A stretch of 64,000 nt of DNA from Limihaloglobus sulfuriphilus (GTDB lineage Bacteria; Planctomycetota; Phycisphaerae; Sedimentisphaerales; Sedimentisphaeraceae): contig NZ_CP019646.1 in assembly GCF_001999965.1 (NCBI RefSeq), positions 1,612,001 through 1,676,000 of the forward strand. Reading direction: 5' to 3'. Both the position numbers and the translations under genes were made by a program. Positions 1 through 64,000 of the stretch are shown in pieces; positions within the stretch are counted from its first letter, which is position 1; each line of letters begins with the position of its first letter. A model generated the notes under the pieces. That model saw only the letters and a program-made list of their open reading frames with translations, was not told the DNA's origin and searched no databases.

Positions 1-1
1 C

Positions 2-817
2 GGCGGTCCGCTGCTTAATATAAACGGCGAGCTTATCGGGATAAACACCGCTGTCAGTGCCGGCGCCCAGAATATAGGTTTTGCCATTCCAATCGATACT
101 ATCGCCAACAGTCTGGCAAAGATGCTCATGCCTGAAGAACTCCGCCGGGTGAGACTGGGTATTGTAATCGGCAGGATGACAACCCGCGACGGTCTCAAAG
201 GCCTTAATGTAGAAGCTGTTAATGAAGATACCTCGGCAAGCCGCCAGGGCATAAGAGAAGGCGATATTATCACCGAAGTTGAAGGTAAGAAAGTAACCAG
301 TTTTCTTGATTTTTATGTAAGTATAATGGACAAGGAGATTGGCGAAGACTTCCATGTGAAGTACCACAAATCAAGCGAGCCTGCCGACAAAGAGCACCAC
401 GCCACGCTGACGCTGCAGCCAAGGCCGATTCCTGACGGAGTTAAAATAGCACAGAAATACTTCCAGATGGAAGTTTCTCCTCTTGACGATGATGTTGCCA
501 GAGAGTTTGAATTTGCACAAAGCTATCCGGTGCTTATAATTACAGATATTGCAGAAAAAGGTGTCGCAGAAGAGACCGGGCTGCAGATCGGAGATATAAT
601 TCTCCAGGTCAACAGCCATCCTGTAAGCAGCGTCAAGGATTTCTCGCTGGCGTTAGAATTCCTCCACGAAGACGATGTCGTAGAGCTTAGAATCCTGCGG
701 ATTGGTGCAAGAGGGCCATACAGCTACCAAAGGCAGTATATGGTAAAGATGAAGGCGAAAATTCGCGAAGATACAAAACTTAACCGGAAATTCAAGTTTG
801 AGGGAAAGACGATCTGA
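2..817 (+). CDS. HtrA/DegP-like serine protease, 5' truncated by the window edge
   Basis: The reading frame is open from base 2. It begins inside the protease domain at the GGPLLN segment that follows the catalytic serine in the GNSGGP motif of the trypsin-like HtrA family. The motif itself lies off the window. Two PDZ-like domains follow: the first around LNVEAVNEDTSASRQGIREG, the second around VLIITDIAEKGVAEETGLQ. Each carries the usual 'G-I/L-x-x-G-D-I-I' loop (GIREGDIITEV and GLQIGDIILQV). HtrA proteins degrade or refold damaged proteins in the periplasm. Two C-terminal PDZ domains fit a DegP/DegQ-type layout, but the catalytic His and Asp cannot be checked. folP starts 23 bp after the stop on the same strand, so co-transcription is plausible. 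Any internal ATG is unlikely to be the true start. Confidence 0.85.
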   Translation, partial: GGPLLNINGELIGINTAVSAGAQNIGFAIPIDTIANSLAKMLMPEELRRVRLGIVIGRMTTRDGLKGLNVEAVNEDTSASRQGIREGDIITEVEGKKVTSFLDFYVSIMDKEIGEDFHVKYHKSSEPADKEHHATLTLQPRPIPDGVKIAQKYFQMEVSPLDDDVAREFEFAQSYPVLIITDIAEKGVAEETGLQIGDIILQVNSHPVSSVKDFSLALEFLHEDDVVELRILRIGARGPYSYQRQYMVKMKAKIREDTKLNRKFKFEGKTI

Positions 818-840
818 CAATACTTGTCTGTGAACTAAAA

Positions 841-1674
841 ATGGCAGGAAAGACTAATCAAATCGGTTGTACTCTCGACTATACAGACAAGCCTCTGATA
901 ATGGGCATAGTCAATGTCACGCCGGACTCTTTCAGTGACGGCGGGGACAACTTCTGCGCTGAGACCGCCGCGGCAACCGCCCTTTCAATGGAATCCGCAG
1001 GTGCTGATATTATTGATATCGGCGCAGAATCAACCCGCCCAGGCTCCGAACCAGTAACTGAAGATGAACAGCTCCGCAGAGCGATTCCGGTCATCTCGGG
1101 GCTTAAAGACAGGCTGGGAATACCCATAAGCATCGACACTTGCAGTGCCGTTGTGGCCCGTGAATGCCTCGAAGCAGGAGCAGCAATTATAAATGACATT
1201 TCCGGCGGCAGCGACCCCGAGATGTTTCGGCTTGCAGCGGAAATAAACTGCCCAATCGTGATAATGCATATGCAGGGTATGCCCAAAACCATGCAGAAAA
1301 ACCCCCGTTACGAAGACGTTGTCAGCGAGGTGCTTGGATATCTACTCGGCCGGGCGTTAGATGCGGAATCGGCGGGCGTAAACAAAGATAATATAATAAT
1401 CGACCCGGGTATAGGTTTCGGCAAATCGCTTGAACACAATATAGCTCTGCTCAAAGGCCTGCACTGCTTTACCGGCAGCACATACCGCGTCTTGCTCGGG
1501 GCGAGCAGAAAATCTTTCATCGGCACCGTTACCGGCGAAACAAACCCCAAAAAGCGGCTTGCGGGAACTCTTGTAACCACGGCGGCCGCTGTATGTGCCG
1601 GAGTAGATATTATTCGGGTACATGATGTAGCCGATAACGCCGCGGCAGTGAAAATAGCCAAATTGATACTATAG
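841..1674 (+). CDS. folP: Dihydropteroate synthase
   Basis: This protein of 277 residues is a full-length dihydropteroate synthase. The enzyme condenses 6-hydroxymethyl-dihydropterin pyrophosphate with p-aminobenzoate in folate synthesis. Family motifs appear in order along a TIM barrel: MGIVNVTPDSFSDGG near residue 20, DIGAESTRPGS near 60, SIDT near 97, NDISGG near 118, MHMQGMP near 140, DPGIGFGK near 185, GASRKSF near 220 and the C-terminal RVHDV. All pterin and sulfonamide-site motifs look intact. It lies 23 bp after the HtrA gene and 18 bp before the photolyase gene on the same strand. The ATG at 841 puts the first motif at the usual distance from the N terminus. Confidence 0.95.
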   Translation: MAGKTNQIGCTLDYTDKPLIMGIVNVTPDSFSDGGDNFCAETAAATALSMESAGADIIDIGAESTRPGSEPVTEDEQLRRAIPVISGLKDRLGIPISIDTCSAVVARECLEAGAAIINDISGGSDPEMFRLAAEINCPIVIMHMQGMPKTMQKNPRYEDVVSEVLGYLLGRALDAESAGVNKDNIIIDPGIGFGKSLEHNIALLKGLHCFTGSTYRVLLGASRKSFIGTVTGETNPKKRLAGTLVTTAAAVCAGVDIIRVHDVADNAAAVKIAKLIL

Positions 1675-1692
1675 ATTCTGGAAAACAATCTC

Positions 1693-3042
1693 ATGACCGA
1701 AAAGGAAAGATTAACGCCGCTCAACACAAAAGACGCTAATGCCGGCGGAGATTATGTGCTTTACTGGATGCAGGCATCTCAAAGAGCCGCGTTCAACCCG
1801 GCCCTGCAACACGCCATTGAAAGAGCTAACAGTCATAAAAAACCGCTGTTTGTTGTCTTCTGTCTTGTTGAGGACTTTCCCGATGCCGGTGCAAAGCATT
1901 ACCGCTTTATGCTGGAGGGGCTTCTGGAAACCGAAGAGATGCTCAGGAAACAGGGAATTAAATTTATCCTTACCCGCAGCGAACCGCCAGAGACGGTTTC
2001 CCGTTTGAGTGAATCTGCTGTGGAGATAATAACCGACAGGGGTTATCTGGCGATAGAGAGAAAGTGGCGGTCAAAACTCAAAAGAGACTGCCGGTGCCGA
2101 CTTACCGAAGTTGACGCAAACGTTGTTGTACCGGTTGAAGTTGCAAGCGGAAAGCAGGAATACTCCGCCGCGACAATACGCAAAAAGATAACTTCCAGGC
2201 TGGGGCAGTTTCTTGTAAAGCCGGAAACAACAGTTCCCGAGATCAGCTCTTTGTCCGTGCCGTTTGCCTTAAAACGCAGTAAAGACATCGGCAAACTGCT
2301 CGAAAGCAAAAGATACCAGAGAGAAACCGCCCCTGTGTTTCGCGGCGGATTCTCTGAAGCAAATAAACATTTGAAACACTTTATCAGTCATAATCTCACA
2401 GACTACGCGTCAAGCTCAAACGATCCGTCAAACGATATTCAATCGCGGCTTAGCCCATACCTGCATTTTGGGCAGATATCGCCTGTTTACATAGCGTTAG
2501 AAGTTAAAAACAGCCGCTCAAACAAGGACTCCATAGACAGTTATCTCGAACAGCTTATAGTCCGCAGAGAGCTGGCTTTTAATTTTGTCTGGTACAATAA
2601 GAACTATGACAAATACTCCTGCCTGCCGGCATGGGCACGGGCTTCTCTAAACAAACACAAAGAAGACAAAAGAGAGTATGTATATACCTATAAGCAGTTA
2701 GAAAACTCGCAAACTCATGATCCGTACTGGAATGCCGCGCAGAAAGAGCTGTTAAAAACCGGCAAGATGCACGGCTATATGCGTATGTACTGGGGCAAAA
2801 AGATAATCGAATGGACACGCTCGCCAAAGACGGCGTACAGAACTGCCTTAAAACTGAACAACAGCTATGAGCTTGACGGCCGCGACCCAAACGGTTTTAC
2901 CGGAGTAGCATGGTGTTTCGGCCTTCACGACCGGCCATGGACACAAAGAGATATCTTCGGAAATGTCAGGTACATGAACGCGGCAGGGCTGAAACGAAAA
3001 TTCGATATTGAAAAATATGTTGAAAGAGTTAATTCTTTATAG
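1693..3042 (+). CDS. phr: Class II deoxyribodipyrimidine (CPD) photolyase
   Basis: The 449-residue protein has the N-terminal Rossmann part (VLYWMQASQRAAFNPALQHA, the class II variant of the 'W-x-R-x-x-R' start) and a helical FAD domain. The C terminus carries the strongly conserved class II stretch MYWGKKIIEW followed by ELDGRDPNGFTGVAWCFG and RPWTQRDIFGNVRYM. Class II photolyases use light and FADH- to reverse cyclobutane pyrimidine dimers. Length and motif order match the family. The gene overlaps the convergent murJ stop by 6 bp (3037-3042), so the two genes end tail to tail with no room for a separate terminator. An antenna-pigment site could not be judged from the sequence. Confidence 0.92.
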   Translation: MTEKERLTPLNTKDANAGGDYVLYWMQASQRAAFNPALQHAIERANSHKKPLFVVFCLVEDFPDAGAKHYRFMLEGLLETEEMLRKQGIKFILTRSEPPETVSRLSESAVEIITDRGYLAIERKWRSKLKRDCRCRLTEVDANVVVPVEVASGKQEYSAATIRKKITSRLGQFLVKPETTVPEISSLSVPFALKRSKDIGKLLESKRYQRETAPVFRGGFSEANKHLKHFISHNLTDYASSSNDPSNDIQSRLSPYLHFGQISPVYIALEVKNSRSNKDSIDSYLEQLIVRRELAFNFVWYNKNYDKYSCLPAWARASLNKHKEDKREYVYTYKQLENSQTHDPYWNAAQKELLKTGKMHGYMRMYWGKKIIEWTRSPKTAYRTALKLNNSYELDGRDPNGFTGVAWCFGLHDRPWTQRDIFGNVRYMNAAGLKRKFDIEKYVERVNSL

Positions 3043-4629
3043 TTCGCTTTTGCCTGTAAGATACTTCAGCGACTCAACTCTCATCAGTTTTACCAACACC
3101 CAGTACACACCCGCAGAGAAGGGTATCACAGCCAGCAGCCTTATAATATCGCCGGCAATACTCTCGGCAATAAAATCCATTTTCCCCATAACAGCGGTAC
3201 CGGCTATAAGCATTGCCAGCGACGCTATCAGAATCCTGGCGGCTTCCGGACCGGTATCCCTCCAGATTTTCTCACGGACAGGTTCCTCTAACAGGTGCAG
3301 TAAAAGCAGTGATTGAACGTAGGCGGCGACAGACGTTGCCAGAGCAAATGCCTGTATATTCATAAACCAGACAAGCGTTATGTTAAGCATAAAGTTCACC
3401 AAAACCGCCAGCACCGCGGTCATCGCGGGTATTTTTGAGTTGAATCTCGAATAGTGAACCCTGGTAACTATCTGCTGCCAGAAAAAACCGGGCAGACCAA
3501 CAGAATAAAACAGCAGAGTATTCATTGTATCGATCGTATCGGAGCGGCTGAACTTATCACCATGCTCAAAAAGAAGTGAGATTAGCGGTCTGGAAACAAT
3601 TATAAGACCAGCAGCCGCCGGCATTGCGATAAGAATCGACATTCGCAACCCCTTTGATAGAGTGTTGCGCAGCTGCTGCAAATCTCCCGCGGCGGAAGCC
3701 CTGCTGAAAACAGGAAACACAGCCGTCGCAAGCGAAATACCGATAACCCCCAGCGGCAGCTGATAAAGCCGCTGAGCATAATAAAGGTATGAAACTGACC
3801 CACGCCAGAGCGGGTAGGTAACCTCTCTGCCCCAAAAGACAAAGGCCGCCCCCTTTATCTCGGAGCCGGACAGCAGCCACGCCAGAACATCATCAAGAAG
3901 TGTATTTATCTGTGTAGCCGTCAGACCGATAACCATCGGAGCGAACATTATCATTATTCGCCGGAATTCAGGGGTTTTAAACTCAAAAAGAGGCCGTATT
4001 ACGACCCGTTCACGTTTGAGAAACGGGATTAACATAGCCAACTGGACAACGCCGCCGGCAAGAACACTGAATGCCGCGAAATAAACCAGTTTTTCTGCCG
4101 CCGCACCCCAGAAATACCCCGGGATTACTATTGCGGATATAATCGCGATATTAAGAATCACCGGTGCCGCCGCCGGAGCCGCGAAATGTCCATGAACGTT
4201 CAATATTCCGCTCATCAACGCGGCAGTGCATATCATGACGGCATAAGGCAGCATTATTGCCGTAAGTGAGAATATCAGCGAATTTTCATCGGTTACACCG
4301 AAAAATACGCTGTACCCGCCCATACTCACCCACGCTGCCAGGACAAGAAGGCTGACCGAACCGGCAATTGCCGTTATAACACTACAAGCAAGTTTACGGG
4401 CCTGCTGTTGCGATTTATGGAGTGCGCTGCTGTAAACAGGAATAAACGAAGCGCTGGCGGCACCTTCTCCAAAAATCCGCCTGGCAAGGTTTGGAATTTT
4501 GAACGCTATGTACCACGCGTCAGAAAAGGCGGTAGCTCCGAAAAAGTACGCATAGCACATGTCGCGTATCATCCCAAGTACGCGGCTGAACATCGTAAAC
4601 GAAGCTATCTGTCTAAAACCTTTTATCAT
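3037..4629 (-). CDS. murJ: MurJ/MviN lipid II flippase
   Basis: This is a multi-pass membrane protein of about 530 residues with roughly fourteen hydrophobic segments. The N terminus has the MurJ hallmark IASFTMFSRVLGMIRD, then SDAWYIAFKIPN and RRIFGEGAASASFIPVY. MurJ moves the peptidoglycan precursor lipid II across the cytoplasmic membrane. The frame stays open to 4671, but the ATG at 4629 (MIKGFRQIAS) matches the family start, so I chose it. The gene lies 3' of comF on the same strand, about 59 bp downstream, and its stop overlaps the photolyase stop. Its presence argues that the host makes peptidoglycan precursors. Confidence 0.92.
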   Translation of the reverse strand: MIKGFRQIASFTMFSRVLGMIRDMCYAYFFGATAFSDAWYIAFKIPNLARRIFGEGAASASFIPVYSSALHKSQQQARKLACSVITAIAGSVSLLVLAAWVSMGGYSVFFGVTDENSLIFSLTAIMLPYAVMICTAALMSGILNVHGHFAAPAAAPVILNIAIISAIVIPGYFWGAAAEKLVYFAAFSVLAGGVVQLAMLIPFLKRERVVIRPLFEFKTPEFRRIMIMFAPMVIGLTATQINTLLDDVLAWLLSGSEIKGAAFVFWGREVTYPLWRGSVSYLYYAQRLYQLPLGVIGISLATAVFPVFSRASAAGDLQQLRNTLSKGLRMSILIAMPAAAGLIIVSRPLISLLFEHGDKFSRSDTIDTMNTLLFYSVGLPGFFWQQIVTRVHYSRFNSKIPAMTAVLAVLVNFMLNITLVWFMNIQAFALATSVAAYVQSLLLLHLLEEPVREKIWRDTGPEAARILIASLAMLIAGTAVMGKMDFIAESIAGDIIRLLAVIPFSAGVYWVLVKLMRVESLKYLTGKSEL

Positions 4630-4688
4630 AGCTGGATAGATTACCAGAAAAACCGGCCAATGCAACAGCAAGGATTAAAGGATTTTAC

Positions 4689-5495
4689 TCAATCCCAATA
4701 TTTTAAAGCTGTACCTGATTTGCGTGAGCTGCTGCCGCCCGCTGTCGCGGCGACCGCCGCCAGGACGCGCCTTGCGCCGGCTTGTTTAAGAACTTTCGCG
4801 CATTCGTCAAGCGTGGCGCCGCTGGTACGGACATCATCAATCAGACAGATGGTTTTATCCTGAACGCTGCTGGAATTGCGGATTTTGAAGGCATTTTTTA
4901 CATTTTTACGCCTTTGAGCAAAGCTCAAACCCGGCTGAGGCCGCGTACGCCGTGTACGGATGAGAAGATTCTTCGTCTTGGCGTCGAAATGCTTGATATT
5001 ACGGGCAATAAGAAATGATTGATTCCAGCCTCTGCTGATTCGCCTGGTCCAGTGCACCGGAACGGGAGCAAAAAAATCGATCTCTTCATCATTAAAACTG
5101 CCGAGCAGTGACGCGTCAATGTACTCGCCAAGCGTTACCGCAAGCTCAGAGCGGCCGGAGAATTTAAGCTGGAGAATCAGATTTTTTAGACAGCCCTGGT
5201 AATTTCCAACCCTTGCAACCCCGTCAAAATTGAAGTTTATCTTCGAGCAGAAATCACAACCCTGGGCAGACTCACTGTATTTATCGATATCAGAACCGCA
5301 TCGTTTGCAATAGTTTCTGGCCACTGAATCATTAAGATCCTGCCAGCAATCTCTGCACAGCTTTTCGTCCGGATCGTCAATACTGCACTCACAAGCCTGA
5401 CATAAAGGAGGCCATATAAGCGAAATAGCTGGTTTAGCTATGCTGTTTATTAGACCGTGAAACCTTTTAAAAAATCTCGAACCCCAAAAAGACAA
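4689..5495 (-). CDS. comF: ComF-family phosphoribosyltransferase-like protein
   Basis: The protein of 268 residues has an N-terminal zinc-finger region with paired cysteines (PLCQACEC, LCRDCW, YCKRCGSD, GCDFC). Next comes the ComF core (APVPVHWTRRISRGWNQSFLIA) and a PRPP-binding loop ICLIDDVRTSGATLDECA at about residue 215. ComF proteins are linked to DNA uptake in naturally competent bacteria, but their reaction is not settled, and in many genomes they occur away from competence genes, as here. It is transcribed toward murJ. No competence gene is visible in the window apart from pseudopilins of unknown role. Confidence 0.88.
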   Translation of the reverse strand: MSFWGSRFFKRFHGLINSIAKPAISLIWPPLCQACECSIDDPDEKLCRDCWQDLNDSVARNYCKRCGSDIDKYSESAQGCDFCSKINFNFDGVARVGNYQGCLKNLILQLKFSGRSELAVTLGEYIDASLLGSFNDEEIDFFAPVPVHWTRRISRGWNQSFLIARNIKHFDAKTKNLLIRTRRTRPQPGLSFAQRRKNVKNAFKIRNSSSVQDKTICLIDDVRTSGATLDECAKVLKQAGARRVLAAVAATAGGSSSRKSGTALKYWD

Positions 5496-5562
5496 ACCGG
5501 ACTACCCCATAAACCATTTAGTTAATGTAAAAAAAATAAAAAAAATGAAATTTTCCTGGTTT

Positions 5563-5973
5563 CTATTCGGAAGACCAGTTTCCGCTCTGGTCAAGTCTGA
5601 CTACTTTTGGCTTGCTTGGCATCGACTGACCGCTGTCGGCGTCATCGACATCACACTTAATCGTGTACGTCAATGGATCCATCTCAATACTCTCCAGAGA
5701 ATAATGGTCTTTAATAAAATATTTCCCGTTAAGGTCGCTCATCAGAAGACCAAGGCAATCCGGATTATCTAAATTTGGCTCTGTACCGCCTTCCCCGTGC
5801 TCCATGTGGTAAGTTCTTATTCCAGTTGCAATTATCCCCATAACCGTCTTAGCTTCACTCCACTTTGCAGCATCAACTCTGTCGCGATATATAGGCATTA
5901 CAACAGCCGCCAGTATCGAAACGATCAAAACGACAGTCATTAACTCTATCAATGTGAATGCTTTAAATCTCAT
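5563..5973 (-). CDS. Type IV pilin-like (pseudopilin) protein
   Basis: A short protein of about 136 residues starts with a class III signal, MRFKA followed by FTLIELMTVVLIVSILAAVV. A prepilin peptidase would cut before the phenylalanine and leave the E+5 residue in place. The -1 residue is Ala rather than the usual Gly. The start at 5973 is favoured because AGGAGAG lies 9 bases upstream of this ATG, whereas the longer GTG start at 5982 would overlap that site. The rest is a small globular domain rich in Asp and Gly (PNLDNPDCLGLLMSDL). It may belong to a type II secretion or pilus-like system encoded elsewhere. No assembly ATPase or peptidase is next to it. Confidence 0.8.
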   Translation of the reverse strand: MRFKAFTLIELMTVVLIVSILAAVVMPIYRDRVDAAKWSEAKTVMGIIATGIRTYHMEHGEGGTEPNLDNPDCLGLLMSDLNGKYFIKDHYSLESIEMDPLTYTIKCDVDDADSGQSMPSKPKVVRLDQSGNWSSE

Positions 5974-6212
5974 GCGCAACACTCTCCTGAATAAAACGTA
6001 TTGCTTTGTCCTTTTTTTGTGCTTTTTTTGCTATCTCTAAACCGTTGGTAATTATACCACAAAATTAGCAGCATTTCACTAAAAAAACTTCAGCCTTACA
6101 AAAACCGGAGCATTATACGACCTGAAAAATCAAGATATTCTCATTCAGTTACGGATAAAACGTCAGTAAAACATTTACAAATTACAAAAAAGTGGTTAAT
6201 ATTTGCCGCAAA

Positions 6213-7232
6213 ATGAACAACATAACAGGGAAAAAACTCTATATAGGCAGCATCAAACTTGAGATGCCGGTACTTATGGCACCGCTGAGCGGTTATACCG
6301 ACAGTGCAACCCGCTCAATACTCCGAAATTTCGGCGCGCCGCTGACATTTCCGGGAGTTATGCTGTCAAAATCAGCCGCAAACCCAAAAATTTTAAGGAA
6401 ACCTGAATATCAGCCTCAACCGTGCGAGAAGCCGGTAGGCGCACAGATTCTCGGTGCGGAACCGAAAATAATGGCGGAGGCGGCGGCCGGCCTTGAAAAG
6501 TCCGGTTTTGACCTTATAGACATAAACTTTGCCTGTCCGGCACCAAAGGTTCTCAGAAGAGGCCGCGGCGGGTATATGCTGCGTGACCCGCAATCTGTCC
6601 GGGAAGTCTTTCTGGCGGTACGAAATGCTATAAAGGTGCCTCTAACCGTAAAGCTGAGAATAGGTTATGGCGAAGGAGAAGAATCCCGCAGAGCTTTCTG
6701 GGAGATCATGGACTTTTTTGCGCAAAATCCGCCTGAACTGACCGTTATTCACGGGCGGACAACTCTGCAAAAATACGGCGGAAAGGCTGACTGGCACCTA
6801 ATTGCCGAGGCAAAAAAACGTTATCCCCATTTGAAAATTGCCGGCAGCGGCGATATTTTCAGTGTAGAAGACATCATCAGCCGACTGGAGCAGACCGGAA
6901 TAGACGGCATACTTGTTGCCCGTGGAGCCATAGGCAACCCCTGGATATTTCGTGATGCGGCGGCGGTTTTTCGCGGCGAAGCAAAACCCCAGCCGCCGAG
7001 CGTTCAAGAGCAGGGCCGCGTCATGATTGAACACGTATCATTGCTGAGAAAAGTATTTGACCCCTGTAAAAGCGTTCGTTACTTCAGGAAATTTTCAGCA
7101 AGATACTGTAAGCTGCACCCGCACCGCAAACGCCCCCAGACGGCACTCATGGCAGCTAAGAATATGGATGATTTTCTTTCTGCTATAAAAACACACTACG
7201 GCGTAGAACCGAACACAGACAGCGATTTATAA
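6213..7232 (+). CDS. dus: tRNA-dihydrouridine synthase (Dus/NifR3 family)
   Basis: This is an FMN-dependent TIM-barrel enzyme of about 340 residues that reduces uridines in the D-loop of tRNA. Visible motifs are VLMAPLSGYTDSATR near the N terminus, the catalytic-cysteine segment DINFACPAPKV, TVKLRIGYG, VIHGRTTLQKYGGKADW, a phosphate-binding GSGDI and GILVARGAIGNPWIF. The usual NxGCP motif reads NFACP, which keeps the Cys. A GTG start at 6192 is also possible, but the ATG at 6213 (MNNITGKK) places the first strand where the family has it. Neither start has a strong Shine-Dalgarno sequence. It is divergent from the pseudopilin gene, and the roughly 240-bp spacer must hold both promoters. Confidence 0.92.
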   Translation: MNNITGKKLYIGSIKLEMPVLMAPLSGYTDSATRSILRNFGAPLTFPGVMLSKSAANPKILRKPEYQPQPCEKPVGAQILGAEPKIMAEAAAGLEKSGFDLIDINFACPAPKVLRRGRGGYMLRDPQSVREVFLAVRNAIKVPLTVKLRIGYGEGEESRRAFWEIMDFFAQNPPELTVIHGRTTLQKYGGKADWHLIAEAKKRYPHLKIAGSGDIFSVEDIISRLEQTGIDGILVARGAIGNPWIFRDAAAVFRGEAKPQPPSVQEQGRVMIEHVSLLRKVFDPCKSVRYFRKFSARYCKLHPHRKRPQTALMAAKNMDDFLSAIKTHYGVEPNTDSDL

Positions 7233-7365
7233 GTGCTTTAGGCAAATATAATTATCAATAGATGCACAAAACTAATCAAACCAAACACACATCTCCAGCC
7301 AATGCCCTGAAATTTTCAGGAGAATAAATATTGACAAACTAACTTGCTTGCTGTTAAATAGATAT

Positions 7366-7510
7366 AAACAGCTCGCAACCCAATCTGTGGGCCTATATGC
7401 GGATTAAGCATCTATGCCGGCAGATTTTTATTTTCCGCGTGCCTGGCAGGTTAAGTCTTTATGCCTGCCAGGACAATAAAAAATTAAGGCCCTCACCACA
7501 GGGTCTTTTT
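7366..7510 (+). ncRNA. Candidate small structured RNA with its own promoter and terminator
   Basis: The 500 bp between dus and tRNA-Asp has no plausible gene. Within it, TTGACA at 7331-7336 is followed after 17 bp by TTAAAT at 7354-7359, a reasonable sigma70-type pair. Downstream is a perfect 9-bp hairpin (CCTGGCAGG 7442-7450 with CCTGCCAGG 7464-7472) and then a terminator-like hairpin. This looks like an independent transcript of about 145 nt. I could not match it to 6S RNA, SRP RNA or tmRNA consensus segments. It could also be an untranslated region or remnant. The identity is unknown. Confidence 0.35.
7488..7510 (+). terminator. Intrinsic terminator candidate
   Basis: GGCCCT (7488-7493) pairs with AGGGTC (7500-7505), including one G-U pair. 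The hairpin has a six-base loop and is followed directly by TTTTT. It would end the candidate RNA upstream or transcripts reading out of dus. Confidence 0.5.
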
Positions 7511-7686
7511 AGTTTTGTCTGCTCTCTTATAATTTAATCGGACTAAGAACCTATGGTATGTTAAATTTACTATTAAAATGCTGTAAATTGCGTTTAAATC
7601 AAAGGTGATAAACGCGATTATAAAAGGCTTCTATTAACAGGCTTACAATCGGTGAAACAAATTTTATTTTTTTAATAGAAAAGGTA

Positions 7687-7715
7687 TTGACACGATTGCA
7701 TGTTTTTCTTATCAT
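7687..7715 (+). promoter_or_regulatory. Sigma70-type promoter of tRNA-Asp
   Basis: TTGACA (7687-7692) and TATCAT (7710-7715) are separated by exactly 17 bp. The tRNA begins 18 bp after the -10 box. The -35 box is a perfect consensus match and the -10 box matches at five of six positions, as expected for a stable RNA gene. Confidence 0.8.
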
Positions 7716-7732
7716 TTGCAAACCTTTAGCGA

Positions 7733-7806
7733 GGGGCCGTAGCTCAATTGGTTAGAGCATCGGACTGTCGATCCGAAGGCTGAGGGTTCGAGTCCCTTCG
7801 GCCTCG
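7733..7806 (+). tRNA. tRNA-Asp (anticodon GTC)
   Basis: The sequence folds as a standard cloverleaf of 74 nt. The acceptor stem GGGGCCG pairs with CGGCCTC (one G-U pair), and the discriminator base is G73. The D-arm contains AGCTCAATTGGTTAGAGC. The anticodon loop CTGTCGA sits between TCGGA and TCCGA and gives GTC. The T-arm is GAGGG-TTCGAGT-CCCTT. CCA is not encoded. The 3' end faces a tyrosine integrase gene 57 bp away, so this tRNA is the likely attachment site of the adjoining island. Confidence 0.95.
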
Positions 7807-7812
7807 CTTCTT

Positions 7813-7854
7813 AAAGCCTTGTAAGTCAGTGACTTACGAGGCTTTTTCTTTTTT
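7813..7854 (+). terminator. Strong intrinsic terminator of tRNA-Asp
   Basis: AAAGCCTTGTAAGT pairs with ACTTACGAGGCTTT (one G-U pair) around a short loop, and TTTTTCTTTTTT follows. It begins 7 bp after the tRNA. On the opposite strand the hairpin lacks a U-tract, so it mainly serves the tRNA. Confidence 0.85.
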
Positions 7855-7863
7855 AGGCATGCC

Positions 7864-9051
7864 TTAAAAATCACCTGCGTGCCAAGTGCGTGCCAAAATG
7901 TCACCGAAGCCTTCAGTGACCGCATCACGTGCCCGACCAACCAAATTATCTTCAACCGCCAGATAAAACTGTTGGGTTGTCTCAAATTTGGCATGGCCGG
8001 CAATAGTCATCAGATCATACTTACTCAGACCTCTGGCAAGCATCCTGCTCAAACCAGTTCTTCGTAAGTCGTGAAACTCGCCTTTGTCAATGCCCGCCAA
8101 CGTCAAGATTCTCTTGAACTGACGGGTGAAATTGTTGATCACCTTGATTCTTGCCGAACTTAATGTCCAGCTACCTCGCTTGCGGAGTTTTTGGATATGA
8201 TCATATCGCTGCGGAGGCAAAAACACATAAGGATAACCTACTGGGCGTTCAGCCTGGAGCTGGATCAGTAATCTAATTGCCAAATCTGTTAGGGGCAGAA
8301 TTCGACAATCAGTATCTTTTACGTGCCACTCCCAGGTTTCTTCAGTATCTCGCTTAGGGCTAACCTCAATAGTTTTTTTCTCAAAATCAATGTCACTCCA
8401 AACGGTATTTAACAATTCACTCTTTCGCATTGCAGTTACCAACGCAATAGTGATCAACAAATCCCATTGTAATACAGATTTTTTCTGAATTTTACGAGAA
8501 GATTCTAAGATGTTGCTACATTCATCAGTAGTGTATACCCTTACCTTTTTCTTAGGTACCTTAGGGGACTTCACGTATTTCAAAGGATTATCATCAAGCT
8601 GTCCTCTCTGGACTGCCAGTTGGAAAAACCGTCTGATTTGACGTAGCTTTTTCGCGGTAGTTGCAGGACTATTACCTTCATCAAGGCAATTCTGAAGAAA
8701 AACTTCACCATGCCTATGCGTAACATTTTGATAATCTATATTACCTACTGCATTTATAAAATCATTCATAGATGCCCTGTATTCTACCTGAGTGCTTTCT
8801 CTTATCTGGCTTCCTGTGCGTAAAAGGCTGTTTTCCAAGAACTTACTAAGCTTCATTGATTCAGGTTCAATAATACCCATCCTCAATTCCTGCTCTTTAT
8901 GCGTTCGTTGGCGTTCAGCCTTCCGCCGGTTGGAATGTCCTAATGAAATCCGATGTCGTTTGTTAAATTCATCAAGATAATCTAAATAATATGTAAAACT
9001 CTGGCCATCACGAGATGACCTTGTTCGTAAATTTACCAATTGTTTGCTCAT
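7864..9051 (-). CDS. int: Tyrosine recombinase / phage-type integrase of the island
   Basis: The 395-residue protein has the three-part layout of tRNA-targeting integrases. An N-terminal arm-binding region (to about 65) is followed by a SAM-like core-binding domain (about 70-160, VEYRASMNDFINAVGNI) and a C-terminal catalytic domain. Catalytic residues can be read: R209 (TAMRKSELL), a likely K245, H328-x-x-R331 (FHDLRRTG), H353 (AGHAKFETT) and the nucleophile Y363 (QQFYLAV). All are present, so the enzyme may be active. Its 3' end points at the tRNA-Asp 3' end, the usual arrangement at attL. It lies downstream of the excisionase-like gene. Confidence 0.92.
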   Translation of the reverse strand: MSKQLVNLRTRSSRDGQSFTYYLDYLDEFNKRHRISLGHSNRRKAERQRTHKEQELRMGIIEPESMKLSKFLENSLLRTGSQIRESTQVEYRASMNDFINAVGNIDYQNVTHRHGEVFLQNCLDEGNSPATTAKKLRQIRRFFQLAVQRGQLDDNPLKYVKSPKVPKKKVRVYTTDECSNILESSRKIQKKSVLQWDLLITIALVTAMRKSELLNTVWSDIDFEKKTIEVSPKRDTEETWEWHVKDTDCRILPLTDLAIRLLIQLQAERPVGYPYVFLPPQRYDHIQKLRKRGSWTLSSARIKVINNFTRQFKRILTLAGIDKGEFHDLRRTGLSRMLARGLSKYDLMTIAGHAKFETTQQFYLAVEDNLVGRARDAVTEGFGDILARTWHAGDF

Positions 9052-9134
9052 AGCTTATCTCCTTTCTATCGAGCAACAACCGGTAAAACCGATCTGCCAG
9101 TCATTATACTCGACATAAGGTAGTAGCGCAAATC

Positions 9135-9383
9135 TTATTTTTTTGAAATTGTAATTTCTTCAATCCATTGCCTTATGGCGTTTACTGGATAAAGAGGTTG
9201 GCGACATATGTGGATATATGGCAAATCATGGACCCGCTTTAGGTGGGCTATTACATTATGATAATCCTCTGCTTTGCTAACCGCAGGAATACGGAGATAT
9301 TCGATTAGTTCTTGCTCAGTAAGTAGATCTGAACACACTGAACCATCCGGAGGTATGACATTATCGGTTTGTTCGTCTTTCAT
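9135..9383 (-). CDS. Excisionase-like small HTH protein
   Basis: A protein of 82 residues ends with a pattern typical of winged-HTH excisionases: LLTEQELIEYLRIP (first helix pair), then LKRVHDLPYIHICRQPLYPVNAIRQWIEE, which resembles 'LPyikiggr-xryrxxdvxxWl'. Such proteins bend DNA at att sites and favour excision by the neighbouring integrase. The start overlaps the end of the upstream membrane-protein gene by 23 bp, which suggests translational coupling within the island transcript. The assignment rests on the motif and position, so another HTH role is possible. Confidence 0.6.
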   Translation of the reverse strand: MKDEQTDNVIPPDGSVCSDLLTEQELIEYLRIPAVSKAEDYHNVIAHLKRVHDLPYIHICRQPLYPVNAIRQWIEEITISKK

Positions 9384-9777
9384 GATTTTCTCCAGTTAAA
9401 CGGATATCTTTTCTACTTGACATTAACGATCTCAGCTTGAGTTTTTCAGGGTATTCTCGGTCTACTTTTTTTAGTCTCCGACGCTCGCGCTGTTCAGGAT
9501 TAATGAAAAACCGTGGGGCAAGGGCCAGGAAGATACTTACAAGTATTAAAATACCAAGGGCAGTATATGACAGCAGGATAGTCTTTAGTACCGGCTCGTT
9601 TTTGGGTAAATCATTGATTTTTGAGGACATGCCGATAATCGCCAACATGGCAATAGCTGTTGACATCACGAGGGAAAATGCTCCGCCACGATGAAATACT
9701 GTTTCTACAGGCTTCTTTATCGCTGCTACCAAAACTATAAAAACAATGGTAAATACTACATATACAACAGGTTCCAT
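9361..9777 (-). CDS. Island membrane protein of unknown function
   Basis: The protein has about 138 residues from the ATG at 9777 (MEPVVYVV). This start lies just after AAAGGACC, unlike the longer frame to 9816. Three hydrophobic segments are visible: VVYVVFTIVFIVLVAA, FSLVMSTAIAMLAIIGM and ILLSYTALGILILVSIFLAL. A strongly basic cytosolic tail follows (QRERRRLKKVDREY and onward). I do not recognise the family. Position between the YggT-like and excisionase genes, with tight spacing on both sides, places it in the chaperone/vWA operon. The basic tail could contact a partner protein or nucleic acid, but that is only a guess. Confidence 0.65.
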   Translation of the reverse strand: MEPVVYVVFTIVFIVLVAAIKKPVETVFHRGGAFSLVMSTAIAMLAIIGMSSKINDLPKNEPVLKTILLSYTALGILILVSIFLALAPRFFINPEQRERRRLKKVDREYPEKLKLRSLMSSRKDIRLTGENHERRTNR

Positions 9778-9790
9778 TGTTAGGGTCCTT

Positions 9791-10078
9791 TCATTTGAGG
9801 TTAATAAATAGTCCAAACGTCATTCTGAGAGTTGCAGTCATCAACAAGGCTATAATGAGTTTTCCTTTTTCGGATAATGGCTTGCTTGTTTTGGTGAACC
9901 TTGGTAGCTGTGCTGTTACCATATCAACAATCGGTGTACCAGCGGTATCAAATGGTCTCAGCCACTGGATATTCCTCCAGGTAAAGAGCAGTCGTACCTG
10001 AAGGAAGAACATTATGATATCAAGACCAACGCATATAAAGTAGATAATACACATCAATAAATATACTAAAGCTGTCAT
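9791..10078 (-). CDS. YggT-like small membrane protein
   Basis: The protein of 95 residues has an N-terminal hydrophobic stretch (LVYLLMCIIYFICVGLDIIMFFLQVRLLF) and a second one near the C terminus (LIIALLMTATLRMTFGLF). Between them the segment WLRPFDTAGTPIVDMV resembles the 'P-x-DP-x-NPIV' loop of YggT-family proteins. That family is poorly understood and has been linked to membrane homeostasis and osmotic stress. The gene sits 10 bp downstream of the vWA gene and 13 bp upstream of the next membrane-protein start. The family match is tentative because of the short length. Confidence 0.55.
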   Translation of the reverse strand: MTALVYLLMCIIYFICVGLDIIMFFLQVRLLFTWRNIQWLRPFDTAGTPIVDMVTAQLPRFTKTSKPLSEKGKLIIALLMTATLRMTFGLFINLK

Positions 10079-10088
10079 GATTATCCTC

Positions 10089-10784
10089 CTATAAAGGCAT
10101 AATATGGGTTGCCAATGATTCGTATTTGCTGATCAGTTGATCCTGATCTCCTATGAAACAATACCTGACTGATCCATCGGGGTTTTGAGATGCAATCATT
10201 CGAAGCAGATTTTCGTCTACGTCTTTCGGGGCACCCCCGATACCGATACAATCGATGATAACGCCGATGTCTTTCAGCCGTTGGGCTACAGTCGCTGGAG
10301 AACCTCCACCGTTATGCTGGCCGTCTGTCAGCAGGATTATCCGTTTGTGATTATTATCCATTATTTTCTTAGGTTTCATCTCAAAGAACAATCCCGTCAG
10401 CATATCTGAAACGGGGTTTCCCGTTGGCTGGATCATTTTGTCGGCGAAGCATTTTTCAGCCAGATTAAGTGCTGCTACAAAATTTGTGCCGTCTGACTTG
10501 ACCCGTGTTTCCAGGGCTCTTATTAAGTTTTCATGTCCGCTTTTCAGGCATACCGGTGCATGCATCAATTTTGCGACATTACCAAACCCTATTATCCCAA
10601 CTCTGTCATCGGGGAATAATTTTAGTTTCTTTTTTATCAGCTCCGTATTGGCCGTTATAGCACCTGATAATCTTGTGGGTTTCCAGTCGTTAAAATCCAT
10701 TGAAGGTGAGAAGTCGATCGCGGTCAGCGTGGTTTCTCCCTTTGCCTCTGAATGAACTCTATTTGCAAATCCTGTGTAATTCAT
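10089..10784 (-). CDS. von Willebrand factor A (vWA) domain protein
   Basis: Nearly all 231 residues form one vWA domain. The metal-ion-dependent adhesion site is complete: D24-x-S26-x-S28 in AIDFSPSMD, T100 in SDGTNF and D154 in LLTDGQHN. Alternating strands and helices (RVGIIGFGNVAKLM, IIDCIGIGG) match the Rossmann-like fold. It has no signal peptide or membrane segment and therefore should act in the cytoplasm as a protein-binding module. Bacterial vWA proteins often pair with ATPases or chaperones. Here it follows the Hsp70 gene in the same direction with a 60-bp gap. That neighbour makes an Hsp70-vWA partnership the simplest reading, with the target unknown. Confidence 0.88.
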   Translation of the reverse strand: MNYTGFANRVHSEAKGETTLTAIDFSPSMDFNDWKPTRLSGAITANTELIKKKLKLFPDDRVGIIGFGNVAKLMHAPVCLKSGHENLIRALETRVKSDGTNFVAALNLAEKCFADKMIQPTGNPVSDMLTGLFFEMKPKKIMDNNHKRIILLTDGQHNGGGSPATVAQRLKDIGVIIDCIGIGGAPKDVDENLLRMIASQNPDGSVRYCFIGDQDQLISKYESLATHIMPL

Positions 10785-10844
10785 GTCAATATTCCTTTAA
10801 GAATTGGCAGGCAGCTATAACACTGCCTGCCTTTTGTTATTGTT

Positions 10845-12356
10845 TCAGGCCGCCTGCGAACCATCCTGGTTCTTGCCCGAATAATCGTAGGCAATCTCCA
10901 TCTCAGCAGTCTTGCCACTTGCGGTATCACGTGCCTTTGCCGTCAAAAGACCGTTGCTGTCCAATGAGAAGGTGACCTCGATCCTGCCTATCATATCCGG
11001 GCGGACTGGAAGGCCATTAAGGTCGAAATGGCCTATGCTCAGGCACCGGTCGGCGTTTTTGCCATCTTCGCCTTCCAGTATCTTGATTGTAACGGCAGTC
11101 TGATCAGGCTGGGCAAGCTTGAACAGCCGGGTCTGTATTGACGGTACTGGTGTTTTCTCTGGAAGTATCTCACTGCATACTTCATTGCCTTGCTCATCCA
11201 AAGCCATTACTCCAACCGAATAGCTCAGGATATCATGGAGGATCGTTACTGGTGCCGGCAATACGACTTCGCCGCATTTATATGATTTTCCCTGTCGGCT
11301 ATACTCAATCCGACCGGCAAGTACCGCACCCATAGCAGCTGCAACATGCGGTTCACACCTGCGTGAAACCTTTTTGCCGGTAACCTCCTCAAGCAGCTCT
11401 TTGATTATGGGCATCATGGAACCGCCGCCGACAGCGTACACTTCATCTATCTGAGACATATCCAGATTAGCACCTGCAATGACCTTTTCGGTTGTTACAA
11501 TGGTCTTTTTGGCAATATCGGTTACCCAGGAGTTAAACTGATCTCTTGATACGGACATATTCAACTGGTTACCCTCGCAAGAAAGAACAATCTGCGACTG
11601 TGTCTTTATAGAGAGACTGATCTTGAGTTGTTCTATCCTCTGAGTCATCTCCTGGAAAAATATAGGGTGTTTCTCTTTTGATGGTCTAAAGCTATTGGTA
11701 TTTTCAAACTCATCCAGAAGCTTCTCGCCAACCCGGTCATTAAAGTCTCTTCCGCCGACATTGGGGTCACCGCCGGTAGCGATAATCTCGCAGACGTTGC
11801 CGGTTGATCGAACGATAGAGACATCAAATGTTCCACCGCCAAGGTCAAAGACAAGTGCAGTACAGTTGTTTCTTTTATGGAGTTCATTACCCAGAGCCGC
11901 AGCGGTCGGCTCATGCGGTAACAGGATTGCCTTAATGCCAGCCTTAGCGGCGGCATCGATTGTCTGCTGTTTCTGAGCTTCTGTATAGTTGGCGGGGACG
12001 GTAATCACGGCCTCATTAACAACCTGGTCAGTCTTGATCTCTATGCTGTCCTTAGCATCAGCAAGCAGGATCGCCAGTATGTCCATTGCCCTGTAGGCGG
12101 TACCATCGTCAGATGAATGCAGCACTGCATCTGTACCCATACTCCTCTTCCAGTTGGTAACAAGCCGATCCGGTTCTGCAAAACCGGCGTTCAAGGCTTC
12201 TGTACCAACTATTGGCGGTCCCTCTGCCTGGAAGAACACGGCACTTGGTGTGAATGGCTCACCAAACCTGTTGGTGATTAACTGCGGAACACCGGTAACA
12301 CCTGGCTCTGCAAATTTGAACCGTGAGTTTCCTGCGTCAATACCTGGAATAATCAT
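10845..12356 (-). CDS. Divergent, lidless Hsp70 (DnaK-like) ATPase of the island
   Basis: This protein has 503 residues, against about 600-640 for housekeeping DnaK. The nucleotide-binding domain is recognisable. The phosphate-1 loop reads GIDAGNSRFKFA where DnaK has GIDLGTTNS. NEAVITVPANYTEAQ, HEPTAAALG, VFDLGGGTFDVS (about 170-181) and AVGGGSMMPIIKELL (about 310) are conserved. A beta-sandwich substrate domain follows (about 365-490, DILSYSVGVMALDEQGN and VTFSLDSNGLLTAKARD). The helical lid and the EEVD-like tail are absent. The ATG overlaps the stop of the GrpE-like gene by 4 bp (ATGA), so the two are probably translated together. The loss of the lid and the changed phosphate loop suggest a specialised role rather than general folding. 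Confidence 0.9.
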   Translation of the reverse strand: MIIPGIDAGNSRFKFAEPGVTGVPQLITNRFGEPFTPSAVFFQAEGPPIVGTEALNAGFAEPDRLVTNWKRSMGTDAVLHSSDDGTAYRAMDILAILLADAKDSIEIKTDQVVNEAVITVPANYTEAQKQQTIDAAAKAGIKAILLPHEPTAAALGNELHKRNNCTALVFDLGGGTFDVSIVRSTGNVCEIIATGGDPNVGGRDFNDRVGEKLLDEFENTNSFRPSKEKHPIFFQEMTQRIEQLKISLSIKTQSQIVLSCEGNQLNMSVSRDQFNSWVTDIAKKTIVTTEKVIAGANLDMSQIDEVYAVGGGSMMPIIKELLEEVTGKKVSRRCEPHVAAAMGAVLAGRIEYSRQGKSYKCGEVVLPAPVTILHDILSYSVGVMALDEQGNEVCSEILPEKTPVPSIQTRLFKLAQPDQTAVTIKILEGEDGKNADRCLSIGHFDLNGLPVRPDMIGRIEVTFSLDSNGLLTAKARDTASGKTAEMEIAYDYSGKNQDGSQAA

Positions 12357-13018
12357 TTTTGATTCCTTTCGATAGAGGTTATATTAGTTTCTGATGCCTG
12401 GTACTCGAAAAGTGAAATAGTTTCAAGCCTCAGCATCCTTTGGCTGCCCATACTGAATCCCACCTGAAGGGATTGAGCAACACATTTATCAAGTTCTTTA
12501 TTTGTTGTTGGTATTTTTTCGATTGGCTTCATCAGCTTCGCGTCGAATTTATCGTCTGTTTGATGCCTGATGATATCAACATCGTAAACAGACAGAAACT
12601 GCAGCATCTGACTCCAGAGAGCATCTAAAAAGTCATCTGCTTTGCAATCTGCATCTGCCCGGTGTCTGCGAGTATCTTCTACAAGATCAAACACGGGGAA
12701 CAATGACCTGACAATCGGCTGGATCACACTTTGATCATAATGTTCTTTTGACAGGATGCGGGTTGTTTCGACAGTGCTTTCAAGGAGTTTTCCGATTGAT
12801 GAAATATCTTCCAACTCCTTTCTAATGCCTTGAGCATCATAGATGCTTTGCTGCTGTTTTGTGTCAACCTGACTCAGCTGATTAGATAGCTGCACGACAT
12901 TATCTGACATCGTATGCAGGTTATTCTTCACAGATTCGTCGATAAAAAGCCCAAGATTTTGAAACAATCTTGCTGCCATAGAGGCACTCTGCTCTAAGAT
13001 GTTTTTCTTTTCTTCCAT
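12353..13018 (-). CDS. GrpE-like nucleotide exchange factor partner
   Basis: The protein has 221 residues. The first half is predicted to be largely helical and coiled (VVQLSNQLSQVDTKQQQSIY, GIRKELEDISSIGKLLEST). This is followed by VRSLFPVFDLVED, which resembles the GrpE segment 'LLPVLDNLERA'. The C-terminal part reads like the GrpE beta domain: DDKFDAKLMKPIEKIPT, then VAQSLQVGFSMGSQRMLR, comparable to 'G-x-x-FDP-x-x-HEA...V-x-x-GY-x-x-x-x-R-x-LRPA'. GrpE releases ADP from Hsp70. The similarity is weak, but the four-base overlap with the Hsp70 gene makes the assignment convincing. No J-domain protein is seen nearby. Confidence 0.72.
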   Translation of the reverse strand: MEEKKNILEQSASMAARLFQNLGLFIDESVKNNLHTMSDNVVQLSNQLSQVDTKQQQSIYDAQGIRKELEDISSIGKLLESTVETTRILSKEHYDQSVIQPIVRSLFPVFDLVEDTRRHRADADCKADDFLDALWSQMLQFLSVYDVDIIRHQTDDKFDAKLMKPIEKIPTTNKELDKCVAQSLQVGFSMGSQRMLRLETISLFEYQASETNITSIERNQK

Positions 13019-13127
13019 AATTGTCCTTCCTAAAATTATTATTCATTATTGATTAGTCAGTTGCTTGAGCAACTACATCTGTCTATACCCCTACACTCCA
13101 CTCAAAAAGGGTTGTGTATGGGAAAAA

Positions 13128-13337
13128 TTATTTTTTTGTAATAATCTTTACCACTGCAACGATTGTGACACATATAAGCCCAAGAAACATAAGACCATAC
13201 ACCGGATCTTCAAGGTAGTAAGGAAGTCTTATATTCAGGGAGATATCATCCACGTTTCTGGCCAACTTGACGCCAAGTGTGACCAGAAATATAAGAATTG
13301 CTGCTGTCAGAATATTTGCCCATTTGATTTTCATCAT
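13128..13337 (-). CDS. Small two-helix membrane protein
   Basis: The 69-residue protein has two hydrophobic helices, WANILTAAILIFLVTLGVKL and VYGLMFLGLICVTIVAVVKI. They are joined by a polar loop of about 20 residues and end in a basic tail. There is no recognisable family. It lies between the nuclease-like gene and the GrpE-like gene on the same strand, 66 bp from the former. Two adjacent ATGs (13337 and 13334) could serve as the start. It probably belongs to the island operon and may anchor cytosolic partners, but the role is unknown. Confidence 0.6.
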   Translation of the reverse strand: MMKIKWANILTAAILIFLVTLGVKLARNVDDISLNIRLPYYLEDPVYGLMFLGLICVTIVAVVKIITKK

Positions 13338-13369
13338 TCCGTTCCTTATTAACGTTTATTTATTGTTTA

Positions 13370-13397
13370 TTATTTATCCATTAGCCGGGATAAATAA
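13370..13397. repeat. Perfect 10-bp inverted repeat between two island genes
   Basis: TTATTTATCC (13370-13379) pairs with GGATAAATAA (13388-13397) around an eight-base loop. It lies between the nuclease-like stop and the small membrane-protein start. No U-tract follows on the minus strand, so it may be a processing site, an attenuator-like hairpin or an operator rather than a terminator. Confidence 0.45.
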
Positions 13398-13403
13398 CGA
13401 TAT

Positions 13404-13817
13404 TTAATTCATAAGTTCTTTATTTAGATGGTTTAGTAACAATATACAAATCTGCTCTCCGCCGGGTCTAAGGCCAGAACATCTGAGTCTTGCCTTGACC
13501 TCTTTCTGAACCTTCTTGCTGGGTACAACAATAATCAAGGGGATGCCTAATCGCTCGGCTTTGGCAGCGTTGGTCAAGACATATCTTGGCGTGGTTTCAA
13601 TCTCCACAAATATCATAGCCTCGCCCCGTCGGGCCAGAATATCCACAAAATCCAACCTGCCGTCAGGGAGTTTTTCCGGATGTTCCAGCCTGGTTTCAAA
13701 GCCGGCCCTGTTGAGAAGACTTTCCGTCTGAAGGGCAAGATGGGTATGGAGTTTGCCACCCCTTAGAAAGAAAGCTATTACAGCCACTATTGACAGTGCA
13801 AAGATAGCATAATTCAT
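13404..13817 (-). CDS. Membrane-anchored restriction-endonuclease-like protein
   Basis: The 137-residue protein starts with one membrane helix (YAIFALSIVAVIAFFLRGG) followed by a small alpha/beta domain. The core reads RLDFVDILARRG-x-x-MIFVEIETTP and then AERLGIPLIIVVPSKKV. The Asp, the E-x-E on the next strand and the following strand/helix resemble the PD-(D/E)xK nuclease fold. The canonical E-x-K is E-I-E here, so catalysis is uncertain. The start overlaps the stop of the HerA-like ATPase gene by 4 bp, a coupling commonly seen between ATPases and their nuclease partners. It may also be a catalytically inactive member of the fold. Confidence 0.55.
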   Translation of the reverse strand: MNYAIFALSIVAVIAFFLRGGKLHTHLALQTESLLNRAGFETRLEHPEKLPDGRLDFVDILARRGEAMIFVEIETTPRYVLTNAAKAERLGIPLIIVVPSKKVQKEVKARLRCSGLRPGGEQICILLLNHLNKELMN

Positions 13818-14934
13818 GATTGTTCTCCGTATTTTTCTATAGCTTGAATTCCTTCCGGGAGGGCTTCGAGCAAAATAGTACTCCTGCCTCGGCCTCCGGT
13901 TTCGAGGACGTTCTCTTTTATATACTTCATATCGATTAGTTTTTTTCGGACATCACGAGCCTTATTGGGGCTTATGCCCGCTATTTTGGGGTACTCACTT
14001 GAAGGCTTCATTGGAGTGTCAACGACAGCTTTACAGAATAAATATTCCTGCTTACTCTCAAATACTCTGGGGATGGTAACCCTGCGGCTGGTCAGGGCGA
14101 TTTTGGGGGATGAAGGCCAGTCTGCGAATTCCTTAGCTGGAATAACTTTAAGTTCTGGAAATGGGTTGGCCCGATCTGTATCGACCCCAGTATTACGGTT
14201 AAGGTTCATTTTGGGGATGCTGAATACGAATGGATGCCTCCACTGACCCTCTCCAAGCTGACCAATAAACGTACCAGGATTGAGATTGTGCTGGGCCCAG
14301 TGAATCATCTCACTGCTTAGGCCCATACTGGAACCTGCGGAACTGTAATCAGTAAAGCTTCCGCATCTGCCCATAATTTTAGTTGACGTATTGCTTATGA
14401 CTTGGGGGAGCAGACTGGACGTACTCTGCAGACTCAGGTCAACCCCTATACCCGTCCCTCGAACGAGACCAATCAGATCAGCGATTGCCGAAGAATTACA
14501 GCATAATTTCTGTGCCTCATCTATATATATTAACAGGTCCATCTTTGGGTTGGAGATCCCTCTTGCAACCCTTGAAATGAATTCAGAAAGTATCAATGTA
14601 TTAAGAATGAGATTCTTATCCACCTCCGAACAACCTGCAAGTTCGAATGCTATATGATAACCTGCGAGGTCAGTTGACCTCCAGCCGTACCTGTAACCCA
14701 ATACGTCTGGCTCAAGCGAGCGCAAAATCGGTTCGAGGTTATCAACAATCGCAATTCTGGCCTGATGGTTCAAATCTTTATCAGCTTTTACAGACTCAAA
14801 CAGATCAAAAAGTGTTGGGTATTGGTTTTGGGTTCCATCATAAATACGAAACAGTTCATATAACTTCACTTGTAGTAACTTGCTTGCTCTAGGAGGCAAA
14901 TCCAAGGTCTCAACCAAAGTGTCGCAGATACGAG
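13814..14934 (-). pseudogene. HerA/TraD-like P-loop ATPase, 5' end lost to IS21
   Basis: About 370 residues of the C-terminal part remain. A Walker B motif (MDLLIYIDEAQKL), a sensor-like QSTSSLLP segment and HerA/FtsK-type arginine-rich strands (KIMGRCGSFTDY) are visible. The C-terminal region (from about residue 295) reads as a winged helix (SPNKARDVRKKLIDMKYI). The Walker A motif is missing: the frame runs back into the IS21 terminus at 14935 and meets a stop there. Family members are normally much longer, so roughly the first half is gone. A TTG at 14917 could start a stub, but that product could not bind ATP normally. The stop overlaps the nuclease-like start by 4 bp. HerA-type ATPases are hexameric pumps or translocases acting on DNA. 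Confidence 0.75.
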
Positions 14935-14966
14935 TGTCAATCGGCGCTTTAAATTAGGTCACTATG
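14933..14966. repeat. 34-bp terminal sequence, repeated inverted at 58390-58423
   Basis: This stretch covers the IS21 end plus two flanking bases. Its reverse complement occurs without a mismatch at 58390-58423. The two copies point toward each other and bound about 43.5 kb. Confidence 0.9.
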
Positions 14967-15185
14967 AGCGCGTTCAAAATGGGTCAGTTAAACCAGTTGT
15001 TATTTACTATTTTTACTCTCATTTGTCAAGTTGGATTTGGATAAAACGATTATTTTCGACGTTATTGGGCAGATACGCCAGGCCTGTTTCGCCCGGACCG
15101 GCGGCCGGGTGAGAATGGGCCACCCAAAAAGCTCGTCGGAACCTGGCCGCCGCAAGCCGGGCGGGACAGGCCGGTTAAGACTGAG

Positions 15186-15953
15186 TCAGCCCTCATGGCC
15201 GGCTCTTTTCTCACAGGCACCATGCTCGGCACGGTCCTTGAGTCGGTAGCTGCGGCCTGTGATGTTGATGATCTCAGCATGATGCAAAAACCTGTCCAGG
15301 ATTGCGGTTGCCGATGGTACATCGCCAATTAGCTTGCCCCAGTCTTCCAGCGGCCTGTTGGAGGTCATCATCGTGGATTTGTTTTCATGTCGCCGCATAA
15401 TGATCTCCAGCAGATACTCGCCGCAGCGTTTTGGCAGATGCTTGATGCCCATGTCATCGATTATCAGCAGCTCCGGCTTGAGATATCTGTTCATTACCTT
15501 ATCCTGACAGGCAAAGGCATCTTCGTGCAGAAAATCCCTGGCAACATCAAATATCGAGCGGTACCGCACAGCCATGCCTGCCTTGACTGCCTGATAGCCT
15601 ATCGCCTGACACAAATGACTCTTGCCCACACCCGGAGGGCCAAGCAGCAGAACATCAACGCCCTCACTGATAAAGCGGCATGTGGCCATATCAAATATCC
15701 GGCTTCTTTTAATCGAAGTATTGAACTGCCAGTCAAACTCCTCCAGTGTCTTGAGTTCTCTAAACCCGGCAGCCTTAATACCCCTTTGGATCTGGCGATG
15801 CTTTCTGACCAGCATCTCATCCTGCAGGATCAGTTCTAAAAACTCAGCATGAGTGAGGCTGTTGCCGGCTGCCTCCTGCAATCGAACTTCAAGTGTCTCA
15901 AGCATACCTGACAACCTTAGTGATTTTAATGTGTTATGCAGTGAATTGTTCAT
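15186..15953 (-). CDS. istB: IS21-family helper ATPase IstB
   Basis: A protein of 255 residues with an N-terminal helical region (LKSLRLSGMLETLEVRLQEA) and a AAA+ ATPase domain related to DnaC. Walker A is GPPGVGKS at about 105-112 and Walker B is LLIIDD near 165. MTSNRPLEDWGK (sensor 1 region) and DRFLHHAEIINITGRSYRLKD at the C terminus are typical of IstB. IstB assembles on DNA and brings the IstA transposase to its target. It follows istA with a 34-bp gap on the same strand and looks intact, although its partner gene is disrupted. Confidence 0.95.
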   Translation of the reverse strand: MNNSLHNTLKSLRLSGMLETLEVRLQEAAGNSLTHAEFLELILQDEMLVRKHRQIQRGIKAAGFRELKTLEEFDWQFNTSIKRSRIFDMATCRFISEGVDVLLLGPPGVGKSHLCQAIGYQAVKAGMAVRYRSIFDVARDFLHEDAFACQDKVMNRYLKPELLIIDDMGIKHLPKRCGEYLLEIIMRRHENKSTMMTSNRPLEDWGKLIGDVPSATAILDRFLHHAEIINITGRSYRLKDRAEHGACEKRAGHEG

Positions 15954-15987
15954 AATAATCTGCTCCTGAATAAGTTATGATTATTGT

Positions 15988-17442
15988 TCAGCCCAGAACC
16001 TCTCTTACGAATTCTCCGTAACTGGAGATATCTCTGATAATAGGGTGCTCATCTATAAATTCCATCTGGAGCTGCCTGTCACCGCCGTGTTTAATAATAC
16101 TCCTGATGGTCTTCAATCGAAAAGCATTGTGGCTTAACGCTATTTTACATGCATTATCGATTTTGTTACCGTTATAGGTATTGGTCATATTCAGCAAGCC
16201 CAGAAGTACGCGGATACCAGGTATTCCTCTGGCCTCAAGCATCTGCCGGGCCCATCTCTGGGCATTCTCACCTATCAGACTGACTCGTTCAAGCATCCAT
16301 ACAACGCCGTTTTCTATCTTTGTTCTTTTCTCTGAATGAATATGTCCGTCCTGAGTCTGGAATCTGCCCGGCTCAACTTTAGCGTGAACAACAATCTGCT
16401 CCATGCTGCGGTTAAATACTCTTACCATATGGCCGTCCCATCTTGCCCATACCTTGCGGCCGGTATATTCCGGAGGCACCGAGTAATAGGTCCTCTCTAC
16501 CTCTATATGGCCGTCCCTGTGAACGGACCGCTGAGCTTCTGTAAATGAAGGAAACCTTCCAACCGGAAGCCTCAATAAAGCAGGCTTTTCCTGTTCTGTG
16601 AACAATTTGCCTACCTGCTTGCGGGTAGTGCCGTGAATACGGGTATCGGCAATACGGCTCTCCCAGCTGAGAAGAAACTGATTCTGCTCTGAGAGGCTCT
16701 TAAAGCTGCGGCCCTTGAGGGCGTTATTTTTGACATATGCTACTGCTTTTTCAACCTTACCCTTGTGTCTTGGGGTATACGGCTTACAGGGTAAAATGGC
16801 GGTACCGTAATGACGGCAGAATGACACTATTTTTGGGTGTATCTCAGGATCATACCAGTCAGCTTTGTTTACAGCAGCTTTAAGATTATCTATTATCAGT
16901 GTTTGCGGAACACCGCCAAAGTGGTGAAAAGCGTTTTCCAGGCAATTTATAAAGTTATCGCCGGTCTGCCTGAAAACTGCCTCGCTGTAGGATTTACGGG
17001 AGAAGCTAAGCACTACCCGTATTACATGAGTTCTTTTTCGTCTGCCATCTTTCGTTATTACCGGTGCACCCGTACCAAAATCTATCTGAGCCTCTTCACC
17101 GGGCCTGCATTCAAGACGCCTGAACGGAACAGGCGAATTTTTACTGAGGCGGTTGACAAACCTGCGAACGCTGTGGTAGCTGACATCAGAGCCGTGGTCG
17201 TCACGAAGATCCTGCCATATACGCCGGCGGCTGAGCCCCATATCCAGCTTGTTCTTAATTATTTCACGGTAAGGCTCACAATTGCTTACCGGACCGGTTG
17301 AGCTTTGGGCCACCGACCCGGGAGGCGCGTTAGTGACCTGTTTTGAATTATCATTGTCTGATTTTGCATACTTACGCACCGTATCCAGGTGGATGCCAAG
17401 CTCTCTGGATATACGCCTGCAAGACCAGTTACGCTCTCTTAA
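15988..17442 (-). pseudogene. istA: IS21-family transposase IstA, main part (interrupted)
   Basis: About 485 residues remain of a DDE transposase. The N-terminal HTH is visible (CRRISRELGIHLDTVRKYAKS). The catalytic core has D in QIDFGTGAP, D in LIIDNLKAAV and E in HKGKVEKAVAYV. The C-terminal region ends DISSYGEFVREVLG. Codons 1-9 and part of codon 10 lie 2 kb away at 19428-19458, separated by the IS1634-like element. Joining the two parts at the duplicated TTAA gives an uninterrupted frame of about 493 codons starting MTKRSVIQTLRERN. A TTG inside the inserted element could give a nearly full protein, but normal expression should be lost. Confidence 0.85.
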
Positions 17443-19427
17443 CCCCAATTTCTCACTTAGGTCTCGAAACCGGTAAAAATAAAAATATTTTCGATGTTTC
17501 TGGCCTTTGAGGGGTGTTTCGATTCTGGATTTGGCTTTGGTACAGACCTGCCCTATTGCATAGGTGAATTTCTATGCGATAATTTGGGTATGTATTTGAA
17601 AAAGCACAGGCGTAAAAAGAACGGTAAATGCAACACCTATTACAGTATTGCTGAGAAGCGGAAGGTCTCCGGTAATCGGCATGTGGAGAAGGTGGTTCTT
17701 TACCTTGGTGAGATCAGCGACTCTCAAAAGAAGGCCTGGCAGAGATCAATTGAGATAATCAACGAAGATAACAAACCTGTACACAAAACCCTTTTTGCTT
17801 TTGATCAGGACAACCAGAGCTGTCACGATGTTGATACGATACCGGTTAACATCTCAAAGATGAGACTGGAACGACCGCGTAGGTTTGGCGATTGCTGGCT
17901 GGCTTCTGAGATGTGGGATCAGCTTGGTTTTGACCGCTTCTGGTCAGAGCGGATTGATACAGACAGATCGCCGGTCGCATTCTCAAAAGTCCTCAAGTTG
18001 CTTACGGTGAGCAGGCTGATAAAACCTTCTGCCGAATACTTTGTCCATCAGCACTGGTTCAGCCAGAGTGCTATGGACGCCATCCTTGATTGTGATTTTG
18101 AGATTGCCGAGAAAAACAGGCTCTACCGTTGTCTTGACCGTATCCTTCCATACAAAGACGAACTTTGCAAATACCTTAAAGACACCTGGCAAGGAATGTT
18201 CAACCTTGAGTACGACATCCTGCTCTATGATATCACCAGCACGTATTTCGAGGGGCTATGCAAGCAGAATCCCAAGGCAGAATTCGGCCACAGCAAAGAC
18301 AGACGCAGTGATTGCAGACAGGTGCTGATAGCCCTTGTTGTTACGCCGGAGGGCTTTCCTCTTGACTATGAAGTACTTCAGGGAAATACATCTGAAAAGA
18401 CGACATTAAGACCCCTGCTCAACAAGATAGAAACAATGTACGGCAAGGCCAACAGGGTCTGGCTGATGGACAGGGGCATACCAACGGAAGCTACGCTCAA
18501 GTTCATGCGTAAGAACAATATAAGCTATCTTGTTGGCACACCCCGCAGACAGCTCGATGATTATAGCAGTGAACTTTCTCAAAAGGACTGGGAGCAGGTA
18601 AACAGCAGTGTTCATGTGAAATACATCGAAAAAGAGGGCGAATGCTATGTCCTTGCCAGGAGCAGGGATCGTATGCAAAAGGAGAGGGCCATGCGTAAAA
18701 GAAAACTGCGTAAATATCTTGACGGACTTGAAAAACTCAAGGGATATCGCAATTATGAACGTTTTTATAAACGCCTTGGGGCTTTGCAATCGCAGGCCGG
18801 TAAAGCTTATAGATGTGTGGAGCTCAATATTCCGGGGCAAAAGGAGCGGATTGAAGCCGGCGAATTCAGGTATCACATAAACCGGCAGAAATACCGTGAT
18901 ATGATCTATCGTGACGGCAAGTACTTTTTGCGGACCAATCAGAAGGGCAAGGATGGTAAGGCACTCTGGAATGAGTATATGCTGCAGTGCAACGTTGAGC
19001 AGTCTTTCAGAGAACTCAAGAGTGATCTTGGCATTCGCCCTGTATATCACCATAAAGAAGAGCGTGTTGATGCCCATATCTTTGTGGCGTTTATAAGTTA
19101 TTGCCTGCAGGTGACATTGCGGCATAAGCTGCGGGTGAGTGCCTGCGGCCTGACCGCACAGGCTGCCCTGGAAACGATGAGCCGTATCCAGATGCTTGAT
19201 GTGACATTTGAAACACTTGACGGTCGGTACCTCTTGATGGAGAGGTACACCGAGCCCGAGGCAGATCAGCGTCTGATACTGCACCACCTGAACATGGATC
19301 TGCCGCTGCAGAAGCCACCCAAAATATACAGCAGCCAGGTCAAAGATTAAGACCCCCTTTGGCGACACACCAACACCGCGGGCGCTACCATAAACCCTGT
19401 TTTACACCCCTAAGTGAGAAATTGGGG
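17443..19427 (+). mobile_element. IS1634-like insertion sequence inside istA
   Basis: The element is 1985 bp long and is bounded by perfect 19-bp inverted repeats that start CCCCAATTTCTCACTTAGG (17443-17461 and 19409-19427). TTAA occurs immediately outside both ends (17439-17442 and 19428-19431) and acts as a 4-bp target duplication, since removing one copy restores the istA frame. It contains one intact transposase gene. The intact structure suggests that it is younger than the IS21 copy. Confidence 0.9.
17590..19350 (+). CDS. IS1634/IS4-group DDE transposase
   Basis: This transposase has about 586 residues from the ATG at 17590 (MYLKKHRRKKNGK). The frame is open to 17494, but the upstream residues do not resemble the family. 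DDE residues can be placed: D in LLYDITSTYFEG, D in VWLMDRGIPTEA and E in CNVEQSFRELKSDL. The intervening segment GHSKDRRSDCRQVLIALVV is typical of IS1634 transposases. A zinc-free N-terminal part and a long insertion between the second D and the E are also as expected. No stop or frameshift is present, so the enzyme may be active. Terminal repeats lie 147 bp upstream and 59 bp downstream. Confidence 0.93.
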   Translation: MYLKKHRRKKNGKCNTYYSIAEKRKVSGNRHVEKVVLYLGEISDSQKKAWQRSIEIINEDNKPVHKTLFAFDQDNQSCHDVDTIPVNISKMRLERPRRFGDCWLASEMWDQLGFDRFWSERIDTDRSPVAFSKVLKLLTVSRLIKPSAEYFVHQHWFSQSAMDAILDCDFEIAEKNRLYRCLDRILPYKDELCKYLKDTWQGMFNLEYDILLYDITSTYFEGLCKQNPKAEFGHSKDRRSDCRQVLIALVVTPEGFPLDYEVLQGNTSEKTTLRPLLNKIETMYGKANRVWLMDRGIPTEATLKFMRKNNISYLVGTPRRQLDDYSSELSQKDWEQVNSSVHVKYIEKEGECYVLARSRDRMQKERAMRKRKLRKYLDGLEKLKGYRNYERFYKRLGALQSQAGKAYRCVELNIPGQKERIEAGEFRYHINRQKYRDMIYRDGKYFLRTNQKGKDGKALWNEYMLQCNVEQSFRELKSDLGIRPVYHHKEERVDAHIFVAFISYCLQVTLRHKLRVSACGLTAQAALETMSRIQMLDVTFETLDGRYLLMERYTEPEADQRLILHHLNMDLPLQKPPKIYSSQVKD

Positions 19428-19458
19428 TTAATGTCTGTATTACACTTCTTTTAGTCAT
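19428..19458 (-). pseudogene. istA: Detached 5' end of istA
   Basis: Reading on the minus strand from 19458, the codons encode MTKRSVIQTL up to the duplicated TTAA (19428-19431). The frame continues exactly into RERNWSCRRI at 17439, the other TTAA copy (17439-17442). This shows that the IS1634-like element entered istA after codon 10. Confidence 0.8.
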
Positions 19459-19597
19459 TTTTAGATAGTTCGCCATAAAGACCTCCGTTATATTTTCGAT
19501 AATATCGATAATATAACGACTCTAAGGCAAAAACTTCCTTTCAAAATGACCTATTTTGACCCGCTCATTACTGACCTGTTTTCAGCGCCGCTTAACA

Positions 19598-20605
19598 CCC
19601 ACCATTTCACGAACTCGTATTCGAATATCTTTAACCTTTTGGGGACTGATTGCAGGATTAAAACCAACAAAACAGTTTCCCCTGCGGTCAATCGTTTGAC
19701 GGCCTCGAAATTCAAATCCCAGAAAGTTAAATTTGGTATTATGATACACTTTCCGGCGTCGTCTATCTTTGCAATAGACGATTTGAGTTTTGTCTGGGTG
19801 AAGTTCCAATCTGCAGGCATTAAAACGTTCTCGAAGATTTGCCAGAAGATTCTCTGCCTGCTGCTCAGTCACACAATGGCAAACTATATCATCTGCATAA
19901 CGTTCAAATCGGATATCAGGCCAATGCCTGACCATCCAGACATCAAACGCATAATGCAGAAACAGGTTTGCCAGTAGTGGGCTTATGACACCTCCCTGAG
20001 GAGTCCCACATGAACTCTGTTCAAGAGTGCCATCAGCTTGCATTACCGGTGCTTTAAGCCAGCGTTGGATATAAATTAAATGCCAGCGACAATCAGTATG
20101 TTTACGCACCGCTTTCATTAACAACTCATGGCTGATTGAATCAAAGAATCCTTTGATATCCAGATCAAGTACCCAATCCTGCTGCCAACAATTTATACGG
20201 GCTGCGCCAACAGCTTCAAGAGCTGACTTATTGGGACGATACCCATAAGACCAACTGTGAAATATTGGTTCCAGTTTTGGCTCAAGTTCCAATTTAACCA
20301 CCATCTGGGCTATTCTATCACCCACCGTTGGAATACCTAACGGTCGGGTGCTACCACTTGTTTTTAGGGATATTTACCCTTCGCACTGGTGGTGGAAAAT
20401 AACTGCCTGATGACAATCGGTTCCAGAGCTTATAGAGGTTGCCTTTGAGATTCTTTTCAAATTCTTCCAAAGACACTCCATCTACTCCGCAACTGCCACG
20501 GTTCGCTTTGACATACTGGTATGCTTTCCACACCGTATTCTTAGAAATAACAAAAGATTTTGGTCTTGTCTTATTCACATTGTTCCTCCCATTGCTGGTT
20601 GACAA
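19598..20605 (-). pseudogene. Group II intron reverse transcriptase, frameshifted and truncated
   Basis: Two frames together form one RT. The first frame (20351-20605) encodes the RT0/RT1 region, AYQYVKANRGSCGVDGVSLE to VRRVNIPKNKW and a stop. The second frame resumes with GSTRPLGIPTVGDRIAQ, giving the RT2 to RT7 blocks: SYGYRPNKSA, DLDIKGFFDSI, GTPQGGVISPLLANLFL and the active-site YADD in ERYADDIVCH. A frameshift near 20360 explains the break. At the other end the protein stops after REMVGVKRR inside the IS21 terminus, before the maturase X domain. The RT is therefore dead twice over. It belongs to the bacterial intron-encoded protein group and would have helped intron splicing and retrohoming. 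Confidence 0.88.
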
Positions 20606-21133
20606 TATTATAAGACTGGATGAGGTATCCCCTTGGCTCCTACCCCATTACAGGACAATCAACGCTACTACGGGATACTCCGCCCCTGTGCTTCGCATTG
20701 GTACTCTGGCACTTATAGCTGTAACTATTTGTGCGGCTCCCTTGACATCGAAGCGACAGGTTCTCACGTTCCCTACAAACCCCTGCTATCAGGTCACGCC
20801 ATACTATACGCCGGATGCCACTTGGGCCGGATACAGGTAACGCCCAAACTGATAACAGAAAAAGCCGGATTTCTGCTTTTGACACCATAAAGTTGTTTCG
20901 ACGCCTCATCGTATGATTCACTTTCGTTCGTCTCCTGATAGTACATCTGACGTAATCATATTACGCCTTTTCCATAACCGCTCACCACAAAAGCTCTTAA
21001 CTAATGCAGCGTTATGGCGATTTGTCGCTCGCTCCTGTCAGCCAACGACGGAGGGCCAATACCTCCATGATTTGTAGAGTTCGATAGGCTATAGCTCTCC
21101 ACAAAGAGAACATCGCCTATCTTCGTGACACAC
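19598..21133 (-). mobile_element. Group II intron, 3' end missing
   Basis: The intron is on the minus strand. Its 5' end reads GTGTGTCACG at 21133, matching the group II 5' consensus GUGYG. The roughly 530 bases to 20606 would hold the ribozyme domains I-III and contain no gene. The reverse transcriptase lies in the domain IV position. The element stops at the IS21 end at 19597, so the last part of the ORF and domains V and VI are lost. A 5' end of the same type recurs at 58318-58345. An orphan domain V/VI lies at 29402-29462. Confidence 0.75.
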
Positions 21134-21188
21134 CAGCTTAACAACTACATTATGTTTACACAATAAGTACTGAAGAAATAATACGTGT

Positions 21189-24100
21189 TTATTGCTTCAG
21201 TACTTGATGAAAATAATCCCAACAGAAACTTTTAGTACCATCTGGTCTTACCAGCCAGAAGCCACGAACATCCTTATTATTCTTTACCGGCGTTTTTGTC
21301 GCAGGGTCTACCAGCTCGTTGCAGTAAAGCTGCCAGTAGACAATGTATGGGCAGCCCCACTCAAGACCGGTTTCAACGGCCTGCGAAACCGCCAACAGGG
21401 CATTGTCTTTGCCATAGGTATTTTCCGGCCAGCCGAATTCGCCGAGATAAACGTTCTTCTCGCCAAATGCTTCGCTGTCCGGGACGTTTTGAGCGATAAA
21501 GTCAAGAGCCTGCCGCAAGACTTCAGGCGTCTTGTATTCTTCAATCGCGCCATCCCACGCGGAATACGACACAAGGTCAAGATGAGTATACGGCAGCACC
21601 TTGTTCACCATATTAGGGCGGCCATCACGCATAGACGACACAACACGATTGACCTCGGCGGCATGATACACGGCGACATTCTTATGTGGCGTTTCATTGC
21701 GAGCTTCGGTTACGCCGTCCTGACGGGCGTTGAGCCATAACACCATATTCTTTAAGGCATCTTCGGTCGGGTCAATAGTCGCATCGGTGTGTCCCCGCGT
21801 CATCCAGTCGCCTTCCCAGTGCTGGAATATAAATGTCTTGCCTGTTCCGCTATAGGCGGTAAGCAGGTATTGCGTAAGCTCATAGAACTGCTTTTGTTCA
21901 TCGGCGACATCCGCGTCGGTAATCCCCTGCCGCCAGTAATCCTCGGGACGGCCAAGAGAGCTGACCACAAAGATATATGTCATGAACGGCTTATCGAACA
22001 ACGTCTTAAAATACGGCAGCTTAGCGCCTCCAACCAGCGAATTAACCTCTGGCCAATCCGAATTGTAAGAATACATTTGCGCCGGCCTTTCATTGCTCTT
22101 GCCGTAAAACCATATCTTGATCACGCGGGAACCAAGCTCCAAAATCTGATCAGCACCCTCGTTGAGGAAGTCCTTATCCGTAAGATGATACCGCCCCACC
22201 GCGTGGGTGCTGCCTATAATATCGGCGAGCGGTTTTGCATCTTTTTTATCAGGCTTCAATTTTATCTGCATCTTTTCACCAAACATTCCTCTTTTTTCAG
22301 ATAATAAACCTACCGTAACCTCAACGCAGCTAATCGCACCGGCAGGCAAGACCTCAACATCTTCTAACTCGACAGAGCCCAGATGTCTTACGGGCTCAAC
22401 CAATGGGGTCTTGATAGATACACTGCTGTTGGCAACGATACTAACCGCCCCTTTCTTTTGTATCCTGGCATCTTTATCCCCTTTGATCCAACTCGATTCA
22501 CCAAGATTGGTCAGACTGATCCTTGCAACAACATTACAAGCAGGGTCAAACTCAACCCAGTCGCCATCCTTTACCGTTATCCACTGCCCATCATATCTCT
22601 TGATCTGAAATGAGTCAAACGCAGCATCCAGATATTTAAGCGGATTGTTTTGATTAAACTCAGTATTCCCGACAGCCGTCAATGGACAATTCGCTGAGTC
22701 GGTACCTGTACCGCTGGTCCTGAACCCCGGAGTATATCCAGATTCTATCGCTTCCCAATATTCATCCCTGGTCTGTTCATATAATCCAGCAACACCATCG
22801 GGGTGCAAATCGCGATCTATCTCAATCCAATAATCGACTTCACTGTCCGGATTGCTTTGCGTAAACTTCTTCGAAAAATCGCGGATAACCTTCGTTACTG
22901 CCCTATCCGTACCGTCAGGGTTAACTATCCCATAGTCGCTGTTTTCGTAATACCTATATCCTCCTGAATAGAACCAGAAAAACACCCCGTCGGCTTGACT
23001 AAACAGCAGCATTTTATAGAAATCCGCATAAAAATCCGCCTGATACTGCAGCAATCTCTCGGGGGTATTATTACTGCCGCTGCCCCATGTATTACATCCG
23101 CACTCAGCCCATATCACAGGCTTATCTGCATCAGCCCACCTGCAGTAATCAAACACATATCGTCCTTTTTTCACACACTCCCAATTCCCCAGTCGCCCAT
23201 AAGCCTCAGGCTCAAATATATCTACAGCCGCCGCAAGATAAGGCATATCGTACGGTAAAAACTTATCCCATCGATAGGTGGGATTACCAGCTTCCCACAT
23301 TCTAAAACTTACAAGATGGTTGGAATCCACCTCTTTTATCAGCCTGGCATTTTGTGACCAATTTTTATATATCAGCGTATCAAGAAACCTCCTGTAAGCA
23401 GCCGACATCCTAAACCATGGCCCCCGTTCATACAAATACTGATGTCCGGGATTTGTAACATTTCCATTCTCATCTCTTGGAACAGCAAATTTCCAGTCTT
23501 TCTCTGCATTTTCTATACTGCCGTAACGTTCTACGATCCAGTCAAGCCATTGCGAATCCCATTTTATTCTTCCCGATTGCGGTTCAAAACGTCCCTCACA
23601 ACAAATATCATAGGCAAATATTGTGTCATTTTCGCTCAATCTATATTTTGCAATAGCTTCACGAACAAAATTCCAGTCAAATGTCATACCGGTAGGATCA
23701 ATGGTCTGCAAGAAAAGATTCACTTTCATACCAAGCATATCAATACGCCGAATCAGATCGACCAGATTCTGTGTATCAAGCGGTATCGCCGGCGTCATAG
23801 GATATACACTCACAGCATTGAAGCCAATATCCTTGATCTTTTTCAGATCACGGTCAATAACTTCCGGCGCATAAGGCTGTTTTCCAAGCCAGTTTACAAA
23901 ATATGCGTAATCTTCAGTGGCAGCACCCGACGAGGGCATATATACAATACCGTTCGGTTTCCACTGCTTGCCGTATAAGAAGAAATCGCCATTTTTTACC
24001 GTTACGAAATTTTTATCTTTTTTCGGCTTCCAGGCAAATATCTCATGAGATACGCTTTCAATCATTCTGCAATTATCATACATTTCCGCACAGACTACAA

Positions 24101-25679
24101 ATCCATCTTCAGGCCATTTTTCCGGTTTGTAATCCATAGAAAAAGTGTATATCCCAGATTGTAAATTATTGAGCGGCCATTCTTTAACTATGACCTGTCT
24201 GCCGCCATCCGCCTCTTTCATTGTGATTTTCGCTGTAATGGCCGAGCCGGCTTCCTGTCCAAAATCAATAACCCGAGCCCCTAATTTAATGCTCTGGCCT
24301 TCAAAGTAAGTATAGTTATCCGTACCGCCATCTACCAGAAACACTTTCCTTTTCATATATCTTGAGATATCGCCAATCGCCTTTACGACATCTTTAGATG
24401 TGTACCATTTGTAATCCTGAACTCCAAACGATGCCCACATTCCTCCCTTAAACGGGCCGTCAAAATTTAATACCATAGTCGCAGGATTGCCCCGCCATTG
24501 TCCATCCTCACTCTGGGCATGTATTAACGGCATCCATCTCCAGTTGACGCACTTATTAAATCCGTTACCCTGAGATCTTGGATGCGGCGAATAAATCTGG
24601 TCGGCGTTATCGAACTTTAACCCTTGTGATATTATTGTCTGTTCCCCGCTCAAACTCAAAGCTGAGACATCGCCGACCTTGAAAAAACTTTTAGCCGGTG
24701 CCAACGTATCCCAGTGTGGCAAAACGTCTGCCGCATTAAATTTTTCATACGCATCATCGTTTTTAGATGTTCCGACCGGCGAGATCCAGAACTCGCATCT
24801 TTTTGTAGAATAACCCGTTTGGGCCGAATTTTGCCCAAACTTCATCTTTCGTATGCCTTTCAAATCAAATTTCTCATTCTGGGCAGAAACAAAATCTTCC
24901 GCCTTAAACTTATACAGCATCCATTGCTCAAACAGCGGCACAACTTTGATGTAGCTTATCCCTTTCTCGTCAACCAATTCAACCACCATCTCAGGAGTAT
25001 CTTTCCCGCCTTTAGCTGAAAAAACGACCATGCCGTTATCCTCTGGAATAGCCGTATCGATCATCGGGGAAATCATATAGTAACCAAACTCGTGGTCAGA
25101 GCTGTCCAGCTGCAGCATTTGAACATAAAGTCCGCGGCCACCCGGTACATCTTCGCCTTGTATCACTTCGTACAACACCGGCGGATTTTTAATAGTTGCC
25201 TCAATCGTCCATTTCAGATGGTTATTATTGTTGAAATTCAGGATTATATTAGCCGGCACAACATCGGCATTGTGTCTCTGGTATTGCTCTTTATTGTAAA
25301 ACTGCCCCTGAACATTGACAATTCCCTCTCGCCACAGAGGCGCCCTTAACACGATAATATTGCCGCCTTTTTTAAGAAAAGTCTCTATTGACACTTTAGT
25401 TTCTAACGGCATATTAGCGGCATCACACAATACAAGAAGATCATAATGATAGGCAGGTAATTTATCGCAAAGCTGCAAGGTATTCAGACGATCTGTTTGG
25501 TATCCTGCTCCAGATAGTTCAAACATAAGCTTTTCAGATAACAACTTATCCTGTTCACTTGACAAATCTGAACATATTATTGCTGTTTCCGCTTTCAAAA
25601 CGCCTGCCGCAAATAATAAATAAGCGGGCAGCAATAACGGCAAAATGATATTGCCTATTTTTTTTGAAATACAAATCAT
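21189..25679 (-). CDS. Very large secreted glycoside-hydrolase-like protein with two barrel-like regions
   Basis: The 1496-residue protein starts with a signal peptide (IILPLLLPAYLLFAAGVLKA). Residues 30-140 look like a Rossmann/GATase-type module (YDLLVLCDAANMP, GGNIIVLRAP). Residues about 150-310 look like a beta-sandwich carbohydrate-binding region. A TIM-barrel-like domain follows at about 560-960 (LKKIKDIGFNAVSVYPM, ENDTIFAYDICCEGRFEP, IFEPEAYGR, PVIWAECGCNTWG), so possible catalytic acids are E695 and the Glu of IWAECG. The last 330 residues form a second barrel-like region with YLGEFGWPENTYG and YIVYWQLYCNEL. The family resembles GH42/GH5-type clan A enzymes but I could not name it. 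It is the last gene of the minus-strand series. Confidence 0.65.
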   Translation of the reverse strand: MICISKKIGNIILPLLLPAYLLFAAGVLKAETAIICSDLSSEQDKLLSEKLMFELSGAGYQTDRLNTLQLCDKLPAYHYDLLVLCDAANMPLETKVSIETFLKKGGNIIVLRAPLWREGIVNVQGQFYNKEQYQRHNADVVPANIILNFNNNNHLKWTIEATIKNPPVLYEVIQGEDVPGGRGLYVQMLQLDSSDHEFGYYMISPMIDTAIPEDNGMVVFSAKGGKDTPEMVVELVDEKGISYIKVVPLFEQWMLYKFKAEDFVSAQNEKFDLKGIRKMKFGQNSAQTGYSTKRCEFWISPVGTSKNDDAYEKFNAADVLPHWDTLAPAKSFFKVGDVSALSLSGEQTIISQGLKFDNADQIYSPHPRSQGNGFNKCVNWRWMPLIHAQSEDGQWRGNPATMVLNFDGPFKGGMWASFGVQDYKWYTSKDVVKAIGDISRYMKRKVFLVDGGTDNYTYFEGQSIKLGARVIDFGQEAGSAITAKITMKEADGGRQVIVKEWPLNNLQSGIYTFSMDYKPEKWPEDGFVVCAEMYDNCRMIESVSHEIFAWKPKKDKNFVTVKNGDFFLYGKQWKPNGIVYMPSSGAATEDYAYFVNWLGKQPYAPEVIDRDLKKIKDIGFNAVSVYPMTPAIPLDTQNLVDLIRRIDMLGMKVNLFLQTIDPTGMTFDWNFVREAIAKYRLSENDTIFAYDICCEGRFEPQSGRIKWDSQWLDWIVERYGSIENAEKDWKFAVPRDENGNVTNPGHQYLYERGPWFRMSAAYRRFLDTLIYKNWSQNARLIKEVDSNHLVSFRMWEAGNPTYRWDKFLPYDMPYLAAAVDIFEPEAYGRLGNWECVKKGRYVFDYCRWADADKPVIWAECGCNTWGSGSNNTPERLLQYQADFYADFYKMLLFSQADGVFFWFYSGGYRYYENSDYGIVNPDGTDRAVTKVIRDFSKKFTQSNPDSEVDYWIEIDRDLHPDGVAGLYEQTRDEYWEAIESGYTPGFRTSGTGTDSANCPLTAVGNTEFNQNNPLKYLDAAFDSFQIKRYDGQWITVKDGDWVEFDPACNVVARISLTNLGESSWIKGDKDARIQKKGAVSIVANSSVSIKTPLVEPVRHLGSVELEDVEVLPAGAISCVEVTVGLLSEKRGMFGEKMQIKLKPDKKDAKPLADIIGSTHAVGRYHLTDKDFLNEGADQILELGSRVIKIWFYGKSNERPAQMYSYNSDWPEVNSLVGGAKLPYFKTLFDKPFMTYIFVVSSLGRPEDYWRQGITDADVADEQKQFYELTQYLLTAYSGTGKTFIFQHWEGDWMTRGHTDATIDPTEDALKNMVLWLNARQDGVTEARNETPHKNVAVYHAAEVNRVVSSMRDGRPNMVNKVLPYTHLDLVSYSAWDGAIEEYKTPEVLRQALDFIAQNVPDSEAFGEKNVYLGEFGWPENTYGKDNALLAVSQAVETGLEWGCPYIVYWQLYCNELVDPATKTPVKNNKDVRGFWLVRPDGTKSFCWDYFHQVLKQ

Positions 25680-25703
25680 GACAATTTCCTTATATTAAAA
25701 ACA

Positions 25704-28700
25704 TCAATAATCAATCACCTTCTGCCAGAATTCACCGTACACAGGGTTAACCGCGACATCAAAATATGTTTTGAGCTGGCAGAAGAAAAAACTACCCTTG
25801 CCAATCTTCAATTCTCCAACCGCCGCGTATCTTGTGCTGCCGTAACCGGTTTCAAGTACATTGCTAAACGTACGGCTTCTGGATGCCGCTTGACGAGCCG
25901 CTAATCTCTGGCTTGTCTTCTCGCTCCATTTCTCTATTATCAGCCCGTTGATTACATTCCCGACATTGCCGCCGTACTCAACCGAACCTACAGTCATATC
26001 AAGTTTGCCATCTTTAACTTCAACATCGTAAGACTTAAAAAACCACGCCGCGGCATCAAGGTCCTGGCCGTCAAGGAATTTTCCTTCGGCGTATATGTCA
26101 AAGTGATTGGGATATACCGCATCGCCCAAAATCGGAGTAACGCAATATCTGCCGTTTTCCAGCCGAACAGAGAAAGTCGCGGCACCGCCGGGAGCTACCG
26201 TAATACCGGTATCAAGCATAAGATTATCCGATTTATTTCTTCTCCTAAGCGAAGTGGACAAATTCTTATCCCAGCCGTAACCCTTACCCTCGTCGAAGAC
26301 CTCTCCGCAGGATAGATTGAATTTTTCGATGTGCGCATCTTCCGTGCCAAAATTAAACATAATCGCATCGGCCGCAAATTCCGAAAAATCAGGCTGCTGT
26401 AAATCAAGATTATAAATCGCGTATACAGTATTGATATAATCGATATAATCACCTTGCGAGTTATACCAGAAACCGAAATCGTGTGGTTTGAAATCATTTG
26501 CGATTTTATGGCCGGTATTGCGCGAGACAAACTCCCTGCCTACTTTGTGCGGAAACTCCTCGAAAACGAGATTAGACTTATCAATGGTGAAAATTGTATT
26601 TTCTTTCTGCTCAAGCGTTACCACTTTGCCGCCCTGCCTGACATATTCAACAATGTCGTTCTTTACATCTTCGATATTTTGCAGGTTTTCAATGAAAATA
26701 ATATCCGCTTGACTATACGGTTTTTTGAATGGCTTTATATCAAGCCCCAAAGCGGAAGCGAGTTTAAACGCATTGCCTTGTCCGTCTCCGTCGGCAATCA
26801 TCGCTTGAATTGACTGGTTGGCTTCACTGTGGTCAATTCGAGGAAATACTTCGACATTCTCTTCAGTCGCATCCAGAATATCACCCGCCGGTGAAGCTAT
26901 TGCAAGTTTGATCCTAAGCGATAACCTTTCCTTAACATCCGGCGCGGCATAACCAAAGTAACCGCAGAATTGGGGGTCGTAAGACGGTATCGTAACATCG
27001 GTCTTTGACTGAGCGAATATTCGCTTGCCGCCATCCCATACTTCCCATATAAGCGTACCCTTTTCCAATTCGGCCTTCTTATCATTACACAACCAGAATT
27101 CAACATCCAACGGCTCACCTGCAAAATATCTGGTGCGATCCATACGAATATCAACTATCAAAGGTTTAAGTGCGCTGCGGTATTCAAAATAAGATTTCTT
27201 AGGTATGCGGTTGACATCAACCAATGTCTTCATCCAACCGGCAGGCCATGCGTCAATCAGCAGATGCACGGCGGAAGATGTACTATCCTTAAACCGCCGC
27301 AAATCTCTTGTCATCATCTTTGCAGCCCAACCTTGATGATTCTGGCTTGCCTCGATCCAATCCTGCATATTATTCTGCGATTCATACCACTGCAAATGCG
27401 TACGCCATGTCTGGGCAAGAGCGATCTTATCCGGGTTCCACGGCTGTGTGGTGTTTTCCGGCAGCCAATCTTTGGGATAATACTGAAACATTGTCTCGGC
27501 GGCCTCTAATCCTTCAATCCCATATTCGCCTGTTCCCCATTTCCAACCGGGCTTGCCCGGTATGTTATAGCCCCGATGCCACTTGCCCCATGGCAGCCAT
27601 CCCGAACCATACCACAATGAATATGTATGAATATCAGGCAGCCCCGGAGGCGGCGGGGCAAAGTCGCCGTCTATGGGCTTGACTGCGCGATCGGGATTGT
27701 AGGTATGCACAACCAGTGTAGCGGCCTTGAAAAAATCTTCAAGCTCATCACGGTTGAGGTAGCATCGATTATCCTGATGCCGTATATTTGTTTCGTTAAT
27801 GTATGATATCATAACATTACTGGGATGATTTCTGACGAGTTTTTCCATCTCTCCGACCTGCTTAATTGCCTCCGTAAAAGCCGAACGCGAAAGCAGCTCA
27901 AATAACGGCAAATCCGTTTGTGTCATAATTCCAAGTCTGTCGCAATATTCATATACGATCGGCTGACACGGACTTTGCGTTAATCTCCAATAATTCATAT
28001 TGGCCATTTTCGCGATCAGGATGTCCTCGATTATCTGTTCGTGGTCGCCCTCCATAGCTTCCCGCTGCAGGTGTCCCATGTGGTTTGCGCCGCGCAGGAT
28101 GACTTCCTGATTATTGAGATACAGGGTACCTTTGGGCTCGCCGTCGGTATCGATCACAAACTTTCGCATCCCGAATTGGGATACAAGCAAATCCTTCTCC
28201 CCATTCTTGCCCTTAGGCGAAATTTCGGCGCATATACTATAAAGATAAGGGCTCTCAAGCTCCCAGAGCCTATAATCATCCATCTTAATTCTGCCCATAT
28301 ATTCCGTATAACACGAATCCGCGGGATACTCTGTCGGCATTATAACATTCTCTATAGCCGCGCCCTGAAAATTTTTGGGATAAATTGAAACGCGCAGCTC
28401 GATATTTTCAGCAACCCTCACCTGCTTATTTTCGAGCATATAGGCCGCCGGTTGATAGACCTCGACCGTAACGTCGATATAATTTTGATCGATGTTTGGA
28501 CGGACGAATATATCACTTATATGAATCTTCGGGCAGCCTTCAATATAAACTTCCTGCCAGATGCCGCCGCCCGACTGATCACAGTGCCAGCCGCGATACG
28601 GGTCGTCCCAGCCGGGGCTTGTCGCGGCGAATATCTTTCTGCCGCCTTGCCCGTGCTGAGCCGCTGGTTCATTGCGTATCTCAACCATAAGTACATTCTT

Positions 28701-29357
28701 GCCGCCGCGGTTTATGAATTCGGTAACGTCGATTTCAAACGGACTAAACCAGCCGGTATGGGAACCAACCATTCTGCCGTTAAGGTACACATCGCATTCA
28801 TAACTTACTGCGCCGAAATGCAGTATCTGAACATCCTTATCCAATACATCCTGCGGTATCACAAACTCCTTGCGGTAATACGCACGCCACCAGCCAAGCG
28901 GCCCGGTATAGTGAGGAATTGTAAGCTGCTGCCATTGCCCATCGCCATTGAATACCCTAGAAATATCCGTTCTGTCCAGGCTATCTTCCATACGAAACTG
29001 AAACTCTTTCAATTCCAACCGGCTGCGGTTAGCGGCAAACGGGGGAGTATTATCCGCTAAAAATGGTTTGTATTGCTGTTTCAGGCGTGAGAGTTCGGCT
29101 TCAAACTCCTCTCTGCTATCCATTTTCTTATGCTTTATCACAGGCAGTGAAGCATCGCCGACTTTGCTTTCCAACTCTATTTGCGGCAGTTTTTGGGGCT
29201 CATTAATCTCAATCCTGGATTGATGCTTCTGTATGCCGGCAACAGCTATGGCCTCAAATTTATCCGGCTCATCAGCGGCATATAAGAGATTTACCGCGAC
29301 ACATACACAAAATACTTTCGCAGCGATTGACAGCATTAAACTTCGTTGAGTAGACAT
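25704..29357 (-). CDS. Secreted GH2-type glycoside hydrolase with a C-terminal malectin-like domain
   Basis: About 1217 residues from the ATG at 29357. That start is preceded by AAAGGAAC, whereas the ATG at 29384 is not. A signal peptide (LMLSIAAKVFCVCVAVNLLYA) leads to a GH2 sugar-binding domain (FGAVSYECDVYLNGRMVG, HTGWFSPFEIDVTEFI), an Ig-like domain and a TIM barrel. In the barrel, VLRGANHMGH, MANMNYWRLT and HPSNVMISYINETN carry the likely acid/base Glu, and GTGEYGIEG may carry the nucleophile. Near the C terminus IMFNFGTEDAHIEKF...GYGWDKNLS and GRYCVTPILGD resemble a malectin-like binding module. A related module occurs at the N terminus of the GH2 protein at 47.4 kb. The substrate cannot be fixed. 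Confidence 0.82.
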   Translation of the reverse strand: MSTQRSLMLSIAAKVFCVCVAVNLLYAADEPDKFEAIAVAGIQKHQSRIEINEPQKLPQIELESKVGDASLPVIKHKKMDSREEFEAELSRLKQQYKPFLADNTPPFAANRSRLELKEFQFRMEDSLDRTDISRVFNGDGQWQQLTIPHYTGPLGWWRAYYRKEFVIPQDVLDKDVQILHFGAVSYECDVYLNGRMVGSHTGWFSPFEIDVTEFINRGGKNVLMVEIRNEPAAQHGQGGRKIFAATSPGWDDPYRGWHCDQSGGGIWQEVYIEGCPKIHISDIFVRPNIDQNYIDVTVEVYQPAAYMLENKQVRVAENIELRVSIYPKNFQGAAIENVIMPTEYPADSCYTEYMGRIKMDDYRLWELESPYLYSICAEISPKGKNGEKDLLVSQFGMRKFVIDTDGEPKGTLYLNNQEVILRGANHMGHLQREAMEGDHEQIIEDILIAKMANMNYWRLTQSPCQPIVYEYCDRLGIMTQTDLPLFELLSRSAFTEAIKQVGEMEKLVRNHPSNVMISYINETNIRHQDNRCYLNRDELEDFFKAATLVVHTYNPDRAVKPIDGDFAPPPPGLPDIHTYSLWYGSGWLPWGKWHRGYNIPGKPGWKWGTGEYGIEGLEAAETMFQYYPKDWLPENTTQPWNPDKIALAQTWRTHLQWYESQNNMQDWIEASQNHQGWAAKMMTRDLRRFKDSTSSAVHLLIDAWPAGWMKTLVDVNRIPKKSYFEYRSALKPLIVDIRMDRTRYFAGEPLDVEFWLCNDKKAELEKGTLIWEVWDGGKRIFAQSKTDVTIPSYDPQFCGYFGYAAPDVKERLSLRIKLAIASPAGDILDATEENVEVFPRIDHSEANQSIQAMIADGDGQGNAFKLASALGLDIKPFKKPYSQADIIFIENLQNIEDVKNDIVEYVRQGGKVVTLEQKENTIFTIDKSNLVFEEFPHKVGREFVSRNTGHKIANDFKPHDFGFWYNSQGDYIDYINTVYAIYNLDLQQPDFSEFAADAIMFNFGTEDAHIEKFNLSCGEVFDEGKGYGWDKNLSTSLRRRNKSDNLMLDTGITVAPGGAATFSVRLENGRYCVTPILGDAVYPNHFDIYAEGKFLDGQDLDAAAWFFKSYDVEVKDGKLDMTVGSVEYGGNVGNVINGLIIEKWSEKTSQRLAARQAASRSRTFSNVLETGYGSTRYAAVGELKIGKGSFFFCQLKTYFDVAVNPVYGEFWQKVIDY

Positions 29358-29401
29358 AATATAGTTCCTTTCATGCATAAACATAATTTTTTATTTGTTA
29401 A

Positions 29402-29462
29402 ATGTGAGGAAAAGTCAATGCCCCTCACAAAACCGGACTTGTTGATTTCTCACATCCGGCTC
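29402..29462 (-). ncRNA. Orphan group II intron domain V and VI remnant
   Basis: On the minus strand, 29462-29429 reads GAGCCGGATG, TGAGAAATCA, ACAAGTCCGG, TTTT. This is exactly 34 nt, as in canonical domain V. It has the AGC catalytic triad, a GAAA tetraloop closed by TGA/TCA, the bulge and a GCCGGA/TCCGGT lower stem. Domain VI follows: GTGAGG (29428-29423) pairs with CCTCAC (29409-29404) around a loop with A residues. The next two bases are AT, which fits a group II 3' end. No intron ORF or 5' part is adjacent, so this is a stray 3' end in a 143-bp spacer. Confidence 0.8.
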
Positions 29463-29527
29463 TTCAGTTTAACTCACAGTCTGGTTTGCTTGGCGCACTC
29501 ATAAATACTCCCTGTAATATGAATTGT

Positions 29528-32035
29528 TTATTGTTTGTCCATAAGTTTAAATTGTTCATTAAGCAGCATCAATTCATGTTTCTGCGTTTGGGTGGCAAAA
29601 CCATCGCAGAGATAATCCGACCACAATATCCCAGGTGCGCCGCCCTCTTCATACGTAGCCTTCCACCAGGGATAAGCTGCCATCAGGCAATGCACCATAA
29701 CGCCCTTTGAAGGCATTTCGAGATTGTAGTGCATTTGATAATCAAGCCCATAATCGGGATTTAACAGAATATCCCGCATGTGGTCAAACTGCGGCAGAAA
29801 CATCGGCAGCACACCATCGCCAACCATCCGGCGTATCGCTTCACGCCACTGCGATGGCGTAAAAGGCATGGTAGTGTAATCGCTGTAAAAATGGAATACA
29901 TCCTTACTCCTGACCACATCGTAGACAAAGGCGTTTCGCCTCTGAGAATAATAAACATGCCGCCATTTCATATTTTCATCGTCGGCAGCTGCCTTCATTA
30001 TCAGATTCGCACCTTCTGTCCGCGGGGCAAGCTCCGCACCGGGAATTGTCCTTTGAAGTATCTCGTTAGCTTTTTTGTACATCTCAAGACGCAGTTCGGT
30101 GCGGAAGCAGTCAAGATCTTCCGTTGCGGAGTTCCAGTCGTAAAAAACAAGGCTGCGATTGTCAAAGGTATATCCGCCGTTTTTCATATTCTGGCCTTCA
30201 AAAGGATTAATGTCGGCGAAATCTTCATAGGTGCTGTTCCATACCCGGTTGAGCTGGGCGATATTGCCGTACTTATTTTGCAGCCACTGATGCATCCTCT
30301 TCAATCCCAGTTCGCCAAGGCCGTAACGTATATTGATATCATCACGCATCCAGCCCCATGTATCTTCAATGTCTATCGGCATACGTCCGTCTTTGCTTCT
30401 AAACCATGTATCACCCCACCGCTGATACTGATAATTTACCCACGCCGCGATCATCTCGGGCACAACCGGATCGGCCATATCAACAGCTTGAACGGAAGTA
30501 GGCCCTGACGTATAACCCGAACTAACCGTAGCAAATTCTATTTTTTTGCCCAAAAGATTCTCGGCATGCTTATACCAATGGGGCGCCGAAGGAGGATACA
30601 CACTCCAGCCGATAACCTTCATATCCAGTTTGCGCACAAGCACATCGTAAAAATATTTGTAACAGGCGCTGTGCATTTCCACGCCTTTTCGTCCGCTTAC
30701 CTCCGGTATCCACCAATTACCGGCAGTATTGGCTACAACATTAACTCCAAGCTCTTTCATCTCTTTTAAGAACTCATACATAGCCGTCTCCGGATATGGC
30801 CCAAGCTGATACCCCGCCCGCATCGCAGGCATTGCCTGTGCCACGAACGCAGGCTCATATTTGCCGTCTTCTTCAACAACCAGCATATTCCGGGGATTGT
30901 ATTTAACTCTGAGCGTTTTATCATCAATTTGAATCGGAAAACGTACAACCGCGATCTTACGCGACTTATCATAAATAAGTTTAACCGATATTTGTTTAGT
31001 CCACGGGGCAACTTGAAGATATAGTACCTTATCATATACCTTCTTGTCGGACTCGTTGGATATGATATGAAAGCTCGACATAAACTCTTCAAATGCGCCA
31101 AAATATCCCGGCATTCTATCCATCGGCTCAGCCATTGTGAATATGCTTGTAATCGGCGTAATCTCTTTCTGGTGCGAAACCTTTATAGGTACTTCAAGCC
31201 TGCAGAATTCGGTACCAGACCAGATATTAGCCATCCAGTCATATTTATCATAAAAACGGCATACCATTCTTAAATTAATTTTGTAATTACCTTCTGAAAG
31301 GCCGAGGCATTGAGCACCCAATGCCGGACAATTGAAGTTTATCCACTGTTCTATTGAATCTCCGGGATAAAGATATTCAAGCTGCCTGACGAAAAGATTC
31401 GTCAGTTTGCCTTTCCACTGCTCATTACCGTTATCATCAAATTTATATATAAAGGGTTCGCCAAAACTTCCAGCAAAGCCCTCCGGGTCTTGTATTGTAT
31501 TGCCTGTGTTGGTTATCCTAAACTTAAACCAGATAATGTCGGCAGGTTTGATAGTAGAAGAAGCCGTAAACTCATCCCGGTTGAATGGGGGAAACGGGCT
31601 TACCGCCGTTTTTGGGTCTTTTGTCAATGGAATGTAATTTTCGTTATTATAATCCGCTCCGATACTTCCGAGATACTCAATTTTTAATCCCATATCACCG
31701 GGAATATTCAGATCGTAAAAATTCTCTCCAGTTGTTTTTTCAGGTTCTTCAAAAGCCGTTGCTGCTATGGCAGTATTGCCGTCATTATCCGATGATTTGG
31801 TTAGAGAATAAGTTACCGGTATCATATCATAAGCACTTGCCTTGACGGGTACATTGATCTTAAGCTCCATACCGTCAACATTGATTGTCTGACTCGCACA
31901 GGCAGCACCATCATACTTTGCAAGCTGCCCCGTATGCTTTGCCTCATTCGAAAGAGGCGTGTAATTCAACATTGACGTATTCTGCCCAGATGTAATCGCA
32001 TAAAAACAGCTGACAACATAAATTAACCTTGTCAT
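29528..32035 (-). CDS. Putative secreted glycoside-hydrolase-like protein (paralogue of the 32.1-kb gene)
   Basis: The protein has 835 residues with a short hydrophobic N terminus (LIYVVSCFYAITSG), probably a signal sequence. The first 350 residues are beta-rich, with immunoglobulin-like character. A barrel-like domain follows from about 420: YEFLKEMKELGVNVVANTAG, DVLVRKLDMKVIGW and PIDIEDTWGWMRD. The motif KYGNIAQLNRVWNSTYEDFADI matches KYVSIQTLNDAWGWNYADFTDI in its neighbour, and this type of motif is seen in GH42-like enzymes. It lacks the dockerin present in the neighbour. The stop is followed by the orphan domain V/VI. The substrate is unknown. Confidence 0.6.
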   Translation of the reverse strand: MTRLIYVVSCFYAITSGQNTSMLNYTPLSNEAKHTGQLAKYDGAACASQTINVDGMELKINVPVKASAYDMIPVTYSLTKSSDNDGNTAIAATAFEEPEKTTGENFYDLNIPGDMGLKIEYLGSIGADYNNENYIPLTKDPKTAVSPFPPFNRDEFTASSTIKPADIIWFKFRITNTGNTIQDPEGFAGSFGEPFIYKFDDNGNEQWKGKLTNLFVRQLEYLYPGDSIEQWINFNCPALGAQCLGLSEGNYKINLRMVCRFYDKYDWMANIWSGTEFCRLEVPIKVSHQKEITPITSIFTMAEPMDRMPGYFGAFEEFMSSFHIISNESDKKVYDKVLYLQVAPWTKQISVKLIYDKSRKIAVVRFPIQIDDKTLRVKYNPRNMLVVEEDGKYEPAFVAQAMPAMRAGYQLGPYPETAMYEFLKEMKELGVNVVANTAGNWWIPEVSGRKGVEMHSACYKYFYDVLVRKLDMKVIGWSVYPPSAPHWYKHAENLLGKKIEFATVSSGYTSGPTSVQAVDMADPVVPEMIAAWVNYQYQRWGDTWFRSKDGRMPIDIEDTWGWMRDDINIRYGLGELGLKRMHQWLQNKYGNIAQLNRVWNSTYEDFADINPFEGQNMKNGGYTFDNRSLVFYDWNSATEDLDCFRTELRLEMYKKANEILQRTIPGAELAPRTEGANLIMKAAADDENMKWRHVYYSQRRNAFVYDVVRSKDVFHFYSDYTTMPFTPSQWREAIRRMVGDGVLPMFLPQFDHMRDILLNPDYGLDYQMHYNLEMPSKGVMVHCLMAAYPWWKATYEEGGAPGILWSDYLCDGFATQTQKHELMLLNEQFKLMDKQ

Positions 32036-32110
32036 AAAAACTCCATTATTAATCCATTAAACCACGGATAGTACAAAACACTCATACCTAACCACCAAAC
32101 GACCATCAAA

Positions 32111-34966
32111 CTACAAGGATAGGCCATCGTATAGCCAGTTTTGTATAATATATGACAAGTCTTGATAGTCCAAAATGCCGTCACAGTTTATATCGCTGCG
32201 AATGTCCGAACCGCATTCAATATCCCAGTAGAGCGGCCTGACTAATACGCCCGAGGCCACAGATTGTCCATTGCTGGACGCTATCGCGGTTATCTCGACA
32301 CGTTCGCCATTGTACGATTTATTATCTTTAACTGCCGGATACGCATACAATTCATACCGGAAGAGCGTTCTTGCCCCCGATTCAATGCAAATGGCACCGG
32401 ATGGTTCGATTTGTGTGCAATCCCACCCGTGAGGTGCCCGAATCGCTACAGTGATATCGTTAAGTGCGCTGCCGCTGAAATTTGTAACGGACGCTCTGAG
32501 CTCGACAGTGCCGCGCCGATTAAAAGTGCCGCCATGAAACCAAACATCAACCTTTGGAACTGTCTGAGCGGCCCTTTCAATCTGCTCAAGCGCATAAGCC
32601 GAGACCCTGGGCATTGCATTATCAATTTCCTGCTGCGGAACCGGCGAGATGACCTCCTGAGCCTTATCCATAAACGCCTTCATCTCCTTTACCTGCGTAT
32701 TGGTGATGCGCTGAGAATGAAAATCAGTCCAACCCGCAGCACATGGGCTATTGTTCTGATAATGCAGTTTGAAATGCGGATACAGCGGCACAAGCACCCT
32801 TTTTATGTTATACCCGCTGACGCGAAAAGGCTCTCCGGTCGCAACGAGGCCGTGCCATGAAACCGGCCCAGTCGGGTCATTAAAAATTTGACCGGTATCG
32901 GCACAAGGCTGATAAAAACTGTCGATACCTAACGATTTTGTATTCACCAGCGCCTGCTCAAGCAAATCGAATCTGTCATACGCGTAGACATTATAATTAC
33001 CGATAAAATCCACCGGACGCCTCGAGGCGAGGACTGAAGGCTCAACCGCGTGTATCTTATTAAACTCATTTATGATCCTGTCTACGACATCGCCGGCAGG
33101 ATCTCCCTCAAGCCCGAACAATTGATGACTTTCGTCCAGATATCCCACTATAATTTCAGGATGCCGCTTCTGAAGCTCATTTCTTATCGCGATCATAAAA
33201 TCCGCCCAGAAATCCGCCCTGAAGTCGTCAAGGTCTTTCATTGCGGCTGTTCCGGGTATAAACGGAGCGGTCGTTTCATTGTAAAACATTCTTCGCTGAT
33301 CGGGCAAGCTCGGCTCTGCGTCAATGTCCGTAAAGTCAGCGTAATTCCAACCCCACGCATCATTGAGGGTTTGTATGGATACGTATTTCTCTCTCATCCT
33401 TTCGATAAACACTTTCTGAGTAGACGCCCCAAGCCATCTTCTGCCGACCCCATGCCAGGCCATTCCGTTGCCAAAGTCGTATACTATCGGAAGCCGCCCG
33501 TCCGCCGTGCGATACATAACATCGCCATAGTTATCAATAGCCCAGTCTATATAGCAGCCTATCCCCGTTATCAGATCAGGGTCCGACCTTGATACCCAGT
33601 CGCCGTATCTGTTATCATCAAGCTTCAAAGCGGCAACTTCGTCGTAGGCCTCGTTCTGAAACTCGTAGCTGCCCCACCACAGCACCTTCATGCCCAAACG
33701 TCTGCATTCTTTGTAATAATACTCAAGAGAAGGCCCCCAGAAAAAAGTGCTGCGATTCGACGGATTGTATACTCGGTCCCTGAACCCCCACAATGCCCAG
33801 TTATAACTCATCATTCCCATCGCACGGGCGCCAACATCTTTTGCCTTGACAAGCCACGCGGTAATATTCTCATCGGCATTGATTCCACTGTAGTATGATT
33901 CACGAATGCAGGGCATACTTTTGGGCATCAGGGCCGGGAAGGGTCTGCCGTCTTTTAGAACAGTCCATGGGTTCTCTGGATTAAATTCGAAATCCGTGAA
34001 AGAATCATCAATTTGAACGTCGACGGTCTGTGTAATAATTTCATTGGCAGTTATATATTTAAGCGTTACAGATTCCGTCCAAGGTGCTGCCATAAGACGC
34101 ATATTGCCCGAAACGGCGGTTGCCGGCGTGCATATCCGGTACGATGTGAGGAATTCGTCAAGTTCTTCATGCTTGCTTACGGCATAGAAATTCCGTTGAT
34201 CGGCGTAATTTTCAACAGTTGCAGAGATCGGTGAAGGCATACCCGGTAATGTGGTAGAAAGAGTGAAACCAAAGCTGCATCTGGTCATCAAAATGCCGTT
34301 GCCAATGAATCTGTCCTGTGTAATTTCCTGACCGCAATAAATGATATCCATATTTGCCGTATAACTGCCGTAAGGTACCCTATATGTGAAAACAGGAAGA
34401 GTAATCTCGAAATACTCGCCGGGATATACATAATCCATCGGATAATTAATCGTCTCTTCATTGTAGGGCGTGCCATCGGCGGCAACCAGATTCAATGTCA
34501 GGCGTATTTGCCCGTAACCCTCCGCGTCCCAGATTGTATCGCCGGTATTTTCAACAAGAAAGGTAAAATGCGTCATATACTTCTTAGGTATCACTGAAGA
34601 TATGCCGTAATTCCCAACAACAATAGGCGGATACACGCCCCCATTGACCTTGGCCTCGCTAAAATCCGCACCAGTTACTTTCAAAAGACGCACGTCAGCG
34701 GAAAGGTTTCCGGGAACGGCGCAATCATAAAGCGCCCGGCCCGCAAGTTTTGAGCTCTGTTCAAAAGCCGTCGCCTCAACAACGACCGGGCCACCGATAC
34801 CCTGAATCGAATACGGTATGTCAACATATTTATACGCCTCCAAAACTGCGGGCATTGTTATCTCAACCGAGTCTCCCGTCTGGCTTGCAAGCGTCAGCAA
34901 CTCTGCATAACAAACGTTATAGGCAGCCGCGAAGTATAGAAAAACGATATATCTTGTCATAATCAA
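32111..34966 (-). CDS. Putative secreted glycoside-hydrolase-like protein with C-terminal dockerin
   Basis: A 951-residue protein with signal peptide (YIVFLYFAAAYNVCYA), beta-rich N-terminal domains and a central barrel-like domain (TAWLVKAKDVGARAMGM, CRRLGMKVLWWGSYEFQNEAY, RLPIVYDFGNGMAWHGVG, GYLDESHQLFG). After a beta-sandwich the C terminus carries a dockerin-like repeat, SDINCDGILDYQDLSYIIQ, with the D-x-N-x-D-G calcium loop and a conserved NWLYDG end. It is paralogous to the upstream-adjacent 835-residue protein. The possible catalytic acids are E in YEFQNEAY and DE in YLDESH. No cohesin is in the window, so the dockerin may serve another attachment role, as in many planctomycetes. Confidence 0.65.
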   Translation of the reverse strand: MIMTRYIVFLYFAAAYNVCYAELLTLASQTGDSVEITMPAVLEAYKYVDIPYSIQGIGGPVVVEATAFEQSSKLAGRALYDCAVPGNLSADVRLLKVTGADFSEAKVNGGVYPPIVVGNYGISSVIPKKYMTHFTFLVENTGDTIWDAEGYGQIRLTLNLVAADGTPYNEETINYPMDYVYPGEYFEITLPVFTYRVPYGSYTANMDIIYCGQEITQDRFIGNGILMTRCSFGFTLSTTLPGMPSPISATVENYADQRNFYAVSKHEELDEFLTSYRICTPATAVSGNMRLMAAPWTESVTLKYITANEIITQTVDVQIDDSFTDFEFNPENPWTVLKDGRPFPALMPKSMPCIRESYYSGINADENITAWLVKAKDVGARAMGMMSYNWALWGFRDRVYNPSNRSTFFWGPSLEYYYKECRRLGMKVLWWGSYEFQNEAYDEVAALKLDDNRYGDWVSRSDPDLITGIGCYIDWAIDNYGDVMYRTADGRLPIVYDFGNGMAWHGVGRRWLGASTQKVFIERMREKYVSIQTLNDAWGWNYADFTDIDAEPSLPDQRRMFYNETTAPFIPGTAAMKDLDDFRADFWADFMIAIRNELQKRHPEIIVGYLDESHQLFGLEGDPAGDVVDRIINEFNKIHAVEPSVLASRRPVDFIGNYNVYAYDRFDLLEQALVNTKSLGIDSFYQPCADTGQIFNDPTGPVSWHGLVATGEPFRVSGYNIKRVLVPLYPHFKLHYQNNSPCAAGWTDFHSQRITNTQVKEMKAFMDKAQEVISPVPQQEIDNAMPRVSAYALEQIERAAQTVPKVDVWFHGGTFNRRGTVELRASVTNFSGSALNDITVAIRAPHGWDCTQIEPSGAICIESGARTLFRYELYAYPAVKDNKSYNGERVEITAIASSNGQSVASGVLVRPLYWDIECGSDIRSDINCDGILDYQDLSYIIQNWLYDGLSL

Positions 34967-34984
34967 TCCAAAAGTTTATATTAA

Positions 34985-36220
34985 TCAGTTATTCAGCCAA
35001 TCCCACGCGAAAATGGTAAAATCAACGTAGTTGATCAGGCAATCACCATTCAAATCACCCGGCGGGGAGTAACAACCGGCGGTGGCAACTGTATACTGTC
35101 CATCAAAAACTACCGACAAACTGCCGTAACCGCCATAGCCGATTATTTTGCCTGAATTGATATAACTATTCACAGTTGAAACAACATTTCCGCCGATCTT
35201 CAAAACGCCCTGACCTATATCGATCAAACCGCCGTCATTAACCGTTAGACTGCCGAGCATCATCACACCACCGTCAAGGTTGACCTGTGCAGTTGAACCG
35301 GCTGTCTTAGAAAGCTCAAAAGTACCACTTACATTAAATTCACCGCCGGTCATATTGATTGCTGCTGTAGAAACACCGAAGAGGCCTGTGCCGCCGCTGG
35401 AAGCAGACAGTACGCCCCCGGAAACATTAACCGTGGCACTACCTCCATCATGGTGCGCAACATACAGACTACTACTGCTGACACTACCGCTCAGGATATT
35501 GAGAATCGCCGTACTGCCGCCATCTGCCATCCGCAAAGTATTGCCGACTGAAACTGTACCCCCATCAACCGTAAGTATAGATGTCCCCGTTTCGAATCCC
35601 ATAAATACGTGCATACCACTTGGCGTTGAGATCTGACCACCGGTCATATTAACAGTGCAATCACCCTTTGTACCAAGATACATATGAGTATCTGACGATA
35701 TGGAACCATCCATCATGTTGCAATCAAATGCGGCATCAGAATCTCCAGTTGCAAACTGGAGGTATCCGGGCGTATAAATGCTTCCGCCGGTCATATTCAT
35801 ATGAAGGGTTCCGAAAAACCCTGCATAAATTCTAGAATTTACTGTAATAACCGCACCTGGCTCCACATTCAGGGTACCTTCACCAAAGTAGCCGGCTCTC
35901 CAGTCGGAGCCGGCAACCGTCAGCTCGTCACGAATCGTAAGTGTCGTATGCCCTGCTGCTCGGCCTGGTCCCCTCAGGAGACCAACTGTTGGCCGGCATC
36001 CAGTGTCAATGATTAATGTACCATCCCCTTGAACAGACGCTTCATCGTCAGCACCCGGGATATCGTTATCCCAACTAGCTGCATCACACCAGTCATGCGC
36101 ATCTCCGGTACCAATAAAATTAGTCCTGACAGCTAAACAAGGCACCACAGCTGTAAACAAAACCAATAACAGAAAACCATTTATTAATTTTTTACTAATC
36201 ATAACAAACCAGCTGTTCAT
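34985..36220 (-). CDS. Secreted repeat protein with dockerin (T5SS/PEP-CTERM-type repeats)
   Basis: About 411 residues from the ATG at 36220, chosen because AGGAACGAAGT precedes it. The leader ISKKLINGFLLLVLFTAVVP is followed by a long run of imperfect repeats of the type 'G-x-L-N-V-x-x-G' and 'VNMTGGQI', e.g. TLNVEPGAVITV, LHMNMTGGSIYTPG, VNMTGGQISTP, LTVDGGTVSVG. These should form a beta-helix. The C terminus is a dockerin-like unit, PPGDLNGDCLINYVDFTIFA, ending DWLNN. It is a paralogue of the N-terminal 400 residues of the protein at 37.9-40.7 kb. Such proteins probably act on the cell surface as binding or scaffolding units, with no enzyme motif visible. Confidence 0.75.
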   Translation of the reverse strand: MNSWFVMISKKLINGFLLLVLFTAVVPCLAVRTNFIGTGDAHDWCDAASWDNDIPGADDEASVQGDGTLIIDTGCRPTVGLLRGPGRAAGHTTLTIRDELTVAGSDWRAGYFGEGTLNVEPGAVITVNSRIYAGFFGTLHMNMTGGSIYTPGYLQFATGDSDAAFDCNMMDGSISSDTHMYLGTKGDCTVNMTGGQISTPSGMHVFMGFETGTSILTVDGGTVSVGNTLRMADGGSTAILNILSGSVSSSSLYVAHHDGGSATVNVSGGVLSASSGGTGLFGVSTAAINMTGGEFNVSGTFELSKTAGSTAQVNLDGGVMMLGSLTVNDGGLIDIGQGVLKIGGNVVSTVNSYINSGKIIGYGGYGSLSVVFDGQYTVATAGCYSPPGDLNGDCLINYVDFTIFAWDWLNN

Positions 36221-36493
36221 ACTTCGTTCCTGTTGCGAAAATAATTTCATGTAAAATTATTACTCGTAAACCAGTTTTTAGCAGATAATACAAACCTTAC
36301 CGGGACTTTCAGGTTCAACTATTGCTTGAATAGTCTTCATAGGGATAGTCCTGATAAACCTGCCCGCCGCTGTCATCATAAGAATTAATTTTAATTGAGT
36401 TTTTGTTATCTCGCCACACGCGACCAGCTATAAACGAGCTTCTGCTTAATTTCAGAGGTTCCCAAGATTTTCAGTTACCTGAAATATCCGTGT

Positions 36494-36883
36494 CTACTGT
36501 TTCACTCTATTCTGCCGTTCACTAAATCCGCATTTTGGGCACTTGTCGGGATATGCGTTTTTAAGTTGACCGTAAAAAAATATTGTTCCGCATTTTGGAC
36601 ACTTTATCGCGCGATCAAGAGAAGCCTGACCGCATTCTTTGCACTTCGCCACTTTTGCACCCGTGGGATTTTCGGGAGGTGCTTTTGTCTGCTGCAGATA
36701 ATCCTGTAAGCTCATTTGGTACTCTGCATCGCAATTTTGGTTCCTGCATTTCACCCAAATCATCTCATCGACAGAAATAGATTCAATTCCATAATCACTA
36801 TTATTGCTGCGCGTAAACCAGAATATAGACCCCGCGAGCAGTAAACAAATAATTACAAATACAATTATTTTTTTGACATCCAT
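36494..36883 (-). CDS. Membrane-anchored zinc-ribbon protein
   Basis: The protein has 129 residues with one N-terminal helix (IIVFVIICLLLAGSIFWF). Four Cys-rich elements follow: VKCRNQNCDAEY, AKCKECGQAS, IKCPKCGTIFF and DKCPKCGFSE. Paired CxxC motifs make two or three zinc ribbons. It is 10 bp downstream of the pseudopilin gene, so the two are likely co-transcribed. The function is unknown. A role in assembling or monitoring the pseudopilin is only a guess from the location. Confidence 0.7.
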   Translation of the reverse strand: MDVKKIIVFVIICLLLAGSIFWFTRSNNSDYGIESISVDEMIWVKCRNQNCDAEYQMSLQDYLQQTKAPPENPTGAKVAKCKECGQASLDRAIKCPKCGTIFFYGQLKNAYPDKCPKCGFSERQNRVKQ

Positions 36884-36893
36884 ATATTACCCT

Positions 36894-37739
36894 TTAAAAA
36901 TCTTTAAATCCCCTCATCCATTCAGGCCAGTCTCCACGAGTAACACCGCCGGCTTGCGTCCACGGTCCGTTTGTATTGTATCCTTGATGCCACTTCAATG
37001 TCCAGAGCTCTTTGAGCCCCACCATTCTTAACGAACCGTCAAGGAATACCGCACCAATCTTGCCGGAATGGCGGTCAAGTGTAAACAATCTCATTTCATC
37101 CTGACCGGTCTTTCGGCCTTCCTGGACATAGTCCGGAGGCATATCTATACATTGGGGCATTCCAAATATCCACCAGCAATCAAGTATAAAAGGTATTCTG
37201 TTTGCACATGAAACAGTTTTCTTCTTCCAGAAATAGTCATTAGGTCGGCTTCCAAATATTTTAGGGGTATCACCTGGATTCGTACAATAGCCATTTGAGC
37301 CGTAGCTTCCACTGTCGCCTTCGGCAGCCCAGCCTCTATCCTGATTGTAAGGTCCCCAGCTGGAATGGCCAGGCATGTTTCCCGTTGGATTTCCCTGTTC
37401 ATCGTACATGAATCTATTACCCGCTTCAGGGCAGAAAATTATACCTGTATCTTTATGATAAGGACGATAAGCAGCAAACCAGAGATTGTCTCGAATTGTG
37501 CGTGAGGCAGTCCTTTCACCACCATATCCGGGATGCAGAGAATCATTATAATCGTTTGCATACATATGCGCCATAATGCCCCACTGTTTAAGATTTGTCA
37601 GACAAATAACTTCCCTTGCTTTTTTTCTGGCTTTTCCCAGAGAGGGCAAAAGTATAGACATAAGCAAAGCAATTATTGAAATCACCACTAATAACTCAAT
37701 AAGAGTAAATCCACTTTTATTTCTCTTAAACATGATCAT
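36894..37739 (-). CDS. Planctomycete-type pseudopilin with H-X9-DG motif
   Basis: The 281-residue protein begins with a class III leader, KRNKSG followed by FTLIELLVVISIIALLMSIL, with G at -1 and E at +5. The mature part is a globular domain with the C-terminal H-X9-DG motif (HSGKIGAVFLDGS) typical of the large secreted pseudopilin family of planctomycetes, whose role is not established. Loop segments such as CLTNLKQWGIMAHMYANDYN also match the family. A second ATG three codons in may be the true start. Its position among secreted sugar-active proteins is common in this group. Confidence 0.85.
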   Translation of the reverse strand: MIMFKRNKSGFTLIELLVVISIIALLMSILLPSLGKARKKAREVICLTNLKQWGIMAHMYANDYNDSLHPGYGGERTASRTIRDNLWFAAYRPYHKDTGIIFCPEAGNRFMYDEQGNPTGNMPGHSSWGPYNQDRGWAAEGDSGSYGSNGYCTNPGDTPKIFGSRPNDYFWKKKTVSCANRIPFILDCWWIFGMPQCIDMPPDYVQEGRKTGQDEMRLFTLDRHSGKIGAVFLDGSLRMVGLKELWTLKWHQGYNTNGPWTQAGGVTRGDWPEWMRGFKDF

Positions 37740-37802
37740 TTTCCTTTATAGAACTGTTATTAAAAACTGCCTGAATAACTCAAACCAGAACAGCGAAACC
37801 TA

Positions 37803-37864
37803 ATTATAAAAAACAAAATGAAGCAGAGGCTGATTCTTAGTGAGAAATCAATCAGCCCCTGCTT
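37803..37864 (-). terminator. Intrinsic terminator of the 37.9-kb gene
   Basis: AAGCAGAGGCTGATT (37821-37835) pairs with AATCAGCCCCTGCTT (37850-37864) with one mismatch. On the minus strand the hairpin is followed by CATTTTGTTTTTTAT. It begins 15 bp after the stop of the 946-residue gene and should separate it from the pseudopilin transcript. Confidence 0.8.
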
Positions 37865-37878
37865 AAAATATCTATCCA

Positions 37879-40719
37879 TTATGGCCAAAGGATTGTATCT
37901 AACCAATTCTCTGTCATAATTGTAAAATCATCAATTCCGACTGTTCCGTCCTCATTGATATCCGAAACTGTCGGCAGGATCGGCTGTTCGACAGATGCCT
38001 GTTCACTTAGGGCAATTATCTCTGCCTGACTGAGGGCGCGGGCATAACAGCAGAATTCATCAATCAATCCAATGAAGCCCCTGTTGCCTGCCGCGGTATT
38101 GGCGATAACAAAGCCTGTCATAGGATTCAGCGGATGTTCAACCTCGGTTTTGGCGATCAGTTCACCGTCAATATAAATGCCCTGAAAACCGGAAGCAGAA
38201 TCTTTAACAAGTGCGCAATGAAGCCACTGCGAGTCATAAGCAGGAATATTAAAGAATCTGGTAGTGTTTTCAGACTCACTTGCCGAAGTGTACGATGTCT
38301 GGAACAAAGACGCTCCCGCAATGGCATTAGACTTCCATGCAAGAGAAGCCCAAGCACTGTAATAAGGGGTGCCGGGGGCGTCAAATATCCTTGTTAGACC
38401 AGGCATCGATTCCGGTTTGAGCCACACGGAAATCGTGATCGCCTCACTTAGAGATGAATATGAACTTGACGGCACGGTAACTATAACACTGCCGTCGCAA
38501 GACAATGCGCCGCTGTCGTCGTAACCGCCGGAAGTAACAAAAGCCGGCGTATTGAGCGGAGCCCTGTCGTTGCCGTCAATCTCATCTGTTGCCCAGTACC
38601 CGGAACCATCGTCAAATTTGTAGTAGAAGACAAGCCCGTCGTCGCTGACTTCGGCGGCTGCGTCAATCGTCTCTTCAACAAGCCCCCAATCGGCGGCAAG
38701 CATGGTGAAGTCATAAAGATCAACAACGCCACTGAGGTCAAGATCGCCGGATTGCAGGCTTGCGAAATCGAAGCTCTTCTGAAGCCAAAGCGTTATCAGA
38801 TCGATATTGACGCTGCCCGAACCGGCGGAACCGTCGATGCCGAACGCTATCTTGGCGATATTGTTCAGATCAAGAGTTTCGTCGTCGAAATCGGATATCC
38901 TTATCGGCCAAAACGTCCATGACCTCCAATAATCAACCGTTGCCGAATCGCTATTTGGAACATCGATCCTGGATTCGTAACCGGTATGATCTATAAGCTT
39001 GGCATAGAATTGGCCTGGCGTATTGTTTTTGTCGGCGTGGATATAAAGCGTCATCGACTTCACGTCCGCTACAACGAAGTCTTTTGGAGAGTCAAACTCA
39101 AACACTGTCTCCGATGCCGTATTGTATGCAATTGACATTGACTTTGGCGTATTATATACGCCAATAATATAATCATCGTCAAGGGTAACATCGCCGTCCC
39201 AGACCAGTTGCAACTCACTGTCGGACGCATAGCCTTCAAAATCGTCAAGGACAAAATAGTCCTCTGTCGCGAGGGTCCACACGTATCCGGTAGAAATGAC
39301 CTGATCGGAACCGTCAATCTCATCTACTCTCCAGTAATAGGCGCTTGCAGGCTGAAGGATTTGTTCAAGTGTATAACTTGCGTCGGTTACTTCACCTTTA
39401 TAAATGCCTGACGTGGAAGTATCCGCATCGGCAACAAGCTGCTGGTCATCACCAAAATATACTTGATGTTTCACAGCGCCTTCACCGGCAGTCCACGATA
39501 GCGACAACCCGCTCAATTCAAACAAACCTACCGATGACGGGGACGGAGTATTTGCATAAAGCATAAGAGTCGGATCTGCAATAACTACTGTATGGGTACC
39601 ATCATAATTGACCATAACATTGCGAACATCACCATAACCGGTTATTTTACCGGCGGCGATATAAGTCTGCACCGCAACGGTAGCATTGCCAGCGACTTTA
39701 AGCACACCCTGTTCTATATCGATCAAACCGCCGTTACCTATCGTAAGGCCGCCAAGCGTCATAACTCCACCGTCAAGATTGATTTGAGTGCTTGTGTCTG
39801 CCGTAACGTTTACGGCAAATGTGTTGGTTACGTTAAACTCACCGCCTGACATATTGATAACATTATTCGACGCTCCATATTTGCCGGTACTGGCTAAAAT
39901 GCCTGATACTGTACCGCCAGATATATTAACGGTTGCATTACCGTTTACATGATGGCCTATTAGGAGTTCGTTCCCTACACTAAAGCTGCCTGAATCAACA
40001 TTTAAGATTGCCGCAGCACCGGTATCGCCCATTCGCAATGACCCGCCGATATTCACCACACCGCCGTCGACCGTCAGTTCGCTTGTACCGGTGGTAAATC
40101 CCATATACAGATGTATACCGACAGGCGTAGTCATCTGGCCGCCTGTCATATTCACAGTACAATCGCCCTTTGTGCCTAAATAAATATGGTTACCCGCGGA
40201 AATGCTGCCGCCGCTCATATCCATATTGACGGATGTTGCGGCACCATCTCCTGCAAACTGAAAATATCCCGGAGTATATATACTGCCGCCGCTCATATTT
40301 ACATTAAGTTTGCCTATCAGGCTACCCGAAATACCGGTAGCGAAATATATTCGTGGCGTTACATTTATCACCGCTCCCGGCTCAACGTTCAATGTGCCCT
40401 CGCCGAAGTATGCCGCTCTCCAGCCCGATGTGCCGCTTACGTCAAGCGGCCCTCTAACCGTAAGCGTGGTATGCCCGGCACCTCTTCCCGGCCCTACAAG
40501 ATAAGCGCAAAGCCCGTTAGGGTCAACGATACAGGTGCCGCTGCCCTCGACCGATGCCTCATCGTCAGCGGTAGGCACTCCCGCACTCCAACTGGCAGGG
40601 TCGCCCCACAAATGATCTGTACCCGTACCAATGAAATTAGTCCTGACAGCAAAACAAGACGCCGCGCCTGTAAACAAAACCAATAACAGAAAACCATTTA
40701 TTAATTTTTTACTACTCAT
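37879..40719 (-). CDS. Large secreted repeat protein with LamG and two dockerin-like units
   Basis: The 946-residue protein has the leader SKKLINGFLLLVLFTGAASC. About 350 residues of beta-helix repeats (KLNVNMSGGSIYTPGYF, VNMTGGQMTTP, LTVDGGVVNIG) are paralogous to the 35-kb protein. Next come a fibronectin-like segment (LSWTAGEGAVKHQVYFG), a beta-sandwich binding domain beginning FVLDDFEGYASDSE, an internal half-dockerin (GDLDLSGVVDLYDFTMLAAD), a LamG domain (YYKFDDGSGYWATDE, AITISVWLKPES, YIDGELIAKTE) and a final dockerin (DINEDGTVGIDDFTIMTENW). It is probably a surface glycan-binding protein. It starts the minus-strand series downstream of lacI and has its own terminator. Confidence 0.78.
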   Translation of the reverse strand: MSSKKLINGFLLLVLFTGAASCFAVRTNFIGTGTDHLWGDPASWSAGVPTADDEASVEGSGTCIVDPNGLCAYLVGPGRGAGHTTLTVRGPLDVSGTSGWRAAYFGEGTLNVEPGAVINVTPRIYFATGISGSLIGKLNVNMSGGSIYTPGYFQFAGDGAATSVNMDMSGGSISAGNHIYLGTKGDCTVNMTGGQMTTPVGIHLYMGFTTGTSELTVDGGVVNIGGSLRMGDTGAAAILNVDSGSFSVGNELLIGHHVNGNATVNISGGTVSGILASTGKYGASNNVINMSGGEFNVTNTFAVNVTADTSTQINLDGGVMTLGGLTIGNGGLIDIEQGVLKVAGNATVAVQTYIAAGKITGYGDVRNVMVNYDGTHTVVIADPTLMLYANTPSPSSVGLFELSGLSLSWTAGEGAVKHQVYFGDDQQLVADADTSTSGIYKGEVTDASYTLEQILQPASAYYWRVDEIDGSDQVISTGYVWTLATEDYFVLDDFEGYASDSELQLVWDGDVTLDDDYIIGVYNTPKSMSIAYNTASETVFEFDSPKDFVVADVKSMTLYIHADKNNTPGQFYAKLIDHTGYESRIDVPNSDSATVDYWRSWTFWPIRISDFDDETLDLNNIAKIAFGIDGSAGSGSVNIDLITLWLQKSFDFASLQSGDLDLSGVVDLYDFTMLAADWGLVEETIDAAAEVSDDGLVFYYKFDDGSGYWATDEIDGNDRAPLNTPAFVTSGGYDDSGALSCDGSVIVTVPSSSYSSLSEAITISVWLKPESMPGLTRIFDAPGTPYYSAWASLAWKSNAIAGASLFQTSYTSASESENTTRFFNIPAYDSQWLHCALVKDSASGFQGIYIDGELIAKTEVEHPLNPMTGFVIANTAAGNRGFIGLIDEFCCYARALSQAEIIALSEQASVEQPILPTVSDINEDGTVGIDDFTIMTENWLDTILWP

Positions 40720-40866
40720 AAAAAAAACCTAACCTTTCTCTGAAAAACTTTAAACTGTAATCCGGATAACACACCCGAAATCAAATTCAATATTTCTTTA
40801 ATCATTTCTCACGGCTCTATATCTACCAAACACCCATAAAGTGCATATAAATCATTATTAATATAA

Positions 40867-41931
40867 TTACGTTTTCAAGCCGGCAACAGTTTCGCCCAAG
40901 GCAATATCACAGTCCAGTTTAACCACCTGCCGGGGCATATTATAACCAGAATGATCCATCAGCAACATTTTCAATGCCATGACACCCATTTCAACGCTTC
41001 GAACCTTGACGCTGGTAAGTCTGATTGAACTTTCCATCGAACTCGAATCAAAACCTGTAATCGAAACATCTCGCGGAACTGAAAAACCGCGGCGAGTGAG
41101 TCCAGTGTACAGCTCATGCCCTGCCAGGTCGCTGGGACACATCCACGCAGTTACCCCTGCTCTAATTTGTGAAGCAACGTAATCAAAATGTTTTTCCCAA
41201 TCCAATCCGCCTTTTTCCGGGTAGTCCTGCTCTACTTCTACAATTGATTGCGAATTCACTGCCAGACCCAGGCGGCAAAGCGATTCAGTATATGCAGCAA
41301 ATCTTCTGCGGGACCAACTAATCGCTCCGTTATGTCCGAAGAAACCAATGTTTCGATGGCCGGCTTCATACAGCATGTCCATCAATTTCCCAATCGCGCT
41401 TGACGAATCAACCCCAACGTATCCAACTGCCGGGTCGTCATACTGGTGCATAATAGAAACACAGGGAAACAGTTTTGACAGGTAATTTACAATCTCTTCA
41501 GGCCAGTGATGAATCAGAACCAGCCCTTTGACTGCGTTATTTCTGATGACCCAGGGTTGATGTGACCTCTCAATAATATATTTACACTCGTTTTTACTGG
41601 CATAATGAGACACCAATGACATGTTTCGGGCAACAGCTTCTTTCGATAATCCTTCAAAATACCCCCCCCTTGAAGCCGGATACGTACTTTTATTGACAAG
41701 CACACCAATAAATCCGCACTCAGTGTTTGCCAAATCACCAATGCCGTTTTTTGTTTTCCGATCATACCCAATTTCCCGGGCGGCCATCTGGACTTTTCTG
41801 ACGGTTTCTTCACCGATATCTGACATGCCCCGAAGGGCCTTGGAGACTGTTGCAACTGAAACGTTGAGTCGTTCGGCTACAAGCGTTTGGTTGACTTTCC
41901 GTGGTTTTTTGCTACATGTCGTTGCTTCCAT
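40867..41931 (-). CDS. LacI-family transcriptional regulator
   Basis: The protein has 354 residues. The N-terminal HTH and hinge read VAERLNVSVATVSKALRGMS and AAREIGYDRK. A periplasmic-binding-like sensor domain follows, with FIGVLVNKSTYPASRGGYFEG, VGYVGVDSSSAIG, HRNIGFFGHNG and DVSITGFDSSSMESSIRLTS. LacI-type proteins bind operators as dimers and respond to a sugar or related ligand. It is divergent from the UroD/TRAP operon across a 220-bp AT-rich spacer, and probably regulates that operon and itself. It is also upstream of the minus-strand enzyme series. Confidence 0.92.
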   Translation of the reverse strand: MEATTCSKKPRKVNQTLVAERLNVSVATVSKALRGMSDIGEETVRKVQMAAREIGYDRKTKNGIGDLANTECGFIGVLVNKSTYPASRGGYFEGLSKEAVARNMSLVSHYASKNECKYIIERSHQPWVIRNNAVKGLVLIHHWPEEIVNYLSKLFPCVSIMHQYDDPAVGYVGVDSSSAIGKLMDMLYEAGHRNIGFFGHNGAISWSRRRFAAYTESLCRLGLAVNSQSIVEVEQDYPEKGGLDWEKHFDYVASQIRAGVTAWMCPSDLAGHELYTGLTRRGFSVPRDVSITGFDSSSMESSIRLTSVKVRSVEMGVMALKMLLMDHSGYNMPRQVVKLDCDIALGETVAGLKT

Positions 41932-41982
41932 GGAGTTAAATTTACATATCCTTACTTAATTACGCAAGCATTTTTTTAGAAA

Positions 41983-42032
41983 TTTAAGAAAAAAAACGTA
42001 AATTATTTAATTTTTTTGTTAATTTTCTTAAA
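41983..42032. promoter_or_regulatory. Possible operator: spaced inverted repeat between lacI and the TRAP operon
   Basis: TTTAAGAAAA (41983-41992) and TTTTCTTAAA (42023-42032) are exact inverted copies 30 bp apart. They lie between the LacI-type gene and the promoter of the divergent operon. The region is very AT-rich, so chance cannot be excluded. No classic CG-centred LacI operator is obvious. Confidence 0.3.
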
Positions 42033-42066
42033 AAATGAAAAAAAACTCATTTTTTTAATATAAAAT

Positions 42067-42095
42067 TTGACAATGCCCAGAAAACCCGCTATTTT
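42067..42095 (+). promoter_or_regulatory. Promoter of the UroD/TRAP operon
   Basis: TTGACA (42067-42072) and TATTTT (42090-42095) are separated by 17 bp. The expected start would leave a leader of about 50 bases before the ATG at 42152. This is a strong -35 box in the divergent regulator spacer. Confidence 0.65.
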
Positions 42096-42151
42096 TAAAA
42101 AAGCACATTTACTTAAATTTTCGCAGAACTACTTAAAATAAGATTTAAAAG

Positions 42152-43297
42152 ATGCAATTTAACAGACAACAGTACCTTGACCTTATGAGTGGCCATGATT
42201 GCAGTCGTCAGATGTTTGTAGAACTTTTCGGCCCACTTATAGGTCTGGAAGAGGAGTGGGCCGCCCAAGGTGCAACACAGGACGAGTTGGACATGATCGC
42301 TTTTGATTGGGATTATGTAGATTTTATCGACTGTGGAGCCAATGCGTTCTTTTTAGGAAAAGTCACAGAGCCCAAAATCCTCGAAGAAAACGATAACTCT
42401 ATTATAGCAGTTGATTCTCTGGGGCGAAAAACGAAACTATGCAAAGGCAGTTCCACCCTGCCGCTGCCGCTGGACTGGCCCGTCAAAGATATGCAAAGCT
42501 GGGAAAAGATCAAACCTCTTTTCAAGTATTCCGATGCGAGGATCGATGAAAAAAGTATTCTTCACGCAAAAAAACGGCAGCAGGAGGACGGATATATCGT
42601 CACCGCCAACATATTCGGAGCATTTGATACCATCCGGATGCTCATGGGCGATGAAAACGCCTGCATTGTCTATTATACCGATCCGGATCTTGCCCTTAAT
42701 ATTCTGAACACGATCACTGAAATGACCCTGAAAGTTTTTGAGCAGACTCTCAAAAAAATCCACGTGGACCAATTGATGACTCATGAGGATATGGCAGGAA
42801 AATCCGGCCCTTTAGTCGGGCCCAAACAAATCGAAGAATTTTACAAACCCTACTACCATAAAGTCTGGGATTTATTTGAGTCCCATGGAACCCCTATATT
42901 CCAGATGGATAGCGACGGCAATATCGAAAATATTATTGATGTTTTAATGGAATGCGGGATCAATTCGGTTTATCCTGTAGAACCGGCCGCAGGAATGGAT
43001 ATTGTTAAACTCCGCAAAAAATACGGCAATCAACTGATGATGTTCGGTGGGATCGATAAACATGTCCTTCGCGGAACCAAGGAAGACATTCGCAGGGAAC
43101 TGGAGTACAAAATGCAGCCAATCATGCAGCAAGGCGGCATGGTCTTTGGCCTTGATCATCGGATACCAAACGGCACCCCGCTGGAAAACTACAGGTATTA
43201 TGTTGATCTCGGGCGTGAACTGCTCGGGATTGAACCCAGAACGAAAAATCAGAAGGGTTGGCAACGAATGGCCTTCTGCGGCGAGTCTATCACATGA
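42152..43297 (+). CDS. UroD-like (methyltransferase-type) protein 1
   Basis: The protein has 381 residues and the fold pattern of the uroporphyrinogen decarboxylase/MtaA superfamily: DQLMTHEDMAGKSGPLVGP, FYKPYYHKVWDLFESHG and INSVYPVEPAAGMDIVKL, GGIDKHVLRGTKEDI. It is not the heme enzyme, as the decarboxylase N-terminal motif is absent. At the site where MtaA-type methyltransferases have H-x-C-G, this protein has D-S-D-G (FQMDSDGN), so zinc binding by Cys is unlikely. It is the first gene of the operon, 19 bp before dctP. In related loci such proteins are suspected to handle methylated compounds, but the reaction is unproven. Confidence 0.72.
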   Translation: MQFNRQQYLDLMSGHDCSRQMFVELFGPLIGLEEEWAAQGATQDELDMIAFDWDYVDFIDCGANAFFLGKVTEPKILEENDNSIIAVDSLGRKTKLCKGSSTLPLPLDWPVKDMQSWEKIKPLFKYSDARIDEKSILHAKKRQQEDGYIVTANIFGAFDTIRMLMGDENACIVYYTDPDLALNILNTITEMTLKVFEQTLKKIHVDQLMTHEDMAGKSGPLVGPKQIEEFYKPYYHKVWDLFESHGTPIFQMDSDGNIENIIDVLMECGINSVYPVEPAAGMDIVKLRKKYGNQLMMFGGIDKHVLRGTKEDIRRELEYKMQPIMQQGGMVFGLDHRIPNGTPLENYRYYVDLGRELLGIEPRTKNQKGWQRMAFCGESIT

Positions 43298-43316
43298 TGT
43301 CATTTTGGAATCGCGA

Positions 43317-44315
43317 ATGAAACAAATTAAAACACAATTAGCACTTATGATAATCCTGGTCATTCTGGCTTCGGTTTTTTTTCATTTTAACTATTCAAAA
43401 GACAGTTCTGCCACGAAAATCCTGCGAATTGCACATCCGCTCAGTGACACACATCCTCTACAAAAGTCACTCGAATATTTTGCCCGGATTGTCGAACAAA
43501 ACTCTCAGCATGAACTGACCGTCGAGATTTATCCCAATGGTCAACTTGGCTCAGACTACCAAACCATTGAACAACTCCAATATGGAATTATCCCAATGAC
43601 CATTGTCTCATGCGGCCCGCTTGAAAGCTTTATCCCCCAGATGCAGATTTTTGGAGTTCCCTACCTGTTTCGAAGCAGAGAACACATGTTTAAAGCCCTA
43701 AGTGGACCGGTAGGCAGGGAACTCCTGGAAACGGGTCTGGAACGAGGGCTCAAAGGCCTGTGTTTTTTTGATGCCGGCGCGAGAAGCTTTTATACGTCTA
43801 AAACCCCTATTCGGTCTATTGATGACCTGGATGGATTAAAGATCCGGGTCATGAAAACCAGCATGTCCATTAAATCGGTGCAGGCCATGGGGGGCTCACC
43901 CGCTCCCATTGATTACGGTGAACTCTATACGGCCCTTCAACAGGGTGTTGTGGACGGAGCGGAAAACAACCCTCCCAGCTTTTACACATCCATGCATTAT
44001 GAAATCTGCAAGTATTACACTCTTGATGAACACTTTCGTATCCCAGACATTTTACTAATAAGTAAACTGCGATGGAACCGTCTTTCGCAAGAAGAGCAAA
44101 AAATCATTGCAGACGCTGCACAGCAATGTTCGGCTTATCAGCAAAAAGTATGGGCCGAGTTTGAAGAATTTTCGATGGAAAAACTGAAATCCAGCGGAGT
44201 GGAGATCATATCGGTCAACAAAATGCCATTTGTGCAGCGTGTACAACCAATATGGAACCAGTTTACAGGGACGGAGATCGGAACATGGGTTCATCGTATT
44301 CAGGAGATTCAATGA
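43317..44315 (+). CDS. dctP: TRAP transporter solute-binding protein DctP
   Basis: The protein has about 332 residues from the ATG at 43317 (MKQIKTQLALMI), which gives a proper signal anchor or peptide. The longer frame to 43047 overlaps the UroD-like gene and is rejected. DctP features are RIAHPLSDTHPLQKSLEYFA, VEIYPNGQLGSDYQTIEQLQ, GVPYLFRSREHMFKAL, LKIRVMKTSMSIKSVQAMGG and YTALQQGVVDGAENNPPSF. The conserved Arg in LKIRVM normally pairs with a carboxylate on the ligand, so the substrate is probably an acid such as a sugar acid. The stop overlaps dctQ by 4 bp (ATGA). Confidence 0.92.
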   Translation: MKQIKTQLALMIILVILASVFFHFNYSKDSSATKILRIAHPLSDTHPLQKSLEYFARIVEQNSQHELTVEIYPNGQLGSDYQTIEQLQYGIIPMTIVSCGPLESFIPQMQIFGVPYLFRSREHMFKALSGPVGRELLETGLERGLKGLCFFDAGARSFYTSKTPIRSIDDLDGLKIRVMKTSMSIKSVQAMGGSPAPIDYGELYTALQQGVVDGAENNPPSFYTSMHYEICKYYTLDEHFRIPDILLISKLRWNRLSQEEQKIIADAAQQCSAYQQKVWAEFEEFSMEKLKSSGVEIISVNKMPFVQRVQPIWNQFTGTEIGTWVHRIQEIQ

Positions 44316-44833
44316 TGGAACTGCTTAAGTCTCTAAAGAAAATGCTGGATTTGACATTGGATATTGTTTGCGGACTGTTAATGGCAATGTTATTGGTTGT
44401 TGTACTCTGGCAGGTCGCAAGTCGATACGCCATTAAAACCCCCAGCCCCTGGACCGAAGAACTTGCGGGTTTCTTAATGATCTGGCTTTCATTGATTGGC
44501 GCTTGTGCCGCTTTTCGAAGGCATGCTCATTTGGGCATCGATTTTCTGACGGCAAAATTTGATAGCAGCCGCAAACAGTTCCTGTTAAAATCCATTGCCG
44601 CTTTATGTTGCGCATTATTCAGTCTCCTTGTATTATTGGCAGGCGGAACGGAGCTTGTCTGGAAAACATTTCTCACCAATCAGACTTCGGCGACCCTCGG
44701 CATCAAAACCGGATATGTCTACCTGGCAGTACCAATCAGCGGTTTTTGCATAACAATCTACAGTTTACAGGACATGTTTACCTTTACAGCAAAATATAGT
44801 GAACACTTAAAAACAATAAGGGCAGGACAATGA
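44312..44833 (+). CDS. dctQ: TRAP transporter small membrane subunit DctQ
   Basis: About 173 residues with four hydrophobic helices (IVCGLLMAMLLVVVLWQV, LAGFLMIWLSLIGACAAFRR, SIAALCCALFSLLVLLAGG, LAVPISGFCITIYSLQDMF). PSPWTEELAGF and the WLSLIGA-x-x-AFRRHAHLGID segment are typical of DctQ. The start at 44312 overlaps dctP by 4 bp and the stop overlaps dctM by 4 bp, giving tight coupling of all three subunits. Longer starts inside dctP are not needed. Confidence 0.9.
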   Translation: MMELLKSLKKMLDLTLDIVCGLLMAMLLVVVLWQVASRYAIKTPSPWTEELAGFLMIWLSLIGACAAFRRHAHLGIDFLTAKFDSSRKQFLLKSIAALCCALFSLLVLLAGGTELVWKTFLTNQTSATLGIKTGYVYLAVPISGFCITIYSLQDMFTFTAKYSEHLKTIRAGQ

Positions 44834-46125
44834 CTCCGAGTATTTGGGTTATGATCATCTCGTTCGTGATACTTTTGTTACTCGAAGTGCCAATCGCATT
44901 TTGTCTTGGTCTCTCAACAATTCTGGCTATTTTTGCGATTGGTGACATTCCGGCATTTTTGATTGCTGCTCAGCGTATTGTAAGCGGAACCAACAGCTTT
45001 ACGCTGATGGCCATACCGTTTTTTATTCTCGCCGGACTTCTGATGGGACATGGCGGCATTGCCAAACGTCTGATTGATTTTGCAAGTATCTTTGTTGCGC
45101 GTCTGCCAGGGGGTCTGTCATTTGTCAATATTATTACCTGCATGCTGTTCGGCTCAATCTCCGGCAGTTCCGCGGCTTCCGTCTCTTCGGTCGGCAGCTT
45201 TATGATTCCAGCCATGAACAAGATGGGCTACCATCGGGACTTTAATACAGCAGTCACGGTGACCGCCGCCACAACAGGACTGCTGATCCCGCCAAGTAAT
45301 GCGATGATTGTCTATTCATTAGCCACAGGAGGCGGTGTTTCGATTGCTGCGATGTTTATTGCCGGAATCATCCCGGGCATATTGGTTGGCCTGGGCCTGA
45401 TGTCTGTCGCAGGTGTCATCTCAATTCGCCAGGGATACGGAAAAGGAGAAAAATATTCAGCCAAAGAAGCAGTTGTTAAATTCTTCGCCGCCATTCCCGC
45501 CCTGCTGTTAGTCATCATTATTTTAGGGGGCATCCTCTCGGGCATTTTCACCCCAACAGAGGCTTCTGCCATTGCCGTTGTTTACGCGTTGTTTCTTTCG
45601 GTTTTTGTTTACCGGCAGGTCAAATTCTCCGACTTACCGGCCATCTTGCTCAAATGCGCCATCACAACTTCTATTGTGATGCTTTTGGTAGGCACCTCTA
45701 TGGCGGCAAGCTGGGTATTGTCTTACGAAAATATTCCACAGAAAATCAGCGCTGCCATGATCGGTTTAAGTAACAATAAGTATGTTCTCTTGTTTGTAAT
45801 TAACCTTATTCTACTGGCAATCGGAACGGTAATGGACATGACCCCTGCAATTCTTATTTTTACACCTATCTTTCTTCCGGTGGTTAAGAGTTTTGGAATG
45901 GACCCTGTTCATTTCGGCATCATTATGGTCATGAATCTCAGTCTCGGCCTTTGCACCCCGCCGGTCGGAACCTCTCTGTTTATCGGCTGCGGCATTGCCG
46001 GTACAACGGTGAGTAACATTACTAAGCATCTGATACCATTTTTTCTGATTATGATTTTGGTACTTTTAATTTGTTCATATTTACCGGCGATTTCGATGTG
46101 GCTGCCAAATCTTATGGGGTTATAA
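44830..46125 (+). CDS. dctM: TRAP transporter large permease DctM
   Basis: The 431-residue protein has about twelve membrane helices and the DctM motifs LMAIPFFILAGLLMGHGGIA, SGSSAASVSSVGSFMIPAM, TAATTGLLIPPSNAMIVYS, TPTEASAIAVVYALF and GLCTPPVGTSLFIGCGIA. This is the sodium-coupled transport subunit that works with DctP and DctQ. It follows dctQ with a 4-bp overlap and precedes the second UroD-like gene by 30 bp. All subunits are present and undamaged. Confidence 0.95.
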   Translation: MTPSIWVMIISFVILLLLEVPIAFCLGLSTILAIFAIGDIPAFLIAAQRIVSGTNSFTLMAIPFFILAGLLMGHGGIAKRLIDFASIFVARLPGGLSFVNIITCMLFGSISGSSAASVSSVGSFMIPAMNKMGYHRDFNTAVTVTAATTGLLIPPSNAMIVYSLATGGGVSIAAMFIAGIIPGILVGLGLMSVAGVISIRQGYGKGEKYSAKEAVVKFFAAIPALLLVIIILGGILSGIFTPTEASAIAVVYALFLSVFVYRQVKFSDLPAILLKCAITTSIVMLLVGTSMAASWVLSYENIPQKISAAMIGLSNNKYVLLFVINLILLAIGTVMDMTPAILIFTPIFLPVVKSFGMDPVHFGIIMVMNLSLGLCTPPVGTSLFIGCGIAGTTVSNITKHLIPFFLIMILVLLICSYLPAISMWLPNLMGL

Positions 46126-46155
46126 ATTGACGAGAACTGTTCTAAGAGGAAATCT

Positions 46156-47304
46156 ATGACAAACAGCCAATGGGTACAATCTATAATTAACGGAGAACAA
46201 ACCGCTCCGAGAGCACAATACTGGATGTCATTTTTCAATGCCGATACGGCTCGCAGTATCGCCCCGCGAGAATATCATTTTGAAGGTATGAGCTTATACG
46301 AAGTCGGCAGCGAGTTCGACATGACAGGAATGAGTCATAAAGACCTTGATAAATTGATTGCTTTCAATGAATACACAGACCGCATCTTCGCCTGCCTGGG
46401 TAAAGGTGCCGCCATCATGTTTGGACACGGCGGCCCGGGAGAATTTTTCTGCAAAAGCATTGAAAAAGGCGACAATCATGTGATTGTTCAGTATGAAACC
46501 GGCGTCAAAAGCAAGGTCCAGTTTGATCCGCATTTCTACCATACGTTTGATCATCCGGTAAAAACAATGGATCACCTGCAAAAGCTCATACTTCCTGACC
46601 CTCATGATCCAAAGCGTTACGCAGGACTGGCTGATAATGCAGGATATCTCAAATCAAAAGGACAATATGTCGTCGGATCCCTTAACGGTTTTTTCTCAGG
46701 AATCCATTATTTTCTCATGGACTATCAGGATACTTTAATATCCCTGATAACAGAACCGGAATTGATACAGGCCGCTGTTGATAAAATCGGTCAGTGGAAT
46801 TTAGCTGCTGCGGAGAACATGATTAAGGCCGGCGTTGACGGCCTGGCTATTTGTGATGATCTTGGCTCAAAACAAAATCTTCTGATGCCCCCTCAACTAT
46901 ACCGGAAGTTTTTCAAGCCATGGCACAAAAAACTGTGCGACCTGGCCCACTCACGCTCAGCAACGGTTCACTTGCATTCCCACGGTGCGATCCATGAACT
47001 GCTCGATGATCTGGTCGATTGCGGCTTTGATTTTATCAATCCTTTTGACCCTGAAGAAGGATATGATATTGAAAACATCCTGAAAAACTATTCAGACAAA
47101 TTCGTCGTTGTCGGGGGTTTCCCCGGCAGCTTTTGGTACTGGCCTTTGCAACAGCAAGACGAATATCTGAATCAAATGGCCGCACTCGGCAAAAAATATC
47201 CCCGTTTTATCTTTATGGATTCCAGCGGCATACCCAATGACATAACCGCAGAAAAGTATCTTAAAATTACAGAAATGTCAAAAATTGCAAGAAACGTTAA
47301 ATGA
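46156..47304 (+). CDS. UroD-like (methyltransferase-type) protein 2
   Basis: A 382-residue member of the same superfamily as the gene at 42.15 kb. Motifs include YVVGSLNGFFSGIHYFLMDYQ, DGLAICDDLGSKQNLLMPP, FFKPWHKKLCDLAHSRSATV and CGFDFINPFDPEEGYDI. At the H-x-C-G position of MtaA-type enzymes it reads H-S-H-G (HLHSHGAIHEL), with Cys replaced by His, so metal binding may be retained in altered form. An AGAGGA sequence precedes the ATG by 8 bases. Its place directly after dctM suggests it acts on the imported compound. Confidence 0.72.
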   Translation: MTNSQWVQSIINGEQTAPRAQYWMSFFNADTARSIAPREYHFEGMSLYEVGSEFDMTGMSHKDLDKLIAFNEYTDRIFACLGKGAAIMFGHGGPGEFFCKSIEKGDNHVIVQYETGVKSKVQFDPHFYHTFDHPVKTMDHLQKLILPDPHDPKRYAGLADNAGYLKSKGQYVVGSLNGFFSGIHYFLMDYQDTLISLITEPELIQAAVDKIGQWNLAAAENMIKAGVDGLAICDDLGSKQNLLMPPQLYRKFFKPWHKKLCDLAHSRSATVHLHSHGAIHELLDDLVDCGFDFINPFDPEEGYDIENILKNYSDKFVVVGGFPGSFWYWPLQQQDEYLNQMAALGKKYPRFIFMDSSGIPNDITAEKYLKITEMSKIARNVK

Positions 47305-47412
47305 AAGAACATCATCACATAGGTACCTCATTGCAGAGAGATGATCATATAGGCTCCTCACATAAATTTGTATGAGGAACCCAAATTTTATTATTTTATT
47401 GAGGTTAAAAAA

Positions 47413-50400
47413 ATGAACTCTAACAAATTGCAATTAAAAGTTGAATCCACCAAGACTTTACTCCTTTTCATTTTATTATTCTTGGTTACTACTGTAACAC
47501 AAGGCTCACAAATATTATTTGAATCCGATTTCAATAATATTGATGGCTGGAATCAGGAATACGGCGGACAATGGCAGATCGAGAAGGGTATTTGTCAAGG
47601 CAGGACCCGTTCTCTATGGGCAGGTAACAAGAATTGGAAAGACTACCGTTTCTCCTGTAAAGCACGTTGCGTGGAAGACGGCGACGAAGGGCAAATCTGG
47701 CTCTCCATTCGCTATAACGACGAATGGAATCGATACGCTATTGCCATCCGGGGTGGTCTGCTGAACGAGGTAGCGCTGTTCAGATATCGTGACGCTGCTC
47801 CTCCGACGCCGCGTGTGCAATGCCCACTTAATATTCCGCTGGGCTTCGAGTTTCAAGCAAAAACGTGGTATGATGTCAAATTCGAAGTCGCCGGCCCCCG
47901 CATCAAGATATGGATAGGCGACGTTGAAAAACCGCAAATCAATTATATTGATCGCGAGCCCATCTTAAATGGAGCCATTGCACTGGGCGGCAATTACCAT
48001 ACTTGTGAATTTGGCGATGTCGTCGTGCGAAAGATTGAGGCCGAGTCTCCCCTTCTTTCCGATAGTATCCAATTTACTGACTCTGCAATCAAATACAACT
48101 TCGGCCCCTCCAATACCAAGATAAATGGATTTATTAATTCTGATGGTTCGGTATATAATAAAAGCCTCGGCTATGGCTGGAACAAAGATATGCGATCCGC
48201 TGTCAGAAAAAGAAATCGTTCCGGCACAGAGGAACTTGATACACTGATAACTGTAGCTCATACCACACCAGATGCCACATTCACGATTGACACTCCCAAC
48301 GGAAACTACTGTGTTACCGCTATCGGGCATGATCCACAATATAGAACCTATTTGAAAATCTTCGCGAATGACACCCGACTTGCAGATATCCCTTTAAAAA
48401 AAGGTGAGCCCTTATTCGCCGCCGATAAAGTTCATGTTAGTAACGGCAAGATTGAATTGAAGCTTGTCAGAGCTAAAAGTGAACCGGGAATGTCTTTGGC
48501 ATATGTTGTCATTGAGCCTTGGAAAGACGTGATAGAGCGAGAATCTCAAAGAATAAAACCTGTCACAATTCAAAACGATTCATTCATTGTCAATGAAAAT
48601 TTAAGAATGGCCCAGCGACAGCAATATAGACCGATTGAACTCGAAAACATCAATGACCAGGGCCGAACGGAGATTTCGTTAGACGGCAACTGGATTTTTA
48701 TGCCGGCTCAATACCTGGACAACACAGCAAAACCTCAATCGCCGAACTATTCCGATGAAAACTGGCATATTATTGATGTGCCGAATTTCTGGAATCAGAT
48801 CGCATGGTGGACTATGGAAGTCGCCGGCTATGGGCTTCGTGGTCAGGCTATGGCCTACCGGTATGACGAGGTGCGCCGTACGGAGAAATACACCTTTGAT
48901 TATCGCCAGACCGATTCTGCATGGTACCGCCAATGGGTCACAGTTTCAGAGACCGCCGAGGGGCGACATCTGATCCTCAACTTCCAAGCTTCGGCTTCAA
49001 TTACGCAAGTCTATGTAAACGGCAAGTTTGTCGGGAACCATATCGGCATGTTTACGCCCTTTGAATTTGATATTACCGATCATGTCGAGTACGGCAAACC
49101 CAATCTGATTGCCGTGCAAGTCTCCAGCGGTGCGATTCCGGAAGCTGATGCCGACAAGATCGCTGACGTAGCGGTTACCATGGTCATTACTGATGAGATG
49201 CTCAATTCGCTGCCCAAGGCAATTTACCGTGCCCAAACGACCAGCTTGGATTATACCGAGCACAAGAAGCTTGATCGCCCCTCCGGCCTCTGGCAGCCAG
49301 TCTCGCTGATTGTGACCGGTGCAGCAAAAATTGACAATGTGTTCTTCAAACCTGAACTGGATGGCGCGAATATTGATGTTACCCTGAGCAACGCTTCGGA
49401 CACGCAATTCGACGGCATTTTGAACGTTGACGTGGCAAATGCCACCGCATCCAGCAAGGTGTCGCTCAACCCCGGTCAATCACGGACTGTTATGCTGCAT
49501 GTAGATGTCGAAAATCCAAAACTCTGGACGCCGGAAACGCCAAATCTGTATAAGCTTAAAGTTAATTTAGGAAATAATAACAAACAACTTGATGATTATT
49601 CCTGCAACGTTGGCTTTCGAACTTTCAAGGTTAAAAACGGTCGCTATATTCTCAATGGTCGTAAACGCTGGCTTGGCGGGGCCAATATGCCGCCGCACGG
49701 GTTAAGACCCAATGACGAAAAACTAGCTAATACGTTCATGAAGTTGATGCACGATGGCAATCAGATGATAACACGTGCCGTATGCAGTCCCTTTACACCC
49801 GTCTGGGCTGATGCCGCTGATAAACAGGGCGTTGCTGTCAGTCTTGAGGGTACCTGGCCCTGGATGGCCATACATGATCGCCCCATGCCCGAAGGTATTT
49901 TGATGGAAGCATGGCAAAATGAAATGATTGACCTTGTCAAACAATTGCGTAACCACCCCAGTATAATCATGTGGACAATCGCCAATGAATTGAACTATCA
50001 CCCCGGACATTACAAGGACGATAAGAACCCGGAGCAGGCTTATCTTAAAAAAATGAAAATTCTGTCTGATTTAGTCAAGAAAATCAGGCTGCTTGACCCA
50101 ACACGCCCGATATGTCTCTGGTCAAACTATCGACGGGAAAAAGATCTTTATGAGCATCTTCTAAAGCCCAACAATATTGATGATGGCGACATCACCGATC
50201 CGCACTCCTATCTTGGCTGGTACCAAACGTCTGTTTTTCAGGATCATAATTATAATGGAAACTACCTTCCGAAGTATGCAGGTCAGGCCATTACGTCCCA
50301 AGAGGCATCCACAGGATACCCCAACAATGACAACGGCTCATCGGAACGGATCTATATACAGCTATATACACCCCAAACATGGATCGGCGATGAGTCTTAC

Positions 50401-51537
50401 GAGCATCGGGACCCATCCGTATTTCTCAACTATAATGCATTCATGTCTAAAGAATGGATGGAAGATGTACGCAGAACAAGACGGACCGCCGGCTGGACGG
50501 CCTTCAGCAACGTGTGCTGGTTTAAATACGCAAGCTTTGCTGATCATATTCAACCGTATATAACCTACTATGAGATGAAGAAAGCGCTTCAGCCGGTACT
50601 CATCACACTTGATCAGCGAGATCGACACTATTATCAGGGAGACAACTCATCTGGTAAAATCATCGTTGTCAATGATGATATCAATGGAAATAACCTCAAA
50701 AACCTCGAGTGTACTATTGACCTGATAAGTGCTGACAATAAAAACATCTTGAGCCGAACCATTACGATTAACGATTGCCCCTATTACGGGAAGACCGCCA
50801 ACGAATTCAGTCTTACAATCCCCGACGACATCACGGACTCGCGCGAGAACTTTAAGCTTCAGTTAACGCTTAAATCGCACGGTACACAACTCAGTCAAAA
50901 TGACTATTCCCTGCTGATCGCTTCAAAAATGTGGGCATTTAACAAAACTGAAGCCAAAAACATCGGCATCTTAGAAGCTAATGGCGCCGTCAAAAGCTGC
51001 CTGCAGAAACTTGGTGCGGAAAGCATCACCATCGATGAGATTGGGAGCCAAAAAGCTGTTGTTTGGGCCAATGAAAAAGTTAATCAAACTGTATCCAATA
51101 AGCTTATGCATTTCGTGGAAAATGGCGGCACAATAATTCTGCTTGAAACCGGAAATGCAAATGCTATCCTACCAGATGGCATCGTTAAAGAAATCTACAA
51201 GTACAATGTAGAATTTGCCAACATCGAACTGCCGGGCCACATTCTTTTCAGTGGATTTAACTCTCAAGATTTAGGGTGGTTCAACGGTTCCGGTACATCA
51301 CCGTATGCTGCTTGTTCAAGTTATGTCCTTTGTGAAAATGCCCCTTGTACAAAACTGACCGAGCATGTACCACCGCACGGTTACGGATGGGAAGGCCCGG
51401 TTACCTGTCCACTTTTCATCGTCAATCATGGTAAAGGCAGCATCCTTGTAAGTGAAATCAGAACTTCGGCCTGTGATACCGACCCAATAGCCGGAAAAAT
51501 CTTAGGTAATATTATTAATTGGACGAATAAACAGTAA
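47413..51537 (+). CDS. Secreted GH2-type glycoside hydrolase with N-terminal binding modules
   Basis: About 1374 residues from the ATG at 47413, preceded by GAGG; the frame is open to 47368. A signal segment (LLLFILLFLVTTVTQG) leads to a LamG-like jelly-roll (FNNIDGWNQEYGGQW, KDYRFSCKARCVEDG). A malectin-like module follows (YNFGPSNTKINGFI, LGYGWNKDMRSAVRKRNRSG), related to the C-terminal module of the 25.7-kb GH2 protein. The GH2 core has ITQVYVNGKFVGNHIGMFTP, the barrel segment LGGANMPPHG, NHPSIIMWTIANELNYHPG with the probable acid/base Glu, and AITSQEASTG with a possible nucleophile. The enzyme probably removes a terminal glycoside from the locus substrate. Confidence 0.82.
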   Translation: MNSNKLQLKVESTKTLLLFILLFLVTTVTQGSQILFESDFNNIDGWNQEYGGQWQIEKGICQGRTRSLWAGNKNWKDYRFSCKARCVEDGDEGQIWLSIRYNDEWNRYAIAIRGGLLNEVALFRYRDAAPPTPRVQCPLNIPLGFEFQAKTWYDVKFEVAGPRIKIWIGDVEKPQINYIDREPILNGAIALGGNYHTCEFGDVVVRKIEAESPLLSDSIQFTDSAIKYNFGPSNTKINGFINSDGSVYNKSLGYGWNKDMRSAVRKRNRSGTEELDTLITVAHTTPDATFTIDTPNGNYCVTAIGHDPQYRTYLKIFANDTRLADIPLKKGEPLFAADKVHVSNGKIELKLVRAKSEPGMSLAYVVIEPWKDVIERESQRIKPVTIQNDSFIVNENLRMAQRQQYRPIELENINDQGRTEISLDGNWIFMPAQYLDNTAKPQSPNYSDENWHIIDVPNFWNQIAWWTMEVAGYGLRGQAMAYRYDEVRRTEKYTFDYRQTDSAWYRQWVTVSETAEGRHLILNFQASASITQVYVNGKFVGNHIGMFTPFEFDITDHVEYGKPNLIAVQVSSGAIPEADADKIADVAVTMVITDEMLNSLPKAIYRAQTTSLDYTEHKKLDRPSGLWQPVSLIVTGAAKIDNVFFKPELDGANIDVTLSNASDTQFDGILNVDVANATASSKVSLNPGQSRTVMLHVDVENPKLWTPETPNLYKLKVNLGNNNKQLDDYSCNVGFRTFKVKNGRYILNGRKRWLGGANMPPHGLRPNDEKLANTFMKLMHDGNQMITRAVCSPFTPVWADAADKQGVAVSLEGTWPWMAIHDRPMPEGILMEAWQNEMIDLVKQLRNHPSIIMWTIANELNYHPGHYKDDKNPEQAYLKKMKILSDLVKKIRLLDPTRPICLWSNYRREKDLYEHLLKPNNIDDGDITDPHSYLGWYQTSVFQDHNYNGNYLPKYAGQAITSQEASTGYPNNDNGSSERIYIQLYTPQTWIGDESYEHRDPSVFLNYNAFMSKEWMEDVRRTRRTAGWTAFSNVCWFKYASFADHIQPYITYYEMKKALQPVLITLDQRDRHYYQGDNSSGKIIVVNDDINGNNLKNLECTIDLISADNKNILSRTITINDCPYYGKTANEFSLTIPDDITDSRENFKLQLTLKSHGTQLSQNDYSLLIASKMWAFNKTEAKNIGILEANGAVKSCLQKLGAESITIDEIGSQKAVVWANEKVNQTVSNKLMHFVENGGTIILLETGNANAILPDGIVKEIYKYNVEFANIELPGHILFSGFNSQDLGWFNGSGTSPYAACSSYVLCENAPCTKLTEHVPPHGYGWEGPVTCPLFIVNHGKGSILVSEIRTSACDTDPIAGKILGNIINWTNKQ

Positions 51538-51556
51538 AAATCAGGAGATTAAGAAA

Positions 51557-54500
51557 ATGAATATCCGCTATTTCGTATTAAGTCTGATCGTTACATCCAT
51601 CTCAGCATTTGCCGGCAATTCAACTGTATCTATACAATTAAGTGAAAATCCCGACCCGGTGCAAGAGATGGCAGCAAAAAAATTAGCTCATTATCTTGGA
51701 CAAATGTACCCTGATAATGATTTTTCTGTAAATTCCAAAATACCAGAGACATCCTATACTGTCCTGATAGGTACAGCTTCTTCATTTCCGGCATATACCA
51801 AACACATAGATACTGAGTTTCTTGGCAAGCCGGGCAGTTTCATCGTCAAAAAGATCGGAAAGCAAGAATCACTAATCATCGGATCTGACAGCAGGGCGAC
51901 CCTGCACGGAGTATACACCCTCTTGGAACACCTCGGCGCCGGATTTTACCTTTCATACGAAGTGGTTCCCAGGAAGAAAACGGACTTCAGTTTTGAAGAA
52001 TGGAAGCTCAAAGATGCACCTTTGGCACCCACACGCATCGTATTCAACTGGCACAACTTCCTTAGCGGTTGCTCCGGATGGAACTTCAGCGATTGGAAAG
52101 CATGGGTCGATAATGCTGCTAGTATGCGATACACAGATATAATGGTGCATGCCTATAAGAACAATCCCATGTTTACTTTCACGCATAATGGAGTCTCCCG
52201 CCCCGCCGGTCACCTTGCAACCAGTTCCAAAGGGCGGGACTGGAGCACGATGCACCTGAACGACGTCCGCAGAATTCCGGGCGGCAACGCCTTTTTTGAG
52301 CAGGCGACCTTTGGCTCCGAAGCTGCCCTCGTTCCCGATGAAAAACGGGTTCAAACCGCTCAGGACTTAATGAACAAGGTGTTCGACGAGGCAAAAGCAA
52401 TAGGCATGGGAATCAATTTCGCCATTGATGTCGATACAGGAGACCCTGCCGCTATTCTAGACACACTGCCTGATGAAGCAAAATTTACAGCAGGTACTAC
52501 TTTAGTTAATCCGGACACTCCGGCAGGATATGCGTACTATCGAAGCATGTTAAAATCACTGCTGCAGACATACCCTCAAATAACCAATGTCTGGGTATGG
52601 CATCGATGGAAATTGACTACCCCTTGGACAACACTGCCCCCTGAAGATTTTCCCAATGACACATGGCGAACTGAATTCGGGAAAATCGTCGAAAAATATC
52701 CTCATCTTAAGGATGACCCTTACGCCAGTGGTCAATACGCAATATCCCATATTGTGCGAGCTTTCCGCAAGGCGATGGATGAGCTGGGATTTGTCGATGT
52801 GAAGCTGGGAGTTGGGACATGGCGGTTCCCTCACCTGAAAGCTGCCGACGTTTTCATGCCGGACGGCGTGACATTCATGGCTCTGGATTACGGCCGCGAA
52901 TTCGGCTCGGACTCTCTTCGCAAGCTGTTGTCTGAGCTTAAACACCCGTTCATTCCAATTGTATGGGCACATCATGATGACGGGGCGTATCTCGGCCGTC
53001 CCTATACGCCCTTTCCCGATTTTTGCAGCGAACTTGAACGCCAAAAGACGGATGGGTTTGGGGTTATCCATTGGACAATGAGGCCGCTGGATATGTTCTT
53101 CAAAAGCCTCTCTGAGCAAGTATGGCTAAACACAAAAGATCAACCGCTCCAAGAAACGTGTAATAATATGGCTCAACGAATCTTCGGAAACAGTGACGAC
53201 TTGGGTGGCTATCTTTATCAATGGGTCACAAAGGGGCCGATTTTCGGCCGTGAAACTCTGGACTATTTTATGTGGGAGCCATTCGATAATATGGAAGTGT
53301 TATTATCCAATTCCCAGAAACGACTTGACATCCTTAAGTCGATAGATAAATTAAATATGACTGCTCAGCAAAAAGCTCATTTGGACTATTTTAAAGATTT
53401 TGAGTCCTTCTGCATGGAATTTATTCGCAATCAAAATATGCTCTGGAAAGCCAAAAAACAGATTAGTACCAAGATGGGTGATTTGCAAAGTTATCGCAAA
53501 ATAGTTTCTCATCTAAAACCTGAATCAGTTATTCAAACGTATGTCAAGGCAATCAGCAACGGTGATACCACTCAAAGTGAAAAAGGCCTAGCTGTAACAT
53601 TAAGTACACAATGGCTGCCGTATTTTATCGAACAGCGTCAACTTGCAGGTTCAGAACCAATCCGAATCAATTTCTCTCCAACACAGCATGAAGATTTAGC
53701 AGCTATGCCGGGGAAAAGAACTTTCTTTATAGATAAGGACGGCAATTATTGGCGCGCGTTGGGGGAACGGGAAACACAGATTCCGGTATTTTCAAATCCT
53801 GTAAACAAAACCGGCATTTCAGCAATAGATGAAATCGCCAGAACAGGAATTAAAATCAGTAAAACCTTTAATTTGAAAATTAAAAATCTTCTTGATGGAC
53901 CACAGTCCGATGGTCAATTTCATGACGGACATATATCACCCGGAAAATATCGCCTGAATTTGATCTTTCTAAACACGGCAGGTAATGCGTCAACACAGTC
54001 CATAGCCAATATTTTATTACCGGATGGCACCGAACAGAAAATACGTGCCGACCAATCAGGTCCCTTTCAAGTTAGTTACCCAGTTGAACTTAATAAGGAC
54101 TTTGCCCCTATCGCTATCAAACCTTTGGCAGATCATGTTGGACTTTGTGGCTTGTGGCTTGATCCTATCGACGTCAATCTACCTGAACCTTATGGGTTAA
54201 GAGTTGCTGAAGCATCCGGCTCTTCGGCTTCAGGCGATAGCGATGTCGAGTTGACTCTGGACAATAACCTAAATACAAAATGGCTGACTCCTGATAAAAA
54301 AGGGGGCATTCTCTATGATTTTGGTCGAATCAGAAAGCTATCCGAAGTCAAGATAGCGTGGCTAAATGGTGAGTCCAGACGTCAACAGTTCAAAATTGAT
54401 GTGTCCAGTGATAAACGGAATTGGCAGAGCATTTTTGCCGGTCACAGCAGCGGATATACCTCTTCGATGGAAACATACTCATTCAAGCCGGTTAGGGCCC

Positions 54501-54994
54501 GTTTTCTCCGTATTCATAATCTGGGCAATACAAAAGACGATAGTATGAGTATCAGTGAAATAGAATTTCACCGTACACAATCAAAACATCCTGATGGTCT
54601 TCGAATATATGATATAAAAGCGAGTGAACCAACAAATCCTGAACATGAGTACAGCCCTCGAAAAGCCATTGACGTAAATCCAGGCACACGATGGGCGGCA
54701 AACGGCAAGGGCCAATGGATTCAGTTTCGATTGGATCACAGGGCGATGGTAGAGACTGTAAAAATTCAATGGTTTGGCCATAAAAGAAGCTATGCATTTG
54801 AGATTCAGGCATCCCCGAACGGAAAGAACTGGAAAACTGTTTCAAGTCATACGAGCAGCAATACACCTGGTTTGGATGAATTCACACTCAAAGCCGTTCA
54901 TGCCCCCTGGCTGCGCCTGCTTTGCCATGGGAACAATGAAAACACATGGAACAGCATCTTAGAATGCGAAATTCATGGCTTTCTTAAGAATTAG
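51557..54994 (+). CDS. Secreted GH20/GH67-like protein with two F5/8 type C domains
   Basis: The 1145-residue protein has a signal peptide (YFVLSLIVTSISAFAG) and an N-terminal domain of the kind found before GH20 and GH67 barrels: PVQEMAAKKLAHYLGQMYP and GSDSRATLHGVYTLLEHLGAGFYL. A long central region (about 150-560) is barrel-like, with ITNVWVWHRW, DVKLGVGTWRFPHL and GVIHWTMRPLDMFF. The catalytic residues are uncertain. Two discoidin domains end the protein (about 880-1010 and 1015-1145): VELTLDNNLNTKWLTPD, RARFLRIHNLG, and AIDVNPGTRWAANGKGQW. These bind sugars. The stop is immediately followed by a truncated transposase remnant. Confidence 0.72.
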   Translation: MNIRYFVLSLIVTSISAFAGNSTVSIQLSENPDPVQEMAAKKLAHYLGQMYPDNDFSVNSKIPETSYTVLIGTASSFPAYTKHIDTEFLGKPGSFIVKKIGKQESLIIGSDSRATLHGVYTLLEHLGAGFYLSYEVVPRKKTDFSFEEWKLKDAPLAPTRIVFNWHNFLSGCSGWNFSDWKAWVDNAASMRYTDIMVHAYKNNPMFTFTHNGVSRPAGHLATSSKGRDWSTMHLNDVRRIPGGNAFFEQATFGSEAALVPDEKRVQTAQDLMNKVFDEAKAIGMGINFAIDVDTGDPAAILDTLPDEAKFTAGTTLVNPDTPAGYAYYRSMLKSLLQTYPQITNVWVWHRWKLTTPWTTLPPEDFPNDTWRTEFGKIVEKYPHLKDDPYASGQYAISHIVRAFRKAMDELGFVDVKLGVGTWRFPHLKAADVFMPDGVTFMALDYGREFGSDSLRKLLSELKHPFIPIVWAHHDDGAYLGRPYTPFPDFCSELERQKTDGFGVIHWTMRPLDMFFKSLSEQVWLNTKDQPLQETCNNMAQRIFGNSDDLGGYLYQWVTKGPIFGRETLDYFMWEPFDNMEVLLSNSQKRLDILKSIDKLNMTAQQKAHLDYFKDFESFCMEFIRNQNMLWKAKKQISTKMGDLQSYRKIVSHLKPESVIQTYVKAISNGDTTQSEKGLAVTLSTQWLPYFIEQRQLAGSEPIRINFSPTQHEDLAAMPGKRTFFIDKDGNYWRALGERETQIPVFSNPVNKTGISAIDEIARTGIKISKTFNLKIKNLLDGPQSDGQFHDGHISPGKYRLNLIFLNTAGNASTQSIANILLPDGTEQKIRADQSGPFQVSYPVELNKDFAPIAIKPLADHVGLCGLWLDPIDVNLPEPYGLRVAEASGSSASGDSDVELTLDNNLNTKWLTPDKKGGILYDFGRIRKLSEVKIAWLNGESRRQQFKIDVSSDKRNWQSIFAGHSSGYTSSMETYSFKPVRARFLRIHNLGNTKDDSMSISEIEFHRTQSKHPDGLRIYDIKASEPTNPEHEYSPRKAIDVNPGTRWAANGKGQWIQFRLDHRAMVETVKIQWFGHKRSYAFEIQASPNGKNWKTVSSHTSSNTPGLDEFTLKAVHAPWLRLLCHGNNENTWNSILECEIHGFLKN

Positions 54995-54995
54995 C

Positions 54996-55238
54996 CGTGT
55001 TTGCTGTTTGAGCCAGTCGTTTGTTGGAGAAAAAGTCGCATTTGTGAACACAACTCTCCTGGTTTGAAGATGAAGCACAAAGAACACATAAGCAGTTCTC
55101 AAACCTCGAAATGTCCACACTTCCTTTTGAAACATATCAGCACACAAAAAGACTCCTTCGTGCCTGGATAGAAACTCACGCCATGACAAACCTTTTCGCT
55201 CTGGTGACGGCGGCAGACCGTTTCTTCTCAGAATGTTA
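54996..55238 (-). pseudogene. rve-type transposase, C-terminal fragment
   Basis: Read on the minus strand from the target duplication, this encodes NILRRNGLPPSPERK, then SWREFLSRHEGVFLCADMF and RTAYVFFVLHLQTRRVVF, then PTNDWLKQQTR. That is the start of an integrase catalytic core (rve), with the first catalytic Asp in CADMF. The sequence breaks off near 54996, at the end of the neighbouring enzyme gene. It is the continuation of the N-terminal part at 57753-58215. Confidence 0.8.
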
Positions 55239-55297
55239 GTAAGGTTTCGAGGAACTGCACCCTTGAAAAAAAATAGCTGGGGCAAGCTGGTGGTTCG

Positions 55298-56872
55298 TCA
55301 GGAGGCTTTCAATATCTGTTCTTTGACAATTTTGCCTTCTTCAGTGTTAGACTCAGGTTTCTTCCAGTTGCTGGGGAGAAGCTCGTCTATTTTGTGTCCC
55401 GGGTGGGTGCTCACTCTTCTCAGTACATCGTTGAAGTAGGCGAACGGGTCGTGGCCCATCAATTTACAGCTTGCTACCAGGCTGTAGATAATCGATGCTC
55501 GCCAGGCTCCGGCCTCACTTCCGGCAAACATATAGTTTTTTCGACCTATGACGACCATACGCAGTGTACGTTCGGCCAGATTGTTATCAATATCCAGAAT
55601 TGGATCTTCCGTATATCTGCACAGAGCATCCCACTGGTTCAAAGCGTAGGTTACCGCCTTGCCTGTCGGGGTCTTTGGCAGCACTTGAGCATTGTATTCG
55701 TCAAGAAGGCTCTTTATTTCTTCGAGTATCGGCACAGCCTCTTTCTGTCGGGCTTCCAACAGCTGCTCATCGGAGTACTCTTCGCGTTTAGCCCTGCTTT
55801 CAATCGCATATAGCCTGCCCCATAATACCGTCATACGGGTACCCCTGAGGGGATCGTCATCTATAGCATACTCGAACTTTCTTCTCGCATGGGCGTTGCA
55901 GCCAATTTCCGTGGCCTTACCTTTATTAAAAAACTCATCATATCCGCTGTATGCATCGGCCTGAACCTTGCCGGCATAATCACCAAGGAATTCCAGCGGC
56001 CCTTGTCTTGATCTTGTGGGCGTAAAATCAAACACCACATTACTCTTATCATCAATATAGGTCCACAAATAACCGTTATAGGTGGAACCTTTACGTTTTC
56101 TGCTCTTTATTGGGATACGGGTGTCATCGGTATTAATCTTTGGAGACTCAAGAATCTTCCTGTGCATCCTTTTAACCAGGGGCTCCAGCAGATCAGCACA
56201 TTTATCGACCCAACCACACATTGTGGATACATTTATATCAACACCATGCCGCTTGAGGATGCTTTCCAGTCTGTTCAAGGGTGCATGATCACAATACTTA
56301 CTCGTTATTATGTGAGCCAGCAGTCCCTCGCCGGCGATACCCTTGTCTATCGCCCTTGGGGGAAGCGGACCAATAGATATCTCTGATTCGCAAGCCTTGC
56401 AGCAAAATTTCTTCCTGACATACTCTTTGACGTAAAACAATGCCGGGACATATTCGAGTACCTCTGTTGTCTCAGAGCCGATTACTTCCTTAGGCGTATT
56501 GCATACAGGACAGATCTTTTCTTCTTCGGAGGGTTCTATCTTGATGGTCTCTCTCGGAAGGTCAGCCGGCAGAGGGTTACGGCCATTATGTTTTTTCTTT
56601 CTGCCGGTCTTCTTGACGGGTTCAGCCTTTTCTTCTCTCTGCTGCTCTACCTTGGCCTTAACCTCTTCGTACATATCTTCAAACAAAAGCCTTTGGGCGG
56701 GATCAAGTTTCTCGCTCTTTTTGCCGAACAGCTGACGCTTGAGATAATGCAGCTGGCCGGTAAGATCATCTATTTGTTCAAGCAGCGTGAGCACCATACT
56801 CTTAAGAGTCTCCACATTGGAGGGTAACTCTTCTTTAGATGTTTCAGCTGTTATTTTTGTTTCTTTTGCCAT
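55298..56872 (-). CDS. tnpC: IS66 transposase TnpC
   Basis: The 524-residue DDE transposase has the N-terminal leucine-rich region (MVLTLLEQIDDLTGQLHYLK) and the QLFGKKSEKLD motif. A zinc-finger region (ICPVCNTPKE, KKFCCKACESE) and the catalytic core follow, with D in NTDDTRIPI, D in VQADAYSGYDEF and E in NNLAERTLRMVVIGRKNY. SEAGAWRASIIYSLVASCKL is the usual C-terminal block. No mutation is evident. It is the last gene of the IS66 element and lies 110 bp after tnpB. Confidence 0.95.
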   Translation of the reverse strand: MAKETKITAETSKEELPSNVETLKSMVLTLLEQIDDLTGQLHYLKRQLFGKKSEKLDPAQRLLFEDMYEEVKAKVEQQREEKAEPVKKTGRKKKHNGRNPLPADLPRETIKIEPSEEEKICPVCNTPKEVIGSETTEVLEYVPALFYVKEYVRKKFCCKACESEISIGPLPPRAIDKGIAGEGLLAHIITSKYCDHAPLNRLESILKRHGVDINVSTMCGWVDKCADLLEPLVKRMHRKILESPKINTDDTRIPIKSRKRKGSTYNGYLWTYIDDKSNVVFDFTPTRSRQGPLEFLGDYAGKVQADAYSGYDEFFNKGKATEIGCNAHARRKFEYAIDDDPLRGTRMTVLWGRLYAIESRAKREEYSDEQLLEARQKEAVPILEEIKSLLDEYNAQVLPKTPTGKAVTYALNQWDALCRYTEDPILDIDNNLAERTLRMVVIGRKNYMFAGSEAGAWRASIIYSLVASCKLMGHDPFAYFNDVLRRVSTHPGHKIDELLPSNWKKPESNTEEGKIVKEQILKAS

Positions 56873-56982
56873 TTGATAAGACGAAATAGTATTGTTCTTA
56901 ACGATGAAATAAGTATATCAGAAACAGCTGAAAAAGCAAGAAAAAATAAGAAAATAAATGCAGTATTTTTAACTTTCAGGGC

Positions 56983-57342
56983 CTATGGAGGCGTTTTACG
57001 CTCATAACGCTTTCTTCTTCTCGCCTTGAAAAGATCTATCCCCTCGAGTATCCATGTAAGCTTTGAAATGTCAACCTCAATTGAGGGTTGTTTTGATGGG
57101 TTTTTCAGTTTTTCAAAAGTTCCCTCTTCAAGACGTTTATACCAGATGGCAAAACCTGTCCTGTCCCAGAAGAGTATCTTGCACTTGTCCCCATGCTTGT
57201 TGAAGAACACGAACAGATGGCCGCTCAACGGATCCTTGAGCATAAAACTTTCGGTCAGCATCGAGAGCTTATTGAATCCGCATCGCATGTCGGTAGGTTG
57301 AGTGTATATGAATATCCTGACCGATGATGGAAGTGTCAGCAT
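56983..57342 (-). CDS. tnpB: IS66 accessory protein TnpB
   Basis: A 119-residue protein with the IS66 Orf2 signature: RIFIYTQPTDMRCGFNKL, GHLFVFFNKHGDKCKILFWD and GFAIWYKRLEEGTF. The biochemical role is not settled, but it is needed for transposition in the family. The start overlaps the stop of tnpA by 7 bp, so the two are probably coupled. Confidence 0.93.
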   Translation of the reverse strand: MLTLPSSVRIFIYTQPTDMRCGFNKLSMLTESFMLKDPLSGHLFVFFNKHGDKCKILFWDRTGFAIWYKRLEEGTFEKLKNPSKQPSIEVDISKLTWILEGIDLFKARRRKRYERKTPP

Positions 57343-57701
57343 AACCCGGCCTCACGCAGAACACCGACCACGCGGGCCAGCAATTCACTCTCGGTTGAAG
57401 GGCTGATACGCAGAACGCTGCCGGAGCTTAGGATAAGTTCCAGTGGTGTTGGATTACCGGCGGGCAATGTAACCTCGACAAAACCGGATTTCTCCGGCAC
57501 TTTCGTCGGCTTGTCAGGACTGAGCTTCTTTCGCCAGCTGTAAAATGTCGGCTCAGATAACCCTTCCTGTTTGCAGAACTGCCGGACCGGCAACCCGCTT
57601 GAACGCCAGGTCTCAATTACCATCTCCCAGAACCTGCGTTGTTCCAGGTCTGACTGTTTTTCAATGCTCATGATTTGTCTCCAGTAATTATCATGAGCCA
57701 A
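57336..57701 (-). CDS. tnpA: IS66 accessory protein TnpA
   Basis: The 121-residue protein has an HTH region (SGLPVRQFCKQEGLSEPTFYSWRKKL) of the type found in IS66 Orf1 proteins, with WEMVIETWR before it. The C-terminal part is short and hydrophobic (VLRISPSTESELLARVVGVL). It is the first gene of the element and overlaps tnpB. Confidence 0.9.
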   Translation of the reverse strand: MAHDNYWRQIMSIEKQSDLEQRRFWEMVIETWRSSGLPVRQFCKQEGLSEPTFYSWRKKLSPDKPTKVPEKSGFVEVTLPAGNPTPLELILSSGSVLRISPSTESELLARVVGVLREAGLC

Positions 57702-57752
57702 ATTATCAACTTTTCAAAGATCAATACAAGATGGACTTGCTCGAGACCTTAC

Positions 57753-58215
57753 GAATGTTAGCAATGCTCGTTTTAGATACCTCTATTTCCAACTTTTTGA
57801 GTTCTCCCTCAATACGTTTATAGCCCCACTCGTTTTCACGGGCCATCCTGCAGACTATCTGTTCGATATCAACATCTATGCGAGGTCTGCCGGGCTTTCT
57901 TTTTCTTCGATCTGAATAATCCCACTTCTGCTTCTCAAGTCTTCTCTGCCAGGCAAGGATAGTCTTGGGCTTGACAATACTTACCACCTGCTCCATCAGG
58001 TCCCTGCCCAATGCCAAAGCCGCCTCAAACAGGCTTCGCCGTTCATCATCATTAAAAATGATCCGTTTCTTGATTTTAGATTTGAGAATCTTGTTTTCCA
58101 AGCGAAGATACTCGTTCTGAAGTGTCAATTCCCTGCACAATAAACGCGTGATCGTAGCTATTACCGGAATTGTAAGCCATTTCTTAGATATAGTTGTGTT
58201 ATTAAAATCTTCCAT
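57753..58215 (-). pseudogene. rve-type transposase, N-terminal fragment
   Basis: The fragment encodes the helical N-terminal region (ALALGRDLMEQVVSIVKPKTIL), the basic linker (WQRRLEKQKWDYSDRRKRKP, GRPRIDVDIEQIVCRM) and the HTH segment ENEWGYKRIEGELKKL, ending SKTSIANI at the IS66 junction. The rest continues at 55238. The apparent ORF runs on into the IS66 end and stops at once. With the C-terminal fragment it would give an integrase-core transposase that also lacks its last part. Confidence 0.85.
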
Positions 58216-58317
58216 GACAAAATAATAACATAAAACGTTGAGAAATCAACTTTTAAATCGTATAATATTACCATAATTCGAGAGAGCTATGAATATTTTT
58301 ACACCACGCTCTACACT

Positions 58318-58345
58318 GAGAACGTCGCCTATCTTCGTGACACAC
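58318..58345 (-). mobile_element. Group II intron 5' end, remnant
   Basis: On the minus strand from 58345, GTGTGTCACGAAGATAGGCG matches the 5' end of the intron at 21133 with only one change in 28 bases. Similarity fades beyond 58318. The upstream exons also resemble each other (TGTAGTTGTCAAGG and TGTAGTTGTTAAGC). The rest of the intron is absent, with the transposase fragment about 100 bp further on. Confidence 0.7.
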
Positions 58346-58389
58346 CGGCCTTGACAACTACAAATGGTCCCACTCCTCCTTGACAAGTA

Positions 58390-58423
58390 CATAGTGACCT
58401 AATTTAAAGCGCCGATTGACACT
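58390..58423. repeat. Isolated IS21-type end, inverted copy of 14933-14966
   Basis: Thirty-four bases are the exact reverse complement of 14933-14966. The terminus lies at 58421, directly before the SSS symporter stop codon (58422-58424). Inward of this, two imperfect 22-bp repeats containing TTGTCAAGG occur, typical of IS21 subterminal repeats. No istA or istB accompanies this end. Confidence 0.88.
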
Positions 58424-60137
58424 AATTAGATTTAAGCAATTTTCGCATCAACATCAATAACAATCCTATTATCTGGACAAATCCGGCAACAAGAATTATG
58501 TATAACTTGTTTTCTAACGTATTGGGAAACAAAATAAAAAACCACAACATGCTGCCCAAAGCAAATGCTAAAATTCCCAGCACTTTGAAAAGTACAGAAT
58601 CATTGTCTTGACCAATTTCATCTGAAAACTCGACAGGTCTATGAATCCTGCTGAAAAGCCGGCTGATGAGTTCTTTTTTAGACGAATTGTATCCCTTCCA
58701 AAAAACTATAGAAAAGACAAATGCCGAAGAACTCGAAGCGGAAACGACCAGTGCCAATATGTGTGTGGAAAATCCAAGCCGCAGAGAAACAACAGAGCCG
58801 CATAAACCGCATACCGAAGAGAGACAGCCTGACCATTGCGGTGTTTTTGGAATAAAAAAACCCATGAAAAGCGGAATAAATAATGGCAGAGTCAGAGTTC
58901 CGGTCACTCTGAATGCTGTTTCGAATATGCCCTTCTCTCCAGCATTTTTGGCAAAATAAACACCGAAGACTATTACCATCAAACCGAAAAACAGTGTAAA
59001 CAACCTGCCAAGTTTGAGCAGAAACTTGTGATCCTGAGACGGTTTTTTTCCAAATAACCGCATGATCTCAGGATATATATTCTTAATAAACATTGCAGAA
59101 TTTGCGTTCAAGGCCGTGTCTAAGGAGCTGATCTGGGCAGCAAACATTGCGACGGTCATCAATGGCAATAACCCGTTAGGAAGCAAAAGCTTACTCATAT
59201 ACGCGTAGGAAATATCCTGAGGAGCGGTAAGACCCGTCTGCATTACGCTCTCACTGTGAAGCAACCTGGCGACCATAGGCGGAATAAAATACACTAAAGC
59301 ACATACAGTTGAAACCACCATACAGAACAGTGCCGCCTTGCGGGCCTCTTTGCCGTCTTTACATGCAAAAAACCTGTGTCCTCCACCCATGCCCAGAATT
59401 ATAAAAACCTGTACCAGTCCATTACCCAGAAGCCAGTAACCGCCGTACAGACCGTCTTGACGGCCTTTTGTGACAATTGCGAAATCACGGCTTATCTCTT
59501 CTGAGGCATTTATGGCCGAAAAAAAACTGCCGATGCCTCCTATTTCTTTCAGTGCCAGAAAAGCCATAAGCAAAATCATTGGAACCATTATAAGGCTTTG
59601 CAGAAAATCCCCTGCCAATACTGCCCAGTTGCCTCCTGCAAGAGTATATATCAAAACAATAAAACCTATTGCGATTATTAAGGTTACAAGCGGAAAGCCA
59701 AAAACTGTATTGGCAAAAAGAGAAAGCATATAAAGTCCCAGGCCGGCATAAAGTACAAGGGTTATCATCGAGATATACGAAAAAAACTGCTGAAAACCAA
59801 GTCCAAAACGATCGTAAACTATTTCCGCAAATGTCGTCACCCTTGCCTGCCTGTACCAAGCCGCTACTCCAAGAAACATTATGAGATAGCAAACTGAGTT
59901 TGCCAAATATATGAAAAGAATCGAAAAGCCGGCCTCATATGCTACGCCTGCGTTGGCAACAAAGGTCTGGGTGCTTATACTGCTCATGAACAGACTCATT
60001 CCAACCATCCACCACGTCCCCTGACATCCTGAACGAAAATAATCATTCTCGTCTTTGTTGAGTCTTTTGAAAAGAAACCCGACTATCACCATGAACAGAA
60101 AATAAAGGCCGACAACTATATATTTAATATTATCCAT
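58422..60137 (-). CDS. Sodium:solute symporter (SSS family)
   Basis: A 571-residue protein with about fourteen membrane helices. Family features are KYIVVGLYFLFMVIVGFLFK, the loop DYFRSGCQGTWWMVGMSLFM, AGGNWAVLAGDFLQSLIMVP and FAAQISSLDTALNANSAMF, where the S-S-L-D-T block contributes to the sodium site. Such carriers import sugars, organic acids or similar compounds. Its stop codon lies next to the isolated IS21 end. The protein has a normal length, so it may be complete. It is the last gene of the minus-strand series with the third UroD-like protein 27 bp upstream. Confidence 0.93.
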   Translation of the reverse strand: MDNIKYIVVGLYFLFMVIVGFLFKRLNKDENDYFRSGCQGTWWMVGMSLFMSSISTQTFVANAGVAYEAGFSILFIYLANSVCYLIMFLGVAAWYRQARVTTFAEIVYDRFGLGFQQFFSYISMITLVLYAGLGLYMLSLFANTVFGFPLVTLIIAIGFIVLIYTLAGGNWAVLAGDFLQSLIMVPMILLMAFLALKEIGGIGSFFSAINASEEISRDFAIVTKGRQDGLYGGYWLLGNGLVQVFIILGMGGGHRFFACKDGKEARKAALFCMVVSTVCALVYFIPPMVARLLHSESVMQTGLTAPQDISYAYMSKLLLPNGLLPLMTVAMFAAQISSLDTALNANSAMFIKNIYPEIMRLFGKKPSQDHKFLLKLGRLFTLFFGLMVIVFGVYFAKNAGEKGIFETAFRVTGTLTLPLFIPLFMGFFIPKTPQWSGCLSSVCGLCGSVVSLRLGFSTHILALVVSASSSSAFVFSIVFWKGYNSSKKELISRLFSRIHRPVEFSDEIGQDNDSVLFKVLGILAFALGSMLWFFILFPNTLENKLYIILVAGFVQIIGLLLMLMRKLLKSN

Positions 60138-60164
60138 ATATTATTCTCATATAAATATTACGAT

Positions 60165-61304
60165 TTAAACCCATTTGCAGTACTCATCAAGCAAGGCCAT
60201 AAAATTATCATATTTAGTGCCGACTGCTATTGAATGGCTTGTTCCAAGTATAACTCCCGTTTGGCCGTTAAACCGGTTCATAAACTTAGCTACCTCTCTA
60301 CGGACATCTGACGGCTCACCATTTATCAGTGTTTCAACCTGGACTCCTCCCCAGAGTGAAAAATCATATTGAGGCATGTCAGAAAGAGCAAATATATCCA
60401 TGCCCGCACTTTTTTGTATAGACTGGTAACAATCTATATCGAGATATTTAAATGTATCAAGCAGATCAGAATTGTTGCCGCAGGCATGCTGAATAACAAA
60501 CTGACCGAGTTTCTTTAGATTTTTGATTTTATTCCTATAAGGACCGGCAAACATTTCCATATAACATGAAGGGCTGATCATAGATCCCTTGTTACTGGCG
60601 AAATCAGTGCCGAGGAGGACACCATCCTGAAATTTCCGCACAAAAAGCCTGTCAATCTCAATAGATTTTTCCATTAGGATACGATAATAATCTCTCACCA
60701 TATCCGGCGAAACTGCAATCTCCATAAATCCACGTTCCATCCCGCCAAGCAGCAGCCACCCTGGAGCGGAATGGTAAGGCCCGAGTATGAATTTTGAATC
60801 AGAAAAGTAAGATCCCAAAATATCAAATGCTTCAAAAATACTCTCATCAGGTTCGAACGCATTATATTCACGTAAAACATCTTCAATAGTATATTTTTTT
60901 GTCAGGGCCGCAGGGTCCCGTATAAGTGTAATATCATTTGTGCTGGGAGAAAACTTATATATATGACCAGCTGCTCCTTCCCATGTGTCACGTTCGATTT
61001 GCCTGGGAGGCTCTGGAGAGTAGCCTTTAGGAGGGCATGGACCAGCCATGTGATTCCAAAACGGTAAGATATCAATTATATCCAGTTTCTTATACAATTC
61101 TTTCGCATCAGCAATCCAACTCTGAACAACTTCGTCTCTGCGTCCCTGCCAGAAGGCTATCTGGCATCTTGCTTTGGCCCTCCAGTACGTCGGTCTGCCA
61201 AGTACTTTTTCTGCTATATCACTGTCTATTGCAAAAAAACCTATCGGGGTTCTATCGGGACTGAGACCTTTGAGAACTGAATTAACACGCTGCTTTGAAT
61301 TCAT
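60165..61304 (-). CDS. UroD-like (methyltransferase-type) protein 3 with H-x-C-G site
   Basis: The protein has 379 residues. It starts MNSKQRVNSVLKGLSPDRTP, the usual UroD-superfamily N terminus, and has the barrel segments LGTDFASNKGSMISPSCYME, MFAGPYRNKIKNLKKLG and QSIQKSAGMDIFAL. The site FVIQHACGNNSDLL carries H-x-C-G as in MtaA/MtbA-type methyltransferases, so a zinc site is likely here. It lies between the symporter and the peptidase-like gene. It is more distant from the other two, which resemble each other. The substrate is unknown and no corrinoid partner is near. Confidence 0.75.
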   Translation of the reverse strand: MNSKQRVNSVLKGLSPDRTPIGFFAIDSDIAEKVLGRPTYWRAKARCQIAFWQGRRDEVVQSWIADAKELYKKLDIIDILPFWNHMAGPCPPKGYSPEPPRQIERDTWEGAAGHIYKFSPSTNDITLIRDPAALTKKYTIEDVLREYNAFEPDESIFEAFDILGSYFSDSKFILGPYHSAPGWLLLGGMERGFMEIAVSPDMVRDYYRILMEKSIEIDRLFVRKFQDGVLLGTDFASNKGSMISPSCYMEMFAGPYRNKIKNLKKLGQFVIQHACGNNSDLLDTFKYLDIDCYQSIQKSAGMDIFALSDMPQYDFSLWGGVQVETLINGEPSDVRREVAKFMNRFNGQTGVILGTSHSIAVGTKYDNFMALLDEYCKWV

Positions 61305-61321
61305 TTTTATTCCTGAAAAAT

Positions 61322-63106
61322 CTATATACCACTGATTGCATACTGGGACTTTAAGACTATCAGCCGTTCTGAATGATTTAGTGTAACTTTGACTTTATTG
61401 TCGGCGACGATCTTCTTGCGGAATCTTGTTTTATTATTTCTGTCAATTATATACATATCTAAAGATTCTGAGGGTTCTAAATATGAAAATCCGCATTCAT
61501 ATTCTTTGCTTCTGGAAGTATGATTGTAAAAAGCTGCCCCAAGCTCAAAGGCAATCATTTGCTCCAGTGCCGCTGCCGCCGCGTCAAACTGGCCAATTTG
61601 CTGATAAGGAGTAATGTCACGAATCCCCCAGATTTCTATAAGAACGGAAAGGGGAATACCCTTACTAGCGCCATAAACCTGGCTCATGGGTTTACTTTCT
61701 TCTACATGAGGCCTGCTGTCAAAAGTTATACTTGTATATTCATCTTTCAGGTCATAACCACAGAAGTCGCGATAGAAGTACCTGTGGTTAAATGCAAGAT
61801 TTGTTCTTCTGCAATACTCATCATATATACCTCCTTTTACAGTGTGAGCGAATGCGCCGAAACATGTATCTGTGCCTCTGTAATGCATCGAACAATTATG
61901 ATAATCGGCAAAAACCTTTATCCGACCTAAAGAGCGTTCCACCGCCCATTGAATATTTTTGAGTTCCTCGGCAGAAAAAGGTGCCTCTCCCTTATGCGGA
62001 TGCCGGGACATCTGCCACACTTCGAGAGGCTCAAAATTACGGTTCAGATTGACATTGTCGCCATTTGTATTGCCGAAAGGAGGCATTTTTGACGGATCTT
62101 TAAAATACTTATCAAAGCTGCCTGCACAGAGCACGGGAACCCATTGTATCTCTAAGTTGTCAAGCACCGTCCTTGCCCATATATCTCCACTCTGATACTT
62201 CCCGAGCAGCCAGTTCAAATACCCCAAAACACCGTAGCATCCGCCGGGTTCGATTGGATGTATGCCTGTTTGAACAAAAACCACAGGCTTGTCTGTTCCG
62301 GCGGAAACAGTGGTCATGTACAGATCGTAACCGCCCTGGCCGGTATATGGCATCTTCCGCAATGAGACATTAGAATTCATTGCAAGTTTTCTCACGCCGG
62401 TCATGAATTGACCATAATCCTGCCAACGCCCCTGATAAAACCCCATGTCAACATTTTCGCACCCCAAGGCCTCTAACAGCCATTGCAGAACAAGGTCATG
62501 ATACCCCGGAAAATCCCAATCTCTGCCTGAAAGCATATCCAGATCCATAGCGATAATGCTGCCGGAACTGAAACCATCCTCCACAATCAACGCACCTTTA
62601 TCGGCCATAACAACCGGCTTTGGGTGGTTTTTGTTTAGAAAAACGGCCTGATTGACCCAAGTCAATTCAATTTTATCATCCTTTTTGAAACCTCTTGTAA
62701 AATAAGAATCATCAACAATCCGGCATGTGCCCTTCTGCTTAGCTGACATAATTCTTATATCTCTTTGGAAATCTGCATATAACGGAAGATGAACCACAAC
62801 CTGTCTTCCCTCTGCAAGCAAATTTAACTGTTGCCGGCTGTTGATTCCCGAATACAGTATCAGAGCATCGCAATCCGGGTTATGAACGTCATCAATATCG
62901 GATACAAAAAAAACATTCTGTGCGCCAAAACACCGTACTAATTCTGTTCTCAATCTCCACTGATCAGGCATTCCTGCAACCAGTATCCTGTCGGCATGAC
63001 GATGGACACTTGAGTTTCTGTTTATCTCGGGTAATGAAACTGAATCTGCACCGCAGAAACAGCCGGCAATAACAAGAACAATGGTTATTGTTTTTATCTG
63101 ATTCAT
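61322..63106 (-). CDS. Secreted M14-type zinc carboxypeptidase-like protein
   Basis: The 594-residue protein has a signal peptide (IKTITIVLVIAGCFCGADS) and an N-terminal alpha/beta region of about 200 residues (ILVAGMPDQWRLRTELVRCF, DCDALILYSGIN). The M14 fold then shows H-x-x-E zinc ligands in GIHPIEPGGCYGVLGY, the later zinc His in FADYHNCSMHY, NVNLNRNF and a Glu in LSVLIEIWG that fits the catalytic position. M14 enzymes cut amide bonds at C termini; some act on peptidoglycan. Its link to glycan use is unclear. It lies 18 bp upstream of the UroD-like gene. Confidence 0.75.
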   Translation of the reverse strand: MNQIKTITIVLVIAGCFCGADSVSLPEINRNSSVHRHADRILVAGMPDQWRLRTELVRCFGAQNVFFVSDIDDVHNPDCDALILYSGINSRQQLNLLAEGRQVVVHLPLYADFQRDIRIMSAKQKGTCRIVDDSYFTRGFKKDDKIELTWVNQAVFLNKNHPKPVVMADKGALIVEDGFSSGSIIAMDLDMLSGRDWDFPGYHDLVLQWLLEALGCENVDMGFYQGRWQDYGQFMTGVRKLAMNSNVSLRKMPYTGQGGYDLYMTTVSAGTDKPVVFVQTGIHPIEPGGCYGVLGYLNWLLGKYQSGDIWARTVLDNLEIQWVPVLCAGSFDKYFKDPSKMPPFGNTNGDNVNLNRNFEPLEVWQMSRHPHKGEAPFSAEELKNIQWAVERSLGRIKVFADYHNCSMHYRGTDTCFGAFAHTVKGGIYDEYCRRTNLAFNHRYFYRDFCGYDLKDEYTSITFDSRPHVEESKPMSQVYGASKGIPLSVLIEIWGIRDITPYQQIGQFDAAAAALEQMIAFELGAAFYNHTSRSKEYECGFSYLEPSESLDMYIIDRNNKTRFRKKIVADNKVKVTLNHSERLIVLKSQYAISGI

Positions 63107-63177
63107 ATTTGTTTATTTATTACAGTTGAACCTTGATTATCTTATTCTCATAGATTACATTATAGTTGTTTTGCCAA

Positions 63178-63945
63178 TCACCTTTTTCTGTATAGTACCA
63201 GAGCGCCTAATGCCAACATTGCAAAAGTTACAGGTTCGGGTACCAGTGACTGAACATCAGCAGCAGACAGAGCGGTGTCATAGAACCTGATGTCGTCGAT
63301 GGCACCGGACAAATAATTGGCCCCAACGCCATTTACTGCCGCATTAGCTCCAAAAGCAGCCCAGCCAAGTCTGCCGGTCGTATCTCTGTCAAGATCTGTT
63401 TTAGTTACATAAGATTCTCCGTCAACGAACACCTCAAAATCACAAAGGCCATCATCCGTATTTCTGGCAATAAAGGCAATATGATGCCAGGCATTAGAAT
63501 CAAACCAGCCGGTCGGGCCGGTCGCATCACCTTGTGCGGATTGAATCCTGATCTGCTCACCCCCAACAATTACCAGATTTGATTTGTAACCGCTGTAGGT
63601 GTTATCCCAGAGGTAACAAACAGAAGGTACAGTTGGAATCGAGTCGAACTTCACCCAGAGAGCTATAGTCATATCCTCAAAACCACCAAAATCGTAAACA
63701 CTTCCTGATTTTATCAGTAGATAATTCCCGTCAGAACCGTTTAGTTTAACAGCGTTACCGATTTTGCCCGGCACCCAGTTCGAATCGGATACCGTGCCGT
63801 AAAAATCGATCGGGGCCGCACCGGCCACAGAGTTACTCCCTGAAGTACCAGTTGTTTCATTCAGTTCCCAATGACTGACCAGTGAAGCAAAAGAAGGCAT
63901 ACACATGATCGAAAAAATCAAAATACCACTAACAAAATTTTTCAT
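63178..63945 (-). CDS. Secreted LamG-domain protein with PEP-CTERM sorting tail
   Basis: A protein of 255 residues with a signal peptide (FVSGILIFSIMCMPSFA). One LamG/concanavalin-like domain covers about 20-230: LVSHWELNETTGTSGSN, DMTIALWVKFDSIP, WHHIAFIARNTDDGLCDFEV and GAIDDIRFYDTALSAADVQS. The last 23 residues are a PEP-CTERM signal, VPEPVTFAMLALGALVLYRK, with the Pro-Glu-Pro motif, a hydrophobic helix and a basic end. Such tails are cut by exosortase and are tied to exopolysaccharide-producing bacteria. It starts the 58-64 kb gene group in this window. Confidence 0.88.
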   Translation of the reverse strand: MKNFVSGILIFSIMCMPSFASLVSHWELNETTGTSGSNSVAGAAPIDFYGTVSDSNWVPGKIGNAVKLNGSDGNYLLIKSGSVYDFGGFEDMTIALWVKFDSIPTVPSVCYLWDNTYSGYKSNLVIVGGEQIRIQSAQGDATGPTGWFDSNAWHHIAFIARNTDDGLCDFEVFVDGESYVTKTDLDRDTTGRLGWAAFGANAAVNGVGANYLSGAIDDIRFYDTALSAADVQSLVPEPVTFAMLALGALVLYRKR

Positions 63946-64000
63946 ACTTCAATTCCTTAAACAATAGTTAATAAATCACTAACCAACTTAACACTATTGG

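What the first reader, a model, noticed from the sequence alone, without database searches (positions are those of the whole stretch)
9361..14934. A mobile Hsp70-GrpE-vWA-membrane-nuclease-HerA gene set, possibly an undescribed system
Eight minus-strand genes lie between the excisionase-like gene and the IS21 border: a HerA-like ATPase, a membrane-anchored nuclease-like protein, a two-helix membrane protein, a GrpE-like protein, a lidless Hsp70, a vWA protein with complete MIDAS, a YggT-like protein and a three-helix membrane protein. The ATPase/nuclease and GrpE/Hsp70 pairs each overlap by 4 bp. ATPase plus nuclease and vWA plus ATPase pairings are known in bacterial conflict systems, but I know of no named system with this composition. 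A reading that fits is an NTP-driven complex at the membrane in which Hsp70/GrpE controls a vWA or ATPase-nuclease effector. The defence role is inference.
Basis: partly seen in the sequence, partly recalled or inferred. Interest (0 to 1): 0.85.

Follow-up and report, generated by a model that had tools for sequence, protein, structure and literature searches.

The report
Truncated chaperone-controlled DNA-pump island module
The eight genes are the tail of a conserved but apparently unnamed gene module that sits next to integrases at tRNA genes in dozens of planctomycete genomes; it pairs a DNA-pumping motor and a nuclease with a chaperone-like switch, and may move, process or defend DNA, although the copy here has been cut open by an insertion sequence and is probably dead.

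Summary
In detail: eight minus-strand ORFs between the xis-like gene and an IS21 border, with both 4-bp overlaps. The set is not local. Neighbourhoods of related vWA genes give 56 loci, nearly all Planctomycetota. An Hsp70 of one clade lies beside the vWA in 47, a tyrosine recombinase within 10 kb in 43, and a tRNA next to the recombinase in 26, with ten tRNA types (control: recombinase in 1 of 55 loci). Complete copies read c29-Znf-HerA-nuclease-TM2-GrpE-Hsp70-vWA-TM-TM3-xis-int. The window copy has lost the 5' part, including the HerA Walker A, to IS21, so it is a remnant. HerA folds like DndH/VirB4/HerA motors and the small protein like a PD-(D/E)XK nuclease. In other loci the same chaperone triad sits with a VirD4-type coupling protein and TrwC relaxase, with TraG-like ATPases, or with caspases. 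GrpE, Hsp70, vWA and the small membrane proteins tend to be co-inherited, while integrases are swapped. My best reading is an NTP-switched DNA-translocation module of integrative elements, most likely for element DNA transfer. Defence remains a serious rival; neither function is shown. No library or paper searched names this set.

The parts
7733..7807 (+). tRNA-Asp(GTC), putative integration target; the integrase gene ends 57 bp downstream of its 3' end
   Evidence: ARAGORN; in relatives the recombinase also lies next to a tRNA
7864..9051 (-). tyrosine recombinase (integrase)
   Evidence: Pfam Phage_integrase 9.3e-18
9135..9383 (-). excisionase-like small protein, same cluster (c6) as in relatives
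   Evidence: cluster c6, (E 1.5e-38)
9361..9816 (-). TM3: fast-evolving protein with three predicted membrane segments (true start probably 9777)
   Evidence: (E 6.5e-33); dN/dS 0.31-0.62 between near copies
   Evidence: (E 3.1e-36)
10089..10784 (-). vWA protein with complete MIDAS
   Evidence: Pfam VWA_2 7.9e-14; alignments A3, A6
10845..12356 (-). lidless Hsp70 (ATPase domain plus SBD-beta), member of a clade separate from DnaK
   Evidence: Pfam HSP70 6.9e-88; residues; tree
12353..13018 (-). divergent GrpE-like nucleotide-exchange factor
   Evidence: Pfam GrpE 1.9e-8
13128..13337 (-). TM2: two-helix membrane protein conserved at this position
   Evidence: (E 7.6e-21)
13404..13817 (-). PD-(D/E)XK-fold nuclease-like protein; invariant H, D, E, E, K; N-terminal hydrophobic stretch only in this copy
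   Evidence: alignment A5; AF2 model; fold matches
13814..14917 (-). C-terminal remnant of a HerA/FtsK-type ATPase (Walker B, wHTH-like C-terminus; Walker A lost); the frame stays homologous to about 14934
14935..17448 (-). IS21-type insertion that truncates herA (istB 15186-15953, istA 15988-17448); outer end not mapped
   Evidence: Pfam IstB_IS21 9.5e-66; sequence at the border
17494..19350 (+). second IS (DDE transposase), part of the IS pile that replaced the 5' part of the module
   Evidence: Pfam DDE_Tnp_1 4e-15
19582..20325 (-). reverse-transcriptase fragment in the same IS pile
   Evidence: Pfam RVT_1 2.7e-36

Best explanation
The finding is the IS21-truncated 3' part of a conserved operon that forms the core module of a family of integrative elements sitting next to tRNA genes in Planctomycetota. 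The module has two functional halves. One is a DNA pump of the FtsK/HerA/TraG superfamily: here a HerA-type ATPase with a C-terminal winged-helix-like end and a PD-(D/E)XK nuclease, fused or as a neighbouring gene. The other is an NTP-driven switch: a lidless Hsp70, its GrpE exchange factor and a metal-binding vWA adaptor, flanked by small, fast-changing membrane proteins. Most likely mechanism: the Hsp70/GrpE cycle, working through the vWA protein, assembles or releases the pump-nuclease complex at the inner membrane, and the pump then processes or translocates the element's own DNA during transfer; xis/int excise and re-integrate the element. Shown: gene content, order, monophyly, linkage to recombinase and tRNA, folds, conserved catalytic residues, purifying selection, exchange of integrases. 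Inferred: assembly at the membrane, the switch role, and that the substrate is the element's own DNA in transfer. The window copy itself is a probably non-functional remnant.
For: Linkage: 43 of 56 loci have a tyrosine recombinase within 10 kb and 26 have a tRNA next to it (ten tRNA types); 1 of 55 control loci has a recombinase. Gene order is conserved down to 59-70 aa membrane proteins at 30-60% protein identity. Several copies occur in one genome (e.g. G420, G389, G362, G441). HerA model: DndH Z 33, VirB4 Z 30, HerA Z 27, TrwB Z 25; weak NCBIfam similarity to VirB4, TraD and CedD models. Nuclease model pLDDT 90 with PD-(D/E)XK matches. The triad is one clade (46 Hsp70s, support 1.0) and is co-inherited (Hsp70-vWA rho 0.89, GrpE-Hsp70 0.74). 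In G605 the triad lies with a VirD4-type coupling protein (Pfam T4SS-DNA_transf, over cut-off), ArdC and, 7 kb away, a TrwC relaxase (8.1e-73), then int and tRNA-Met. In L247 it lies with a membrane-anchored ATPase with weak TraG-D_C similarity; L235, L238 and L246 carry the same arrangement, by reading of the sequence, with Replic_Relax-like proteins below cut-off. An AEP-type primase is present in four elements (L016, L046, L082, L091).
Against: No relaxase near the HerA-type modules: PF03432 in 0 of 8 genomes, TrwC near the module only in G605; no T4SS channel genes were recognised. Integrase phylogeny is uncorrelated with the triad (rho 0.05) and HerA only weakly (0.18), so the module is not tied to one integrase or one pump. 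No flanking att repeat was found within 35-50 kb, so element borders are unknown. Islands carry other defence loci (CRISPR-Cas I-C, Hma-like), and HerA plus nuclease is also a defence pairing. Most HerA homologues have no membrane anchor, unlike actinomycete TraB.
Confidence: 0.48

Rival explanations
1. A mobile anti-invader (defence) system: the HerA-nuclease captures and cuts foreign DNA, or triggers cell damage together with the small membrane proteins. The Hsp70-GrpE-vWA triad is an NTP-driven threshold that keeps the effector off until infection, and the sigma/anti-sigma/membrane-protease genes upstream in some copies are the sensor. It is carried on tRNA islands with other defence systems.
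For: HerA top structural match is DndH C-domain, followed among others by HerA-Sir2 and HerA-DUF4297 defence complexes. PD-(D/E)XK partner. Triad next to two caspase-fold proteins in a Pontiellaceae isolate (L122; Peptidase_C14 over cut-off). Adjacent CRISPR-Cas I-C in G278 and Hma-like helicase/methylase in G369. Small membrane proteins evolve fast, dN/dS up to 0.9 against 0.04-0.18 for Hsp70, HerA and vWA. Published precedents: 'HerA/FtsK capture systems' (PMC10853773) and GrpE/Hsp70 in GTPase-centred conflict systems (PMC7159879).
Against: PADLOC gives only a weak mad8/HerA similarity. In relatives the pump is a VirD4-type coupling protein with relaxase and ArdC, or TraG-like. Near-constant placement beside int/xis is more typical of backbone than of exchangeable cargo. 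Neighbouring defence loci would be expected as cargo under either view.
Confidence: 0.33
2. Element maintenance rather than transfer or defence: the pump, nuclease and AEP primase (where present) replicate, resolve or partition the excised element, and Hsp70/GrpE remodels a replication protein as DnaK/GrpE do for some plasmids.
For: AEP-type primase in four elements and a RuvB-like protein in G278. HerA/FtsK ATPases also segregate DNA (established knowledge).
Against: No initiator or partition gene is conserved in the core; the AEP primase is absent from most HerA-type copies.
Confidence: 0.12
3. A chance cluster of unrelated genes piled up beside an integrase by IS activity.
For: The window region does hold an IS pile.
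Against: Same order in dozens of genomes with correlated divergence.
Confidence: 0.01

Closest known systems
HerA/FtsK capture systems and the xis/Y-recombinase mobile operons related to DndH clade 1 (PMC10853773)
   Same: HerA/FtsK translocase with nuclease, winged helix, Xis-type HTH and tyrosine recombinase; DndH C-domain is the best structural match
   Different: Those described have a D5/SF3 helicase or Orc/Cdc6 partner; that paper mentions no Hsp70, GrpE or vWA
ICETh1 transjugation module of Thermus (TdtA FtsK-family translocase, NurA-like nuclease, PMC7767461)
   Same: Integrative element with an FtsK/HerA-type pump and a nuclease used for DNA donation
   Different: TdtA is a membrane protein with a restriction-methylation partner; no chaperone-vWA triad is described there
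Actinomycete ICEs (AICEs) with TraB (own knowledge)
   Same: tRNA integration, xis/int, one FtsK/HerA-type pump, small membrane proteins; prim-pol in some
   Different: TraB is membrane-anchored; the HerA here mostly is not, and a nuclease and Hsp70/GrpE/vWA are added
NTP-dependent conflict systems: MoxR-vWA ternary systems and GAP1-N2 GTPase systems with HSP70/GrpE (PMC7159879)
   Same: NTPase chaperone plus vWA logic; GrpE and an HSP70 lacking a domain occur in some
   Different: No MoxR, no GAP1-N2 GTPase and no variable effector array were recognised here
TerY-P triad (vWA, PP2C, Ser/Thr kinase with zinc ribbon; as described in PMC11090510)
   Same: In L230 a PP2C, Ser/Thr kinase and zinc-ribbon vWA take the place of the chaperone triad beside HerA and int
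   Different: Absent from the window; the window has Hsp70-GrpE instead of kinase and phosphatase

Membership tests
HerA/FtsK-superfamily DNA translocase (HerA gene) | Translocase ATPase fold | tested here: met
   Model of the L106 homologue: DndH Z 33.2, VirB4 30.2, HerA 27.2
HerA/FtsK-superfamily DNA translocase (HerA gene) | Walker A and Walker B present | tested here: not met
   Both present in full-length homologues; Walker A missing from the window copy
PD-(D/E)XK nuclease | Fold and acidic/lysine catalytic set | tested here: met
   pLDDT 90 model, many PD-(D/E)XK matches; H7, D41, E54, E56, K68 invariant in 10 sequences; activity not tested
DnaK-type Hsp70 chaperone | ATPase catalytic residues and SBD-beta | tested here: met
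   Equivalents of D8, K70, E171, D194, T199, D201 kept relative to the genome's own DnaK
DnaK-type Hsp70 chaperone | C-terminal alpha-helical lid | tested here: not met
   Protein ends after SBD-beta; separate clade from DnaK
Integrative element | Tyrosine recombinase and xis next to a tRNA | tested here: met
Integrative element | Direct att repeats at both ends | tested here: inconclusive
   None found within the window or 35-50 kb of relatives
ICE / mobilisable element | Relaxase and coupling protein with the module | tested here: inconclusive
   Present in G605 (TrwC, VirD4-type); not found near the HerA-type modules tested
HerA/FtsK capture defence system | HerA/FtsK plus active endoDNase | tested here: inconclusive
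   Genes and residues present in relatives; nuclease activity not tested
HerA/FtsK capture defence system | Restricts invaders | not testable with these tools
   Needs phage or plasmid challenge
MADS defence system | Full mad gene set | tested here: not met
   Only weak mad8 similarity of HerA; no other module protein tested matched a mad model
TerY-P triad | vWA + PP2C + STK-zinc ribbon | tested here: not met
   No PP2C or kinase in the window set; such a triad in the variant locus L230
YggT family | Match to the YggT model | tested here: not met
   No Pfam hit at E 0.1

The most novel reading that the evidence does not exclude
A categorically new kind of DNA-transfer machine: integrative elements whose DNA pump (HerA, VirD4-like or TraG-like, interchangeable) is assembled and gated by a dedicated lidless Hsp70-GrpE-vWA switch, with a kinase-phosphatase-vWA switch as its alternative form.
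Probability: 0.27. Interest if true: 0.88.

Novelty: new variant of a known kind. Interest (0 to 1): 0.7.

Why it matters
How planctomycete genomes exchange DNA is little described in the literature searched here, and this is a recurrent module tied to integrases at ten kinds of tRNA gene. It would give Hsp70/GrpE a role as a dedicated switch for a DNA motor, and it shows two interchangeable vWA-based switches (chaperone or kinase/phosphatase) on interchangeable FtsK/HerA/TraG-family pumps. Whether such pumps serve transfer or defence becomes testable with complete copies (L103, L106, L113).

Tried and rejected
No vWA or GrpE relative was found in IMG/VR or PLSDB plasmids, so the module is not evidently viral or plasmid-borne. 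Most weak vWA hits (Sulfuricurvum, Sulfurimonas, Chloroflexi, Hydrogenedentes etc.; L128-L182) are unrelated vWA proteins without the module and served as the control. GrpE-only hits (L017-L024) are Hsp70-GrpE pairs of another clade. Direct BLASTP of the window HerA or nuclease against the G278 fusion was not significant. Similarity between the nuclease and the Replic_Relax-like proteins was not significant (hhalign probability 0.6%). Att repeats were not found; repeats in L075 and L240 lie on the other side of their tRNA. A suspected stop inside dusB of related genomes is just the normal end of the gene.
Full report
What is in the window. Next to tRNA-Asp (7733-7807, +) lies, on the minus strand, an integrase (7864-9051), a small xis-like gene (9135-9383) and then the eight genes of the finding. 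Pfam supports Hsp70, vWA and GrpE clearly. The two 4-bp overlaps are exact. The set ends at position 14934-14935, where an IS21-type element begins, followed by a DDE transposase, a reverse-transcriptase fragment and then glycoside-hydrolase genes.

The window copy is broken. Aligned with full-length homologues (545-662 aa), the window HerA starts at about residue 160 of the L106 protein, so the P-loop (Walker A) region is missing; the only other HerA-profile matches in the 3.87-Mb genome are weak and lie elsewhere. The genes upstream in complete copies (zinc-finger protein, c29, and in some sigma-like, anti-sigma and M48/prenyltransferase-toroid proteins) are absent. The N-terminal hydrophobic stretch of the nuclease is found only here, because homologues start at M-R-G where the window has a CTA codon; 'membrane-anchored nuclease' is therefore doubtful.

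The set recurs. A vWA profile found strong relatives in the same order, and in other families of the same class. Named records are Planctomycetota MAGs (Phycisphaerae, Sedimentisphaerales, a Blastopirellula MAG) and Pontiellaceae isolates; a few MAG labels (Kuenenia, Actinomycetota) may be binning errors. Complete copies L103, L106 and L113 read sigma-like, anti-sigma (zf-HC2), M48/M56-like membrane protease with prenyltransferase toroid, c29, Znf, HerA, nuclease, TM2, GrpE, Hsp70, vWA, small TM protein, TM3, xis, int; xis was not detected by the profile in L113. L104 and L109 have HerA and nuclease fused and a different upstream set. L127 holds the same genes in another order. Over 56 loci, Hsp70 is adjacent in 47, GrpE in 35, HerA near in 33, a tyrosine recombinase within 10 kb in 43 and a tRNA beside it in 26 (five each Asp, Ser, Met; three Arg; two Pro, Thr; one Phe, Leu, Glu, Val); many contigs simply end too early. 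Of 55 unrelated-vWA control loci, one has a recombinase. The control comes from other genomes, so it is a rough yardstick.

Parts. The HerA model (L106, pLDDT 84) matches DndH C-domain (Z 33.2, rmsd 2.8, 335 residues), VirB4 (30.2), HerA (27.2) and TrwB (24.9), so the fold does not decide between transfer and defence. The nuclease model (pLDDT 90) matches many PD-(D/E)XK proteins (AF1548 Z 10.8, Can2 9.7 and others) and keeps H7, D41, E54, E56, K68. Hsp70 keeps the catalytic residues and SBD-beta and lacks the lid. In a tree of 53 sequences the 46 module Hsp70s form one clade (support 1.0) apart from DnaK and from other planctomycete Hsp70-GrpE pairs.

Evolution. Between near copies dN/dS is 0.04-0.18 for Hsp70, HerA and vWA but 0.28-0.91 for the two small membrane proteins. 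Pairwise identities of Hsp70 and vWA correlate (rho 0.89), GrpE and the small membrane protein with Hsp70 at 0.74, TM3 at 0.59, while the integrase does not correlate (0.05) and HerA hardly does (0.18). Within one genome, L080 and L081 share Hsp70 and vWA at 99-100% but their integrases are about 21-25% identical; L083 and L084 share the vWA end but have HerA at 26-28%. So the triad with its membrane proteins is the constant unit, and pump and integrase are exchanged. These values use few loci and are not corrected for phylogeny.

Variants that bear on function. In G605 the triad stands with a VirD4-type coupling protein, ArdC, a TrwC relaxase about 7 kb away, an ABC-3C-like cassette, an integrase and tRNA-Met. 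In L235, L238, L246 and L247 it is followed by a membrane-anchored ATPase read as TraG-like (weak Pfam support in L247 only) and winged-helix proteins with sub-threshold Replic_Relax similarity. In L122 it follows two caspase-fold proteins. In L230 (and, by profile, L097 and L232) a Ser/Thr kinase with zinc-ribbon vWA stands where the chaperones are, again beside HerA and int; in L230 a PP2C is present too. Two long contigs show other defence loci beside the module: CRISPR-Cas I-C in G278 (cas3 by PADLOC; the remaining cas genes by reading) and an Hma-like helicase/methylase in G369, both followed by a ThiF-JAB pair.

Interpretation. What stays constant is a vWA-containing NTP switch, usually with an FtsK/HerA/TraG-superfamily pump, beside an integrase and often a tRNA. 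That is best explained as a core module of integrative elements that handles their DNA, most likely for transfer. Defence is the main rival: HerA plus nuclease is a known defence pairing, caspases and CRISPR-Cas are neighbours in some loci, and the membrane proteins evolve fast. No relaxase was found near the HerA-type modules and no att repeats were found, which keeps confidence moderate.

Literature and libraries. PADLOC, NCBIfam and PHROGs give no named match. In the open-access papers searched, HerA/FtsK capture systems (PMC10853773), GrpE/HSP70 in GTPase conflict systems (PMC7159879), TerY-P in CoCoNuTs (PMC11090510), BREX-related HerA systems (PMC12839542) and ICETh1 (PMC7767461) are the nearest; none describes this set. 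Subscription papers are not covered, so an existing description cannot be excluded.

Noticed in passing
L106:1815-4589: 924-aa membrane protein with Peptidase_M48/M56-like and prenyltransferase alpha-alpha toroid domains, between a zf-HC2 anti-sigma and the module; an unusual architecture.
   Followed up: partly
L046:6500-7369, L089:7389-8180, L090:10569-11402, L091:9079-9717: Protein c8 after the vWA gene: N-terminus looks like a degenerate J domain, then a membrane segment and a PEGA-like end; a possible Hsp70 partner. Read by eye only.
   Followed up: no
L122:4223-10717: Two caspase-fold proteins directly upstream of GrpE-Hsp70-vWA in Pontiellaceae bacterium B12227 (isolate); an ArdC-like gene lies at 2530-3414 by reading.
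   Followed up: partly
L230:3631-12471: HerA with PP2C, FHA-zinc ribbon, Ser/Thr kinase and zinc-ribbon vWA in place of the chaperone triad, next to an integrase and tRNA-Pro.
   Followed up: partly
L183:804-17583; L048:14888-16323: Hma-like helicase/methylase with DUF499-like ATPase and HerA in one island, CRISPR-Cas I-C in another, both followed by a ThiF-JAB pair.
   Followed up: partly
window 19582-20325: Reverse-transcriptase fragment (RVT_1 2.7e-36) between a DDE transposase and glycoside-hydrolase genes.
   Followed up: no
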